Shown here piece by piece: positions 1-64,000 of a stretch of DNA of 64,000 nucleotides (its first letter is position 1; each line of letters begins with the position of its first letter). The DNA is taken from contig CM060105.1 in the NCBI GenBank assembly GCA_030522415.1, positions 17,415,277 through 17,479,276 of the forward strand, in the 5' to 3' direction. This DNA comes from Channallabes apus. Lineage: Eukaryota > Chordata > Actinopteri > Siluriformes > Clariidae. Under the pieces are notes generated by a model, which saw nothing but the letters and a program-made list of their open reading frames with translations, ran no database searches and was not told the origin of the DNA. A program made the position numbers and the translations under genes.

Positions 1-847
1 CAGCCTCAGCAGCGATCTCATTTCCCCTCTCGTCTGTTCCAATCTCTCAGCATTCAGCATCACCAGTATACTAATCATTTGTCACCATCTGCACCTGTTT
101 CTCACTGGTACATGCCTCAAGTTAATTATTTTTTATGCTTTAATGATTTTATGCAACAAAAAAAACAAAACATTAAAACTGCTCAGGTACAGGGACTGGG
201 CTGAAAATATATGAGAAACATAAAAAGTCCTTCAGGAAGCCTGGAGAACTATTCCTCGAGACCACATTAAATTACAAGAACGTCTGGCTCTTTTAAACCG
301 AAATATGAAGGAACGAGGGGGGCACAATACTTTTGTATGGTAGTACAATGAACCAATCATTTCAAAATCCAGTTCTTCTATATTTCTGAAGAAGAACATG
401 TTCATTATTATTAAAATCCTATAATGGCGCAGCTGGGAGTGTAGTCCCGGCTGTAATGTAAATCATAGCCGTTCTCACGGTAACATCTCACTGGGACTTG
501 TCTGGTGGACGGTCTACGTAATCTATAATCTAATAATAAACGCATTGAAATGTTGTTGAACAAAAGCCCAAGATGACTGATGAAGAGTTCCGTGATGAGA
601 CCTTTAACTCGGGTGACCTACTGAAGGAGTCTCCAGTGTCAGCAAAGAGAGTTTTTCACCACGCAAGAGTCTTTAATTACTTCCTCATGACTTAACAGTA
701 TTTATAGAAATAGATGCAGGGGAAAAAAAAAAAAAAAAAGCTCACAGTGCTCTGCGGTGTTTCTGCAGTCAGCTGTGTGCAGGTGGGAGTGTAATGAGAG
801 GTGCAGGAAATGTGACAGCAACGAAAATCACCTTTTTGCTGTCTGAC

Positions 848-904
<57 letters not shown>

Positions 905-1800
905 ACTGAAGGAAGTTATTTTTATTCAGTTAGTCTATTTCAGTGATGCGAATATAATCCCTGCAATGGAAAAGAAGGTTGATTCCTGTTGATTAGAGGT
1001 CTGAACCCAGCACACTGTAGAACAGGCCATGCTTACTTGTCCGACTACCAGGAGAAACTTTAAATTGGTTATTTTGCCTGGAACAGAAGAAAGGGGCTAA
1101 AGGGTGCGTAGAGTTTTATACCCGGCTTTGATGATGCTTTGTGCCAGTGGACTGCAGTGCTATTACTAGTGAGGAGGGACTTTAAGTCTGATTACACGTC
1201 CTGCATCATGAAAGCATACTGCTGGAGAGATATCATTTACAGCTTCAATGGCTTAGAATAAAGGTTGTGGGCTCCGGACCATCACATCTATTTGTGACAT
1301 GTTACTGTATATCAAGTCTGTATATCAATGTATTCATTCGCACTGGTTAGTTGTGTGCTACGGTATGGCGGATAGAAAAACCTTTTATTCAATTTTCATA
1401 ACTACCTTATCTTCCTGTTTTTAAAGTACAGTACTTTAATGAGCACTATCCAAGCTGGTTAATTCAGCTGTGATAAACCTATAAACCTGCATTGCTGGTG
1501 AAGTTACTTTCAGGGGTAGCAGGGAAATTCTGGTGTTTAAATGAATCCAAGGTTTCGTTGTTTCTCACTAAGTCACATAATCCTTAGACTTAAGACACGA
1601 TACAGTAATAAACCTGCTATAGCTAAAATCTGGTATTTATGCTGATAAAGTGTCTCACCTACTATAGGTGTTACAGTATGTCAGTTCATTTTTTGAATTC
1701 AAATATTTCAACGATCTTAACTGTCATTCAGATGAAACTTGGCCAATTTAGATTTCACATGAAAAAGTGTGTTATTATAAAATGTAAAATTATTATTAAG

Positions 1801-2279
1801 CAGTGGTGTCAAAAGTATTCACATTCATTAATTGAGTAGAAGTATAGATACTAGGGTTCAAAAATACTTCTTTAGAAGTTGAAGTATCAACCTTTTTACT
1901 TTACTTAAGTAAAAGTTTAAAAGTACTGGTTTCAAATCTACTTAAAGTATAAAAGTAAAAGTACCGTGAGGGGCGACAAAAGCATTAAGGTCTCGTTTTC
2001 TGATCATGCGAGGGGGGGAGGGTGCGTTGTGCGCGTACTTATCATGCGACCGGGGGGGGAGGGGGGAGGGGGGGCGATTGTTGTGCGCGTTCTTATCATG
2101 CGACCGGGGGGGTTGTGCGTTCTGATCATAAATATAGAGTAACGAGGCTGTTTTTAAAATGTAAGGAGTAGAAGTAAAAAGTCGGCTGAAAAATAATTAC
2201 TCCAGTAAAGTATAGATACACAAAATTTTTACTTAGGTAAGGTAACGAAGTATTTGTACTTCGTTACTTGACACCTCTG
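1801..2279. mobile_element. Non-autonomous hAT-type element with 8-bp target duplication
   Basis: The 479-bp element begins CAGTGGTGTCAA and ends TTGACACCTCTG, so the ends form a near-perfect terminal inverted repeat. It is flanked by an identical 8-bp direct repeat, TTATTAAG, at 1793-1800 and 2280-2287. An 8-bp duplication with CAG-type ends is typical of hAT transposons. It encodes nothing recognisable. AAGTA-rich arms surround a G-rich centre. Confidence 0.82.
1990..2130 (+). repeat. G-rich minisatellite inside the hAT element
   Basis: About three tandem copies of a unit containing ATCATGCGA, a run of 7-10 G and TTGTGCG occupy the middle of the element. The G runs (about 2011-2022, 2051-2074 and 2105-2111) are close enough to form a G-quadruplex on this strand, which is inference. 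Confidence 0.65.
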
Positions 2280-2789
2280 TTATTAAGATACTGCAACATG
2301 TATTTGACATGGTTACGGACACTACAGATTTTTTTCTTTTGGGGGGGGGGGGACATTCTTCATTTTGCATGGAATGCTTTCATTTAAACAACAGTTTTTA
2401 CAGGTCATATGCTTCCTATTTTACTCATAAAGAAATATGAAAAAATTTGCATTTTTAATTATTACTGTTTAAAGCGAGACAGTATAACGCTGAAAAATGA
2501 CCATTTTTGGGGCACGTATAAAATTATCTCTACAAAACGGCTGAAGTTAGCAACTTTGAAAGCAAGATCGGTCATAAAGTTGAGAAGTAGCTTCTTTGGC
2601 CACACACATTCTTTGTATTATACAGTAAAATCAGCACCAATACTATGTTTTGGCTGTATCGAAATGACTTTATTGAATAAAACAATCAGAAAACATAATC
2701 ATCCCCCAAATCTGACTTAATACCTGATTTGATGCCATGGTTCACATATACCATTCTTCATCAAACTATTGGCACAAATTTGGAAGCAC

Positions 2790-3164
2790 ACGATTATATA
2801 GGCGGTTTCTGCACCTCATTAACATTAACATTTCCCTCCACTGGACCTAAGAGATCCAAACATGTTCCAGTACGACAAATCCCCTGGTGTGCAAAACGAG
2901 CTCCATGAAGGCATGGTGTGTTAAGAATGGTGTGGAAGAACTCAACTGCACAGATCCCCGGACCGCTGTATGTACACTCGCCTGATCTTACTAATGCTCT
3001 TGTGGCTGAATGAACACAAATCCCCACAGGCACTCTTGAAATTCTGATAAGTCGAGCGCATTATAAACAGCAAAGGGAGGACTAAACCTGGAATGGGGTG
3101 TTAAGTAAGCGAGCACATGTGAGAGTTATGGTCAGGTACTCACAAACCTTTTGTCGTATAGTTT
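2790..3164 (+). mobile_element. Tc1-like transposon remnant, transposase C-terminus
   Basis: Plus-strand translation near 2985-3020 gives DLTNALVAE followed by a stop, then QIP. This resembles the C-terminus of fish Tc1 transposases (DLTNALVAEWEQIP). The right edge, CACAAACCTTTTGTCGTATAG at 3141-3161, resembles the terminal repeat of that family. It is degenerate and non-functional. A 79-residue minus-strand ORF over it is a shadow. Confidence 0.6.
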
Positions 3165-3348
3165 TGAGGCTTTTTTTTTATTTTTTATTCAGAAACAAAT
3201 AAAACATTAAGGGATGAGAGGGGGAAACAAAATCGTGGCTCAAAGTTGATTATTTATATTTATTATTATGTATTAGACCGCCTTTATTTGCCATATTAAT
3301 CTGGAATATCATGTGTGACAAGTACCTGTTATCACTTACTTTATACTC

Positions 3349-3400
<52 letters not shown>

Positions 3401-3663
3401 TATATTTGTTTTCTTATATAACAACACATTTAAAAGGATTTCATTTTTAACCTTTGGTTATGTGGAGAGTCTCCCACACACTGTGCTGTTACTATAGAAA
3501 CAATAATATATTAATATAGGTTAGTGTGTGTGTGTGTGAACTTAATTTGCAGCTATAACCACCAAAGCTGTGCTGTTGTATTAAATGAATCCCCATCATT
3601 AGAGTTCAAATTTCAACAATATGACCCATACATGGCTCAGCTTAGACCTTTTCTCTTCCTTAC

Positions 3664-3778
3664 CTATACGCAGCCTGAAGTCATTGAAGGAATGTCTATT
3701 AATAACATCAAGTTTCCCAACCAGTGCAAAGGCGAACTCGACCAAGGTTCCAATGTGCATGTACTGCCGGTCGTGGTC
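3664..3778 (-). CDS. ADCY2: ADCY2 E21, C2a domain
   Basis: The exon is 115 bp, with acceptor TTGTAAG before 3778 and donor GTAAGG from 3663. It encodes [20 protein letters not shown] and then [18 protein letters not shown] plus one base. In mammalian ADCY2 this is the C2a stretch [20 protein letters not shown], which carries the G-beta-gamma-binding region named QEHA (family knowledge). The QEHA residues themselves are not conserved here. The next exon is outside the window. Confidence 0.92.
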
Positions 3779-6700
3779 CTTACAAACAAAACAAGATTCA
3801 AATTTTGAATCAAAAGATACAAGCAGATCTGAGACAAAAAAAGAATGAAAACAATCTTTTTATATGTAGGAAAATATCTGAAATGTTTTGAAAATATGGA
3901 TCTTGATATGATTTTGCCGCTAAATTACTTTATTCCTAATGTTCCCCGTGCTTGAGGACTTGAAGTAAACTAGAACAGAACATTCAGCACCAAGGACAGC
4001 AGCACCAAAAACATTTTAGAAAATGTAAGAAAGAAATGTTTGGGAAAAAAAAGGAAGAAAAGCCCACCTGTGTGTAATCCTGTCCAGGAGGAATGTTTAG
4101 TCCAGTAGCAGCCATGTAAGTGCTGCCAATTGTCTTTATCTTCTCCACACCACTGAACTTGGGTTTGGAGAGCAACTGGCAATGAAAGAGATAAGAAGTG
4201 GAAATTATAAAGTTTCTGGAAACATCCGTTATTGTTAGACAAAATATAACAACTTATACTGTATGTATAATAGAATGCATATCTCTGCCATAATTGCAGA
4301 AAGCTGTGTGATATAAAAGGCACATCATTCCATGAGATTAACAAAGGAGAAAATAAATGATTATTATTATTATTATAAGAAAGGGTATTGTGTGCTTATC
4401 CGGTGTCATTCAAAATGTTTATTGTTCTATTATAGCTTAATCATTATTATAGCCGAGACCAAACTAAACGATACAGAAGAGCAATTAAATCTTTGTGGAA
4501 CTTATTAACTGCTCGCTCACAGTTAATAATGAGACTCGGAGTGAGTCCACGCTTGTACTGTAGGATGAAGCAGTTTAAGATATACGTAAAAACAAACAAA
4601 CTGATGTCAACTGTTTATGTTAAAACATAAATACTTAGTGTACTGCTAGTGCCTAATTAGAGCGATAAAGGTTATTATTTTTTACATTAGACACATTTAG
4701 ACTGTTCTATCGTTTTCACAATGCATTCAAAAATAAACCTGTCTTGCTTCACTCTTTTTTATTAATAATTTTAATACTAATTTTAATCAGGCTTAAAATT
4801 GTGCAGATATTTATTAACCAATAGTTGGACATGTTAACAATTAATAATCATTTAGTTGTCATTTTATAATGGTAACAAGATGCACATAATTTTTTACTTG
4901 AGTTTAAGTTTAAAGGTTTTAGCTGAACACTTCCAAAGAGTAAATATGTGAGGCAAATTAATGAAGCCCCCCCCCCCCCAAAAAAACAAACAAACAAAAA
5001 ACAAAAAAACAGGACAAATAATAATAATAATAATAATAATAATAAACAATTGACAATTGAAAATTGTCGCTGCTAAAAATAATGCGTACAATAGATATCT
5101 AAGATACTGAGAAGTCTCACGCAAAACAAACATTATCACTTAGAATTTTTAACAGTGGTTAATGATTAATTATTAACATCCATTTTAATAATAATATTTC
5201 TCTCTGATATTACTCCAACTTAGGTTCTTATAATAAAAAAATAAATAAAAAATTCCAGTTTCATTCACAGTAAAACTAGCTTGTGATCACTGACGGTAGC
5301 TCAACTCCGCCGAAATCATTTCTCATTTAGTGCTTCAAATCGTAAATTGAAGATGAAACTGACATCAGTGAGATATACAGGCTTAAAATTGTGCACATAT
5401 TTATTAACCAATAGTTGGACATGTTAATCAATAATCATTAATTATTATTTTATAATGGTAACAAGATGCACATTATTTTTTCTTAAGTTTAGGTTTAAAG
5501 GTTTTATCTGCACACTTCCAACAAATTGAATATATGAGACAAATTAATGAAGCCCAAATAGTAAAAAAAAAAAAAAACTGAACTAATAATAATCATAATA
5601 ATGATAATAATTAAAAAGAAATTGACTATTGAAAAAAAATAAATTGTCCAATACTGCGTACTGTAAGTGCACCCCCTTGTGGTGAACAAGTCAATAGATA
5701 TCAAAGATACTGAGAAGGCTAACGCAAAACAAACATTATCATTTAGAATTTTTAACAGCCATTAATGATTAATAACATCCATTTTAATAATATATTTTAC
5801 TCTAAAAATATTACTCCACCGTAGGCTGTTATATTCGTTTACAGAAAATATTCCAGGTTCATTCACAGTAAAATTAGCTAGTGATCACTGACGGTAGCTC
5901 GACTCCGCCGAGATCATTTCTCATGCAGTGCTTCAAAGCGTAAATTGAAAATGAAACTGACATCAGAGAGATATACAGCGAGCGGGATAAACGTGTGTCA
6001 ACAGCATCCTGTACCTCATCAAAATCCGCTATAATCTCATTGAGGAGCCTGAGACACTCCAGTCCCTCCTTGTTCACATCCGACTCTGTGTAGAATTCCT
6101 TGAAGTCCGGGATGGAGGCGAACATGACACACACCAGATCGTACGACTGGTGGTAGAGATCCTGGGGGAAGCAAAAAAAAAGGTATTATCAACAGATGTG
6201 AGGATAAGATGATGGGGGTACGGTGACGATTATTTCACGAGGCAGCACTAATGCAAAATCGGATTTCCTTTGCAGTGTTGCATAATCACGCTGGAAAGCC
6301 ATCATATTGGCTTTATGCTATAGATGTCATGTCCAACTGATGAGACAAAAATAAACATGTCTTACTGTATGTCTAACATCTCAGCATTAAAGAATCGATA
6401 TTATACTAAGTACGGTATGTTGTCGCCTGTCATGATCTCACGCACCTCGTTCTTCCAGTTTCGACCGAGGAAATGCTCCGCCACGTGGGCAGGAAGAACG
6501 TTCTCCAGCAGCACGCGGTTCAGGTTCTCCATGGTCTCGATTTCCTCACACTCCCGCTTGAACTTGTTCCTCCACAGGAAGTCTAACCTACAGTAATATT
6601 CATTCTGTTACAAGAAAAATAGAGACGACTCAATACACACCCATTAATTCTATACAGTACATTGGTGACCTTTACTGGCATATCGGGGCATCATTGCGAA

Positions 6701-7211
6701 CAAACTACATCAGACTCAGACTTTAAAGGTCAGTGCTGTAATTGGTGGTTGAGTTCTGCTCTGGTTGTGCACCAGAAGTCTGTTCCTGCCCTTTTTTTTA
6801 TATATATATTGGCACTCCGTTCCTAATGTCATGACATTATGTTTGATTCATACTGTTTGGTTTTCTGCAACAATGGAATGGATTTGGCAACTAGCATGAC
6901 TAGATTCAGAAGGTTGAATGTGTCTGTTTTGAATTTGTATTACAATTAACTTATCAACAAGACTGTTACCACGGTTGTCCTGATTTAGGCAGATTTAAAT
7001 CTGTTAAATGGCTGTGCTTTGTGGAAGGATGTCTTCATTAGCGTGAGAATTGTGACCCACCTGCCTCGCCAGGACAAGCAAAGTGATGAAGAAGATGAAG
7101 AGTGAGGCAGAACCCATTGTCTTCAAGTCTTTTAGAACACCGGGTCTGGCAAAGACAAGTAAAGAATAAAAAATCTGTAAAAAAAAAAAAAAAATATATA
7201 TATATCTATTA

Positions 7212-7305
<94 letters not shown>

Positions 7306-9809
7306 AAGTATCTTTTGTTTTAGCAGGTTGACTGAGATTTTTTTCAAAACTGCCTTGGGTGGCTTTGATGGATGTGCTTTTATAAGTGCCCGGGTCAGCA
7401 GAGTAATATCAGAGGAACGTATCTACATAGGACTTTGCTGGATGCTGTCAGGCATCTCTGAGTCATCTGGACTGACAGTGCAGGAGAAAGGTAGGAGAGA
7501 TTGCCTCCAGTGACAACATCTTTCTCTGCAGTTAACCTACTAGAACAAAGTACATCCAGGAAATGAAAGAGTGACTAGTGAAGTTAATAGTGAAACACAC
7601 AAACAAACAACAAAAACTCAACATGTTTATGAGTCAGTTCCAGAAGGTATATAAATGAGTTGCACTAGACATCAAATTCTTTCTTATCTCATGTTTAACA
7701 GACTACTTTCCATTGAAATTCCATTGACTTACATTTATCTCATTATACAGTTCATCAGAGCTGAGGGTTAAGGGCCTTGCTCAAGGGCCCTACAGTATTA
7801 TCTTGGCGGTACTGGGGTTTGAACCAGTGACCTTGTGAACAGTAGTCCAACCTTCAGTTCTAACATCACTAAACACATGCTTTAACTACTGTGATTATAA
7901 CATGATGCTTCATAAGTAATGCTTGTTGTCTTACTACTGTAATTCACTCAGTCACTCATCGTCTAGACCGCTTTATCCTGTACACAGAGTCGCGGGGGGC
8001 CTGGAGCCTATCCCAGGAGACTTAGGGCACGAGGCGGGGTACACCCTAGACAGGGTGCCATTGAATGTGTACTCACATACACATTCACAGACTACGGAAA
8101 GTTTGGGAACGCCAATGTGGGAGGAAAATCACCAAGGAGAACATGCAAACACAGAGATGGGAATCGAACCCAGACCCTGGAGGTGCAAGGCAACAGTGCT
8201 AACCACTACACCACCATGCCACTGTAACTTTAAAACATATATAAAAGTTGATTCTCCCAGCTGAGGAAACAATATGCATACTGCATAATTCAGCATACTG
8301 TGCAGCCCTTTACATTTTAATACAGTTTAGTGTGGATGCATAGCGAAATATTATACACATAGTATCGTGTAAGCAAGCACATAGTGTTTAGTCAAGTGTT
8401 TAGTGATCCTAGACCTAATTTTAATGAAAACTGAAACATGCTTGTCTGGTTATTCTTTATAAATAAATAATGTCACATTTCGTGACTACAGTTTTCCTCG
8501 CTGCTCAATTCCACCTCTCTAACTGTTATATTCTCATAGAGATGTCCATGTCCACATCAAATGTAGTTCAGCATGGTTTCCTCTAGGGGCGTCGAATCTG
8601 GAAGCGATCCACAGAGATCATTTTAATCAAAGAAAATTAACACCAACCACAAACAAAACCACACGTGTTAGCCTTTGATCTTCATCTGTAGTGCTTTTTT
8701 TAAAGGGTAGGCAGTTGGGACGACCTTGTCAAAAGCATGATGATATGGTCACTTAAAAATGTTTGTGTTGATTTGAATGTACATTTGGATCATTGTACCA
8801 ATCGAGGATCCAACCGATTGTCAGTTGCAGCTTTTGGCAGATTAAAAAAAAAAAAAATCTCTTGAAGTCCATGTTGCTGTTTATCCCATCAGGAACATGA
8901 TGTCTTTTAGAGGATAAACAGACTGACAGTATCACAGTTACATCAGGATGTCTAACAGTGTGGAGTAGCCGGCACTTTTCTGTGTATCCATCTCTATTTT
9001 GCTCCATCTGGGTTCCAAAAGCAAAAATGTCTTGCAATCCAAACAGTTTTTAAATTCGAGACTTGTTTGACCCTAAAGGATCTTGCCAAACTCTACCTGT
9101 CAAACCTAGGGAGAAATATTTGCCTCACTATCGCTATCACGCAGTCCCTAATAAGAATGAAGAATGCATGGTATTTAAACAGTGAGGACGCTGGAATTCG
9201 TTTGGGGCAGTGTGTATGTGTGCTTGTATAGTATTTCACGTTTTTCTATCAAGTATATATATTGTGTGATCTAGGCATATATATGTTAGATCACTCATCA
9301 GTACTGTATGTGAGAGGCAGTGTTGGGGGATGTAACTTTTTAAAGTAACTATTTACATTACAAAATGACTGTCTTTAAAACGTAATCAGTTACATTACAG
9401 CGTTACTTTCTAATAAAAGTAACTAGTTTGAGTACTTTTCTGTTGCAGAAAATGAAAACTGCTTTGTGATTCCTCATGCATATTGTTTAATTATTCTACC
9501 ATCATCACTCAGCCAAGTTTGGCCCATAATCTGTTAACTACTAACAGCAAGAATTAACAGAGGGGGGCGGGTTATCAGGGGCGGGGCTTGTAGGACAATT
9601 TTCATACACACACACACTAATGGAATCACTGCTGTCTGGCTCATGGATTGCATAAATTGCCTAAATACCGAATTACATTTTTGAAAATATAAAAAGAAAA
9701 AAAATGATTACTTAATTGGCGGACCTGACGCGTTAGATTACTCGTTACATCAAAAAAGTAATCCAGTTACTTTGTAACGCGTTACATACAACACTGGTTA
9801 GAGGTTTGA

Positions 9810-9842
<33 letters not shown>

Positions 9843-10023
9843 CCTGAGACATAAACATTGCAAGAGTAATTTCTCTCAATCTGGCAACTTATGCCAAAAT
9901 ATGCAATTATTCATTCATTTATTTATTTATTTTTAGAGATTGTAGGTACTTATCCAACATCTTATAAGCATCCTCTTTAGGATTCGGATTTTGATGTTTT
10001 GTTTTGATTAGGCTCTTTTAAAA

Positions 10024-10054
<31 letters not shown>

Positions 10055-13000
10055 CAGTTTTTCCTCCTGGAGGAGTCCGTACAGCCTTTGAAACATCAGA
10101 ACATCAGCCAGTAGTGAGCACAGAGACAATGTTCAGAAGTATTTCAGTTTTGTTCAGAATGTTTTGGATTGTTTTAAACTATGCCGTCCCTCGTGGAGTC
10201 GGTGGACTGGTGGATTGCTTCCTGCTGCACTGCCACTTCAATTGTCAGCTTTGATTTTTTTGAAACGGAAGACATCCTGAACACTGACGGTATTCATAGC
10301 GCTAGTGCACTTCGAGTACCGTCGAACCGTTACGTGAGCTAAAAAAATAAATAAAAGGAAAGTAGAAAGCAATGACGACGGACCGACAGAAGGAAATTGG
10401 AAAATATTTTCACGTGTGGTCTGGCTTAAATGAAAGCAGTTTGGATTGGACGCACAGAATCCCACGGCTCTACCGCCGGTAAGCTGAAAACAAATCAATT
10501 GAGTGCAATCCATAATAAGCCTGCTATCTCAAAATCTGTCGCTCATGATCCTTTTTTTTTTCGGCTTTTTCTGTTACCTCCTTTGGTAAATTGTCTCAAA
10601 CAAACTTTGGTTTTCTGTCTCAACTCAGTGCTGATGTGTGCGTGTTACTTTTTCCACAGCTGGGTCGTCCTGTACTCCTATTACCTATTACAGCCACACA
10701 CATATAACTCGTTTTCGAGTTTTCGTATAATAACTTTTCGTATTGTTGCCGCGAAAGTTTCGCAACGCGCGAGTTTCCTCAACTAAACAACTAAACAACT
10801 AAAACTCCGACACAGAGGTACGTTATAATGTCTACCGTTCAGCTTGTTCAGTGTGTAGAGTGCAGGATGTTTAGACATTCTTCCTCCGTCATTAGCGATA
10901 ATTTTATTTGTGATAGGTGTGTGTTAGTGAGCACTCTGACGGAGAAGATATCAGCGTTAGAGGAGCGCATCCAGACTTTAGAGAGGGTTAGAAAGCGCGA
11001 GAGCAGTGTTATTCCCGTAGCCGACAGTCTGGGTGCCACAGGCGGAGATAAACAGCCCCCGACTCCGGCATTAGAGCCCTCACAGCGGGGCGAGTGGGTG
11101 ACGACTCGGCGGCATACTCGTTCAGCCAAAGCTAACGCTAAGGCTAGCCCACCGGAGCACACCTCCTCTGCGCTTCACGTGTCCAACAGGTTTGCTCTCC
11201 TCAGTGCTGCACCCGCTGAGAAACCTGAAAGAGCTCTGGTTATAGGAGACTCTATACTGAGACACGTGACATTAGCTAGACCTTTAGGGGCGCCAGCGGC
11301 AGTGGTTAGGTGTATCCCGGGAGCCAGAGCACCGGACATAGCAGGTAATCTTAGGGCTCTAGGACAGCACAGGTTCTCTAAGATAGTGGTACATGCTGGA
11401 GCTAATGATATACGCCTTCGTCAGTCAGAGGTTAGTAAGAGTAACTTTACAGAGGTGTTTAAATTAGCGAAGGCGATGTCCGATGAAGTAGTATGCTCTG
11501 GTCCCATCCCAATGAGACGTGGCGACATAACTTACAGCAGGTTATGGTCGCTGAACCGCTGGATGTCCAGGTGGTGCTCCGAAAATAATGTGGGCTTTAT
11601 AGATAATTGGAAGACCTTTGAGGGCAAAGCTGGCCTGTTAGGGCGGGACAGTGTCCATCCCACTCGGGAAGGTGCTGCTCTCATTTCCTGTAGTATAGCT
11701 CATAGTCTCAGTAGAGGTCTAGTTAATCTGTGACAATCCAGAGCCCAGGCCAGGGAGCAGACAGACAGGCTAAACCAACCGTCTGCTAGCTGCATAGAGT
11801 CGTCACTCAGGGTTCACCTTATTGAGACTGTGTCTGTTCCCCGATCTAAGCAAAAATGTAGAAAGACTCAGAAAGTCTGTTTCAATCATTTAATTACAGT
11901 GGTGTGAAATACTATTTGCCCCCCTCCTTATTTCTTATTCTTTTGCATGTTTGTCACACAAAATGTTTCTGATCATCAAACACATTTAACTATTAGTCAA
12001 AGATAACACAAGTAAACACAAAATGCAGTTTTTAAATGAGGGGTTTTATTATTTAGGGAGAAAAAAAATCCAAACCTACATGGCCCTGTGTGAAAAAGTA
12101 ATTGCCCCCTGAACCTAATAACTGGTTGGGCCACCCTTAGCAGCAATAACTGCAATCAAGCGTTTGCGATAACTTGCAACGAGTCTTTTACAGCGCTCTG
12201 GAGGAATTTTGGCCCACTCATCTTTGCAGAATTGTTGTAATTCAGCTTTATTTGAGGGTTTTCTAGCATGAACCGCCTTTTTAAGGTCATGCCACAACAT
12301 CTCAATAGGATTCAGGTCAGGACTTTGACTAGGCCACTCCAAAGTCTTCATTTTGTTTTTCTTCAGCCATTCAGAGGTGGATTTGCTGGTGTGTTTTGGG
12401 TCATTGTCCTGCTGCAGCACCCAAGATCGCTTCAGCTTGAGTTGACGAACAGATGGCCGGACATTCTCCTTCAGGATTTTTTGGTAGACAGTAGAATTCA
12501 TGGTTCCATCTATCACAGCAAGCCTTCCAGGTCCTGAAGCAGCAAAACAACCCCAGACCATCACACTACCACCACCATATTTTACTGTTGGTATGATGTT
12601 CTTTTTCTGAAATGCTGTGTTACTTTTACGCCAGATGTAACGGGACACGCACCTTCCAAAAAGTTAAACTTTTGTCTCGTCGGTCCACAAGGTATTTTCC
12701 CAAAAGTCTTGGCAATCATTGAGATGTTTTTTAGCAAAATTGAGACGAGCCTTAATGTTCTTTTTGCTTAAAAGTGGTTTGCGCCTTGGAAATCTGCCAT
12801 GCAGGCCGTTTTTGCCCAGTCTCTTTCTTATGGTGGAGTCGTGAACACTGACCTTAATTGAGGCAAGTGAGGCCTGCAGTTCTTTAGATGTTGTCCTGGG
12901 GTCTTTTGTGGCCTCTCGGATGAGTCGTCTCTGCGCTCTTGGGGTAATTTTGGTCGGCCGGCCACTCCTGGGAAGGTTCACCACTGTTCCATGTTTTTGC

Positions 13001-16000
13001 CATTTGTGGATAATGACTCTCACTGTGGTTCGCTGGAGTCCCAAAGCTTTAGAAATGGCTTTATAACCTTTACCAGACTGATAGATCTCAATTACTTTTG
13101 TTCTCATTTGTTCCTGAATTTCTTTGGATCTTGGCATGATGTCTAGCTTTTGAGGTGCTTTTGGTCTACTTCTCTGTGTCAGGTAGCTCCTATTTAAGTG
13201 ATTTCTTGATTGAAACAGGTGTGGCAGTAATCAGGCCTGGGGGTGACTACAGAAATTGAACTCAGGTCTGATAAACCACAGTTATGTTATTTTTTAACAA
13301 GGGGGGCAATCACTTTTTCACACAGGGCCATGTAGATTTGGAGGTTTTTTTCTCCCTTAATAACGTAAACCTTCATTTAAAAACTGCATTTTGTGTTCAA
13401 TTATGTTATCTTTGACTAATAGTTAACGGTTTTTGATGAGCAGAAACATTTAAGTGTGACAAACATGCAAAAGAATAAGAAATCAGGAAGGGGGCAAATA
13501 GTTTTTCACACCACTGTAACATAAAGACCACAAACTCCGATCATACTGAATGCGCAGCCGGCACCTCTGATCTGAAGCTAGGATTGTTAAATATTAGATC
13601 TCTCGCATCAAAAGCAGTTATTGTTAATGAAATTATCACAGATCAGGCGTTTGATATACTCTGTTTAACTGAAACATGGGTTAAACAGGACGAGTATGTA
13701 GCTCTAAATGAAGCTAGTCCTCCTGGATACAGCTACATACACCAGCCTCGGTTAACTGGTAGAGGAGGAGGCGTCGCAGTTATTCATAATGATAATCTGT
13801 CTATCGTACAAAAACACCGACACAAATTTAACTCATTTGAAATTCTCTATAGTAACATAAGTGTATTTAAGTATATTAAATCAGCTCAGTCGATTCCACT
13901 AATTATAATTTACAGACCTCCAGGGCCGTATTCTGAATTTCTTAGTGAATTTGCAGATTTCATCTCAGACCTGGTCATTTCTGTAGACAAAGTGTTAATT
14001 GCTGGAGATTTTAACATTCATTTTGAGAATCCAGAAGACCCTCTGAGAACAGCATTTATGTCCATACTGGACTCCGTAGGTGTAAATCAATGTGTAGTAG
14101 GACCCACTCATAAAGCAGGTCACACTTTAGATTTAGTAATATTCTTCGGATTAATTATAAGAAATGTATTCACAATTCCACTGTCAGAAATTATCTCAGA
14201 TCACTATCTTGTCTCCATTCAAGTGTCTCACAGTGATAATGTACGCACAGTACCGCGCTACCGTATTAAACGTACATTCACATCAACTACCACACAGAGT
14301 TTTATCAGTAATCTCCCAGAGTTACCAACTTCGATTAGGCCACCGTCTGACCCCACAGAACTTGATCAGGCGACTGAATATTTAGAGTCGACACTTCGTT
14401 GTACCTTAGATAATGTAGCTCCAGCTAAAAGAAAAATTATTAGAGATAAGAAACTCGCTCCCTGGTATAACGATCACACGCGCACTTTAAAACAGACTGC
14501 TCGGAAATTAGAGCGTAAATGGCGTCAAACTAAATTGTTGGTATTTCAAATAGCATGGAAAGAGAGCATCCTGAACTATAGGAAAGCTCTTAGTGTAGCT
14601 AGATCAACGTATCTCTCCACTCTTATAGAAGAAAATAAAAATAATCCTAGATTTTTATTTAATACCGTAGCCAAATTAACCAGAAATAAGACCACTACAG
14701 AAATCTCCACAACAACATCATGCAATAGTGAGGACTTCATGAACTTTTTTAATAATAAAATTGTAAATATCAGGCATAAAATTGAGGCTTTGAAACCAAA
14801 CAATGTAATTGATACAGATGTTAACCTAGCCATGTCAGATTCAAACCTAGAATACTTTACTCCTCTTGAAGAGAATGAACTAATTTCACTCATCTCTTCT
14901 GCAAATTCATCAACCTGTATATTAGATCCTATACCGACACATTTTCTTAAACAGATAGTACCAGTAATAACAGAACCGATGTTGAGAATAATTAATTCCT
15001 CACTCAGCATTGGTTATGTTCCAAAATCTTTTAAAGTAGCAGTTATTAAACCAATAATTAAGAAACCTGACCTCGACCCCTGTCAGCTGTCCAATTACAG
15101 GCCAATATCAAACCTCCCCTTTATCTCTAAGATTCTGGAAAAGATAGTAGCGGAGCAGCTATGCTCATATCTACATAGAAATGGCATACATGAACTGTAT
15201 CAGTCAGGATTTAGGCCTCATCACAGCACAGAAACAGCACTCGTTAAAGTAGTAAATGACCTCCTATTGGCCTCTGATCAGGGTTGTGTAACTATGCTTG
15301 TATTACTCGACCTCAGTGCAGCTTTTGACACTATTGATCATGCTATTCTTCTTCACAGATTAGAAAATGTAGTAGGAATTAAGGGTACAACCCTCTCCTG
15401 GCTCAGATCCTATTTGACCGATCGTTATCAGTATGTAGACTTAAATGGTGATTATTCTGCATGTTCTCTAGTGGAGTTTGGCGTTCCGCAGGGTTCAGTT
15501 TTAGGCCCACTGCTTTTTTCCCTTTACATGCTTCCTCTGGGCAACATAATCCGTAAGCATGGTATTAGTTTTCATTGTTATGCTGACGACACACAGCTAT
15601 ACGTCTCAACAAAACCTGATGAGAAAAACCATCTTACTAAAGTTGAGCAATGTGTTCAGGATATAAGAAATTGGATGCTAATTAACTTCCTTCTGCTTAA
15701 TCCGGATAAGACAGAAGTTCTAGTCATAGGACCGCATACAGCTAGAAGTAAAATCTTACATCACACCGTAACTTTAGATGGCCTTTCTGTTCCGTCAAGT
15801 GCAACAGTAAAAGACCTCGGCGTGATTATAGATTCCAGCCTTTCATTTGAAGCTCATGTAGATAATATCACCAGGATAGCATTCTTTCACCTTAGAAATA
15901 TCGCCAAAATAAGAAATATATTGTCGCTAAATGATGCAGAAAAACTAGTTCATGCTTTTATCACTTCTAGGTTGGACTATTGTAATGCCTTACTGTCTGG

Positions 16001-17994
16001 TTGTTCAGTTAGGTGCATAAACAAGCTTCAGCTAGTCCAAAACGCAGCAGCGAGAGTCCTCACTAGAACCAGAAGATATGAGCACATCACCCCTATCCTA
16101 TCTTCACTGCATTGGCTCCCTGTGAAATTTCGCATTGATTTTAAAATACTACTCTTGACATATAAAGCATTAAATGGTCTCGCGCCGCAGTATCTGAGCG
16201 AACTGCTAGTGTCTTACGATCCGCCACACCTACTTCGGTCAAAGGATGCAGGCTGCTTATCAGTACCGCATATTATGAAAACTACAGCTGGGGGCAGAGC
16301 TTTTTCTTACAAAGCCCCAAAATTATGGAATAGTCTTCCAAATAGTGTTCGGGACTCAGACACAGTCTCAGTGTTTAAGTCTAGGCTAAAAACCTATTTA
16401 TTTAACCAAGCATTTTATAAATAGATTTGCCATAAGGTAAAGGAGCAGAGCTGGGGGACTCATGGACGTAGAGTATTATGGTGAACTGGTATGTTTAGAT
16501 GCTGTCTTCCTCAGTCTCATTTGATCACTCAGGTTTGTTGACGGTGAGGTGATTGTTTGCTTTACATCTCAGGGAGCCCTCATGTTTGTGTTTCCTTCTG
16601 GCTCTCCCTTTTAGTTATGCTGTCATAGTTAGTCCTGCCGGAGTCCCTGCTTGCACTCTACAGTAAATATACATTCACATTAGACATTGTGACTGTGACC
16701 ATACCTAATTGCAATCTCTCCTCCTCTTCTCTTCCTCCCCCTCTTTCTCTTTCCTCTCTCCCCCTGTCTCCCCCTTTCACTCTTTCTCTCTCTCTCTCTG
16801 TCGAGCTACACATGTGGTTCCTGAGCTGCCAGTGATCCAGACTCCCTCTGCCCTCCGGACCTGTCTGATCCATCCTGGTGCCCCGTTTCTGGTTGGAGGT
16901 CTCATCGCATGGATGCCCCGTGTGTCTCTTTAGGATGCGTCAGGTGTCTGGGGATGATTCTCTATACTTAGAAGATGGTTCTGGCCTCGACTGGTGTGGT
17001 CAGCTGTTTCTCTGAGGACTTGACAATTCGATAGTTCAGGACTGGAACTTTCTACAAGTCTATCTGAGTCTCGAATAACTACTGGACTCCATTTTACATC
17101 AAGTATTATAACATCAATTAACATCAACTATTATAGCTGAACCTAACACTTAACACTGTATAAATGCAGATCATTTCCTGCTATCTGTTTCACCCAGATG
17201 AGGATGGGTTCCCTGTCGAGTCTGGTTCCTCTCAAGGTTTCTTCCTATTACCATCTCAGGGAGTTTTTCCTTGCCACTGTCGCCCTCGGGCTTGCTCACC
17301 AGGGACTATCTGAACATTTTGATTCATACACATTCACATTCCATACAAACTTAAATAATTCTTTTGATTGTGTAAAGCTGTTTTGAGACAATGTCAATTG
17401 TTAAAAGCGCTATACAAATAAAACTGAATTGAATTGAATTGAACTGTACTCGTCCATCACGGTAGCATGGGTCTGGAATATGATGATGTTGTAGGCCACC
17501 ACAGCAGCCAACATGATGACCATCTTCAGCTCGTAATTGATCCTCAGGAAGACGGAACAGGAGACCAGACCCAGGATGCAGCTGTAGATGAAGTACTGCA
17601 AGAGAATGAAGTGCATTTCTGAAAATCGGAATAACGAGGTACTCAGACAGACAGCGTAAACACCACTGAGAGAACTTCAACCGAGTGGATCCAGAGGTGG
17701 TTACAGTACAGTAGGTGTTCTTTCTGGATGTTAGAGTACAGACTTAAAGAAATACTAGAAAAAGGTACAGACAATCTGGGAAGTCGAAACTCACGGCACA
17801 GTTCTCTTCTATATATAGTTTTGAAAACTTTCCTGACCTGAAATATGTCTAGCACAACTTTTATAAAAAATATACTAGCTGTCAAGAACTGGAGCATTGT
17901 GAACATCGTGACAGCCTGTATCCCATTACAAAGCGAGCTGATTAGGATTATATCCGTGTAGCTGTGGAGCAACTTGATCAAAGCGCGACGTTCG

Positions 17995-18029
<35 letters not shown>

Positions 18030-21000
18030 AGAACTCTTTAGAGAGACTGACTGCTTTTATCCCTGTGTTTTCTAAACTACCACTTGAAAACATGATTTCT
18101 GCAAAATAAGGCATAAAAAAAAAAAGGTAAACACAACATTCAACATAATTTTGTTGAAACGTATTCATAGTCTCCTAAAGTAGAGACGTCGAGGTTCTGT
18201 ACAGGTATGTTTTCCGGAGTTCATCTGCAAGGACATTTCATGTGACTATAAAACGCAATTTTCAAACTGCAGCTGCTCCACAGTAATTGCAACATACTTT
18301 TGACGCACATTCTGAGAGGAAATCGTATCTGCTCCTAGTCTGCAGAGTTGGAGGTAACTTTCAAAAACTAGAGCAAACCAGTTAAAAAAAAGGAAGATTT
18401 AATGCTGGCTAAACTGGTAATATCTATCCATCCATATATACATTATGTATACCCTTTATCCTAAGGAGGCACACAGAGAGCCTTTAATCTATCTCAGGGA
18501 ATTCAGAGTACAAGATGAAGATAATCCGGTCCAGCCACCCAAAAATTTTAACAACACTATGATCACAATTTTTTCATATAAAAATATGTTGGGCCCTTGA
18601 GAGCCTTTGTTCAAGAGCCCAAAAGTGGTGACTTGGTGGTCATGGGGTTTGAACCTGGGACCTTCTAAACTGTAGCCCAATGCCTTAATCACTGAGCTGC
18701 CCCCTACACAATCAAAACATTTAGAAAAGACATAATAAATAAATAAATAAATAGACATTAAACCTGAAACCATGAAAGTGGCTCCCTTTTTTTTTTTTTC
18801 TTGTTACCGTCTTTACTAAAATTCTTGAGACCCACAGTACGTCTTCACTATATCTTGCACCAAATGCAAAAAACCCCACAAAAAAACCCCGTAAACTTGC
18901 TTTGCTTGGATTTCCACTGACATGAATACGTTTTGAATGACTCCCGGATGGACACACAACTCGGTTTGTTCGCTCGTATGGTGAAAATGCTTCATATGCC
19001 GAGGCAAATTTCTTGCAAAATTGAAAAGGTTTTAAGGTGAAAAATTGTTTGTATACCAAGGTACCACTGTATATTCTGCATAATTTTATCATTCATTCTT
19101 TATACCACTTAGTTTGTTCAGGGTCGAAGTAGACTTAATAATGATAATATATTAAATTATTTGTCACATGTGAAATGTCTTCTTCGCATATCCCAATTCG
19201 GAAACTAGGGTCAGAGCGCAGGGTCAGCCAGCGTACAGCCCCCCTGGAGCAGATAGGGTTAAGAGCCTTGCTCAATGGCTCAACAGTGACAACTTGGCGA
19301 TTCTGGGGCTCGAACCCCCCGACCTTCCAATCAGTAACCCACAGCCTTAACCGACTGAGCCACCTTTGCCAAAGTTAGACTTGAAGTAGACTGCCGAAGT
19401 AGACTTGGAGCTTATCTCAGGGATTAGGGGTACTAGGTGGGGTACATCTAGGCAGGGTGCACACTCAGTGTGTACTACAGTCAATTTGAAAATGTCAGCT
19501 GGTCTACTCCTCATATCTGTGGACTGTGGGACAAAACCAGAGTACCTGGAGGAAACCTATTAAGCAACAGACCCAAAGATGGGACTCGAACCCTCAACCG
19601 TGGAGGTGCGAGGCCACAGTGCTAACCACTACACCCTCTCCGTTCCACCCACGCATTTATACCTTAATGTGAAAATACAGTATCTTTGGCTAAATTATTC
19701 ATTTCAGAAGTGTTTATCATGATCCGTCCATTACTTTATGCCGTCGGAGTTTCATTATACTGTAAGTAGGCCTAACAATGAAAAACAAACTTCCTGTCCT
19801 TTTCTCAGTATTCGCTCAACACACGCGCAGCTATAAATAAACCCTGTTTACTTCTGCATTGTGCTGATTGCCGTGATGACACTAATAGCTGAGATGTTTA
19901 TTTCCATAAATTGTACAGAAAGCATTTCTGCTGTGAATGATTTCTCCTACTGACCTGCACCTTTTTAAAGCAGCTGGAAAATGAGGTCATGCCCCTCTTA
20001 AAAAAAAAAAAAAAAAGGAAAAAGCCTTGTATGGACTCACTGATGAAACCCCTTTTAAAAATGTTTTAGATCTACCTTTAGAATAAATGTAATGTTTATT
20101 ACAGCCCTGGTCAGTGTCAAAAGAAAATGCATTCATGATTTTGAATATAAAAGCAGCAGGGTTTAACTCAGGAGCGGGCAGGCACATTCTTTATTTTTGA
20201 TGACGATCTAAGAGCACTTGCACGGTTAAATGAACATTTCCTCATTACTCATGGCTTACCGATTAAACTGCAAAAACAGATCAGTGCGCTATGCCGAGAA
20301 ACTTTTTGTAACACAAAGAGCACCATCATTCTGCATTAATATCAGCTTTGCTTTCATCAAAAAGCATCTGTGAAGCACGACTAGGATGTGACTTTGAGAA
20401 TAAAACACTGATTTATACGGTCCATTTTTTCCAAGATGAAGAATTTTCACGCTCTTAACAATAAAAGACGGGAATATAAAGAGCTTTACAAATGAAGCAA
20501 AGAGAGAATGAAACGTAATGGCTACGGTTAAAGCGGGGACAAAAACTAGGAGGACAGGATGTCCGAAAGGAAATGAGCTCCATTCATGTTTGATCCATTT
20601 GTATCATGACCCGTTGAGCGCTGGAACATCTAAAAGGCGCTACAATGCTCATTCTCGTTCTGTCCTTAAACACAGTCGTTTCTCTTTTCTCTGCTTGGCT
20701 ACAACAAAAGCCTGAGGGTTCAAGGGTGTTCGAGGACTGGAGCTGAAAGCTTAGAAATCAATAGCAGAACTTCCAAATCAATCCCGAGGCACTGCCACTG
20801 ACGTGATCTCAGCAGTACTGCTGCAGAAGAAAAAAATAAAACGCTCTGGGATTTGAAGTATTATTTAGTTTCTAACAGCACTACTGTATATGACGTGCTT
20901 TTCCAGGATCCAGCTGTGTCGTTCACTTTGTTGTGACTTCTTGGTGATTCACATCCTGTTGCTTCAAATTAAATAGAACACACAAAGGCTTGGGGCGGCA

Positions 21001-24000
21001 CGGTGGCTTAGCACTATTGCCATGCACCTCCAGGTTCTGGGTTCAATTCCCGCCTCTGGTCTCTGTGCATGTTCTCCCCATGTTTGGGTACTCCGGTTTC
21101 CTCCCACTGTCCAAAGACATGCAGTTTAGGCTAATTGGTGTCCACAAATTGCATGGAGTGTGTGAATGTGTGTGTGCCCTGCGATGGATTTGGCAGATGC
21201 CCTTGTCCAGAGCGACTTATATTTTTATCTCATTATACATCTGAGCAATTGAGAGTTAAGGGCCCAACAGGGGGAACTTGGTGGTCGTAGGGTTTGAACC
21301 GTAGTCTTAACCACTGAGCCACCCTTGACACACCCTATCCAGGATGCATCCCACCTCGTGCCCTGCTGTAAGTCTCCTGGGATAGGCTCCAGGCCCACCG
21401 CGACCCTGTACGAAGGATAAAGCGGTAGAGACGATGAGATGAGTCAAGTCAAGCGAGGTAGAGTAGGCTTTTATTGTCACTTCAACCATATACAGTTTAG
21501 TACACAGTTAAATGAAACAACGTTCCTCCAGAACCAAGCTGCTACATGCAACACCATAAATCAACACCATAAATTAACAGAAACTAACCACACGCGCGGG
21601 TGCGTTACAATAATAATAATAATAATGATAACAATAATAAATTCGGAGAACTACTACTAATAATAATAATTATACAGTCCAAAAAGTACCATCATTGAAG
21701 GAGAGAAGAAAATGAAGAATAAATACATATCAGTTTGAGCTTGACATGTTTATGAGCTCTGTCGCTTGATGTCAATGGGCGCCTAAGAGACATAACACAT
21801 TTTTTGGCTTCAGTAGACACACAATACTTCAGACTGAAACACGACTGCCCCCTACAGGTAACGAAGGGCATTTTCACAGCTTCCCGCGCGGATCCCTTTT
21901 CTGAAAACGTGCGTTTTTAAAGGCAAGATCTGTAACTAAGAAGCCTAATTAGCTGGCTAGCTGAGACAGGACAGATTGAAATGACAATATAAATTAACAA
22001 AAAAAAAACTAACTAGTTAACTTAGAGACCCAATTAGCTGGCTAGCTGGGAGTGAGTGAGCAACCCCTGTAACACCCATTTTGGCGTTATTAAACACTGC
22101 AACATTTTCTCATGGGGTGGAGGCAAAATCAATCCCTGAACAAGTTCGCTAACGCAAGCTAGTCAGTTTTGTTACAGTAGCTTGTATACTAAGAACGGCT
22201 GAATAAAATGAGTTTATCTGAATATGTACTCCACAGTTACTCATTAACCAGCAGCGTCGGATTAGCTGACTCATGCAGCTCGCTTAATGGATGGATAACG
22301 TGACAGGATTAGCCTCTGTGATTGAAGCATTCATTACGGTGTCTGTGAAACTACAACTCATCTATTACATCTTTGTATTTCACGTCTTGTACATGATCAT
22401 TCCGGACACAGTCGTAGGCATCTAAAGATTTCTACACAACCAGTTTCTCTTTCGCCAAATCCTTGTTTGGGTACTTTGGTTAGCGTTTGTTATCTACCGA
22501 CACACGTGGACAAAATTGTTGGTACTCTTCGGTCAATGAAAGAAAAACTCACAATGGTAACAGAAATAACTTTAATCTGACAAAAGTAATAATAAATAAA
22601 AATTCTATGAATGTTAACCAGTGAAAGTCGGACATTGCTTTTCAACCATGCTTGAACGGAATTATTTAAAACAATAAACTCATGGAACAGGCTAAGACAA
22701 AAATGATGTTACCCCTAACTTAAGAGTTTGTTGCACAACCTTTTGAGGCAATCACACGATTCCTGTAACTGTCAATAAGACCTCTGCAGCTCTCAGAAGG
22801 TCTTTTGGCCGACTCCCAAGACAACCTGTGCCAGATGCAGCAAAGCAGCCCCAGAACATAACAGCGCCTCCTCCATGTTTCTCAGTATAGGGACAGTGTT
22901 CTTTTCTTGATATGCTTCATTTTTCCATCTGTGAATATAGACCTGATGTGCCTTGGCAATAAGTTCCATTTTTGTCTCATCTGTCCATAAGACATTCTCC
23001 CAGAAGCTTTGTGGCTTGTCAACATGTAGTTTGTCATATTCCAGTCTGGCTTTTTTATGATTTGTTTTCAACAATGGTGTCCTCCTTGGTCGTCTCCCAT
23101 GCAGTCCACTTTGGCTCAAACAACGACGGATGGTGCGCTCTGACACTGATGTTCCTCGAGCATGAAGTTCACCTTTGGATCTCTTTAGAAGTCTTTCTGG
23201 GCTTTTTTGTTACCATTCGGATTATCCATCTCTTTGATTTGTCATCAATGTTCCTCCTGCAGCCACCTACAGGGAGGTTGGCTACAGATCCTTGGATCTT
23301 AAATTTCTGAATAATACAGTATGTGCAACTGTAGTCACAGGAACATCTAGCTGCTTGGAGATGGTCTTATAGCCTTTACCTTTACCGTGCTTGTTTACCA
23401 TCTCCTGAGACGACTCTTTCCTTCGCTTCCTCTGGTCCATGTTGAGTGTGGTACACACCATGTCACCAAACAACACAGTGACTACCTGGAGCCCTTTATA
23501 TAGGCCCACTGACTGATTACAAGATTGTAGACACCTGCTAATTAGTGGACACACGTTGAATTAACATGTCCCTTTGATCACATTATTTTCAGTCTTTTCT
23601 AGCGGTACTATGATTTTTGTCTAGGCCTGTTCCATGAATTAATTTTTTTTTTAATAATTCCATTGAAGCATGGTTAAAAAGCAATGTCTGACTTTCATTG
23701 GTTTACATTCATAATGGTTATTATTACTTTTGTCAGATTAAAGTTATTTCTGTGACCATTGTGAGTTTTTCTTTCACTGACCGAAGAGTACCAACAATTT
23801 TGTCCACGTGTGTAAATAATAGATGAAGGCAGAAACCTGAGCTTAAACAGTAATGATGGTAACGCTAACCAATGCTCATCATTTCTCGACAGAAAGCAAA
23901 GCAGCAGAACCACAGAGGTACACTACACAATGCCATTCAAGGATTCAGGCTACGTTCGCATTAGCAGCGACTTAATTCAGATTTTTTACTCTAATAGTGA

Positions 24001-27000
24001 CACAGAGCAGATTTTTCTGGGCTGTCTCAAATGGAAAATGAAAAAAGTCTTTATTCGTCATATACACGACATTTCCGTTTACTTGTAGGCATTTGGCCGA
24101 CACTTTTATCCAGGGTGACTTACACAAGTGCTTTGAAGTCAACATCAATGGATAGATCCTTACACTGGGTTACTATGTTACTAAATAAGTACCATCAGTA
24201 CCAAAAGTGTTATGGGTGACCTAAATATCTAAGATAATATCTTAGTCTTTATTGTCTTTAGAAAATACACTGAAACCAACAGAGGCAGATGGGTGAAGGT
24301 GGGGCTTGAACCCCCACCCTTCTGATCAGTAACCCAGAGAGCCTTAACCCACGTCACTGCCACTGCACTGAGATCAGATATACTGTATATCCCGTAACCT
24401 GTAATGCAACTTGAATGAGAACACGCAGCTCAGAATTCAAGCGACATTTTGCCTCTTTGCAGGCCATCGGTCAGAACCTCAGAACCAGGAGTGTGGGAAT
24501 ACCATAGCAGTGCTGGCAATATCTGCTAAAACTACTAAAGCAATGCATCTGGCTTTCTTCCTTCTTCTGCACATCAATAAATACAGCTGAATAACTGACT
24601 TGCAAAATCCCAAGCACAGCCTTTCTTAAAATAGCATCCATTGTTTCAAATGAATGCACATTCACACAAATATGATGCATTTGAACCCAGATTGTCATGC
24701 ACGCCGTTTTAGAGGACAGACCCGCCCACATTAGAGTCAGATAAAAGTATAGAGTCAGTTATAAAAATCTGATCATTGGAAATGTCAGACAATTCTGACA
24801 ATTGAATTGAACAATGTCGCTTGTAAATTATGGTACCCCTAACTTAATAGTTTGTTGCACAACCTTTTTGAGGCAATTACTGCGATCAAACGATTCCTGT
24901 AACTGTCAATAAGACTTCTGCAGCTCTCAGCAGGTATTTTGGCCCACTCCCAAGACACCCTGTGCCAGATGCAGCAAAGCAGCCCCAGAACATAACAGCG
25001 CCTCCTCCGTGTTTCATGTGAACGTAGCCTCAGTTAAATCACTTAAATCCTATTCCTCCTAATAACTTGTAGACACATATCTATGTCTACAACGAACCCT
25101 ACTTCATTTCATATTTTCACATTTTGATGATCGCCTTAGTTAAATCATATGGCCTTATGGAAGGTCACTCCATTTGCATTAATTTTTTTAATGGCAGTGG
25201 CAGCTGGTTTGTGATACAACTTCAAGTTAGAGTGATCACTCCTCCCATTTCCGTCTCACAGCAACACCGCAAGATATAATTTTTTTTCGGTAGCTGATTA
25301 TCCCGAAGAGATTCTTCTCTGCTTCCTTTTTGCCTCCAGCTACAACCGTGATGTAATCAATTAACAAAACTGTCCAAGCACATTCATTTCCGTTGTCATT
25401 GTGGAATATTATGTGCAGAATAATGAGGGAAAAAAATGATTCGAATCTAATTTAAGATTAGCGTGAAACATAACAAAATGAGGAAAATAAATAGACAAAG
25501 TGTCTGAAAGATTTTGGGCTTACTGTAATTCTCCATACCGGGATGTCTCATCCTCTCACATGCTGTATTATATACACATCTCTCATTCATTTGTACTTAT
25601 ATTACTGTACAGTATACTAAAGCTATACCACTAATAAACAGTAGTTTAATCATTTCCATGATATTCTGAGCGTTAATTTGCAGGTTTTTATTCTAACACA
25701 GGAAAGATTTCTTGAATTAGGCAAAACATTTCATTTTCATTTCATTAATTTCATTTCATTTCATCTTCTATACCGCTTTATCCTGTATTTAGGGTCGCGG
25801 GGACCTGGAGCCTATCCCAGGAGACTCAGGGCACGAGACAGTGTACACCCTGGACAGCGTGCCAATCCATCGCAGAGCACACACACACACACACACACTC
25901 ATTCACACACTATGGTCAATTTGGGAACGCCAATTAGCCTAATCTGCATGTCTTTGGACTGTGGGAGGAAACCGGAGTACCCGGAGGAAACCCACCAAGC
26001 ACGGGGAGAACATGCAAACTCCATGCACACAGAGATGGGAATCGAGCCTGGCCGGGGATCGAACCCGGACCCAGGAGGTGCATACCACTACACCACCATG
26101 CCGCCCTAGGCAAAACATGAGAATGATTTTACTAAAGTAAAGACTCTCCAGGACGAAATATCAGCACTCAACTATAGAGTCTCTTTATATAACATTCTCG
26201 ATAATATTTCCAGCTCCTTTTTATACTCTTGGGTTTGTGCCTGAGGTATGTGGGTATGTGGACAGTCTACTTCATTTCAGCCCACAAACTATCCACAGGT
26301 TTCAGATTTGGAGACCTACTATAGTTGGCCAGCGCGAAACACAGTTTCCGTGGAGGTTTTTTGGAGGTACGCTTGCATAAAAGATGAATATACAGTCCAG
26401 GCATACAGTAACCTCCTGGCAGAGGAAACCATGTTTTGGGCTGAAAAATCTTGATTCCTTTCAGAATTCATGATGCTATCACTATTCACAAGAGTCTCTG
26501 AACCAAAAAGAACAAATGTGTGTGTGGCTCATTTTTACGAAATTGAAATTTACTAGTTGACCCATTTTTTCTCCCTCCTTATCCTACTCACTCTACTACT
26601 GATTTATCATCCGAGCATCCTTCTGCTGCTCAAGTTGTATTATGATCCTGGTTTGACTAATGCTATTTTTTAATGATTAAATGTATTTTTAAACACATGA
26701 TCAGTTTGTCCAGGTCAACAACCATCTGTCTCGTTTGACTTAAAAGCTCTCCAGGAATGGCTGATAAAGAGGTTTTACATGCCTGCATCTTTTTTTCCCC
26801 CTTATCTGGCTTGTTACATTTACATTTAGGCATTTGGCAGACGCTCTTATCCAGAGTGACTTACAATTTTATCTCATTACACATCTGAGCAGTTGAGGGT
26901 TAAGGGCCTTGCTCAAGGGCCCAACAGTGGCAACTTGGTGGTTGTGGGGTTTGAACCTGGGATCTTCCGAACCGTAGTCCAATGCGTTAACCACTGAGCT

Positions 27001-28938
27001 ACCCCTGGCCCTACAGCTTGTTATACTGTACACTGTTAAGTTAAGTTAAACCTTTATTTGTCACATATACAAATAAATTGGATCGCCAATCTTCTGATCA
27101 GTAACTCAGTGCAATAACCCCCTGAGCCACCACTACCCCTGCTTGGCCAAAAAAGAAAAGAAAAGAAAAAGTTGCACACCTTGAGATTTTGTTGGATCGC
27201 CTTACGTACACATTTACCCTGGAATTGTTTTACCAACCTGATGCAATGTTAAAACATTTACTTCTGTCTGAATTGACTTGTTTTTTTGGCATCTTGTACT
27301 AATGATTGCAGAGTCAAATTATTGTGTAAAGACTTAAAGGTTGGAACAATGTGGTGTCCAGTTCATGTGTGAAAATGACTTCCTCTCCGTAATATTCCTG
27401 TTCCATCGGGGAAGAGAAGCTCCATAGATGTGATAACCCGGTCATTCAGTACATTCAGGTCGTCTGCTGACTTTTTGAATTTTATTGCCACATACTGTAA
27501 CGTTGTTGAGTCTCGACCTGAGCAACTGAAGCAACTCCAGATCATAACACTGTCTCCAGAGGCTTGTACAGTCGACACTATGCATGATCGCTTCATGCTC
27601 TTCCCTCCTCACACCCTGACACGCCCATCACTTTGGTATAGAGTCATTCTGGACTCATCAGACCACATGACCTTTTCTAGTCCAGAGTCTTTAAGCTCTC
27701 GCCAACAAATAGTGTTCTTATGGACACTTATGGAGTTTTTGTGGAAACACTCTTACGTTAAATATTAAACAGGATTATTACATAACCAAGTAGTTAAGCC
27801 ATTCGTGATTTTGTTTACAACCACTTCACATCACGTTTTTTTTTCTATTTATCACTATCCCTCCAGATTTTAATAATTATTCGGACAGTTCTAAACATAA
27901 TTCTAGTAAATTAAATTTTCGACTCCTTTTGTTTTCTTTTATTCATACAGGCTGTTTAAGAAATAGCTACAACTGTATATCAGATAGCATTAAAAAGAAT
28001 AGATGCAGCTGAAACATACTGTATAGATCACAGCAGGAATTGTTCGGTTAAAGGATTGTAAGTATTTGCCTATTAAATCCAACTGATTTTCCAACAGTAT
28101 TTATAATATGAATAATAAGAAAAACTCACTGGCAAGTAGAACTTGTCTGAGGACGGAGTGGTTTGGCCACAAACACCATAGGCCGTCTCATTGGAGATGT
28201 TCACTGCAGGCACTGTTGTCACCTTGTGGTCCTCTAGAAAAAACTGGGCACCAGGAAGTGGCGAACACGTCACATTTTTAGATCATTTACAGCGCTAATT
28301 CAAAGATAAAATGCAGTCATGATAATTATGTTTTATTAATAGCAGTCGCAAAAAGCCTTAAGCAACATTTGAACAAACTTTATATAACAAAGCTTGCATG
28401 CACATGTAATCACACACACACACATACACACACATACAAAATGTGCTAGGACCTGAGATCTGATTAGAGTTCAGTGTGTTGGCCCGGAGGAGCAGGACAC
28501 ACAAGGCAGCGTGATGAAATTAACCGGTTATCATGAATAGTCCGAAAAAAAAAATCTCTTCACTTTAACCTGATAGCTTTGCTTTCTCACTCAGCGATAT
28601 CGAGCGTGGAATAATAAGGTGTAGCTGAGTCATAGAATTTATTCGAATTTTATACAAGTAAGTAGACATTTTTTTTTTGAAAGAGATCACTTTTTATTTT
28701 AAAAAGTCTGCAAATATTTTGGGAAAAAAAAAGTTGTTAATGATCTTGGCTTGTCATATAATGCAGTATGAGATAAGGAAAGTTCTGAGCTATTTATTTC
28801 TTAGATACAGTGTAGAGTGTGTATATGTGTGTGTTTGTGTGTGTGTGTGTGTGTTTGAGAAAGAGATCTAAATTTAAAAATAAAATAGATGTGAGTCTTC
28901 CAAGGAAGACATGTGTCGCCTGCCCACTAAACAAGCTT

Positions 28939-28970
<32 letters not shown>

Positions 28971-31900
28971 AAAAAAAATTTTTTAAAGCTGTACAAGGAA
29001 AAAAATTGTTGGAAAATAAAATAAATAATGCACATCTACACTTCTTAATTAAAGTTTGGCCAATTTCCCGTGAATGGTTTCGGAGGAGTTGAGGATAGAA
29101 GAAAAGTGTGATCCCTACAGTGAGTGTCTTCTTATACACTGATAATAAATCAGAATTATTAAGTAAAGATTAGACCTGTGTGTGTGTGTGTGTGTGTGTG
29201 TGGCCTAGGGATTTTTTTTTCCAAAGAAATGACACCGTACACTGTATCTTGTCTACTCCAGCCCATGGCTCATAGACGATCTGACATTTTTCTGGCCACG
29301 AGCTTCAGAATTCCGAATTCTTTCTGTTCAGCCTGTAAATCCTGCATTATTTATTCGCTTCTATGTTAATATTCTTGTTCTATTTTTGTAAATCAGCAGC
29401 TTTAATAAAAAAAAAAAATAAATAAAAATATTCTCTGATTACTTATTGTATACATTTTTTTTTTGAAAATGTATGTTCTTCATTTATTTACTTAATTTAA
29501 GTGCAATTTAAACTATGTCACTGTGTAGGGTTGTGGATGTGTCAACTTAAAATTTTATGTGAGTCCTGAAGGCTACAATCTGATTGACTGTCTGTACTTC
29601 TGTGTGATAAAAAAAAAAAAAAAAAGTTGTTTCAATTTGTATGATTCTTGACAGGCTATGAGAAAGTTTCTGTAGCCCTATCCAGGTCAGGTATGGCTTT
29701 AGTACATTTGGAAACAACTACTTAACACAATGCATCATGGGATCAATTAATAAGCTTCTCCCCCCCCCCAGATTTTCTCCCTAATTTAGTCATATCCAAT
29801 TCCTCCCCATCACTAGGGGGCGCTCTCACTCAATCGGGACGGCCGAAGACTATCACGTGTTTCCTCCGAACCATGTGACGCCAGCCGACCGCATCTTTTC
29901 AAACTGCTCACTTAGGCACCGTCGGGGGCGGCGTAACACAGGACAGCGCTATCCGCTCCTTCCGCTTGCGTGAGCTCACAGACGCCCCTGATTGGCTGTA
30001 GAGCCGTGATTAATGTGGGAGCACAAAGTACCTCTCATCCCTCCCCTCTGAGAGAGCTCGGCCAATCAGCTCTCTCTAGACCTCCGGCTGCGAGAGGTTA
30101 CAGCATCACCCGGGAATCGAACTCGCGATCACTTTATCATTGAGTCACTCGGAGGCCCATTAATAAGTACATAACATAATCTCAGGTGTGACAGAGACCA
30201 GCGCTCAGAAAAGCACAGCCATGCAGTTCACGATTGCGTAATCAAAACCTTAATATCTGAAAATCGATTCCGACTATAAATAATAGACCTGATGTGTCCT
30301 GTCGGAGAAAGGTTCGGGAATGAAAAGCTCCACGACTTTAATGAATGAAGGATTTATATTCAAGCTCACGGAATGATTCTGCACTGAGGAGGTTCATTGA
30401 ATTTATTCAACCATAATGAATGTAAATTAAAAGATGTCCTGCACTATATAATGCGGCAAACAAGGGCATTCTGTATAAGACGGAGTGCTAATGAGGTGTT
30501 AATGTGCTGTCGTAATAATAACATGGACACTTTAATGACTCCGCCGTGTGATTATTATTATTATTATTTATTTTTTTTATTATTATTATTATTATAATTA
30601 TGCTTGGGCTGCTTGTGTCTTTTATATGCTAAAGAACCGCTCAGAGGCAGGAGCGGCCGCAGAACTCCACTTGACGGCGGATCGCTTGCAGCTCTGAGGC
30701 ATTAGTATTCCTGCGGGGTTTTATTTTTTTTCTGAGCAGCTGACTCACAGCTCCTCAACATGCACGATGGTGGTGTAAGTGGAAGTAGATGGAATACCAT
30801 GGTCCCCGGTGCACTCAGACCTCACCGTGTGAAATCAGAGACCTCGGTGAAGCCCCGTGGCAGTCACGACACTCACCATGTTGAAGACGGCCATGACGAG
30901 GATCAGCACGGTGGTTGCCATGGTGAGGACGAGCCGGACGCAGGGCTTGTTGGCGCTGAGTAAGGACGAGCTCGGGAGAAGAGAGCAGGAGGTCACGCGA
31001 CCCGATCGCTACGGCAACAAGGAAACATGTCTGAACTCCCACTAATGTCATTAGCATACTCGCTCCAAGGTTACTAAATGTCAGATGTACAGTGTGCATA
31101 TTTGTGAGACAATAAAAGGCATCTGAATCCTCTCTGCATTGAAATCCTTGATTGCAAGCATCTGAAACGACATAATATCCTGATACGAATCAAACGAGAA
31201 TCAGATCGCATTACACACAGTATGCAGTTCGCAAAGTTTTCGAATCGTACGCTGACCCGTAAACGATACTATTTCTGTGCAAAGAAAAACAAAAATGGTC
31301 TAGTTTCAGTACCATGGGACACGCTGGCCTTTTTTCCTCCCCTTTTAAGTATCTGATGTTGTGTCATGTTTGACAGGGCACTGCTAAACCCCATTCTGAC
31401 CATCTGCTCATGTCTGAAGCTTTCACAGTGACAGGTTAACGAGGCTCTTCAGAGCATCAGAGACACGGAGAGCAAAAATAAAAAAAACCCCACAAAGATC
31501 TTTTCACCTGGGACATGTGCACGTCAGACACACATGTTACACACTTAGACAGATTTGGTTCACAGCAAGAGGTTAAAAATAACATTAATCAGAGACGAAA
31601 TGAGATCTGCATACAGAAAGTGCCGGTTTTAGCAGGATGGAATAAAAAAATGCATCATTCATAAAATATCGTAACACCCTTCATAGCAGGCTTCTATTCC
31701 CTCAAGAACTCACTCATCCTTATCTATACCGCTTTATCCTGTATACAGGCTTGTAATGGGCTGGGGTCTATCACAGGAGCCTTAGAGCACGGGGCGAGGT
31801 ACACCTTGGACAGGGTGCCAATCCATTGCATGGCACACACGAATATACACACACTATGGGAAATTTGGGAACGCCAATTAGCCTAATCTGAATGTTTTTG

Positions 31901-34900
31901 GACTGTGGGAGGAAACCGGAATACCTGGAGGAAACCCCCTAAACTCCAGACACACAGAGATGGGAATCGAACCTGGCGGTGCAAGATGACAGTGCTAACC
32001 GCTACACCAACAAGTATATTTTTGAATCAATGATCAGTTATGATTTTGAACTTTACTAGAGTTTTGAATGAGTCGGATTTGAGTTTTGTACTGAAAACCG
32101 GGTTTGTTTTTGAATTTTACTAAAATAAATGAAGTTTATAAATATGTTGTTTAATGAGTTTCACATTAAGGTAGTGTGGTTAGCGCGGTCGCCTCGCACC
32201 TCCAGGGTCGAGGATTCGATTTCCGCCTCGGGGTCTGTGTGCATGGAGTTTGCATGTTCTCCATGTGCTTGGTGGGTTTCCACGGTGTGTATACCAGATT
32301 CCTCCCACACACAATCCAAAGACATGCAGATTAGACTAACTCGCGTTCCCAATTTGCCTGTAGTGTGTGAGTGAGTATGTTAGTGTGTGTACTGTATGCT
32401 TGTGCCCTGTAATGTACAGGCACCCTGTTCAGGGTGCACCCCTGATAAGGCCCTAAGCCTACTGAGATAGGCTCCAGGTCTCGCACGACCCTGTACAGGA
32501 TAAGTGGTATAGAGAATAAACGAGACAGCCAGTTTTGCATAAACAAGTTATGATTATTTATCATTATTAATTTTTGCTCAATTTATACATTTTACTCGAG
32601 TGGAAATTCTGCTCGTAATTTAAATATGTTGATCCATGAATCATTTTTCAATGCATTTAGAAGAAGGATGAAATATAAGCAAAAATACTAACTCGCATAC
32701 ATCTGAGCCCATGCGTGCTAATGGACAGAAAAATATCTTTATTCGTATTCATTCTAGCCTAGTTTGAAGGAAATACACTCCATGATATCTTTTCTCACCC
32801 TGCCACATTCACCTCCTACGTACATCTTTACCTTTAAGTTGAGACATGCTTACTTTAGATATAATATTGCTACTTCTAAAATGTGCAAGGCAGGCAAGGG
32901 GTCAACTGAGACCAGCTTTGAGAATTACTAATATACTGTATATACTGTAGCAAGGGCTTGTTTTGGTCTATGTGAGCCCTTTTGGCATATTGCAAGAATA
33001 ATGCCATAAACTACAAGTACTCGATTTGTTTAATTGCTGCTCAGCTTTTATTGGCCAAAACACAGTATTGGTGATTGCTGATTTCATTACATTTTTTTAT
33101 GTTATACATATAATATAGAAAACTTTAGAAGCCTACTTCGTTTGGTAAAAGCTTAAAAAGCGAAAAATCTGTAGTGTCCGTAACAAATTTGCATTTTAGA
33201 AAAATGCACTTTTTTCGGGTTTATGTCTTTTCATGTGAAATCTAAATTGGCCAAGTTTCATCTGAATGACAGTTAAAAGATTTGTACTGTATTCAAAAAA
33301 AGTTACAGACACTACAGTACATACTGTAAAAGGGCATGAAGTTGTATTTACTGTAGCAAATGTGTATCTTTTTATCTGATTTACAAAAAAACGAAGCATG
33401 GATCAGGAGATAAAAACTATTATTAAATAAAATTATCCTATCTGAGAATTCACTTTTTCACCTAGGTGAGACACTTTTAGCACCAATCCCATGTTTTGGC
33501 TGTATAGCATCTTTATTGTATAATCCGACAAGGAGAACACATTATCATGCAGTCTGGATAATATTTTATTAGACTTTTGTATAGTGTTAATGATAAATTA
33601 TCTTGAAAGGATGCTGTAGTCAGACAGATATATAACTGTGCTAGTGAGTTTAAATCCCAGCACTGCTAAGATGCCGTGGTTGGATCCATTAACCGAAAAA
33701 CTTTTAACCACTTAACTGCAAAGTTGTATCCTGTCTCAGTTTGTCACTTTGAATGAAAGCTTCAGCCATGTATCTGAATGTAAATGTGCACTTGTTTCAT
33801 ATGTAAATGTCTTAGTACTGTACATAGAGGTGACCTGGTGATGCATTCAAACTCTACAGAGTTTTAAAGTTAATATTAGTAAGTCATCATATCCCTAGAT
33901 CCAAACCTGATTTTAGACACTGATGCACAGATTAAGGACAAAGAGCGAATTATTTAAGGCTTCGTGTTTAATCATCATGATTACATTTCATCCGAATGCC
34001 CTTTACTTTTAGATACATTCATATAAATCTCACTTTCCCATGCACTGTATTTGTGGATAAAAACACAGAAAAAAAAAGAGCAGCACATAAAGCAGGTTAG
34101 AGTGAAAGTACTACAAATCTATGGCTGCTACTACTACAGTCCACATTGATATAAAAGACCGGCCGAGAGACTTAAAAAGGCCATTAGAGAACCTGATGAC
34201 CTTTTCCAAGAGAATCAAGCCATTTCCTTGCTTCAAGTGGAGATCTGAGAATGTTGTCCTTGTATGTGATGTTTTATTTGTACAGAAAAGCAAGCAAAAA
34301 GTAAAAAAAAAAACCTGACCTTGATACAATGGTCCCTGTGTTCCTTTCTCTTTTTTCCAGCAATTTGCAGCTCTCAAATGCATTTTAGCTTGATGCGTAT
34401 TAATATTTTGTGCTGATTTTTCTGCAGGAAAGTGGCCTTCCTCTGAGCATGTTTATACTTTTAATCAAAAAAGCATGTTTCTTTTACCAAGGGCATCCGG
34501 TTTATAATAATCGGAACTAAGATACTCTGAGTTTAATTGCGAAAAAGAAAAGCAGGGCAACATTCTCTCTCTCTCTTTCTCTAAGAGAGGTGATTTTCTA
34601 CTGTGATATAAGGCCAGGTTTCTATAAAACGTCACACCTAATGTACATTATTACAGTCTTTTGTACACTACGAAGTTCGGATTTATTTTCTACATTCTAG
34701 AATAATACTGGATTTTCCCCAAAAACTACATGAAATAATACATATCAATGTGTTCAGACATATCAGACACCAACTGTTCAAAAGGAGATCGTTGTATATT
34801 TTAGACACATTTAGCATCGTTGTACAGTGTAGGAAAAAAAAGGGTAAAATTCAGGAAAGACCAATGAAATAGAAGGTGTGTCCAAACTTTTGACTGGTAC

Positions 34901-35188
34901 AGACTTCAACCTTTGAATTTTGTCATTCTGTTGGCAGATTATTGCCTCTTTTTTTTTTTTTTTTAGAAATAAATGCTTAAAAAATGCAATGTTTTTTTTT
35001 TATCATTATTATTATTATAGTGAGTAAAGTGCCTAGGAATAATGATGTATTAACCTTATATTAGATTTATTGTATGCTTATATATCATTTATAGACTTCA
35101 AGCTCTGAATTTTGTTATTCTGAATTTTTTTTATTATAAATAAATGGTTATATACAATTTCTATTATTATTATTATTATTATTATTAT

Positions 35189-35220
<32 letters not shown>

Positions 35221-38200
35221 AGTAAAATGCGTAGAAATAATTATGTATTAACCTTATATTAGATTTATTGTACAACATATACTTATGAAACATATATAAT
35301 GTTAAAAAAAACATATATATAATGTTTTTTATATTAATATTATTTAATTTAATTAACACCAGTGTTGTTTAATTCTCGATTGTTTTGGGCTATAAGGTGT
35401 TGATTTTATTTCTGTGGACAGTATTTCAGGCTCCTATAGCAACATCCTTCACAGGGACTAGAATATCAGATGCATAAACAAACAAATAAATAAATGCATA
35501 ATTGCTGATTTTGTGAGAAGATCTGTATTTAGCATTTTTTGGAAGGAGTCTCCAAGGTCATTGCTTTTTAAAAGTCATAGAATAAAAAAAGAATAGTAAA
35601 CTCTTCAGGACAGAGGGGTTTGAGCTTTCAGCTTTCCCAGCAACTCGACAATAGCTGGGTTTTCTGTGTTATAATGCAATACGTACTGTAAAAACGAATT
35701 TATATCTTTTTCAGAATTGTAATTGCTGTAGTATGTGAGGAACAAAACACAAACAGGCTTAAAAGGTTTAAAGGAAAATAAGCTGCATAACACACCTCAC
35801 CTCTGTGTTTGGTTATTTTCCCATAACACCGTGCCTCGTCGTGCTTTGTTCCCGACCCAATTTACTGTATAAGCACAATCCTCTGAACCCAGTTGAACTC
35901 TGATTAATGTTAGAAGTTCACTCACCAGTATACGGCCCGCGAAACAAATGATGAGGATAAGAGTTAGTAACAGGAAGGTCGTTCCGAAAGACACACTAAG
36001 CATGGCGGTCCTGTTTGAGACAAAACAGTTCAGCTCTTTATTGTTCTTATTGTCCTCGATTGTATGTTAGTGAATTTAGCATACAGAAACATAGTGTATA
36101 CTCGCTGACATTGAAAAGCATAAGGCTGCATTTTGCATTTACATCACATGATCAGTGGCCATTTTTAATAATAATAATAATAATAATAAAAACACTCATA
36201 TTGCACATTTGAACATATTGATCCAATCTCATGATAAAATTCTCATTTCTTTTCTAAATAAGACAAATAGAAGTAAATGTTTGATAGTACAACAGGTCAT
36301 GATATCCGTTCCCAAGTAGTTTTATTATGGTTATGGTATTCGTTATGAACATCATGTGAACAGGTATCATTTATTTATTTATTTGTTAATGGAATTGTCT
36401 CTGATTTCTCCCTTATTCGCCATTCACTACACTCCGACGCCAACGGCAGTGTTAATAAAAAGACAAGGCAATGCCTAAAAGAAACTATAAGCATCACAGC
36501 AGCTCATTTTAATGGTGCTACAAAATGGCTATAACAGCCGAGTGTGAAAGTGAGGACACATTAGAGAGAGACTGGAGATGGGAAGATCAATGAGTGCTTT
36601 CAGGTGTCTGAATGCGATTCCGGCTGAGGACAGTTAATTAGAGTGATGATGAACTCATTTCTCCCATAACAAAAAGGCATGATTTCTGTGCTTTTATTCA
36701 CAAAATCCATATTAGTCTCCTACATGTCCATCACACATCCATCATTTCATTTGTCGGTTTGTGTCTTCATCCGTCCCTGTACTCTGTCTGGCTCAGGTTG
36801 TGCAGCTAATGTGATAATGTGGCTAACATAGAGAGCCGAATGGCTAGGGTATAATTATTTTAGGAGCGTAAGACGAGCTGAGAAAGTGAATAAGTGAGGA
36901 CTTACTTTGGCAGGACTAAAATCTGCACGATGAAAATGCAGAAGAAGATGAAGCACGCGCAAGTGACGTAGTACTTAAACGCTGGCAAGGCTGTCGCTCT
37001 GTACTGTAATACATAAAACAAAGACGAAGAATTTCTCTATGTAATCATGACATAACAGTTAAATACAAAACAAAAATCCCAGCCAATTATTCATAAGAAT
37101 TCATTACAATTGTTTATGATGGTTTGAATAAACAAATCCTGTTAGCTGACTTAAAAACGCCGATGTCGACCCCTTGACTTACAGTATGTGGTAGGTAGTG
37201 TTAAGACAATTTCCACCCTTACATGTCATGGTGGTGAAATATTCAATCAATTAACTCTTCTAAATGAAGCTCAGATGTGCCACTTGAACTCTATACATCA
37301 TACAGTAGTTATAGTACAAATATGAAAATTTTATGTTTTACAATGTTATATACTGACTGACAAAAACAGCAGGAGTGTGTGAATTATTTTCTGAGTTTAA
37401 TTTTCTGGGTTTAATTGGAGGGCAATAAGGACTTTTCTCACTGTCAAACCTTAAAAAAAAAAGAATAGAGGGAAAACAGTGGAAGAACACAAGCAAAATG
37501 ATAATAAAAAAAGCAGAAGGAATCCTTAAAAATAAATAAATAAATAAAGAATACAATAATAAAATTCATTCATTCAAATTACCCAAGAAAAAAAACAAAG
37601 CATGTGTCCTTCAAGCACAGTCTCAATATCTTGATAAGCAATTAAGCAAATTATGTTCCAAAAAAAAAAAAAATGAAAATTTGCCACCTGTTTATTCCTA
37701 TCAGATAATGTCAGTACTGCTGTAATCAGGTCTATTGGTGATTTTCGATATTCTTGTGGGATGTGATCTTAGGAAGCGTTTACAAGTGCGACCCAAAACC
37801 GAACACATGGGATTTTTTTGGGCTAAGTTTAGACATAGCGAACATTCAGACATGGAGAGAATGTCATTAGATTGCACACAAGATGTCTCCGAACAGACCA
37901 TACCTCTTTCTCCAGAGTCTTATTGTGAAAGAACAGAGATATCCTCTGAATATCCTCAGACTTCAGCCACTGCCTGACAAAAAACAAGGACGAAAATGGT
38001 GAGCATTCTTACCTTCCTCAAAGTAAACGACTAGCAATTATCATGAATTTAGCAGCAGTCGAAAATCCTCTGACTGTCCGCTTTAGCTGTGTTTAAAATC
38101 ATGAAAGGATTTCTCTATTTAATCATCCAGAAGAGAAAACTAGCACCACTCACTTTTGTGCACTGATGCCATCAATTGTACGAATCATCCGCTCGTTCAG

Positions 38201-41200
38201 CTCCTCTTCGAACCTCTTCTTCTGAGACTTTGTTCTGAATGGGAGAAAAATGACACATGAGCAGTCCGAGAGAGAGACGGATCGGGTCAGTGATGAGTTT
38301 CTCACTAACGCTCCGAGGACTGACCTTTCTGATCTCCCGGGGAAATGATGGTGTCCCATTGGCACATCCTGAAAAAGACAGAAAATGATGACATAACCAC
38401 TGTGGACAGAGTATCACACATCTAAATGAACATGGTGATAGTGAAAAGATATTTAAGCATGAATCCTTTAAATATAAAATTTATGAATATTTTTTTTTTG
38501 TAATTTAGTTTAGAATAGAAAGAAATAAAACACTGATTGTCTGTGTATCCTTATGAACCATAAGCTAAAATGTGTAAATAAGCTTTGGAAGTTTTAATAT
38601 CTGCATTTAATTGGGTGCTTTGTTCAACCATGCAGTGAAAAGAAATAAAAACAAGGCACTAAATACTGAATTTTATGACAGAAATGTTTTCATTTAGGCC
38701 TGCAAAAACTATAAAGAGGAATAAAACATTGTATTTAATCTAGTCTCTATCTACTGCGCCTGAAGAGTAAGTGTCATCATTACCAGAGACAGAAAACCTG
38801 TATACTCCACTCTCACTTACAATGGAAATCGTCTCAGGTTACTTTGCTGTAACCCTGTTCCCTGAAAAGGCAGGAACGAGATGCTGCGTGAAAACGCTAT
38901 GGGAACCATTTTGTCCTGTTGCTGGTTGTGAAGCATGTGTGCAAACACACCAAATTTTTGGCTATATATAACCTCGGTCAGGTGACGTCATCTGATTAGA
39001 CGCAGCTGCAGGTTATAAATACTAGTGAGCCGGCGACAAACCTCAGATTAATTTGTCTGAACGGACGTCCGGTCACGTGGTAGTGCGGCATTAGGACGCA
39101 GCATCTCGTTCCCGCCTTTTCAGGGAACAGGGTTACAGCAAAGTAACCCGAGACGTTCCCTTTCAAAGGCTTTTCTCGATGATGTGTGAAAACGCTATGG
39201 GAATGAGAATACCAACGCCGCCACACTACAAGTGTCTGGACCCCCAGGTTGTGTAGCGTGTGCGCACAAGGCCAGGAAGTCTCAGGTCTATGTCTGGGAA
39301 GCTGACTCGAGGACTCGTGAGCCTGGAGTGGCATGGACATCCAGACTATAAAATCTTACAAATGTGTGCGGAAAGGACCAACCCGCCGCATCACACACTT
39401 GTTGCAGGGGAGTACCTCTTGCAAGAGCAATGGATGAGGCGACCCCTCTGGTCGAATGAGCCCTGACTCCTAGAGGCGAAGTGAACCCAAGCGCCTCATA
39501 GAAGAGGGCAATAGCACCTCTCACCCAGTGTGACAAAGTTTGTGTGGTGGCGGCCGCTCTAAACATTTCTGTAAGTGATGTACAGTCACTCCTTGGTCTA
39601 GCCTGATTTTCTTCAGAGCGTTGTTTATGGATTCGACTCGAGCAAGAGACACATGTGCCTGCATAGCGATCGAATTCCACCTGACGCCCAAGTATGTTGT
39701 CATCAAAAGAGAACGCTTTTCGTGGGGTTGAGTCTCAATCCCAGCGAATGAAGATGAGCTAGGACGACATCCCGGTGTCGAAGTGCTAGCTGCTGAGACT
39801 GGGCTAAGATTAGCCAGTCATCTATGTAATTCAAAATGCGGATGCCCTGGAGTCTCAAGGGAGCCAGAACTGCATCCATGCATTTTGTGTATGTACGGGG
39901 TGATAGGGCTAGAAGGAATGGAAGGACCCGAAATTGGTAGGCTTTTCCCCCAAAAGTGAACCTCAGGAACTTCCTGTGCTGTGGCAAAATTTCTATGTGA
40001 AAGTATGCGTCCTTTAAATCTATTGTCACAAACCAATTCTGTGGTTGGATTTGTGAGACAATAATATTTATGGTCAACATTTTGAAGTTGCATTTTTTGA
40101 GATAGCGGTTCAAACCGCGAAGATCCAAAACTGGAAGCAGTCTCCCGTCCTTCTTGGGGACCAGGAAGTACCGACTGTAGTAGTCTGACTCCATATCTGG
40201 AGGAGGAACCTGTTCTATGGCTCCCTTCTGCAGTAGTGTCTGGAGTTTGGAACTCAGAAAATGCGCCCTTTCCGGTATCACAGAAGTGGAGACCACACCG
40301 TTGAAACGCGAAGGGCGATATGTAAACTGGATCGTGTATCCTTTCTCTACAGTCTTTAAAACCCAGGGAGATATGCCGGACAGTAGCTTCCACGCTGCCA
40401 GCTTCTCCGAAAGGGGTACGAGTACTTCTACTGGGTGGCCGACGGCCTCGACTCCTGAGCACGGCGTGGGAGAAATTTCTATCTGGTGAGCTTATGTTTT
40501 TTTTTTCCTCTCTGTTGTAATGATGCTTGCTGCACACACGCAATTCACAATGTCGGTGAAGACAAATGATCTGAGGTTTGTCGCCGGCTCACTAGTATTT
40601 ATAACCTGCAGCTGCGTCTAATCAGATGACGTCACCTGACCGAGGTTATATATAGCCAAAAATTTGCAGTGTTTGCACACATGCTTCACAACCGGCAACA
40701 GGAAAAAATGGTCCCATAGCGTTTTCACGCAGCATCGAGAGAAGCCTTTGAAAGGGAACTGTTGGGTGACCTCATCTCAATATCCTGAGCTACAACTTTT
40801 CCCAAAATGCACTTTAAAAATGTTATTCTGTTTGAGGATCAAATTAGAAAAGAAAAGCTGGTTCCTTACTAAGGGGATTCGTAGGAGGAAGATCTGCTGT
40901 AGTCCTATTTATTCTAGGTACTAATAAAGATCCTGCACCTTTTAATCAACACAAACACGGTGGCTCATTATAAATCACTTAGAAACTGTTGGCTCTATTG
41001 TGCTACATTTTACTGGAAGTCAATGTAGTGAAGATAAATTATGCATAATATAATTAGACTTTATGGTTGTAGTACAGTATGAACTCTAGTATGACTAACC
41101 GGAGCAAAGCTTTACAATAATTCAATCACTTCAATTAATATCAAATAATAATAAAGTACGGATTTCGTAAAATTATCTCTGTGTGCTTTTGACGAGAGAC

Positions 41201-44200
41201 TGGAGTCAGTCCCAAACGGCAACACAGCATCAATGACAGTAAGAAAAAAAAAAGAAAAGAAAAAAAAAGTGCTTAGGTGTGCATTTGACGTCTGCTTCTT
41301 CGGATATGTCAGGTAGAACGAAAGTTATCATTACATAATGTGTAAATTTGACCACTATCCTAATGTTGCAAAAATGTAGAACTCTCAAAGACTGGGCGCC
41401 TCAGTCAACTCACATGTGTGTTGATCTTGCCGTTCTCGTTGGTCATGCTGTCTCGGTGGTGCAGGTTGGCGAAGGGTTTCGCTGCCCCCCAGGACTCCAG
41501 ATACTGAGTCATACGCACAGATGCTCTCATCTTTGCCCCATAGAGAACGGGACGAGGGCGGCAGTGGAGCAGTGGGCTGCGTCGCTCTCCCTGAGTAAGA
41601 AAGAACATCACACACAGCTGGTCAAATACGTCTATAAGTGAATGAGGGCAAACATTAAAATGCCATAAGAATATAAGGTCATGTCATTTAATATCATATT
41701 ACAGTCACACTTGCTTTTATTAGTGCTTGAAACATGGAAAAATCAAGAATTATGACAATAATATATAAATGGACCCAGATGTGTCACAGATATATATATG
41801 TATTATGTTTAGTCAGGATGTAAAAATTCGATTGGAACATGACTCACTGCATTATTAACAACATATCCTTTACTTAGATCTGCCGAAAAAGAAAGAAAAA
41901 AGACCAACCAAACACCCAACTTGTAGGCAGTGTTCAAGGAAACAGTGTCAGCGTTCAGTGAACCACATAACACTACACAAGAGTATTTAATCAATATTTT
42001 CAGCTCTGATGCAAATAAGCAGCAGTTAATCAAATCAGAATCATTTCCAATTAAGTGCAACACATCGGGTCAAGAAAACAGAACCACCTCATGCACCGAC
42101 GTGACTAAAATAAACGGCCATATTTAATAAAATGAAATAGATGGTGTTAAGATGTTGGCAAGCAGTGTGAACTCTGTGGGCAGAGAGAAAACCCACGCAG
42201 AGATGTACGTCTAAAGCGACAGGCAGGCTGAAATTGGCAGCGCTACATCCTGTGTTGTGCCAAGTTGCACTGTAAATAGACACGCTTCAAAGTAAGCGTT
42301 TATGGAGGACGGCTTATGTTGAAGCTGATGGTACGGTAAATTGCTATAAAGTTGCTGCCAGACACTGGGACTGTGGAATATTATGGTAGGTGTTTAATTA
42401 AATCAAAGGAAGCAGTAATGGTGTTTATTTGACACTTTTTCAACACTTTGCCAAACCATGTGCTGGATAGGGTTCGACAGTCACAACAGTACACATGGGA
42501 ACTTTCACTCATAAATCTGATTTATGGACGAATATGCACATGTATCATAAATGATGAAAAGGTCAAACATTTATTATTTTCTGTAACAAGTTTACACAGC
42601 TCTCAGAGTTCCCTCAAAGAGTGTCTCTCAATGCTCAAGCTGAAAAACTCAAACTCATTATTTCACTCGTCCATTTATATTGGAGACTGAATGACTAAAA
42701 AGTGAAATTTCGCATAATAGGTCGCATTTTACACTACCAGTCTTTGGCTTTCATAACGCCTCTAATCTGAGGTGCCAGTTGTTAATTGGTGATTTCTGAG
42801 GCTTGGTGACTCTAATTGAACTTCTCCTCTGCAGCAGAGCTAAGTTTTGGTCTTGTTTTCCTCGGAAAGTCTTCATGAGATCCAGTTCCATCATGGTGCT
42901 TGACGGGTTTCGCAAACGCACTCGACACAATACTCTTCTTGCAAGAACTGTTCCAGAGCAGCTGACCTTAATGTCTTAAATTAACAACTGACTGTTAATG
43001 TCTTGATGCTTTTATCTAATTATCTAATGCCATATGTGTTATTTCATAGTTTTGGAATCTTTAGTATTGTTCTAGAGTTTAGGAAATGAATCAATAAACA
43101 GAACAATTTAAGCACATATACACATACATCTAGAACCATCTTCGGTTGTTATTCTGGTGTTCTGTTCTTAAAGGTTCTGTGGAGAACTCTAAAACTGGAC
43201 GCCACTTTTTATTTGTATTTTAATTCTGAAATCCTAAAAAGAAGCCAAACTAACCAAAGATGGCAGACTGAAATTGGCAGCATGTACAGTATATCTTATA
43301 CACTAAGAAGGCAGGCAGAACCAAAGAAGGTAGGCTGAAATCTTATACACTAATCCATGTGTACTATGTATGTGATTATGTATGTGAATTTGCAATGTAA
43401 TTTAATAAGTTTAACATAAACTTTCATTTTACCATTAGTTACCACATTTTCACTATTAATGGAGTTGAAATTTTGCCCCTAATTTAAATATGTTCTAGAA
43501 TAAATTAGGTGTTTTATTCCGCATGCAGATTTGTAAAATGTAGTATTGATAAATACAGATACTGGTTACACAATTTCCTGACAAGTTCTTGACCATCAGC
43601 AACAGGAAAACTATGACGACTATAGACTATGGTAATAGTATAGTATAGTATAGTGTAGTACAGTATAGTATAGTATAGTACAGTATAGTGTAGTTCAGTA
43701 TAGTATAGTGTAGTGTAGTACAGTATAGTATAGTGCAGTATAGTATAGTGTAGTACAGTATAGTACAGTATAGTGTAGTACAGTGTAGTGTAGTATAGTA
43801 CAGTGTAGTATAGTACAGTGTAGTACAGTATAGTATACTGTAGTGTAGTACAGTAAAGTGTAGTATAGTGTAGTACAGTATAGTATAGTGTAGTACAGTA
43901 TAGTATATGGTAGTGAAATATAGTATAGCATAGTATAGTGTAGTATAGTATATGGTAGTGTAGTATAGTGTAGTATAGTATATGGTAGTATAGTATAGTG
44001 TAGTACAGTATAGTACAGTATAGTATAGTGTAGTACAGTACAGTATAGTATAGTACAGTACAGTATAGTATAGTGCAGTACAGTATAGTATAGTGTAGTA
44101 CAGTATAGTACAGTATAGTGTAGTACAGTATAGTGTAGTATAGTACAGTATAGTACAGCGTAGTATAGTACAGTGTAGTACAGTATAGTATACTGTAGTG

Positions 44201-47200
44201 TAGTACAGTAAAGTGTAGTATAGTGTAGTATAGTATAGTGTAGTACAGTATAGTATATGGTAGTGTAGTATAGTATAGCATAGTATTGTGTAGTATAGTA
44301 TTGTGTAGTATAGTACTGTATATGGTAGTATAGTATAGTGTAGTACAGTATAGTGTAGTACAGTACAGTATAGTATAGTACAGTATAGTATAGTGCAGTA
44401 CAGTATAGTGTAGTACAGTATAGTGTAGTACAGTATAGTACAGTATAGTGTAGTACAGTACAGTATAGTGTAGTATAGTACAGTGTAGTACAGTATAGTA
44501 TACTGTACTGTAGTACAGTAAAGTGTAGTATAGTGTAGTACAGTATAGTATAGTGTAGTACAGTATAGTATATGGTAGTGTAGTATAGTATATCATAGTA
44601 TAGTGTAGTGTAGTATTGTGTAGTATAGTATATGGTAGTGAAGTATAGTATAGTGTAGTACAGTATAGTACAGTATAGTATATGGTAGTGTAGTATAGTA
44701 TAGCATAGTATAGTGTAGTATAGTATAGTGTAGTATAGTATATGGTAGTGAAGTATAGTATAGTGTAGTACAGTATAGTACAGTATAGTATATGGTAGTG
44801 TAGTATAGTATAGCATAGTATAGTGTAGTATAGTATAGTGTAGTATAGTATATGGTAGTGAAGTATAGTATAGTGTAGTACAGTATAGTACAGTATAGTA
44901 TAGTGTAGTACAGTATAGTATAGTGTAGTACAGTATAGTATAGTATAGACTAACAACAAGAGTAGCAACAACAGTAACAGACGCAGCTGAGAACTAAACA
45001 GAGGAGACCTACAGTAAATAGGCGGCCTAAGAGCCAGTGAAAGGGGGACGCCCTAATTCACCTGTGTACTTGCACCATTCACCTTGGTGTCTTCAGAACC
45101 ACGTTGCTTTTAGCAAACGATTGGTAACTGCACCAAGTCTGCGTACTTTTGAGTTACATTAAAGTGTGCTTATTAAAGACTACCCACGATTGTGGCATCT
45201 GGTTCCCTTGTGTTCCTTCTGTGTGTCGGACCTGTTACCTTACATGAGGAACACAACAATTATGTTGCACCTATTTGTTTAAACATCTCAGAATCAATAC
45301 CCAGGTATACTGTAGCAAGTAGCTTTACAGTGTATCCTTATTGGGTAATTTGGAATAACCTAATGGTATGTAAGGATTAATACAGGTAGTCCCCGGGTTA
45401 TGAACGAGTTCCCTTCCAGGAGCACGTTTGTAAGTCCGATTTGTTCTTAAGTCCGACAAAGTGAGTCTTATACACCTTTGACTTTACGAATATACAATGT
45501 AAAGCATACTAATTCACTTGACTAAATCTCTGTCTCTTTTCATCACAAAAACCATTATCGCTTGAGTAATGAGTCTCACATTTTTGTTGAGGATTTTCCA
45601 AAATTAAAATGATTCACATTTACAAATGAACTGATGTACTGTAGCTTGTGATGGAGGAGACAGTAGCCTTGAACAGAAAGCGCTGATAAGACCAACAGAA
45701 GTTTTAATATAACAGAAGTGCGGATAATTTTGGACTCACCTTTAGTATATCAGTGATGATATGTATCCTCTGGCAATTTTAATAAACACATTTTTTCTCT
45801 CAATAGATTTAAAATTGAACAGCGCTGTGTTAAACCCATCTAGTTTCATGATCAAACCTTTAGAAACCTTGAATTTTAAATTTGTCTTGTTTTTTTTGCC
45901 AATGTGGATAAATAAGCCTAATAAATACAATGCAGCAAAAATGGTGTATATGATCATTTTTTGATTATTATTCCAGACATTATTATTCCTTCTTCAGAGA
46001 CACCTTCGTTTTGATGGTACCGTACCTTTGGATTGATGACGAGGAACGTGATGATGCCATGCTCTTTCAGATACGAATCCCGGCTCTGTCCATCTCCTGC
46101 CTCCACTTTATAGGCCCCCTTCAAATGTTCCAGCGTCACAGAAGAGATGTGAACTCGGCTAAGGGAGGACCAACAGGATGTGAGAGAGCACTTCAATGAC
46201 AACAACACGCGGACAAGAAACATTACATCCATTCATGCAGCCCACACGGAGTGGACTGTAAATATATAATACGGACAAGGCAGCGTGGGTAATAAAAGTA
46301 CCGGGGCTGCTTTTATTGTCTTTTTTGCTGATCAAACTCCTCATCAACGAGGAGAACCTTTCACAAAGCTCTCCACAGCCTGTTTGGCTGAACATGAAGA
46401 GCCCTTGTTAGATTTCGCACTGTTGATCACAGATATAAAAAACACATGCACAAAGAGAGAGGGATTACAAAAAGAAAAAAATAAATTCTCACCCGGGTAC
46501 GCCACCGGCCTCCATGTGATTGGCCAGAGTGACATCATGGGACCAAACGTCATACTGCCATTTCTGGAGGCCAATTACGCCGCAGAGCACGTTGCCAGAA
46601 TGCACTCCGACACGCATGTTAATGTCAACGCCTGTGGCATCTCGCACCTTCCTGTAACGACACAGCACATCTCAGCACTCTGGCCTGGCCAAGATTGCCA
46701 TAGATACATTCTCTCAAGTGCTAATTTATAATCATTTCGCTTTCTTTGTCTTGCTCTGCTCTCCCAGGGCACTTTTACTGCCAGACTAATGTATCCCAGT
46801 AATACTGTACATTTTTGGATAGTCCAGTTTAGACACCGTATAAACCAGGTAGAGATGGTCATAAACCAACCAGCCTAACAACTGATTCTCATCAACTCAA
46901 CAAGACGTCATAAAATGTAAGAATAAAGTACACGTTAGGGATGCGACCCGAAAAACAGAGGGCTTTTAGAAATCTTGGTTGCCACAAAAACAACAAATAG
47001 TGACACAAGTGTAAGGTTTTGACTTTCAAACTGTATAACCACAAGCAAGCAGTCGGAAATGAAGTTTGTGGTAAAAATGAAGATTTGTGATTATTATTTT
47101 AATTATTATTATTTTTACATAAACATACATACCTGTACATCCATAATAACTGCCAGGTGAGTGTCATACGCTAGTATAAATTAGGCTACTATACTATCTT

Positions 47201-47312
47201 GTACATCATCTCACTCTATCGTCTATACCACTTAATCCTATGCAGGAGGCCTGGAGACTTTGGACACGAGACGGGGTACACCTTGGACAGGATGCCAATC
47301 CATTGCAGGGTG

Positions 47313-47353
<41 letters not shown>

Positions 47354-47749
47354 GGGCAATTTGGAAACGTCAACTAGACTAATCTGCATGTCTTTGGAAT
47401 GTGGGAGGAAACTGGAGTAACTCTGAGGAAACCCACGATGCACAGAGAACATGCAAACTCCATGCACACAGAGATGGGAATCGAACCCGGACCCGGGAGG
47501 TGCAGGACGACAGTGCTAATCCCTAAGCCACCGTGCCGCCACTGTCTTGTATATTTTTGGTAAAAAATGGTACTAAATAAGTTTGTTAGAAATGATTGCA
47601 GGCAGGTGTGTGTGAGGGATTCAAAATTAGGGTTAAAAAAACATAAATAATAAATAAATAAACAAATGAACAAACAAACAAATAAATAAATAATAATAAT
47701 AAGACCCTTTACAGATTATGACATTGCACGGCTGTTATATTGCTTGGGC

Positions 47750-47823
<74 letters not shown>

Positions 47824-48540
47824 CCCTCTGTCATCTCTACTTGAGACCAAATATGGACTGAAGTTGATGACTGATGAAACTGTTGAAGCTGGCTTTTTTT
47901 TTTTTTTTTTTTTTTAAAGAGAGAGAGATTTAATGAAGTTTATTTTCCTTATATAAAAAACTTCTGATTCCCCTACCGCATGCGTGTCAAAGGCCGGACT
48001 TGGTGCTACTCTTGCTCTCGGCAGAATCTACACTGCGTACAACAGGTCAATTTCTATTTTCAAAAGCATGAAAAATACTCTTTTGCTCATTTCTAGGATT
48101 CTTATGTGCCTGCTAACAAGCAAGAAAAACCAAATGTGAGAAAAACTAGACTAGTGCATTGACTTCCAGATGCCAATTGATGTAAAACTGCCTGAAACAA
48201 CCAAAAAGATAAAGAATAAAAAAAAACCTTAAAAGATCAAATTAAAAATATGTACACACCGTGCGTATCGGATTACGGCTATCAGCACCAGCACTGGTTG
48301 AGCATTTGAGCAAGAATTTTCACCCTCAATTGCTGAGATACTGTACAATTGGGCTTCGAACCTGGAATGCGACTTGATACGAAACCATTTCCAAGAACCA
48401 AGAAACCCATGGCACGTAACCCTTAACTAACCTTAACTACCAGATACATATGATGGAATTATGTCACACCCAGTAAGTGTACAGATGTTCAAAAGAAATA
48501 AATAAATAAAAAACATTGGCACTTTTTTTAGGAGTGTCCC

Positions 48541-48594
<54 letters not shown>

Positions 48595-48784
48595 ATTCAC
48601 TATGGTCAATTTGGGAGCACCAATTAGCCTAATCTGCATGTCTTTGGACTGTGGGAGGAAACCGGAGTACCCGGAGGAAACCCACCAAGCACGGGGAGAA
48701 CATGCAAACTCCATGCACACAGAGACGGGAATCGAGCCTGGCCGGGAATCGAACCCGGACCCTGGAGGTGCAAGGCGACAATGC

Positions 48785-48816
<32 letters not shown>

Positions 48817-51800
48817 CTCATGGTAATTCTATGGCCGTAACATATTTTAGGTCTCTTATTCATCACACTCAGCCGCTAGCTCGTAGTGTATAGTCTGATC
48901 GTACCATCTAAAGTGGACTATACAAATAAAGTGCTACCTTAGACTTAGTTAGGCAATACAACCATGATGAAACTCCAAGTCTAATATATTGTATAGTGTG
49001 TGAGTTAAAGAGAGTGTGGAGTTTCAGGTGAACATCCCCAGTGCCAGTGTGACTCAACTTATCTTCTCTGTGATAACACCGCAGGCTTGTTATAGAGTCT
49101 GGAGGAGTACAACTCATTCGGGATGTGTGTGTGTGTGTGTATTTACAGATAGTCGTTCGTCCCTGGTGACTCTATCTTGTGTCAGTGTACTGACAAAATA
49201 AGGTTTGTACTTCGACAAAAAACACGACAGTCTGAAATGAAGTAGGGTTTTTTCCTGGCACGTACTGTAGGGGCAATGCGAAAGCAGACGACAATAAGTT
49301 TACACACCTGTCTTAAGAGCTGAGTAGTGAATTAAATATGGCATCAGACGTATTTTAAAAGGAGATTTGCTATCTTTTATCATAACTCAATATATTTATG
49401 TTTTCTTGGTATACAGGCGTTTTTTTATGTATGTTAAAGTTAAAATGACATTTCTTCCTAAATTAAATGCATAGTTTTATAATGAAAAGATACACAATCA
49501 AAACTAGACATTTACTGTCTTTGAGGCATGTATGTACGGAAATACAGTATGGAAATGTACAGAAAAGATCCCATGCGGAGAAATGTAGAGGCTTTATGAA
49601 ATAAGTGACCAGATGTTTCTAAATATTCAAAAGCAGTAAACACTACGTGGTAAAAACTAACTCAAATCAATATTAAGCCACCTTTTGCCTTCAGAAACCC
49701 CACTCAGGTCCACTGTGGAGCAGTTTTATAAGGATGGTAAGTACTGTACTGTAGGTTGGTTTCAAGTATCTCAGAGAATTTGCTACTGTTTTTTTCCCTT
49801 TTTATTTATTTATTCATTTTTATTTATTTATTTATTTATTTTTTAACCAGATTTTGGCTCTCATGTACTACTGCCATTTTTTTTTAAATGTGAACCAGCA
49901 ACATGTTGTTACTTGTTACTTTCTTTTCTCCTACAGTAAATATACACATGTTCAGGAAAATTAATGTATATACAGTATATACAAGAATGAGTTCCTGGGA
50001 GGCCAGTGTCTCACAGTATGATCATGGCTCAGGTGTGCTGAGAGAAGCTTCTACCTTGATGGTATCCAAGCACTAGAGAAACACCAGTCTAAGTGCATTA
50101 ATATATCAGGGATTTATATAGAGAAATAAAAGGCGTTTTTAACTCTCATAACTGTTCTGATATTCATCATAATTAAAAGTCCTGGTTTGACTTGAACACC
50201 TCTAAGGAGTCTAAGCGTTTTTTGCTATAAAGAATGAAAAAGAGACAGAGCTATGGTGTTTTACTTGATGGCCTCACACATGTCCAGTCCCATCTTTACG
50301 CAGTTCTTGGCGTGGTCCGATAAAGACTCAGGTAGTCCAGACACACAGTAATAACAGTCTCCCAGGATCTTAATCCTCATACAGTCATTATCCTGTAAAA
50401 AAAAAAAAAAAAAAAGAGAGAGAGAGAGAGAGAAAAAGAAAGCTAGGAGAAATGGTGGCTTTGTTACAGATGCATTAAGAAGACGTGATTTGTGCGTTAC
50501 CTTGGCTATTTGGTCGAATTTGCCGAAAAGCTCATTAAGCATGTGCACCAGTTCCCCCGGAGAGCAGTCACTGGCCAAGCGCGTGAAACCCACGATGTCT
50601 GCATACAGAATGCTGCCGAAAACGTTAAGAGGCCTTTAAGACTGTGCAGGAGAGAGTGAGGCAATCTGTGATTGGATTAAACTACGGCTGGTGTCACTCT
50701 ATACCTACTTAAGCACAACATCAAAACCGAGGTTTTCCTTAGGATCAGTATGAGCTCCTTATTCCACAGTTTGAAAAATTATTACTGATAAAATTATGTG
50801 GAATCTGAATGGAAACCATGATGTGAACAAACAAATCCATGCAACTGCATACACTTTACTACTAACTGATCGTTCAGGCACTTATTATACATCCATCCAT
50901 CCATCCATCCATCTAGGAACCACTGGGACCATGGAAGCCATTGTGTTTATTCCCATTTGTACAACATGGTGGGATCTCCAGTCGACATTCACACACTACA
51001 GGCATTTTGGAAACGCCAATTAGCAATTCTAATCTGCATGCCTTTGGTAGGAAACCAGGGAACCCAGAGAAAACCCTCCAAGCACGGGGAGAACATGCAA
51101 AAGACCTGGAGGTGCAATGCGACAGTGCTAACCACTACACCACCATTATTATTAGTACAATTATTATTAGTACAGTAGGTCACATTACCAGCCCATGCAT
51201 CTATGTAGGCTGTACTTGTGCAGGATATAATAGACTTTTTACCATAGTGTGAGTCTGTACAGGAAGTACTGTAGCCGAGAGTTCATTTATAGAGGATAAA
51301 ATACATTGTCAGCTTTCTAAATGCATGCACTCCCAGTCAGGACATTCTGTAATTACTGACATGATGGGTTTAGCCTGAAATCCCAGAGATACTCCAGGAA
51401 TAATTACATCACTCCATGTAAAACTAACCCTGTCCCAGTGGTCTGGGTAGGGCTCAATAATCATGCGAAATATAGAGGAAACGAGTGACACTCGGCTCTC
51501 AGGCGTATTAAAAAAAAAGCTCCTGAGAACGTCACAGTGCTGTCCGAGGTCAGAGTGAGCATCTGGGTCATCTCCTTGTTCCTGAAAAACAAGCACGAGT
51601 GCTGCTCATAATGACGGGCGAGGTGTCTTCAGCATGCTCTCGCGATGATGAAAAATATTTGAAGTGCACGAAATAGAAAAATATTCCTGCGGTAAAAAAA
51701 ACAACAACAACAGGCTAGCACTCTTTGTCCTTCCACACATTGAAGGTTATGAAAGTGCTCCTTTTTTGTTTGGATCTTTTTCTTTTAGGGCTATTTAAGA

Positions 51801-54084
51801 AGTATAGAAAACTTTCTGCAGAACTCTCACATCTAGGCCACTTGTATTCAGGTTATTTCACCTTTTTTTGTCCTACTTGCTGCAAGTGGGATTTATTTAG
51901 CTGTGAGAAACACCTGTGTCTGTTCTGGAAGGTCTACAGAAATAGTCGACAATCTGCCGGCGTGCAGAAATGTAACTCAGTTAAGCTGGGAGTGTGCGAG
52001 TGTACTGTATTGCTTGAGTGTGTTGAGTAGTCCTACCTGACGTTGGTGTGTCTCTGCACGTAGAGGTTATGGAAGTTGTTGGTGTTCTCGGCCTGGCCGC
52101 TGTTCGGACCCTTGAGCCTCTGGATGATCTCAGCCTTCATCACACGAGCGATGTGGGCAGGGAGCAAGGACAGTAAGAGACGCTCCTAGAGATCAGAACA
52201 AGGAGATTTACGATGAGCTTGGACTCGTGACTTATAGATTACCTAGAGATACGAACGAATTCTCTTCATTATTTGGACAAACCTGAAATTACATTATATC
52301 CAAATACAGTACATATCCTTCAATATGGAGTCGGTCCCCCTTTTGCAGGGGGGCAAGACCTTCCACTCTTCTTGGAAGGCTGTCTCCAAGATTTTAGAGT
52401 GTTTCTGTGGACATTTATTCTGTAGGGCATTTATGACATTGGACGAGAAGGCCTGGCTCACAATTTCCATTCCAGTTCATCCCAAAGGTGCTCAATGGGG
52501 TTGAGCTCAGGGCTCTGTGTTAGGGCCAGTCAAGTTCTTCCACACCGAACTCATCAAACCATGTCTTTATAGTTCTCGCTTTGTGCACTGGGTCACATTC
52601 TTGTTGAATTAGAAAAGGGCCTTCCTCTTAAACTGTTGTAAACATTGCATTGTCCACGATGTCTTGGTATAATAGGGGCCTGATTGATTGAAACATCTGA
52701 ATTCAGTATTTAACAGGTTTGACCAAATACTTTTGTCCATACAGCATGGTGTACATATACAGTATAATTCCACATTACAGGCTTTCATGGAGCGTTTTTT
52801 TTACACACATTTTTAAGTAAAAGAGAGCTCAAATTAAAAAGTACAGCTCAAATTAAAGTTGTTGTTAAACTGTGCCTACTATTTATCAATTGCATTGCAT
52901 TTAAGACATTGTTGTAACAAGCTAATCATCTACCGAGACTTTTCACCCTAGACATGAGTCACCGCAACATGTGATTTCTCTAAGTCACATGACGCCACCT
53001 CAGAGGCTCAGGGGAAAGCGCTATCCACCCTCTTTTGCATGCATGAGCTCACAGATGGCCATGATTGGCTGGTTTTGCTCTGTCTGTCAGCAGAGAGAGA
53101 GAGAGAGGGGTGTAGCAAAGAACTCTGGACCGTATACTACATAAGCAGTCTCATCACTTATTGTAGGGTTGCCAAGCTCTAACGCCACTGGTGCCTTGAG
53201 TAGTCAGACCCACTATCCCCCCATCCACCCCCCCCCCACTCCCAGCCTCCTCATGTCTTTATGAGATCCTTTAACTATTTAAAACTTTGTACACAATGCT
53301 GACACGAGAGCAGGTGTATCACAGGCATTTTGGCAGCCGGCTTCTAGTTACACACTGAATTTAATTTGTTAGGCTCAGCCTCAATTTGCAATGGCATGTA
53401 AATATCCAACAATTTGTTCAAAGCGTGACATTCATTATGTGAGGAAATCACACGTAGTGGCAAAGGTTTTAGACATATTTCGGCAGACTGATTTAGACAT
53501 ATATAAAATATATGTACAGTATATTCATATTCGCGGAACCTAAACTTAAACTAAAGTGTATATTACAAAAGAAAAAAAAAATCAATTGCATGCTTTTCCC
53601 TAAACCGTCTTACACTTATGCTGTGATAAAATGGATCTGACTGAACAAAACAGAAGCGGAAAAATAAATCAATCATCTAGTGAAATCACAGCAACAACGC
53701 CTTCAAATTGCTCTTCAGATTAGATACCTTAATAGCTAGCCGTGCTCGCTATTTGATGTTTTTTGTGTCGTCTTTGTTCTGCGCAGGTCAACCCATGAAT
53801 GAGAGAGAGCACACGGACGGCCCCTCCTGCTTATTTTCATGGCATTTAAAACAAAGCGCTTAGAAAAGCTTCATTAAATCTCTCTCTCACTCGCTTTTAC
53901 AAACCCAGTCATTCGTGTTCGGTGTGTACGTGCTTTTATGACACAGGGACAGAGTTAACATAAAAAAAATTAAAAAAGTAGGAAAAAGTGTCCTAACAAC
54001 ACAACAGCTAATCATCTTGTTTATCAAGTCTCTTTAGCGAAAGGAAAGGGCTTTCATCGGCCCAGAGGAACTGAATTGTAAATT

Positions 54085-54127
<43 letters not shown>

Positions 54128-57100
54128 ACACCGGTCTGTTTTGGACCACCTTCCCAATCTGCGTTCTCAGGAGAAAATAAAGTAATTTAGCAGCCTGAGC
54201 TAAATCTAGCGAGAGCACTGTAACAACTGAGAAGCGCCTGGCCATGCTGTTGCCGTTTAGTAAAAATGCCGTCAGACACCAGGCACGCTGCAGCCCAGAG
54301 TGATGAGTGATGTACTGAGTGAAACGCTGCCATCCATCTCTCTGGTAATTACAGGCAAACATAAAAGCCTAGAGGGAAAAAAAAGCAAAAGGCTACCTGT
54401 GTGTGCGTGTGTGTGCATGTGGAAGTGTGTTAGATTGAGAGAGAGATGGAAACCTGTAGATCATAATTACATGGTGGAGAAGCCAGAGGGAAGAATAATT
54501 CAATTAGAGCACTGTATGTGCAGGTCTGCTCGGTGGAGATTTCGGAATTGTCTGGATTTCCGAAGAGTCGACTTTCTGAAGTGCTGATAATCATTTAGAC
54601 ACTAACTTTCATGATAGTAATACTTAATTATATTATTTAATATCATAATGATATAATGATGGGTGCGGTGGTTAGCACTGTCGCCTTGCACCTTTCCTCC
54701 AGGTACTCCGGTTTCCTCCCACAGTCCAAAGACATGCCGATTAAGCTAATTGGCGTTCCCAAAATTGTCTGTAGCGCGTGAGTGAGTGTATGTGGGTGTG
54801 CCCTGCGATGGACTGGATTGGCTCCAGGCCCCCCGCGACCCTAAATATGGGATAAAGTGGTTTAGACAATGAGTGAGTGTGTGATGGACATGAGATTCAA
54901 ATGGGTGGCGTAGTGGTTATCACTGTTACCTTTCACTTCTAGGTCCCAGGTTCGATTCCGAAGCTACAACCGAGCAACTGTATGAAAATGTTGAATATGG
55001 TGTATTAATCTTATGTGGCACGGTGGCTTAGTGGATTTATTCTATGTGCATGGAGTTTGCATGTTCTCCCTGTGCTTGGTGGGTTTCCTCCGGATAAACC
55101 GGTTTCCTCCCACAGTCTGAAGACATGCAGATTAGTCTAATTGGCATTCCTATATTAGCTGTAGTGTGTGCCCTGCAATGGATTGGCACCTCATCCAGGG
55201 TGTGCATGCCTCCCTCATACCTTTGTCTTCTGGCATAGGCTCCAGGTAACCCTACAGTGGTGTAGAACTATAGCCTCACACCTCCAGAGTCAAGGGTTCA
55301 AGTCCCACCCACGGGTCTTATTTGTGCTTTGTGGCTTTCCTCCCACAGTTCAAAGGCTAATTAGTATTTCAGATTGCCAGTAGTGTGGGAACATGTGTAC
55401 CCCCTCCAAGATTTAACCCGTCTAGTGCCTCGAACCCACTGGAATAGTCTCCAGGCCTCCTGCGATCCTGTTCAGGATAAGTAATATAGTGAATGAATGA
55501 ATGAATTAAATAATTACCTACCTAATTTCAATCAGACTATAATTGAAAACCAAGGAAGTCTAGCACGCACATCTTCCGAGTCACTGCATCGTGAATTAAC
55601 AAAGCGCTATCTGTCATCTTCTGCATACGTGAGCTCACAGACCCGCGTGATTGGTTAGTGTCAATGTGATTAACAGACACTGCATTCCTTCCACCCGGAA
55701 CGCATGGCCTACAGTATGTAGTCCCCATGTAGCTCTGATCTGTAATACCTTTTCCAAAAGTGATCCTGAAATAAATATATAATATTGTTCCAGATTGAGG
55801 GGAACAATCCCACCAGACCTTATCAACATGACCTTTCAGTAAGTCTGACACACAATAATATCAACAACAACAAAAAAGCCAGCCTAACCATGAGGAAGTT
55901 TTAAACCTCATGCAGCTCGGAGAGGAAGGATAGAGTGGGAGGAGGGGGACGGAGCTATTTTTGGGACTCTCAGTCCCACCCGTTCAATGGATATTAGTAA
56001 TTCTCTCTGTTTAACTGCGTGACTGACTCATACTCAACCTCCAAACCTCTGCTACACCCTCCGAGTCCACTATGACACCGTTTTAACTTCATTACATTAG
56101 TATGCTTTTGTCAGGCTACATCTCATAAAGTCATGAATAAAACAGTCGGGGAATTGTGCAGCTCATTGAGAATAAGCAACAGCAGGGTAGTGTGACGTGA
56201 TGTGTTATGTGAGTTACTCTTACCACCATGAAGCTGATCTTGGTCCAATAACAATACATCATGATGTGTGGTACTGTACTCTACAATTGTTAGAGTTGTT
56301 TTTTTTAATAAAGAATGACACGTTGTACAATGAAGGTGAATGAAGGCGTAGCACTGATTGACATTTACAGACTTCAAGTACAGTACGTGATGAGACTCTC
56401 AGCCGAAGTAAAACATTTGAATGGTGCAAATGTTTTAAAGAAGACAGCACGTCTGTGAATGATAATCCCAACCAAAGAGGCTCGGATCCTTAAAAAGTTG
56501 ACGGCTATCTTGTCGCTAACATGTGGAAGAGACGCATCTGTCTGTGAGAATCATTCACCAACACCACTTGCATATTACAGGAATTCTGCTGGGAGTTATT
56601 ATCACATCCCCTGTATAGTCCTGACCTCACTCCAAGCAATTTCTACATGTTTGCACCATTAAAGGGGTTCCTGGGAGGCCGGTGTTTCGACATGAGGCAG
56701 GAAGTCTGATCATAGCCCAGGTGTACTGAGAAAACTTTCTACCTTGATGGTATTCGAGCACTAGGGAAATGCTGAGATAAGTGCATTAGTGTAGCAGGGG
56801 ATTATATAGAGAAATAAAGGGAGCAAGTCCTGTTCTTCTGCACAATTATATTTATAAGTACATTTATGTTATAGGAGCTATAAACAGTTGTTTCCTTACT
56901 AGCCCTATTTTCAGTACATAAGAAAATACACAGCTTTTCATTCATCTATACCATATTATACCTCTTGCACTGTGTAAAGTCATAGGGGTCTGGACCGTAT
57001 CATAGGAAACAAGCACACACATCATAGACAATTTTGGAAAGACTATGGGAGGAAACCGGCATGGGGAGAACATACAGACTCAAGGTGAAATTCAAAGCCC

Positions 57101-58769
57101 CAAACCTGGGGGATGCGACATTGCTAATCGTTGGTTCATCGTACCTCTTGGCCCTTGTAATGTTATCATGAAACCAATAAAGAACCTTCTATTATTAGCA
57201 CTGATCAACATTATTGTTAGCCTTATATTATATGGAGATTATGTGGAGCCAGAGCAGCTGTTATAGAAAATTAAGCCCACCAATCAGAGTCTGGCCTGCA
57301 GCAGTGCTGTGGAGGAACAAATAGTTTTTAATTCATAGGAGGCAAAAAAAGTCTGTGTGTCAAGCACTGGATAGTAATCGAACACCAAACCATATGGAGT
57401 GTGTTCAGAAACACCCCAAATCCTCTTTAGAGAGGTGCACCTTACTTTGCTCATCAAGAACTCTCCTCATCCTACTTAATTCCACATTCAGAGGCCAATT
57501 CCCTTTTGGCCCAGATGTTATTCTGGCAAAAAAAAAGGAGATGCAATCAGTAACACATCTCCAGAATGAATACTGAGAGGTACAGCAAATCACCAGCTTC
57601 AACCCCCCCACAAATGCATATTCTTTTCATCTTTTACTGTATATGAGTAAAATCTTAGTTGAGTTAGTTACTGAGATTTATATCCAGAACGTCTCTTATG
57701 ACTTATGTTTTTTAGATTTCATGATGATGATGATGTAAAAACAGGCCTTGGTGACTCAGTGGTACTGTAGGTTTCTTGCCTGACATGCGGAAGGCCCATG
57801 TTCAATTCCCACCCAATGCTCAAATCCCAGCCACTGGATACAGTGCAAGTCCCAAGCCCGGATAAAGGTTTGTGCCAGGAGGGGAATCCGGAAGAAGTTG
57901 TGTGTGGATTGGTGATGACCCCTGGACAGGAGCAGCCCAAAGACCAACAGCAGCCATACAGTACGTACAGCAAAATCTGAAGACCAAATGTCAAATTTTG
58001 ATGGATTTCCAAACTAGCAGTATGTGGTGTGATACTCTTTTGTGATGCCGGTGAAAGTGAGCTGCAGCTCCTAGTCAGCCACAAGATCACAGGAGTTAAC
58101 ATCCAATAACTTATAGTGTGTTTCCTTTTTCCCCTTTTTCCCCTGGAATAGCTACCCCTTGGCGGCCAGGGGTAGCTCAGTGGTTAAGGCATTGGACTAC
58201 GGTTCGGATGATCCCAGGTAGGGATCTTACTGATCTTGACAACGAAAATATTTTTTAAATACCAAGTGTTAAGACTTGGCCTGTCTAAGTTATGCAATAT
58301 TTAGAACAACAGATTTGATTAATACCTTATGCAAATGAGTACCAATTTGCATGTTCTCTATATACATATTTGCATATTACACACATTTGTATTACAGAGT
58401 GGTGGGTGCAGTGTCACTCAAAATGTCACAACTACATTTACAATTTACTTTTTTTTTTTTTTTTAGGATTAATTGTTTTGAGATCTACAGTACTGTGCTG
58501 CATCCCATGGATTTCGTACCTGCTGATGCTTCTCAAATTCCAGTTTGATGGGCGACTTGATGCAGTTACATGTATCTTGGTAGGTCTGCTTCAGAGCGAG
58601 GTCCATCAGGTGTTTGTGATAGGCACCTGCTATGTTCCCACAGATAAATATGATGATGTTGGCCAGCATCTGTACACAGAAGAACAAAAACAATACCAGA
58701 GTTTGGCTGTTACATTCTGATATATTAATATTTAAGCTGCATATAGTATTGATATTATACGGAAAAAGC

Positions 58770-58801
<32 letters not shown>

Positions 58802-61800
58802 CCACCACCAGCAAAACATTAGCCAGAGCAATAATATACCAGAATATGATTGTAGAAACCATAGCGCGGCAAAAGAAACGCCTCTGCTGTCATCAGCATT
58901 TCAGAGATCTTAAGACGTCTGAAGCACATCAAATATTGTTTGAAAACATGATGAAGGAGAACACCACCTGGTCTGCGTTCCCCTTCCAGACACTCTTGAT
59001 TACATGCCATGGCTTTGGATCAACAGGAAGAACTTTCCCAACTGTGGCATCTCCAGGAAATGAATGTGGATGCCAGAAACAGGATGTAGCCAAGAACAGC
59101 TCTCAAGAGCGTCAATCATTTTAATTAGCCTCCAGGACATCCGGCCTTTAATACTCAGACACACAATATTAGCAGGTTAAACTGGTCCAGCAGTGGCAAT
59201 TACACTGTCTTCTTCGACAATTAAGAGCACACAGGGCCAGGAGAGCACAAGTTTCTTTTTTTCCTAAGGAAACAATATTTGTCCTTTACTGGTCCCATGT
59301 CGAAGATTATATGGAGAAAGCCCGCTGTTTACTCTGTTGCTTTTCTTTTTCTTTCTCCTTCTCTGCAATACTGTTTGATTGATGAGCTATGCATCCTGAT
59401 CACCAAAAAAGAAATTCCTGTAGGACAGAAGACCTTCTACAGAATGGTGTGAAAAACTAAAATCATCCAGTAAGCATCAGTTCTTTGGGAGGAAATGCTT
59501 ATTGATGAGAGAGGACAGAAAGACAGACTGGTTCAAGTACAGTTACATTTACGCATCTTATCCAGAACTACTTTTTTTATTGGGGGGGGGGGGATTAACC
59601 CAAGTACTGAAGAAACAGGTACTGTACAGTATGTATTAAGTCACTGTTTAAAGATTGCCAGAGACTCGGACCAGAGACTCTGACATCTAGAGGAAGGTCA
59701 TGGCACCAGCTACAGTAGGTAACAGAACAAAAAAAAAAAAAGAGTCTGGATGCATGTCTTCTTTGATCTCTGAGAGATGGTGGGACCAGTCAAGCAATTC
59801 TGAAGAATCGGAAGGAATTCCAAGTACAGTAACCTCCTTCCTCACTCCGTCATCTTAATTACCACTTTATTCTGTATACAGGGTAGCAGTGGGCCTGGAG
59901 CCTATCCCAAGTGATTTAGGACACCAGGTGGGGTACACCCTGGACAGGGTGCCAATCCATTGCAGGGCACACACTATGGGCAATTTGGGAACAACAATTA
60001 TTTGACTTTGTCTGCATATCTTTGGACTGTGGGAGGAAACCGGAGTACCCGGAGGAAACCCACCAAGCACAGGGAGAACATGCAAACTCCATGCACACAG
60101 ACCTCTGAGCGGGAATCGACTCTGCCGCTAAGCCACCGTGCCGCCATCTACGGTACCTTCCTCTAACAACCATGTCAAACCTTGCAGAACCAAACAGAAG
60201 AGGACCACATTAAGTTGAACAGGAATATGATGCTACAATGGACACAGACTCACTGAAACCAGAAAAATAATGACTGGAGGAAGACCAGGTGACACTTAGT
60301 ATGTAATCAGGTCATTACTGGAAATGAGGAGTCTGGCGTCTTAGGAACATCCTTAATAAAGGGGGAAAAAAGTGTGTTTATCAGTCATGGGAGAACTCCT
60401 TTATTAAGTCCATCTGCTAGCAGTAATTACTGAGCGATGGCTTTAAAAGGCAGAAGACAGATTCAGGCCAGGGAAGAGCACTGACTTAATTAGAAATCAC
60501 ACACTTCTGAAATCGCTAGTGCTAATCAAGCTACAGTAGGCTACACCAGGCCGTATCATTGCACCTCTGAGTATTAAGGGTTAATAACAGAAAGCTATTT
60601 TTTTTCAGAGGAGCTAAAGATCAAAGTATCCTTGGGACCACTGTAGAAGCGCATTAGAAGAGAAAAGACACCCTCTAATTAGTAATGTTAACAAAAGCGA
60701 AGCGGAGAGAGATGTGAAAAATATTGCAGCCCATAAGGTACCAAGAAAAACAAAAACAAGTGCGAAATCATCCTTTGCTATTTATTATTCAAGAGTCTAA
60801 TTGATCTTAAAAAAAAATTTTTTTTCAACAGAAGAGTAGAGTGAGTGACTGACTAATCAGCTAGAACGGCAAGAGAGCATGCACATGGCAGTTCCCCCCC
60901 AAAAAAAAAAAAAAAGCCAGTAAATGGACCAAACGCACCACCAGCATTTTGTTCATTTCCAAGGCAGGGTTGACACAACATAAAGGGCTCTTAATAAAGA
61001 AATAAAGTGCAGTGTGCTGTTTAGAGCCTAATGGAGAACCGGCGGTTCGTTCTTGTTGGATCGTGCAGGCCGAGTTGCTATGGTAACTGGGCTGGTGATT
61101 AACCTCTGGTTAAAACAATCATTTCCCAAAAAGGTTCTATTCGCACAATGCATGGTGCAATTCTCCAGAAATGTGAGGACACATTTGTAATGTGTATCGT
61201 ACATACATGTGCTGATCTGACGTGCTTCAGGGGGAAAAAAAAGAGCAATACTGGATGTTTGACGATCAGCTATAACATTGATTAGCAGTAAACTGGGGAG
61301 AGGATCATGGGCAGACAAGGCTGTGGGGACCGAAATGCACCGATTACTGAAAAGGTTAAATGCTGGCTGTGATAGACAGGGATCAGGACACTCAGGGATT
61401 CACAGATTGCTGTGTACAAGCGCAGAGTCCTTTTCTCAATCCGACTGGGCATCCATGGAATGCATTGTACAAACAAGTCCCACATTTCAACTTAAAACGA
61501 TCTGCTGCTACGTACTGTAGATCCTGGTGCCAGATACTACAGAGATCGTGTGGAGTCATGCCTTTAGGGGTCAGAGCTGTTTTGGTGGCACAAGGAGAGC
61601 CTACAGTACACTGTATTGGGGCTTGATGATTTAGGTTTTAATGCTGTTCCCGATATACATTCCTTTTTTTACCCTAGAGATAGATCATTTCTATGTAACG
61701 AAAGATTATTGTTGGAGTAAGATGGCCACCATTTGATGTTCTCATCTTGACACAAGTTGGCTGTAAACAGACCCCATCCATCTAGGAACCTCTGTAGTCC

Positions 61801-63526
61801 AACTAGGGACTGTGGAGGCCAATGGCAAGCATTGAAGGCCAGTGGTGACCAGTGTGTCATTCATCCAGACTATTTTCCTGTTCTGCCACCTATGTGGTGG
61901 AATGATCTTCCTCTAGAATCTTTAAACGACGACTCAAGACGTATCTGTTTCCTTAATTCCTGGACTAATCCCCCTCCCCCACCCCCTTAAAAGAAAAGAA
62001 AAAAAACCTCTTCCCAACTGTGTTTGACTGATGGCACTTAGTTAGTAACCTAATAACCAAGTGGAAGTATCTATCCAATGACGGAAACTTCAAAACACTT
62101 TTTGTAAGTCGCTCTGAATAAGATGTCAAAAGATGTCCAAATGTCTAAAGTATTTACTCTCATTTCGTATGACCGTAGTAGGTCCACCTAGTCAACACTC
62201 ACACATGCATTCACAGACTACGGGCAATTTGGGAACGGCAACTAGCCTAATCTGCATGTCTTTGAACTGTGGGAGGAAACAGGGGAACCCAGATGAAAAC
62301 CCACCAAATATGGGGAGAACATGCTCACAGACCCCACGAAGGAATCGAACCCGGTACCTGGAGGTGCAAGGTGACAGTGCTAACCACGAAGCCACCGTGC
62401 TGCCTGTACAGTATACAGACTGTGTGATGATAAAGTTGCCTAGAACATCAGGACATGTACAGTACAAGGTGGAGGTGCATAGAGTATGTCATGTCTCAGG
62501 GTTTCCAAAAGCCTTTGAGGTCAGTGAGAAACCTCGAAGGCAGGAGAAGCCATCTAGCCTGTGGTTGGGTCATGGCACGTCAAACTACCAGGTCTACAGC
62601 AAAACCAAGACATTTTATTACATCTCAGCCATTCTCGTCTTATTTGATTCATTCATTCATGCGCTTTCTCTTTTTAGTTGAGAAAAATGATGTTATTAAG
62701 TCAGGTAAGTAATGCAAGAAGGTAACTCCAGTTAGACGGTGAGTAAGCAGCAGTGTTATACTTGAACTTATGAGTAAGCGTCTGCAAGTGCACTCGTAAT
62801 GTACGGCCTAGTACTGATTTCCATTTCAAGGTTATACCAGGAATGAATTCCTGAATACCTTTTCAAACTCAGAACGAATTAATGATTCCATTTACATTAA
62901 CACTGTAACACATGAGTGTGAAATTTGTCTAGGTAGGTCTCTTCTTACTGTGAATTTCCTTGTTCTATAAAAAGAAAAACAATAACAAGTCGAATAATAA
63001 AGAGGGTTGCGGACGGTGAAAGCAGCGTCCCTGCAAATTACAGTCAAGAACACAATGAACCATGCCAGATTTGCGGCGCGTTTTATCGTTGTCTCATTTA
63101 TACCCACACAATAAGAATAAAAATTACTTTCCGGGATCATAGAGTAATACATAAAACAGCAGACTGAGCCAGAAACTGCTCTCACTTTTTTTTTCTCTCT
63201 TTTAGTTTTGTAGGGTAAACTATGTCCTATTTTCAAGTTTCGTTTGCTTGCATCTGGGTTGCTGTCCAGTGAATAAAAATAGCCGAGAAATGATGCTCAA
63301 AATATACAGATCCCAAAACAACAACAACAAAAAAAAAAACCTCACATAAACAAAAGAGACTCACCTGCCAGACGAGTGGCTCGGCGAGCTGTGTTGAGTT
63401 TGAGAGGCAGACGCTGAGGACCAGAGTGTGGGAGGAGGACGTGAGGATGCTGGCGATGATGGCGTCCCGCATGGAGAAGGGGAGCATGGTGTAAACCACG
63501 AACACTATAAACAGAAAGAAAGAGAC
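3664..63526 (-). CDS. ADCY2: Adenylate cyclase type 2 gene, partial, 21 exons seen
   Basis: The product is a membrane adenylate cyclase that makes cAMP from ATP; type 2 is stimulated by Gs-alpha and, conditionally, by G-beta-gamma (family knowledge). The 21 exons on the minus strand encode about 840 residues: TM4-TM6 of the first bundle, C1a, C1b, TM7-TM12 and the first part of C2a. Assignment to type 2 rather than 4 or 7 rests on stretches such as [28 protein letters not shown] and [16 protein letters not shown], compared with remembered mammalian ADCY2. Exon borders were set by AG/GT and phase. All phases chain except between E13 and E14, where an exon of length 3n+2 is missing from my annotation. 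E16 is interrupted by a LINE. The N-terminus and the end of C2a are outside the window. Which teleost paralogue (a or b) this is cannot be told. Confidence 0.93.
4068..4175 (-). CDS. ADCY2: ADCY2 E20, C2a domain
   Basis: The exon is 108 bp, phase 0 at both ends, between acceptor ATTGCCAG and donor GTGGGC. It encodes [20 protein letters not shown] followed by [16 protein letters not shown]. The lysine of EKIKTIG is the adenine-contacting residue of C2a in mammalian enzymes. The sequence is essentially identical to vertebrate ADCY2 up to AATGL and diverges only at the 3' end of the exon. Confidence 0.95.
4176..6014. other. Intron E19-E20 with tandem duplication
   Basis: The intron is 1.8 kb. 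Its main content is a direct tandem duplication (4788-5979), described separately. The 600 bases nearest E20 hold A/T-rich sequence and short ATT runs with nothing recognisable. Confidence 0.75.
4788..5979 (+). repeat. Direct tandem duplication of intronic sequence, about 0.6 kb
   Basis: Copy 1 (about 4788-5378) and copy 2 (about 5379-5979) share a start near AGGCTTAAAATTGTGCA, the block GGTAACAAGATGCACAT, and the block GATCACTGACGGTAGCTC that leads to GACATCAG and ATATACAG. They differ by substitutions, ATT-run length and an extra segment of about 30 bp near 5660-5690 in copy 2. Copy 2 ends about 35 bp from the donor of E19, so only intron was copied. Confidence 0.85.
6015..6161 (-). CDS. 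ADCY2: ADCY2 E19, C2a domain
   Basis: The exon is 147 bp, phase 0 at both ends, with acceptor TTCCCCCAG and donor GTACAG. It encodes [20 protein letters not shown] then [20 protein letters not shown] and NEIIADFDE. This is the first strand-helix unit of C2a and is one of the exons that best identifies type 2. Confidence 0.96.
6446..6604 (-). CDS. ADCY2: ADCY2 E18, signalling helix and start of C2
   Basis: The exon is 159 bp, phase 0 at both ends, with acceptor TAACAG and donor GTGCGT. It encodes [40 protein letters not shown] and [13 protein letters not shown]. This is the cytoplasmic coiled helix that follows TM12 and leads into C2a, including the [11 protein letters not shown] motif shared by class III cyclases. 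Confidence 0.96.
6605..7060. other. Intron E17-E18
   Basis: The intron is 456 bp. It has a T-run with a short TA stretch near 6800 and otherwise unremarkable sequence. Confidence 0.7.
7061..7145 (-). CDS. ADCY2: ADCY2 E17, TM12
   Basis: The exon is 85 bp (1 + 28 codons), with acceptor TTTGCCAG and donor GTGGGT. After one base completing the split codon it encodes [20 protein letters not shown] then TLLVLARQ. It covers the end of the TM11-TM12 loop and TM12. It is the splice partner of the exon broken by the LINE. Confidence 0.93.
7193..7298. repeat. Compound TA / TCTA microsatellite
   Basis: About eight to ten TCTA units flanked by long TA runs. The tyrosine-isoleucine ORF over it is an artefact of the repeat. 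Confidence 0.9.
7725..7868 (-). mobile_element. tRNA-derived SINE, second family (S2)
   Basis: The block reads GGGTTAAGGGCCTTGCTCAA on the plus strand. A reverse-complement box-B-like GGTTTGAACC (7818-7827) is followed by a degenerate head. Related copies lie at 18590, 19235, 21189, 24085, 26815 and 27040. It is a truncated copy and not a tRNA gene. Confidence 0.65.
7948..8222 (-). mobile_element. tRNA-derived SINE, first family (S1)
   Basis: On the plus strand it runs from the tail (CCGCTTTATCCTGTACACAG) to the head (GTGCTAACCACTACACCACC). The head, read on the minus strand, contains a GGTTCGATTCCC box-B match. About fifteen more copies or fragments lie in the window, making this the commonest interspersed repeat here. 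Confidence 0.8.
9318..9796. mobile_element. Non-autonomous hAT-type element, second family
   Basis: The left end is CAGTGTTGGGGG and the right end, read inward, is CAGTGTTGTATGTAACG. The flanks GTGAGAGG (9310-9317) and GTTAGAGG (9797-9804) match at 7 of 8 bases, consistent with an aged 8-bp target duplication. The interior is rich in GTAAC/GTTAC. There is no coding capacity. Confidence 0.75.
10649..10669 (-). CDS. ADCY2: ADCY2 E16, 3' fragment beyond LINE insertion
   Basis: Read on the minus strand after the 8-bp repeat copy at 10670-10677, these 21 bases continue the broken codon and give TTQLWK plus two bases, then donor GTAACA at 10648-10643. Joined to the 17444-17595 fragment and to E17, the loop reads [19 protein letters not shown]. 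The human order is DYSQVLFERPGIWKDLK (from memory), so position, length and the L-aromatic-x-basic-PG pattern all fit. The fragment is short, so the call rests on the repeat, the phase and this alignment together. The donor is only moderate. Confidence 0.68.
10670..10677. repeat. Left target-site duplication of the LINE
   Basis: CTGTACTC, identical to 17444-17451 immediately after the LINE 3' tail. It derives from ADCY2 E16 (GAGTACAG on the minus strand). Confidence 0.7.
10828..11733 (+). CDS. LINE ORF1, zinc-finger, coiled coil and SGNH esterase
   Basis: The 301-residue protein opens with [11 protein letters not shown] and FICDRCVL, a Cys-x2-Cys pair arrangement typical of a zinc-binding domain. 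A heptad-like segment, [18 protein letters not shown], follows. The C-terminal half is an SGNH hydrolase-like domain: GDS in [12 protein letters not shown] (about residue 140), GANDIR, and DSVHPT as the Asp-His block. Such esterase ORF1 proteins occur in L2/CR1-group LINEs and are thought to help ribonucleoprotein assembly or membrane contact. The ATG is at 10828 and the ORF ends in TGA. ORF2 continues in the same frame directly after this stop. Confidence 0.88.
   Translation: MSTVQLVQCVECRMFRHSSSVISDNFICDRCVLVSTLTEKISALEERIQTLERVRKRESSVIPVADSLGATGGDKQPPTPALEPSQRGEWVTTRRHTRSAKANAKASPPEHTSSALHVSNRFALLSAAPAEKPERALVIGDSILRHVTLARPLGAPAAVVRCIPGARAPDIAGNLRALGQHRFSKIVVHAGANDIRLRQSEVSKSNFTEVFKLAKAMSDEVVCSGPIPMRRGDITYSRLWSLNRWMSRWCSENNVGFIDNWKTFEGKAGLLGRDSVHPTREGAALISCSIAHSLSRGLVNL
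11734..16424 (+). CDS. LINE ORF2, endonuclease-reverse transcriptase, split by Tc1
   Basis: Two in-frame pieces, 11734-11896 and 13519-16424, rejoin exactly when the Tc1 and one TA are removed (3069 bp, 1022 codons plus stop). An APE-type endonuclease comes first: LNIRSL, LTETW, YRPPG, AGDFNIH and SDHYLV. The reverse transcriptase follows: [22 protein letters not shown], the [12 protein letters not shown] aspartates, [11 protein letters not shown] and the YADD catalytic box. A C-terminal region with [12 protein letters not shown] and LHWLPV is typical of L2/Rex1-like elements. There is no ATG between the ORF1 stop and the endonuclease core; the first Met is near 14058. As it stands the element cannot make a full ORF2. 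Confidence 0.9.
11897..13516 (-). mobile_element. Tc1-like DNA transposon nested in LINE ORF2
   Basis: The 1620-bp element has inverted repeats of about 214-216 bp (11897-12110 and 13301-13516) beginning CAGTGGTGTGAAA. It is flanked by TA at 11895-11896 and 13517-13518, the standard Tc1 target duplication. The single transposase gene is on the minus strand. Both ends and the interior are complete. The only coding defect seen is one nonsense codon. Confidence 0.93.
12115..13137 (-). pseudogene. Tc1 transposase with one internal stop
   Basis: The frame runs from ATG at 13137 to a stop at 12115, 340 codons, which is full length for Tc1 transposases. It contains a helix-turn-helix DNA-binding region ([20 protein letters not shown]), then GRPTKI. 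The catalytic DDE part follows: LWTDETK (first Asp), DNDPKHT (second Asp) and SPDLNPIE (Glu). A TAA at 12664-12666 interrupts just after TDETKV, where relatives normally have glutamate; GAA to TAA is one base change. No frameshift was found. Confidence 0.9.
17444..17451. repeat. Right target-site duplication of the LINE
   Basis: CTGTACTC immediately after the GAATT tail; pairs with 10670-10677. Confidence 0.7.
17444..17595 (-). CDS. ADCY2: ADCY2 E16, 5' fragment, TM10-TM11
   Basis: The exon starts after acceptor CTCTTGCAG and encodes [40 protein letters not shown] and [10 protein letters not shown] plus two bases. This gives TM10, a short loop, TM11 and the beginning of the TM11-TM12 loop. 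The host sequence then meets the LINE 3' tail directly, with no usable donor at the junction (GTTCAA on the minus strand). The remaining 21 bases of the exon are at 10649-10669. As read, this allele cannot splice E16 normally to E17. Confidence 0.9.
18590..18705 (-). mobile_element. S2 SINE fragment
   Basis: It shows the plus-strand order GAGCCCAAAAGTGGTGACTT, GGGGTTTGAACC and CACTGAGCTGCCCC, matching the S2 head. Confidence 0.65.
19235..19370 (-). mobile_element. S2 SINE fragment
   Basis: It shows the plus-strand order TTGCTCAATGGCTCAACAG, GGGGCTCGAACCC and CTTAACCGACTGAGCCACC. The head is well preserved, including box B. Confidence 0.7.
19395..19636 (-). mobile_element. Degenerate S1 SINE
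   Basis: It runs tail to head on the plus strand, from GGGGTACATCTAGGCAGGGT to GTGCTAACCACTACACCCTC. It is more diverged than the other S1 copies. Confidence 0.65.
20993..21436 (+). mobile_element. S1 SINE interrupted by an S2 SINE
   Basis: The S1 head begins GGGCGGCACGGTGGC, passes GTTCAATTCCCGCC and reaches CCCTGCGATGGA. It resumes at ACACCCTATCCAGGATGC and ends with GGATAAAGCGGTAGAG. The inserted 21189-21330 is an S2 copy in the opposite orientation. Confidence 0.8.
21189..21330 (-). mobile_element. S2 SINE nested in S1
   Basis: It carries TTTGGCAGATGCCCTTGTCC, TTATCTCATTATACATCTGA, GGGTTTGAACC and CCACTGAGCCACCC. It splits the S1 copy at a CCTGCGATGGA / CACACCCTAT join. Confidence 0.75.
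22501..23812 (-). mobile_element. Tc1-like transposon, internally deleted
   Basis: The ends CACACGTGGACAAAATTG (22501) and CAATTTTGTCCACGTGTG (to 23812) are inverted repeats. The arms are similar for over 200 bp. TA follows the right end; the left flank has lost it. It is about 1.3 kb, shorter than an intact Tc1. Confidence 0.85.
22793..23440 (-). pseudogene. Tc1 transposase remnant, catalytic end deleted
   Basis: The N-terminal part starts at ATG near 23440 ([15 protein letters not shown], then [20 protein letters not shown]), with later frameshifts and stops. A second segment, 22793-23146, reads [20 protein letters not shown] and then [12 protein letters not shown], giving the first catalytic Asp. 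The sequence jumps soon after [17 protein letters not shown] residues to the end of the gene. The second Asp and the Glu of the DDE triad are therefore missing and the protein is dead. Confidence 0.8.
24085..24360 (-). mobile_element. S2 SINE, degenerate
   Basis: It carries GGCATTTGGCCGACACTTTT, TATCCAGGGTGACTTACAC and, about 200 bp on, GGGGCTTGAACCCCCACCC followed by CAGTAACCCAGAGAGCCTTA. The middle is diverged. Confidence 0.55.
24831..25015 (-). mobile_element. Fragment of the 22501-23812 Tc1 family
   Basis: It is near-identical to about 22708-22885 (ACCCCTAACTTAA, TTGTTGCACAACC, GAACATAACAGCGCCTCCTC). It lacks terminal repeats on either side. Confidence 0.8.
25765..26105 (-). mobile_element. 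S1 SINE, long copy
   Basis: It runs from the tail (TATACCGCTTTATCCTGTAT), through a CA run near 25879 and GACTGTGGGAGGAAACCGGA, to GGAATCGAGCC, GGATCGAACCCGGACCC and CACTACACCACCATGCCG. It looks near full length. Confidence 0.85.
26815..27005 (-). mobile_element. S2 SINE, best copy
   Basis: The order on the plus strand is TTACATTTACATTTAGGCAT, GGCAGACGCTCTTATCCAGA, AAGGGCCTTGCTCAAGGGCC, GGGGTTTGAACCTGGGA and TTAACCACTGAGCTACCCC. This is the most complete S2 copy. A second partial copy follows at 27040-27140. Confidence 0.8.
27040..27140 (-). mobile_element. S2-like SINE fragment
   Basis: It carries TAAACCTTTATTTGTCACAT, CTTCTGATCAGTAACTCAGT and CCCCTGAGCCACCACTACCC. It lacks the central part. 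Confidence 0.5.
27385..27765 (-). mobile_element. Tc1/mariner transposase remnant
   Basis: Minus-strand translation gives [16 protein letters not shown], matching the [14 protein letters not shown] motif of Tc1 transposases. The DNA before it (CATCAGACCACATGACCTTT) corresponds to the region of the first Asp. It is degenerate. The block at 26225-26480 may belong to the same insertion. Confidence 0.65.
28130..28243 (-). CDS. ADCY2: ADCY2 E15, glycosylated extracellular loop
   Basis: The exon is 114 bp, phase 0 at both ends, with acceptor TGCCCAG and donor GTGAGT. It encodes [20 protein letters not shown] then [18 protein letters not shown]. This is the large loop between TM9 and TM10. NIS and NET are N-glycosylation sequons; mammalian ADCY2 also carries NTT/NTS sequons here. 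The loop is poorly conserved, so the call rests on FFL at the start, the LP-YF junction and phase. Confidence 0.87.
28244..30876. other. Intron E14-E15
   Basis: It holds GT and TTTA runs (28820-28855, 28928-28970, 29180-29201), A-runs, and a complete tRNA-SINE of a third family (29755-30160). ATT runs lie near 30550. Nothing else was recognised. Confidence 0.65.
29755..30160 (-). mobile_element. Long tRNA-derived SINE, third family
   Basis: The head is at the right. On the minus strand it reads GGGCCTCCGAGTGACTCAAT, a tRNA-like A box, then GAGTTCGATTCCCGGGTGAT, a box B match. The body contains CTGATTGGCC and GTGAGCTCACGCAAGCGG. The tail contains CCCTAGTGATGGGGAGGA. Fragments of the same family lie at 52965-53120 and 55570-55700. 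Confidence 0.8.
30877..30955 (-). CDS. ADCY2: ADCY2 E14, TM9
   Basis: The exon is 79 bp (1 + 26 codons), with acceptor CCTTACTCAG and donor GTGAGT. It encodes [20 protein letters not shown] then MAVFNM. It matches the ANRPW...MAVFNM segment of mammalian ADCY2. It needs two bases from the preceding exon, but E13 ends in phase 0, so an exon is missing between them. A longer plus-strand and a longer minus-strand ORF here are shadows. Confidence 0.88.
31720..32008 (-). mobile_element. S1 SINE
   Basis: It runs tail to head on the plus strand: CCGCTTTATCCTGTATACAG, CCAATTAGCCTAATC, GGACTGTGGGAGGAAACCGG, GGGAATCGAACC and GTGCTAACCGCTACACCA. Confidence 0.8.
32170..32512 (+). mobile_element. S1 SINE
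   Basis: The head is at the left: GTGTGGTTAGCGCGGTCGCC, then GAGGATTCGATTTCCGCC, then GCATGGAGTTTGCATGTTCT, ending AGGATAAGTGGTATAGAGAA. Confidence 0.82.
33165..33560. repeat. Second copy of the dispersed repeat at 1660-2710
   Basis: CTGTAGTGTCCGTAAC and AATTGGCCAAGTTTCATCTG are reverse complements of blocks at 2312-2328 and near 1730. ATGTTTTGGCTGTATAGC is in the same orientation as the block near 2646. It carries no hAT insertion. Confidence 0.5.
34720..34906. mobile_element. Tc1-like 3' end fragment
   Basis: It ends with GTGTGTCCAAACTTTTGACT then GGTAC, the terminal inverted repeat of a common fish Tc1 family. No transposase is left. Confidence 0.55.
35160..35217. repeat. ATT / AGT triplet microsatellite
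   Basis: About ten ATT units followed by about nine AGT units. Confidence 0.9.
35926..36010 (-). CDS. ADCY2: ADCY2 E13, TM8
   Basis: The exon is 85 bp (1 + 28 codons), with acceptor TCAAACAG and donor GTGAGTG. It encodes [20 protein letters not shown] then ICFAGRIL. It matches the ISFGAAFLLL...CFAG helix of ADCY2. The exon ends in phase 0. Confidence 0.93.
36011..36905. other. Intron E12-E13
   Basis: An 895-bp intron with an ATA run near 36170. Nothing else was recognised. Confidence 0.7.
36906..37003 (-). CDS. ADCY2: ADCY2 E12, TM7
   Basis: The exon is 98 bp, with acceptor TGTATTACAG and donor GTAAGT. It encodes [20 protein letters not shown], then [12 protein letters not shown] plus two bases. 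It contains the junction from the C1b linker into TM7, the first helix of the second membrane bundle, and is nearly identical to mammalian ADCY2. Confidence 0.95.
37004..37903. other. Intron E11-E12
   Basis: A 900-bp intron with AT-rich sequence, A-runs and AAATA repeats (about 37527-37547). Nothing else was recognised. Confidence 0.7.
37904..37973 (-). CDS. ADCY2: ADCY2 E11, end of C1b
   Basis: The exon is 70 bp (1 + 23 codons), with acceptor TTGTCAG and donor GTATGG. It encodes [20 protein letters not shown] then EKE, matching [20 protein letters not shown] of ADCY2. Confidence 0.95.
38154..38234 (-). CDS. ADCY2: ADCY2 E10, C1b
   Basis: The exon is 81 bp, with acceptor CATTCAG and donor GTGAGT. 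It encodes [20 protein letters not shown] then DGISAQ plus two bases. This charged helix of C1b is diagnostic for type 2. The 90-bp intron upstream is a multiple of three without stops. Confidence 0.96.
38325..38368 (-). CDS. ADCY2: ADCY2 E9, 44-bp microexon in C1b
   Basis: The exon lies between acceptor CTTTTTCAG and donor GTCAGT and encodes [14 protein letters not shown] plus two bases, completing Arg with the next exon. ADCY2 has DVPMGQHNF at this place. Confidence 0.93.
38885..39053 (+). repeat. Left inverted terminal repeat of DIRS element
   Basis: Reverse complement of 40563-40730 with few differences (for example CACACCAAATTT against CACTGCAAATTT). Confidence 0.88.
39098..39182. repeat. 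Internal complementary region of DIRS element
   Basis: The first half (GCATCTCGTTCCCGCCTTTT, then GGGTTACAGCAAAGTAACC) is the reverse complement of 38830-38884. The second half (GTTCCCTTTCAAAGGC) is the reverse complement of the sequence just inside 40760. In DIRS elements this region is thought to template joining of the ends in a circular intermediate. Confidence 0.85.
39288..39550 (-). pseudogene. DIRS tyrosine recombinase, C-terminal part
   Basis: Minus-strand frame with [18 protein letters not shown], then [20 protein letters not shown] and [24 protein letters not shown] supplies the His-x-x-Arg, and RFYSLD supplies the catalytic Tyr of tyrosine recombinases. The N-terminal half is deleted and the frame is fused to reverse-transcriptase remnant sequence upstream. 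Confidence 0.85.
39540..40440 (-). pseudogene. DIRS reverse transcriptase remnant
   Basis: The frame reads [16 protein letters not shown] upstream of position 40296, then [35 protein letters not shown] (first catalytic Asp), [10 protein letters not shown] (the IDD catalytic box) and [14 protein letters not shown]. It shifts frame near 39705 and continues as [20 protein letters not shown], a connection region. It then breaks into the recombinase remnant. No start codon for a whole protein is visible. Confidence 0.85.
40563..40730 (-). repeat. Right inverted terminal repeat of DIRS element
   Basis: Pairs with 38885-39053. Confidence 0.88.
41414..41590 (-). CDS. ADCY2: ADCY2 E8, start of C1b with PFANL
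   Basis: The exon is 177 bp, phase 0 at both ends, with acceptor CTTACTCAG and donor GTGAGT. It encodes [40 protein letters not shown] and [19 protein letters not shown]. Mammalian ADCY2 has PFAHL at the place read here as PFANL; PFAHL is the named G-beta-gamma-interaction motif of this isoform (family knowledge). The rest of the block is near-identical. Confidence 0.95.
42725..43090 (-). mobile_element. Tc1-like element, internally deleted
   Basis: The block GGTGATTTCTGAGGCTTGGT, then CTCTGCAGCAGAGCTAAG, is the reverse complement of the N-terminal transposase region of a common fish Tc1 family. CCATATGTGTTATTTCATAG (about 43030) matches the 3' region of that family. The ends are joined across a large deletion. 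Confidence 0.65.
43630..44948. repeat. Pentanucleotide satellite with higher-order units
   Basis: About 1.3 kb of 5-bp units related to TAGTA: TAGTA, CAGTA, TAGTG, and rarer TATGG and TAGCA. A higher-order period of 110 bp is visible, because the marker block TATGGTAGTG with a TAGCATAGTA downstream recurs at 44681 and 44791. On the minus strand two frames are stop-free over hundreds of codons (tyrosine, threonine, leucine, isoleucine). This is an effect of the unit sequence, not a gene. Confidence 0.95.
46026..46158 (-). CDS. ADCY2: ADCY2 E7, end of C1a
   Basis: The exon is 133 bp (1 + 44 codons), with acceptor TCCCTTAG and donor GTACGG. It encodes [40 protein letters not shown] and INPK. 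It is the C-terminal strand-helix unit of C1a. Confidence 0.95.
46493..46651 (-). CDS. ADCY2: ADCY2 E6, C1a core
   Basis: The exon is 159 bp, with acceptor TCGTTACAG and donor GTGAGA. It completes a Lys codon, then encodes [40 protein letters not shown] and [13 protein letters not shown] plus two bases. It includes the [13 protein letters not shown] block that packs against C2a. Conservation is near complete. Confidence 0.96.
47208..47540 (-). mobile_element. S1 SINE
   Basis: It runs tail to head on the plus strand: CTATACCACTTAATCCTATG, CA run, TGTGGGAGGAAACTGGAGTA, GGGAATCGAACCCGGACCC and TAAGCCACCGTGCCGCC. Confidence 0.82.
47751..47821. repeat. ATA then ATT triplet run
   Basis: About fourteen ATA units pass directly into about nine ATT units, so the two halves are complementary and could fold back. 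Confidence 0.9.
48543..48593. repeat. CA dinucleotide microsatellite
   Basis: About 24 CA units, joined directly to a truncated S1 SINE. Confidence 0.95.
48595..48783 (-). mobile_element. S1 SINE, truncated
   Basis: The body and head are present (GGACTGTGGGAGGAAACCGG, GGGAATCGAACCCGGACCC, GTGCAAGGCGACAATGC). The tail part is replaced by the CA run and the extreme head by a TA run. Confidence 0.8.
49980..50140 (+). mobile_element. Mariner-related fragment
   Basis: GAGTTCCTGGGAGGCCAGTG, ACCTTGATGGTATCCAAGCA and TATATAGAGAAATAAA match 56665-56820 closely. The transposase part is missing. Confidence 0.6.
50265..50392 (-). CDS. ADCY2: ADCY2 E5, C1a core with second metal Asp
   Basis: The exon is 128 bp, with acceptor TTTTACAG and donor GTAAAA. 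It encodes [40 protein letters not shown] and AI plus two bases. The Asp of LGDCYYC is the second metal-binding residue of C1a. The acceptor pyrimidine tract is a microsatellite of T's and CT's. Confidence 0.96.
50501..50612 (-). CDS. ADCY2: ADCY2 E4, C1a with first metal Asp
   Basis: The exon is 112 bp (1 + 37 codons), with acceptor TTTCGGCAG and donor GTAACG. It encodes [20 protein letters not shown] then [17 protein letters not shown]. The Asp of YADIVGFT is the first metal-binding residue. The 108-bp intron to E5 is stop-free in frame. Confidence 0.96.
50613..52036. other. Intron E3-E4
   Basis: It contains a short ATCC run (50890-50913) and a truncated S1 SINE (50980-51145). The remainder shows nothing recognised. 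Confidence 0.65.
50980..51145 (-). mobile_element. S1 SINE, truncated
   Basis: CATTTTGGAAACGCCAATTA, GGAAACCAGGGAACCCAGAG and GTGCTAACCACTACACCACC are present. The head is shortened: GACCTGGAGGTGCAATGCG without the box B. Confidence 0.75.
52037..52185 (-). CDS. ADCY2: ADCY2 E3, helix before C1a
   Basis: The exon is 149 bp, with acceptor ATCTCTAG and donor GTAGGA. It encodes [40 protein letters not shown] and LYVQRHTNV plus two bases. The [10 protein letters not shown] block is the coupling helix that precedes C1a. Confidence 0.95.
52325..52740 (-). mobile_element. Tc1-like transposon remnant
   Basis: GACGAGAAGGCCTGGCTCAC, GTTCATCCCAAAGGTGCTCA and TCAAGTTCTTCCACACCGAA are the antisense of a widespread fish Tc1 transposase. 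The right end, CAAATACTTTTGTCCATA, is its terminal inverted repeat. The 2790-3164 remnant may belong to a related family. Confidence 0.75.
54090..54123. repeat. GA dinucleotide microsatellite
   Basis: About 16 GA units. Confidence 0.95.
54659..55500 (+). mobile_element. Cluster of four S1 SINE copies, head to tail
   Basis: Copies or fragments at 54659-54885, 54900-54960 (head only), 55017-55250 and 55252-55500 all have the head at the left. Heads: GGTGCGGTGGTTAGCACTGT, GGTGGCGTAGTGGTTATCAC, GGCACGGTGGCTTAGTG and GTGGTGTAGAACTATAGC. They differ in truncation and divergence. Confidence 0.75.
56580..56830 (+). mobile_element. Mariner transposase C-terminal remnant
   Basis: Plus-strand translation from about 56608 gives [20 protein letters not shown], matching the SPDLAPSDFHLFGPLK motif of mariner transposases. 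The 3' part is shared with 49980-50140. The N-terminal part is lost. Confidence 0.75.
57742..57985 (+). mobile_element. tRNA-derived SINE, another family
   Basis: The head is GGTGACTCAGTGGTACTGTA with GTTCAATTCCCACCC. The body is AAGGTTTGTGCCAGGAGG, GGAATCCGGAAGAA, then GGACAGGAGCAGCCCAAAGA, a layout familiar from fish SINEs. Confidence 0.65.
58520..58669 (-). CDS. ADCY2: ADCY2 E2, TM6 and following helix
   Basis: The exon is 150 bp, phase 0 at both ends, with acceptor TGTGTACAG and donor GTACGA. It encodes [40 protein letters not shown] and [12 protein letters not shown]6 is followed by the cytoplasmic helix leading to C1a. The first Met is an internal residue (Ile in mammals), not a start. 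Confidence 0.95.
59440..60300 (+). mobile_element. Probable Tc1-like remnant with SINE inside
   Basis: TGATGAGAGAGGACAGA (59503-59519), then AGACTGGTTCAAG, and CTACAATGGACACAGACTCA (about 60232) match in order the sense strand of a known fish Tc1-like transposase gene. The S1 SINE at 59868-60150 lies between them. Much of the middle is unrecognisable. Confidence 0.45.
59868..60150 (-). mobile_element. S1 SINE
   Basis: It runs tail to head on the plus strand: TTATTCTGTATACAGGGTAG, GGAGCCTATCCCAAGTGATT, TGTGGGAGGAAACCGGAGTA and TAAGCCACCGTGCCGCC. Confidence 0.8.
62180..62405 (-). mobile_element. S1 SINE, tail-truncated
   Basis: GGGAACGGCAACTAGCC, ACTGTGGGAGGAAACAGGGG, GGAATCGAACCCGGTACC and AAGCCACCGTGCTGCC are present. 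The tail half is missing. Confidence 0.8.
63365..63526 (-). CDS. ADCY2: ADCY2 E1 (first seen), TM4-TM5
   Basis: The exon is 162 bp, phase 0 at both ends, with acceptor CTATTGCAG and donor GTGAGT. It encodes [40 protein letters not shown] and [14 protein letters not shown]. Two hydrophobic helices of the first bundle are joined by MRDAII. NST is an N-glycosylation sequon in the following loop. Upstream exons lie beyond 64000. Confidence 0.95.
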
Positions 63527-64000
63527 CTGCAATAGAAAAGAGAAAGAAAGAGAGAGAGAGAGAGGTTTGTGGTATTATTTCCCCCCTGAGGTATACTAGA
63601 TGTATAGACAAATTAAAAGTGCACGTAACAGAAGAGGATGAGATTATTGGTGCAAACTGTCTGAGTAATTGGTATATCTGTATAAGACATACAGTCACAG
63701 AATAGCTTTACAAAAAAAAAAAAAAACTGGATGTAGATTCAGATCCCTAATGAGCACACCAGATTTGACAGCAGAGAAGAAAATCTCCTTGAAACAACAT
63801 GAAGAAGAAACCTGGAGAGATGAGAAAATGTTTTCCAAGGTACCACAAAGTATGATTATACATCAAGACTCTTTAATTATGAAGACAGACAGTAGTAATT
63901 ATGTTGAAATCATGAGCAATATATATATATATATATTGCACTGTGGGAGGAAAGAAACTGAAGTACACAGAGGAAACCCACAAATCTCGGGGGGAACATA
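63527..64000. other. Intron upstream of E1
   Basis: GA and A runs, a short TA run, and from about 63936 the body of an S1 SINE (CTGTGGGAGGAAAGAAACTG) cut by the window edge. Confidence 0.7.

Follow-up and report, generated by a model that had tools for sequence, protein, structure and literature searches.

In the genome of the catfish Channallabes apus, a LINE breaks up coding sequence in exon 16 of adcy2b, an adenylate cyclase gene; we regard this exonic insertion as clean and confirmed. The explanation that we favor (probability about 0.85) is that the LINE entered the exon by target-primed reverse transcription and was later hit by a Tc1 transposon, and that the resulting allele is null or nearly so, with its sister gene adcy2a possibly covering for it. 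A CR1/L2-like LINE would have inserted antisense to the gene, creating an 8-bp target duplication, and a Tc1 element would later have jumped into it between ORF1 and ORF2. Transcripts of such an allele would either take in 144 nt of LINE antisense as exon sequence or leave out exon 16, with early stops both ways, so that any ADCY2b made from them would be without TM12 and the second catalytic domain; adcy2a may take over the function.

The split exon of adcy2b

The window, meaning the whole stretch of DNA that was analysed, comprises 64,000 bases with no N (C2:17415277-17479276), and searches of the whole assembly covered 1.16 Gb in 93 contigs. Exons were located on the minus strand with a human ADCY2 probe (tblastn), splice sites were assigned by eye, and exon 15 came from a search for open AG-to-GT blocks. 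The whole gene has 25 exons found on C2, of which the first two and the last two fall outside the window; the exon called 16 here, as in the initial annotation, is number 16 when counted within the window and number 18 among the 25 of the gene. With exon 16 put back together, all 22 coding blocks of the model are open, the remaining exons have splice sites, and the four exons beyond the window are also open, which extends an earlier claim that all other exons found are intact. The rejoined window protein has 860 residues, and its best matches are ADCY2b of Clarias gariepinus (98%) and of C. magur (97%; best 120 of 6,009 matches, 7,981 candidates scored). Identity to C. gariepinus 2b (P0001) is thus 98%, against 83% to C. 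gariepinus type 2 (2a; P0085), and places the gene in ADCY2b.

Features of the window in and around the interrupted exon (positions count from the first base of the window)
Feature	Position	Strand	Basis or remark
adcy2b	3664..63526	-	21 exons in window, 22 coding blocks as exon 16 is in two pieces; tblastn and splice-site model
Exon 17 (PGVLKDLK...)	7061..7145	-	splice-site model and orthologue alignment
Exon 16, 3' piece, 21 nt, GACGACCCAGCTGTGGAAAAA, donor GTAACA	10649..10669	-	sequence and orthologue alignment
Target-site duplication, copy at LINE 5' end, CTGTACTC	10670..10677	.	exact match
CR1/L2-like LINE with nested Tc1, antisense to adcy2b, short TTGAA-type tail	10678..17443	+	Pfam and copies; 10678-10734 outside all printed alignments with further copies
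LINE ORF1, open, GDSL-like esterase	10828..11733	+	Pfam Lipase_GDSL_2, E 7.9e-14
Tc1-type DNA transposon between the LINE ORFs	11897..13516	-	TA at 11895-11896 and 13517-13518; transposase frame interrupted by a stop
LINE ORF2, open, endonuclease and reverse transcriptase	13560..16424	+	Pfam; start chosen within open frame 13479-16424
LINE antisense possibly exonised with exon 16 via CTG/GTGAGC (296-nt exon, contains stop)	17300..17443	-	donor scoring and sequence
First in-frame stop (TAG) when exon 16 is read into the LINE	17410..17412	-	sequence
Exon 16, 5' piece, 152 nt, including one octamer copy	17444..17595	-	orthologue alignment
Target-site duplication, copy at LINE 3' end, CTGTACTC (GAGTACAG on gene strand)	17444..17451	.	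exact match
Weak in-frame candidate donor CGA/GTACAG in the duplicated octamer (exon/GT boundary)	17449..17450	-	donor scoring

Exon 16 begins directly after TTGCAG and ends GACGAGTACAG at 17444, where the LINE tail adjoins it with no donor, just as the initial annotation had described. The 8-bp duplication reported there is likewise exact at both ends of the element. Because CTGTACTC recurs in the window (four occurrences on the plus strand and one on the minus strand), its presence alone is weak evidence; what counts is its placement at both element ends. Beyond the second copy come 21 open bases, running from 10669 to 10649, and then GTAACA. If the octamer is taken only once, exon 16 measures 152 + 21 = 173 nt and ends in phase 2, and the start of exon 17, A CCC GGT at 7145, completes its split codon, so that the proposed fit of phase between the two exons holds. 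The insert that cuts the exon is 6.77 kb long. The native donor of exon 16, AAA/GTAACA, is the weakest modelled donor of the gene at -0.2 (donor scores here and below come from a weight matrix that was not fitted to these data), so that its normal use as the exon end is a prediction of the model.

The strongest test of the split exon comes from a related sequence outside the window. Counting the octamer once, the rejoined exon matches the annotated C. gariepinus orthologue (P0001, DEYSTTQLLKKPG), with 6 of 7 loop residues the same (TTQLWKK in the window, TTQLLKK in C. gariepinus), and the insertion leaves no trace in the annotated C. gariepinus ADCY2b protein. Within the same genome, the corresponding adcy2a exon passes the insertion point (GAATACAGCACATTCCTATACAAAGACAAGGTCCTGGACAG, followed by GTAAGC), and the next adcy2a exon starts G CCA GGA, which gives the same boundary phase as in adcy2b. 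The TM11-TM12 loop of the window and of C. gariepinus is four residues shorter than in other catfish; among the 120 database proteins aligned, a few have still shorter loops, which may be annotation errors. This end of exon 16 (10649-10677 and 17444-17460, minus strand) is variable among clariids, other catfish having a longer, SMALYKTQPLDR type. Since both insertion-free Clarias species also have the short loop, the shortening is older than the LINE.

The sister gene adcy2a forms a separate locus on another chromosome, C8. Its exons equivalent to 15, 16 and 17 were read directly, and the C. gariepinus adcy2a protein gave 16 rows on C8 over residues 1-1161, leaving about 585-703, 789-795, 866-878 and 1003-1055 uncovered (40 of 383 candidates scored). 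Stops in some of these rows may be intron run-on, which was checked for exons 15-17 only; as far as seen, adcy2a looks intact. Searched against the whole assembly, exon 16 DNA had two matches, its own locus (100%) and adcy2a on C8 (82%; 2 of 2 candidates scored), and therefore gave no sign of a further copy of this adcy2b exon. When the C. gariepinus ADCY2b protein was the query, the listed matches of at least 89% all lie in the C2 gene or in adcy2a on C8, the latter contributing three rows at 91-93%, and no second adcy2b gene was seen among the 41 of 382 candidates scored. A complete alternative exon 16, which the initial annotation had named as evidence that would count against it, was thus absent from both sets of scored candidates. 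That annotation had also suggested a dispensable paralogue; with no second adcy2b seen and adcy2a on another chromosome, this reading is plausible.

The inserted LINE, its age and its nested Tc1

On its domain features, the insert is a CR1/L2-like LINE. The GDSL esterase in ORF1 is a feature that we take to be typical of CR1/L2-type LINEs, ORF2 matches the Pfam families RVT_1, Exo_endo_phos and Exo_endo_phos_2, and no RNase H family was found in the LINE (Pfam, E<=0.001). At the 3' end (17280-17460), neither the UnaL2 stem-loop nor any other Rfam stem-loop family was matched at E<=5. The 5' boundary at 10678 was set by the octamer and the orthologue because the first 57 bases match no other copy in the printed alignments, which begin at 10735 or later; only the copies L016, L021 and L022 reach 10735 (matches of at least 100 bases). 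With 40 of 460 candidates scored, at least 39 other places in the assembly share the LINE 3' end; three short rows excepted, they do so at 96-100%. From the 42 rows of this search besides the window, 20 regions were fetched. A CTGTA target preference of the family was suspected, but the evidence for it is biased because CTGTA was part of the query, and we do not claim it.

Several further observations concern repeats. The ORF2 protein is 86% identical over 778 residues to an Anabas testudineus protein (P0123), the best Silurus match (P0121) reaching 73%; such a likeness is compatible with horizontal transfer from one air-breathing fish to another, or with subfamilies that were sampled unevenly. 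L021 and L022 (C24, 620500-628500 and 197950-205950) are LINE copies in opposite orientation with the same flanks, and therefore indicate a segmental or assembly duplication on C24, and L016 and L017, both on C11, have a common 3' flank. Within adcy2b itself, an Rfam UnaL2 LINE 3' element at 26824-26877 (minus strand) marks a second, different L2-type remnant, and an intron carries a 1.3-kb tandem array at 43635-44948 with periods of 15, 20 and 110 bp.

The element nested between the two LINE ORFs is 1.62 kb long and has the TA duplication, terminal inverted repeats and Tc1-type transposase of Tc1/mariner transposons. Of the 20 LINE regions fetched for their related 3' ends, nine extend over the point of its insertion, and the site is empty in all nine. 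This led us to reject the LINE lineage as the carrier of Tc1, which most likely entered this LINE copy after it had landed, or its immediate source. The locus has therefore taken two successive transposon hits, first the LINE and then Tc1, and the LINE allele is not brand new, because Tc1 is already nested inside it.

In its 3' part, the LINE in the window is 0.82-3.02% divergent from the 15 segments compared with it, nine of which lie at 0.82-1.11%. Private bases number 9 of 3,920 in the 3' part (0.23%) and 9 of 1,109 in the 5' part (0.81%), or 18 of 5,029 combined (0.36%), a value that is an upper bound because some private bases may derive from an unsampled source. The 3' count used 15 segments from 14 of the 20 loci, the short or mixed L009, L011, L014, L015, L020 and L026 being left out, and the 5' count used nine segments. 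Other copies have private shares of 0.18-2.08% (3' count) and 0.16-1.19% (5' count); since these span the values of the window copy, it is not unusual. Judged by these counts the LINE insertion is young, in line with the earlier impression that the hit looks recent.

The gene itself carries little record of the event. Private residues among the 860 number 14 in the window, while C. magur has 13 and C. gariepinus 2. No excess decay of adcy2b was found, a result that says little either way, since a LINE of this age would leave time for little decay; sequence decay was rejected as proof of a dead gene. Exons 15-17 (blocks 15-18) contain nine of these 14 residues, a share that is rare under even spreading (2.7e-5). 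We rejected this clustering as a mark of the insertion: in C. magur, 6 of 13 cluster likewise, and the stretch is fast in clariids.

Predicted transcripts and alternative readings

Reading exon 16 on into the LINE is predicted to meet a stop shortly after the junction. The best-scoring donor in the 400 nt behind exon 16, CTG/GTGAGC at 17299, lies in LINE antisense, and an exon extended to it would contain that stop. Skipping exon 16 instead would shift the frame, with a stop after 29 residues. In both cases the stop would come ahead of TM12 and C2, and adenylate cyclase activity needs both catalytic halves. The initial annotation had proposed that the allele lacks TM12 and C2 unless exon 16 is skipped. 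The predicted loss on read-through stands; the exception for skipping does not, since skipping leads to a stop as well, and an in-frame GT within the octamer had been missed. On these models, the adcy2b allele is most likely a loss-of-function allele.

That GT offers a way in which the gene might be rescued. If it served as a donor (CGA/GTACAG), the LINE would leave with the intron and the joined message would stay in frame at the cost of nine loop residues (YRTTQLWKK); if it were paired with the AG of the other octamer, the LINE would itself be the new intron, the frame would again be kept and only two residues (YR) would be lost. The loop may tolerate this, as its length varies among fish and the window and C. 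gariepinus already lack four residues of other catfish, and Introner elements are known to take splice sites from target duplications (PMC9860276). Against this, CGA/GTACAG scores -4.6, whereas the modelled donors of the gene score -0.2 to 8.4, and 46% of the 3,881 minus-strand GTs in the window have an equal or higher score. The two-residue variant would depend on an acceptor whose 20-nt tract has 0.30 pyrimidines, compared with 0.50-0.95 in the 21 modelled acceptors. We therefore consider such salvage splicing improbable. The corresponding idea that the insertion, through an octamer GAGTACAG with in-frame GT and AG, built its own escape is equally improbable. It would give a cyclase that lacks nine or two residues of a loop already shortened in clariids, the LINE being part of an intron or serving as one.

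Two other readings would remove the LINE from the exon altogether, and both appear very unlikely. A chimeric join in the assembly could have put the LINE into the exon. Against such an artefact stand the 8-bp duplication, which is exact at either end, the collinear exons to both sides and the fit of the coding sequence to C. gariepinus once only one copy of the duplication is counted. Alternatively, the insertion might be intronic, beside an exon 16 that ends earlier, and an alternative start of exon 17 upstream of 7145 does resemble the human loop. That start, however, is in phase 0 with no good exon 16 donor by eye, and C. gariepinus has TTQLLKK at this place, not YSLLVFA, while the adcy2a exon extends to LDR/PG. 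The earlier exon 17 start was thus rejected as being in the wrong phase and missing from the orthologue, and an end of exon 16 at TACAG was rejected because there is no donor there and both the C. gariepinus protein and the adcy2a exon continue past it. The latter comparison also disposes of orthologues ending exon 16 at TACAG, another finding that the initial annotation had named as counting against it, and upholds its placement of the insertion in the coding exon, antisense to ADCY2.

Significance and comparison with known insertions

An exonic insertion in adcy2b, as preferred here, would make this allele a candidate knockout of natural and recent origin in one teleost adenylate cyclase paralogue. 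As the sister gene is present, it offers a way to test whether adcy2a and adcy2b are redundant. The eye suggests itself as a place to seek an effect: a zebrafish study lists ADCY2B among the subtypes detected there by RT-PCR (PMC3317642). Polymorphic LINE insertions in the lizard Anolis carolinensis are mostly rare and apparently selected against (PMC5389967), and a segregating adcy2b allele is for this reason a fair guess, though only a guess. A more practical consequence is that adcy2b as annotated from the Channallabes apus assembly may be wrong or truncated. Among the published titles and abstract openings found by literature search, none names a LINE insertion in adcy2b.

Insertional mutation of coding exons by LINEs is known from many vertebrates, and the catfish insertion is a new example of this well-known type of event. 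It shares with the known cases a non-LTR element in an exon, a short target duplication and a predicted truncation; it differs in that the LINE has both ORFs open and was itself hit by Tc1, and in that the host is a fish paralogue whose sister gene is present. The zebrafish element ZfL2-2, of the L2 clade, also produces short target duplications: in wild-type DT40 cells, target-site duplications were reported for 20 of 25 insertions and short target alterations for 24 of 25 (PMC2666801). In contrast to those, the catfish insertion is natural and in a genome, and the 3' end of its LINE has no UnaL2-type Rfam match. Unlike Introners, which form a family of spliced copies, the catfish LINE is one member of a general LINE family, and its candidate splice sites score poorly; like them (PMC9860276), it combines an exonic insertion with a duplication that bears GT and AG in frame.
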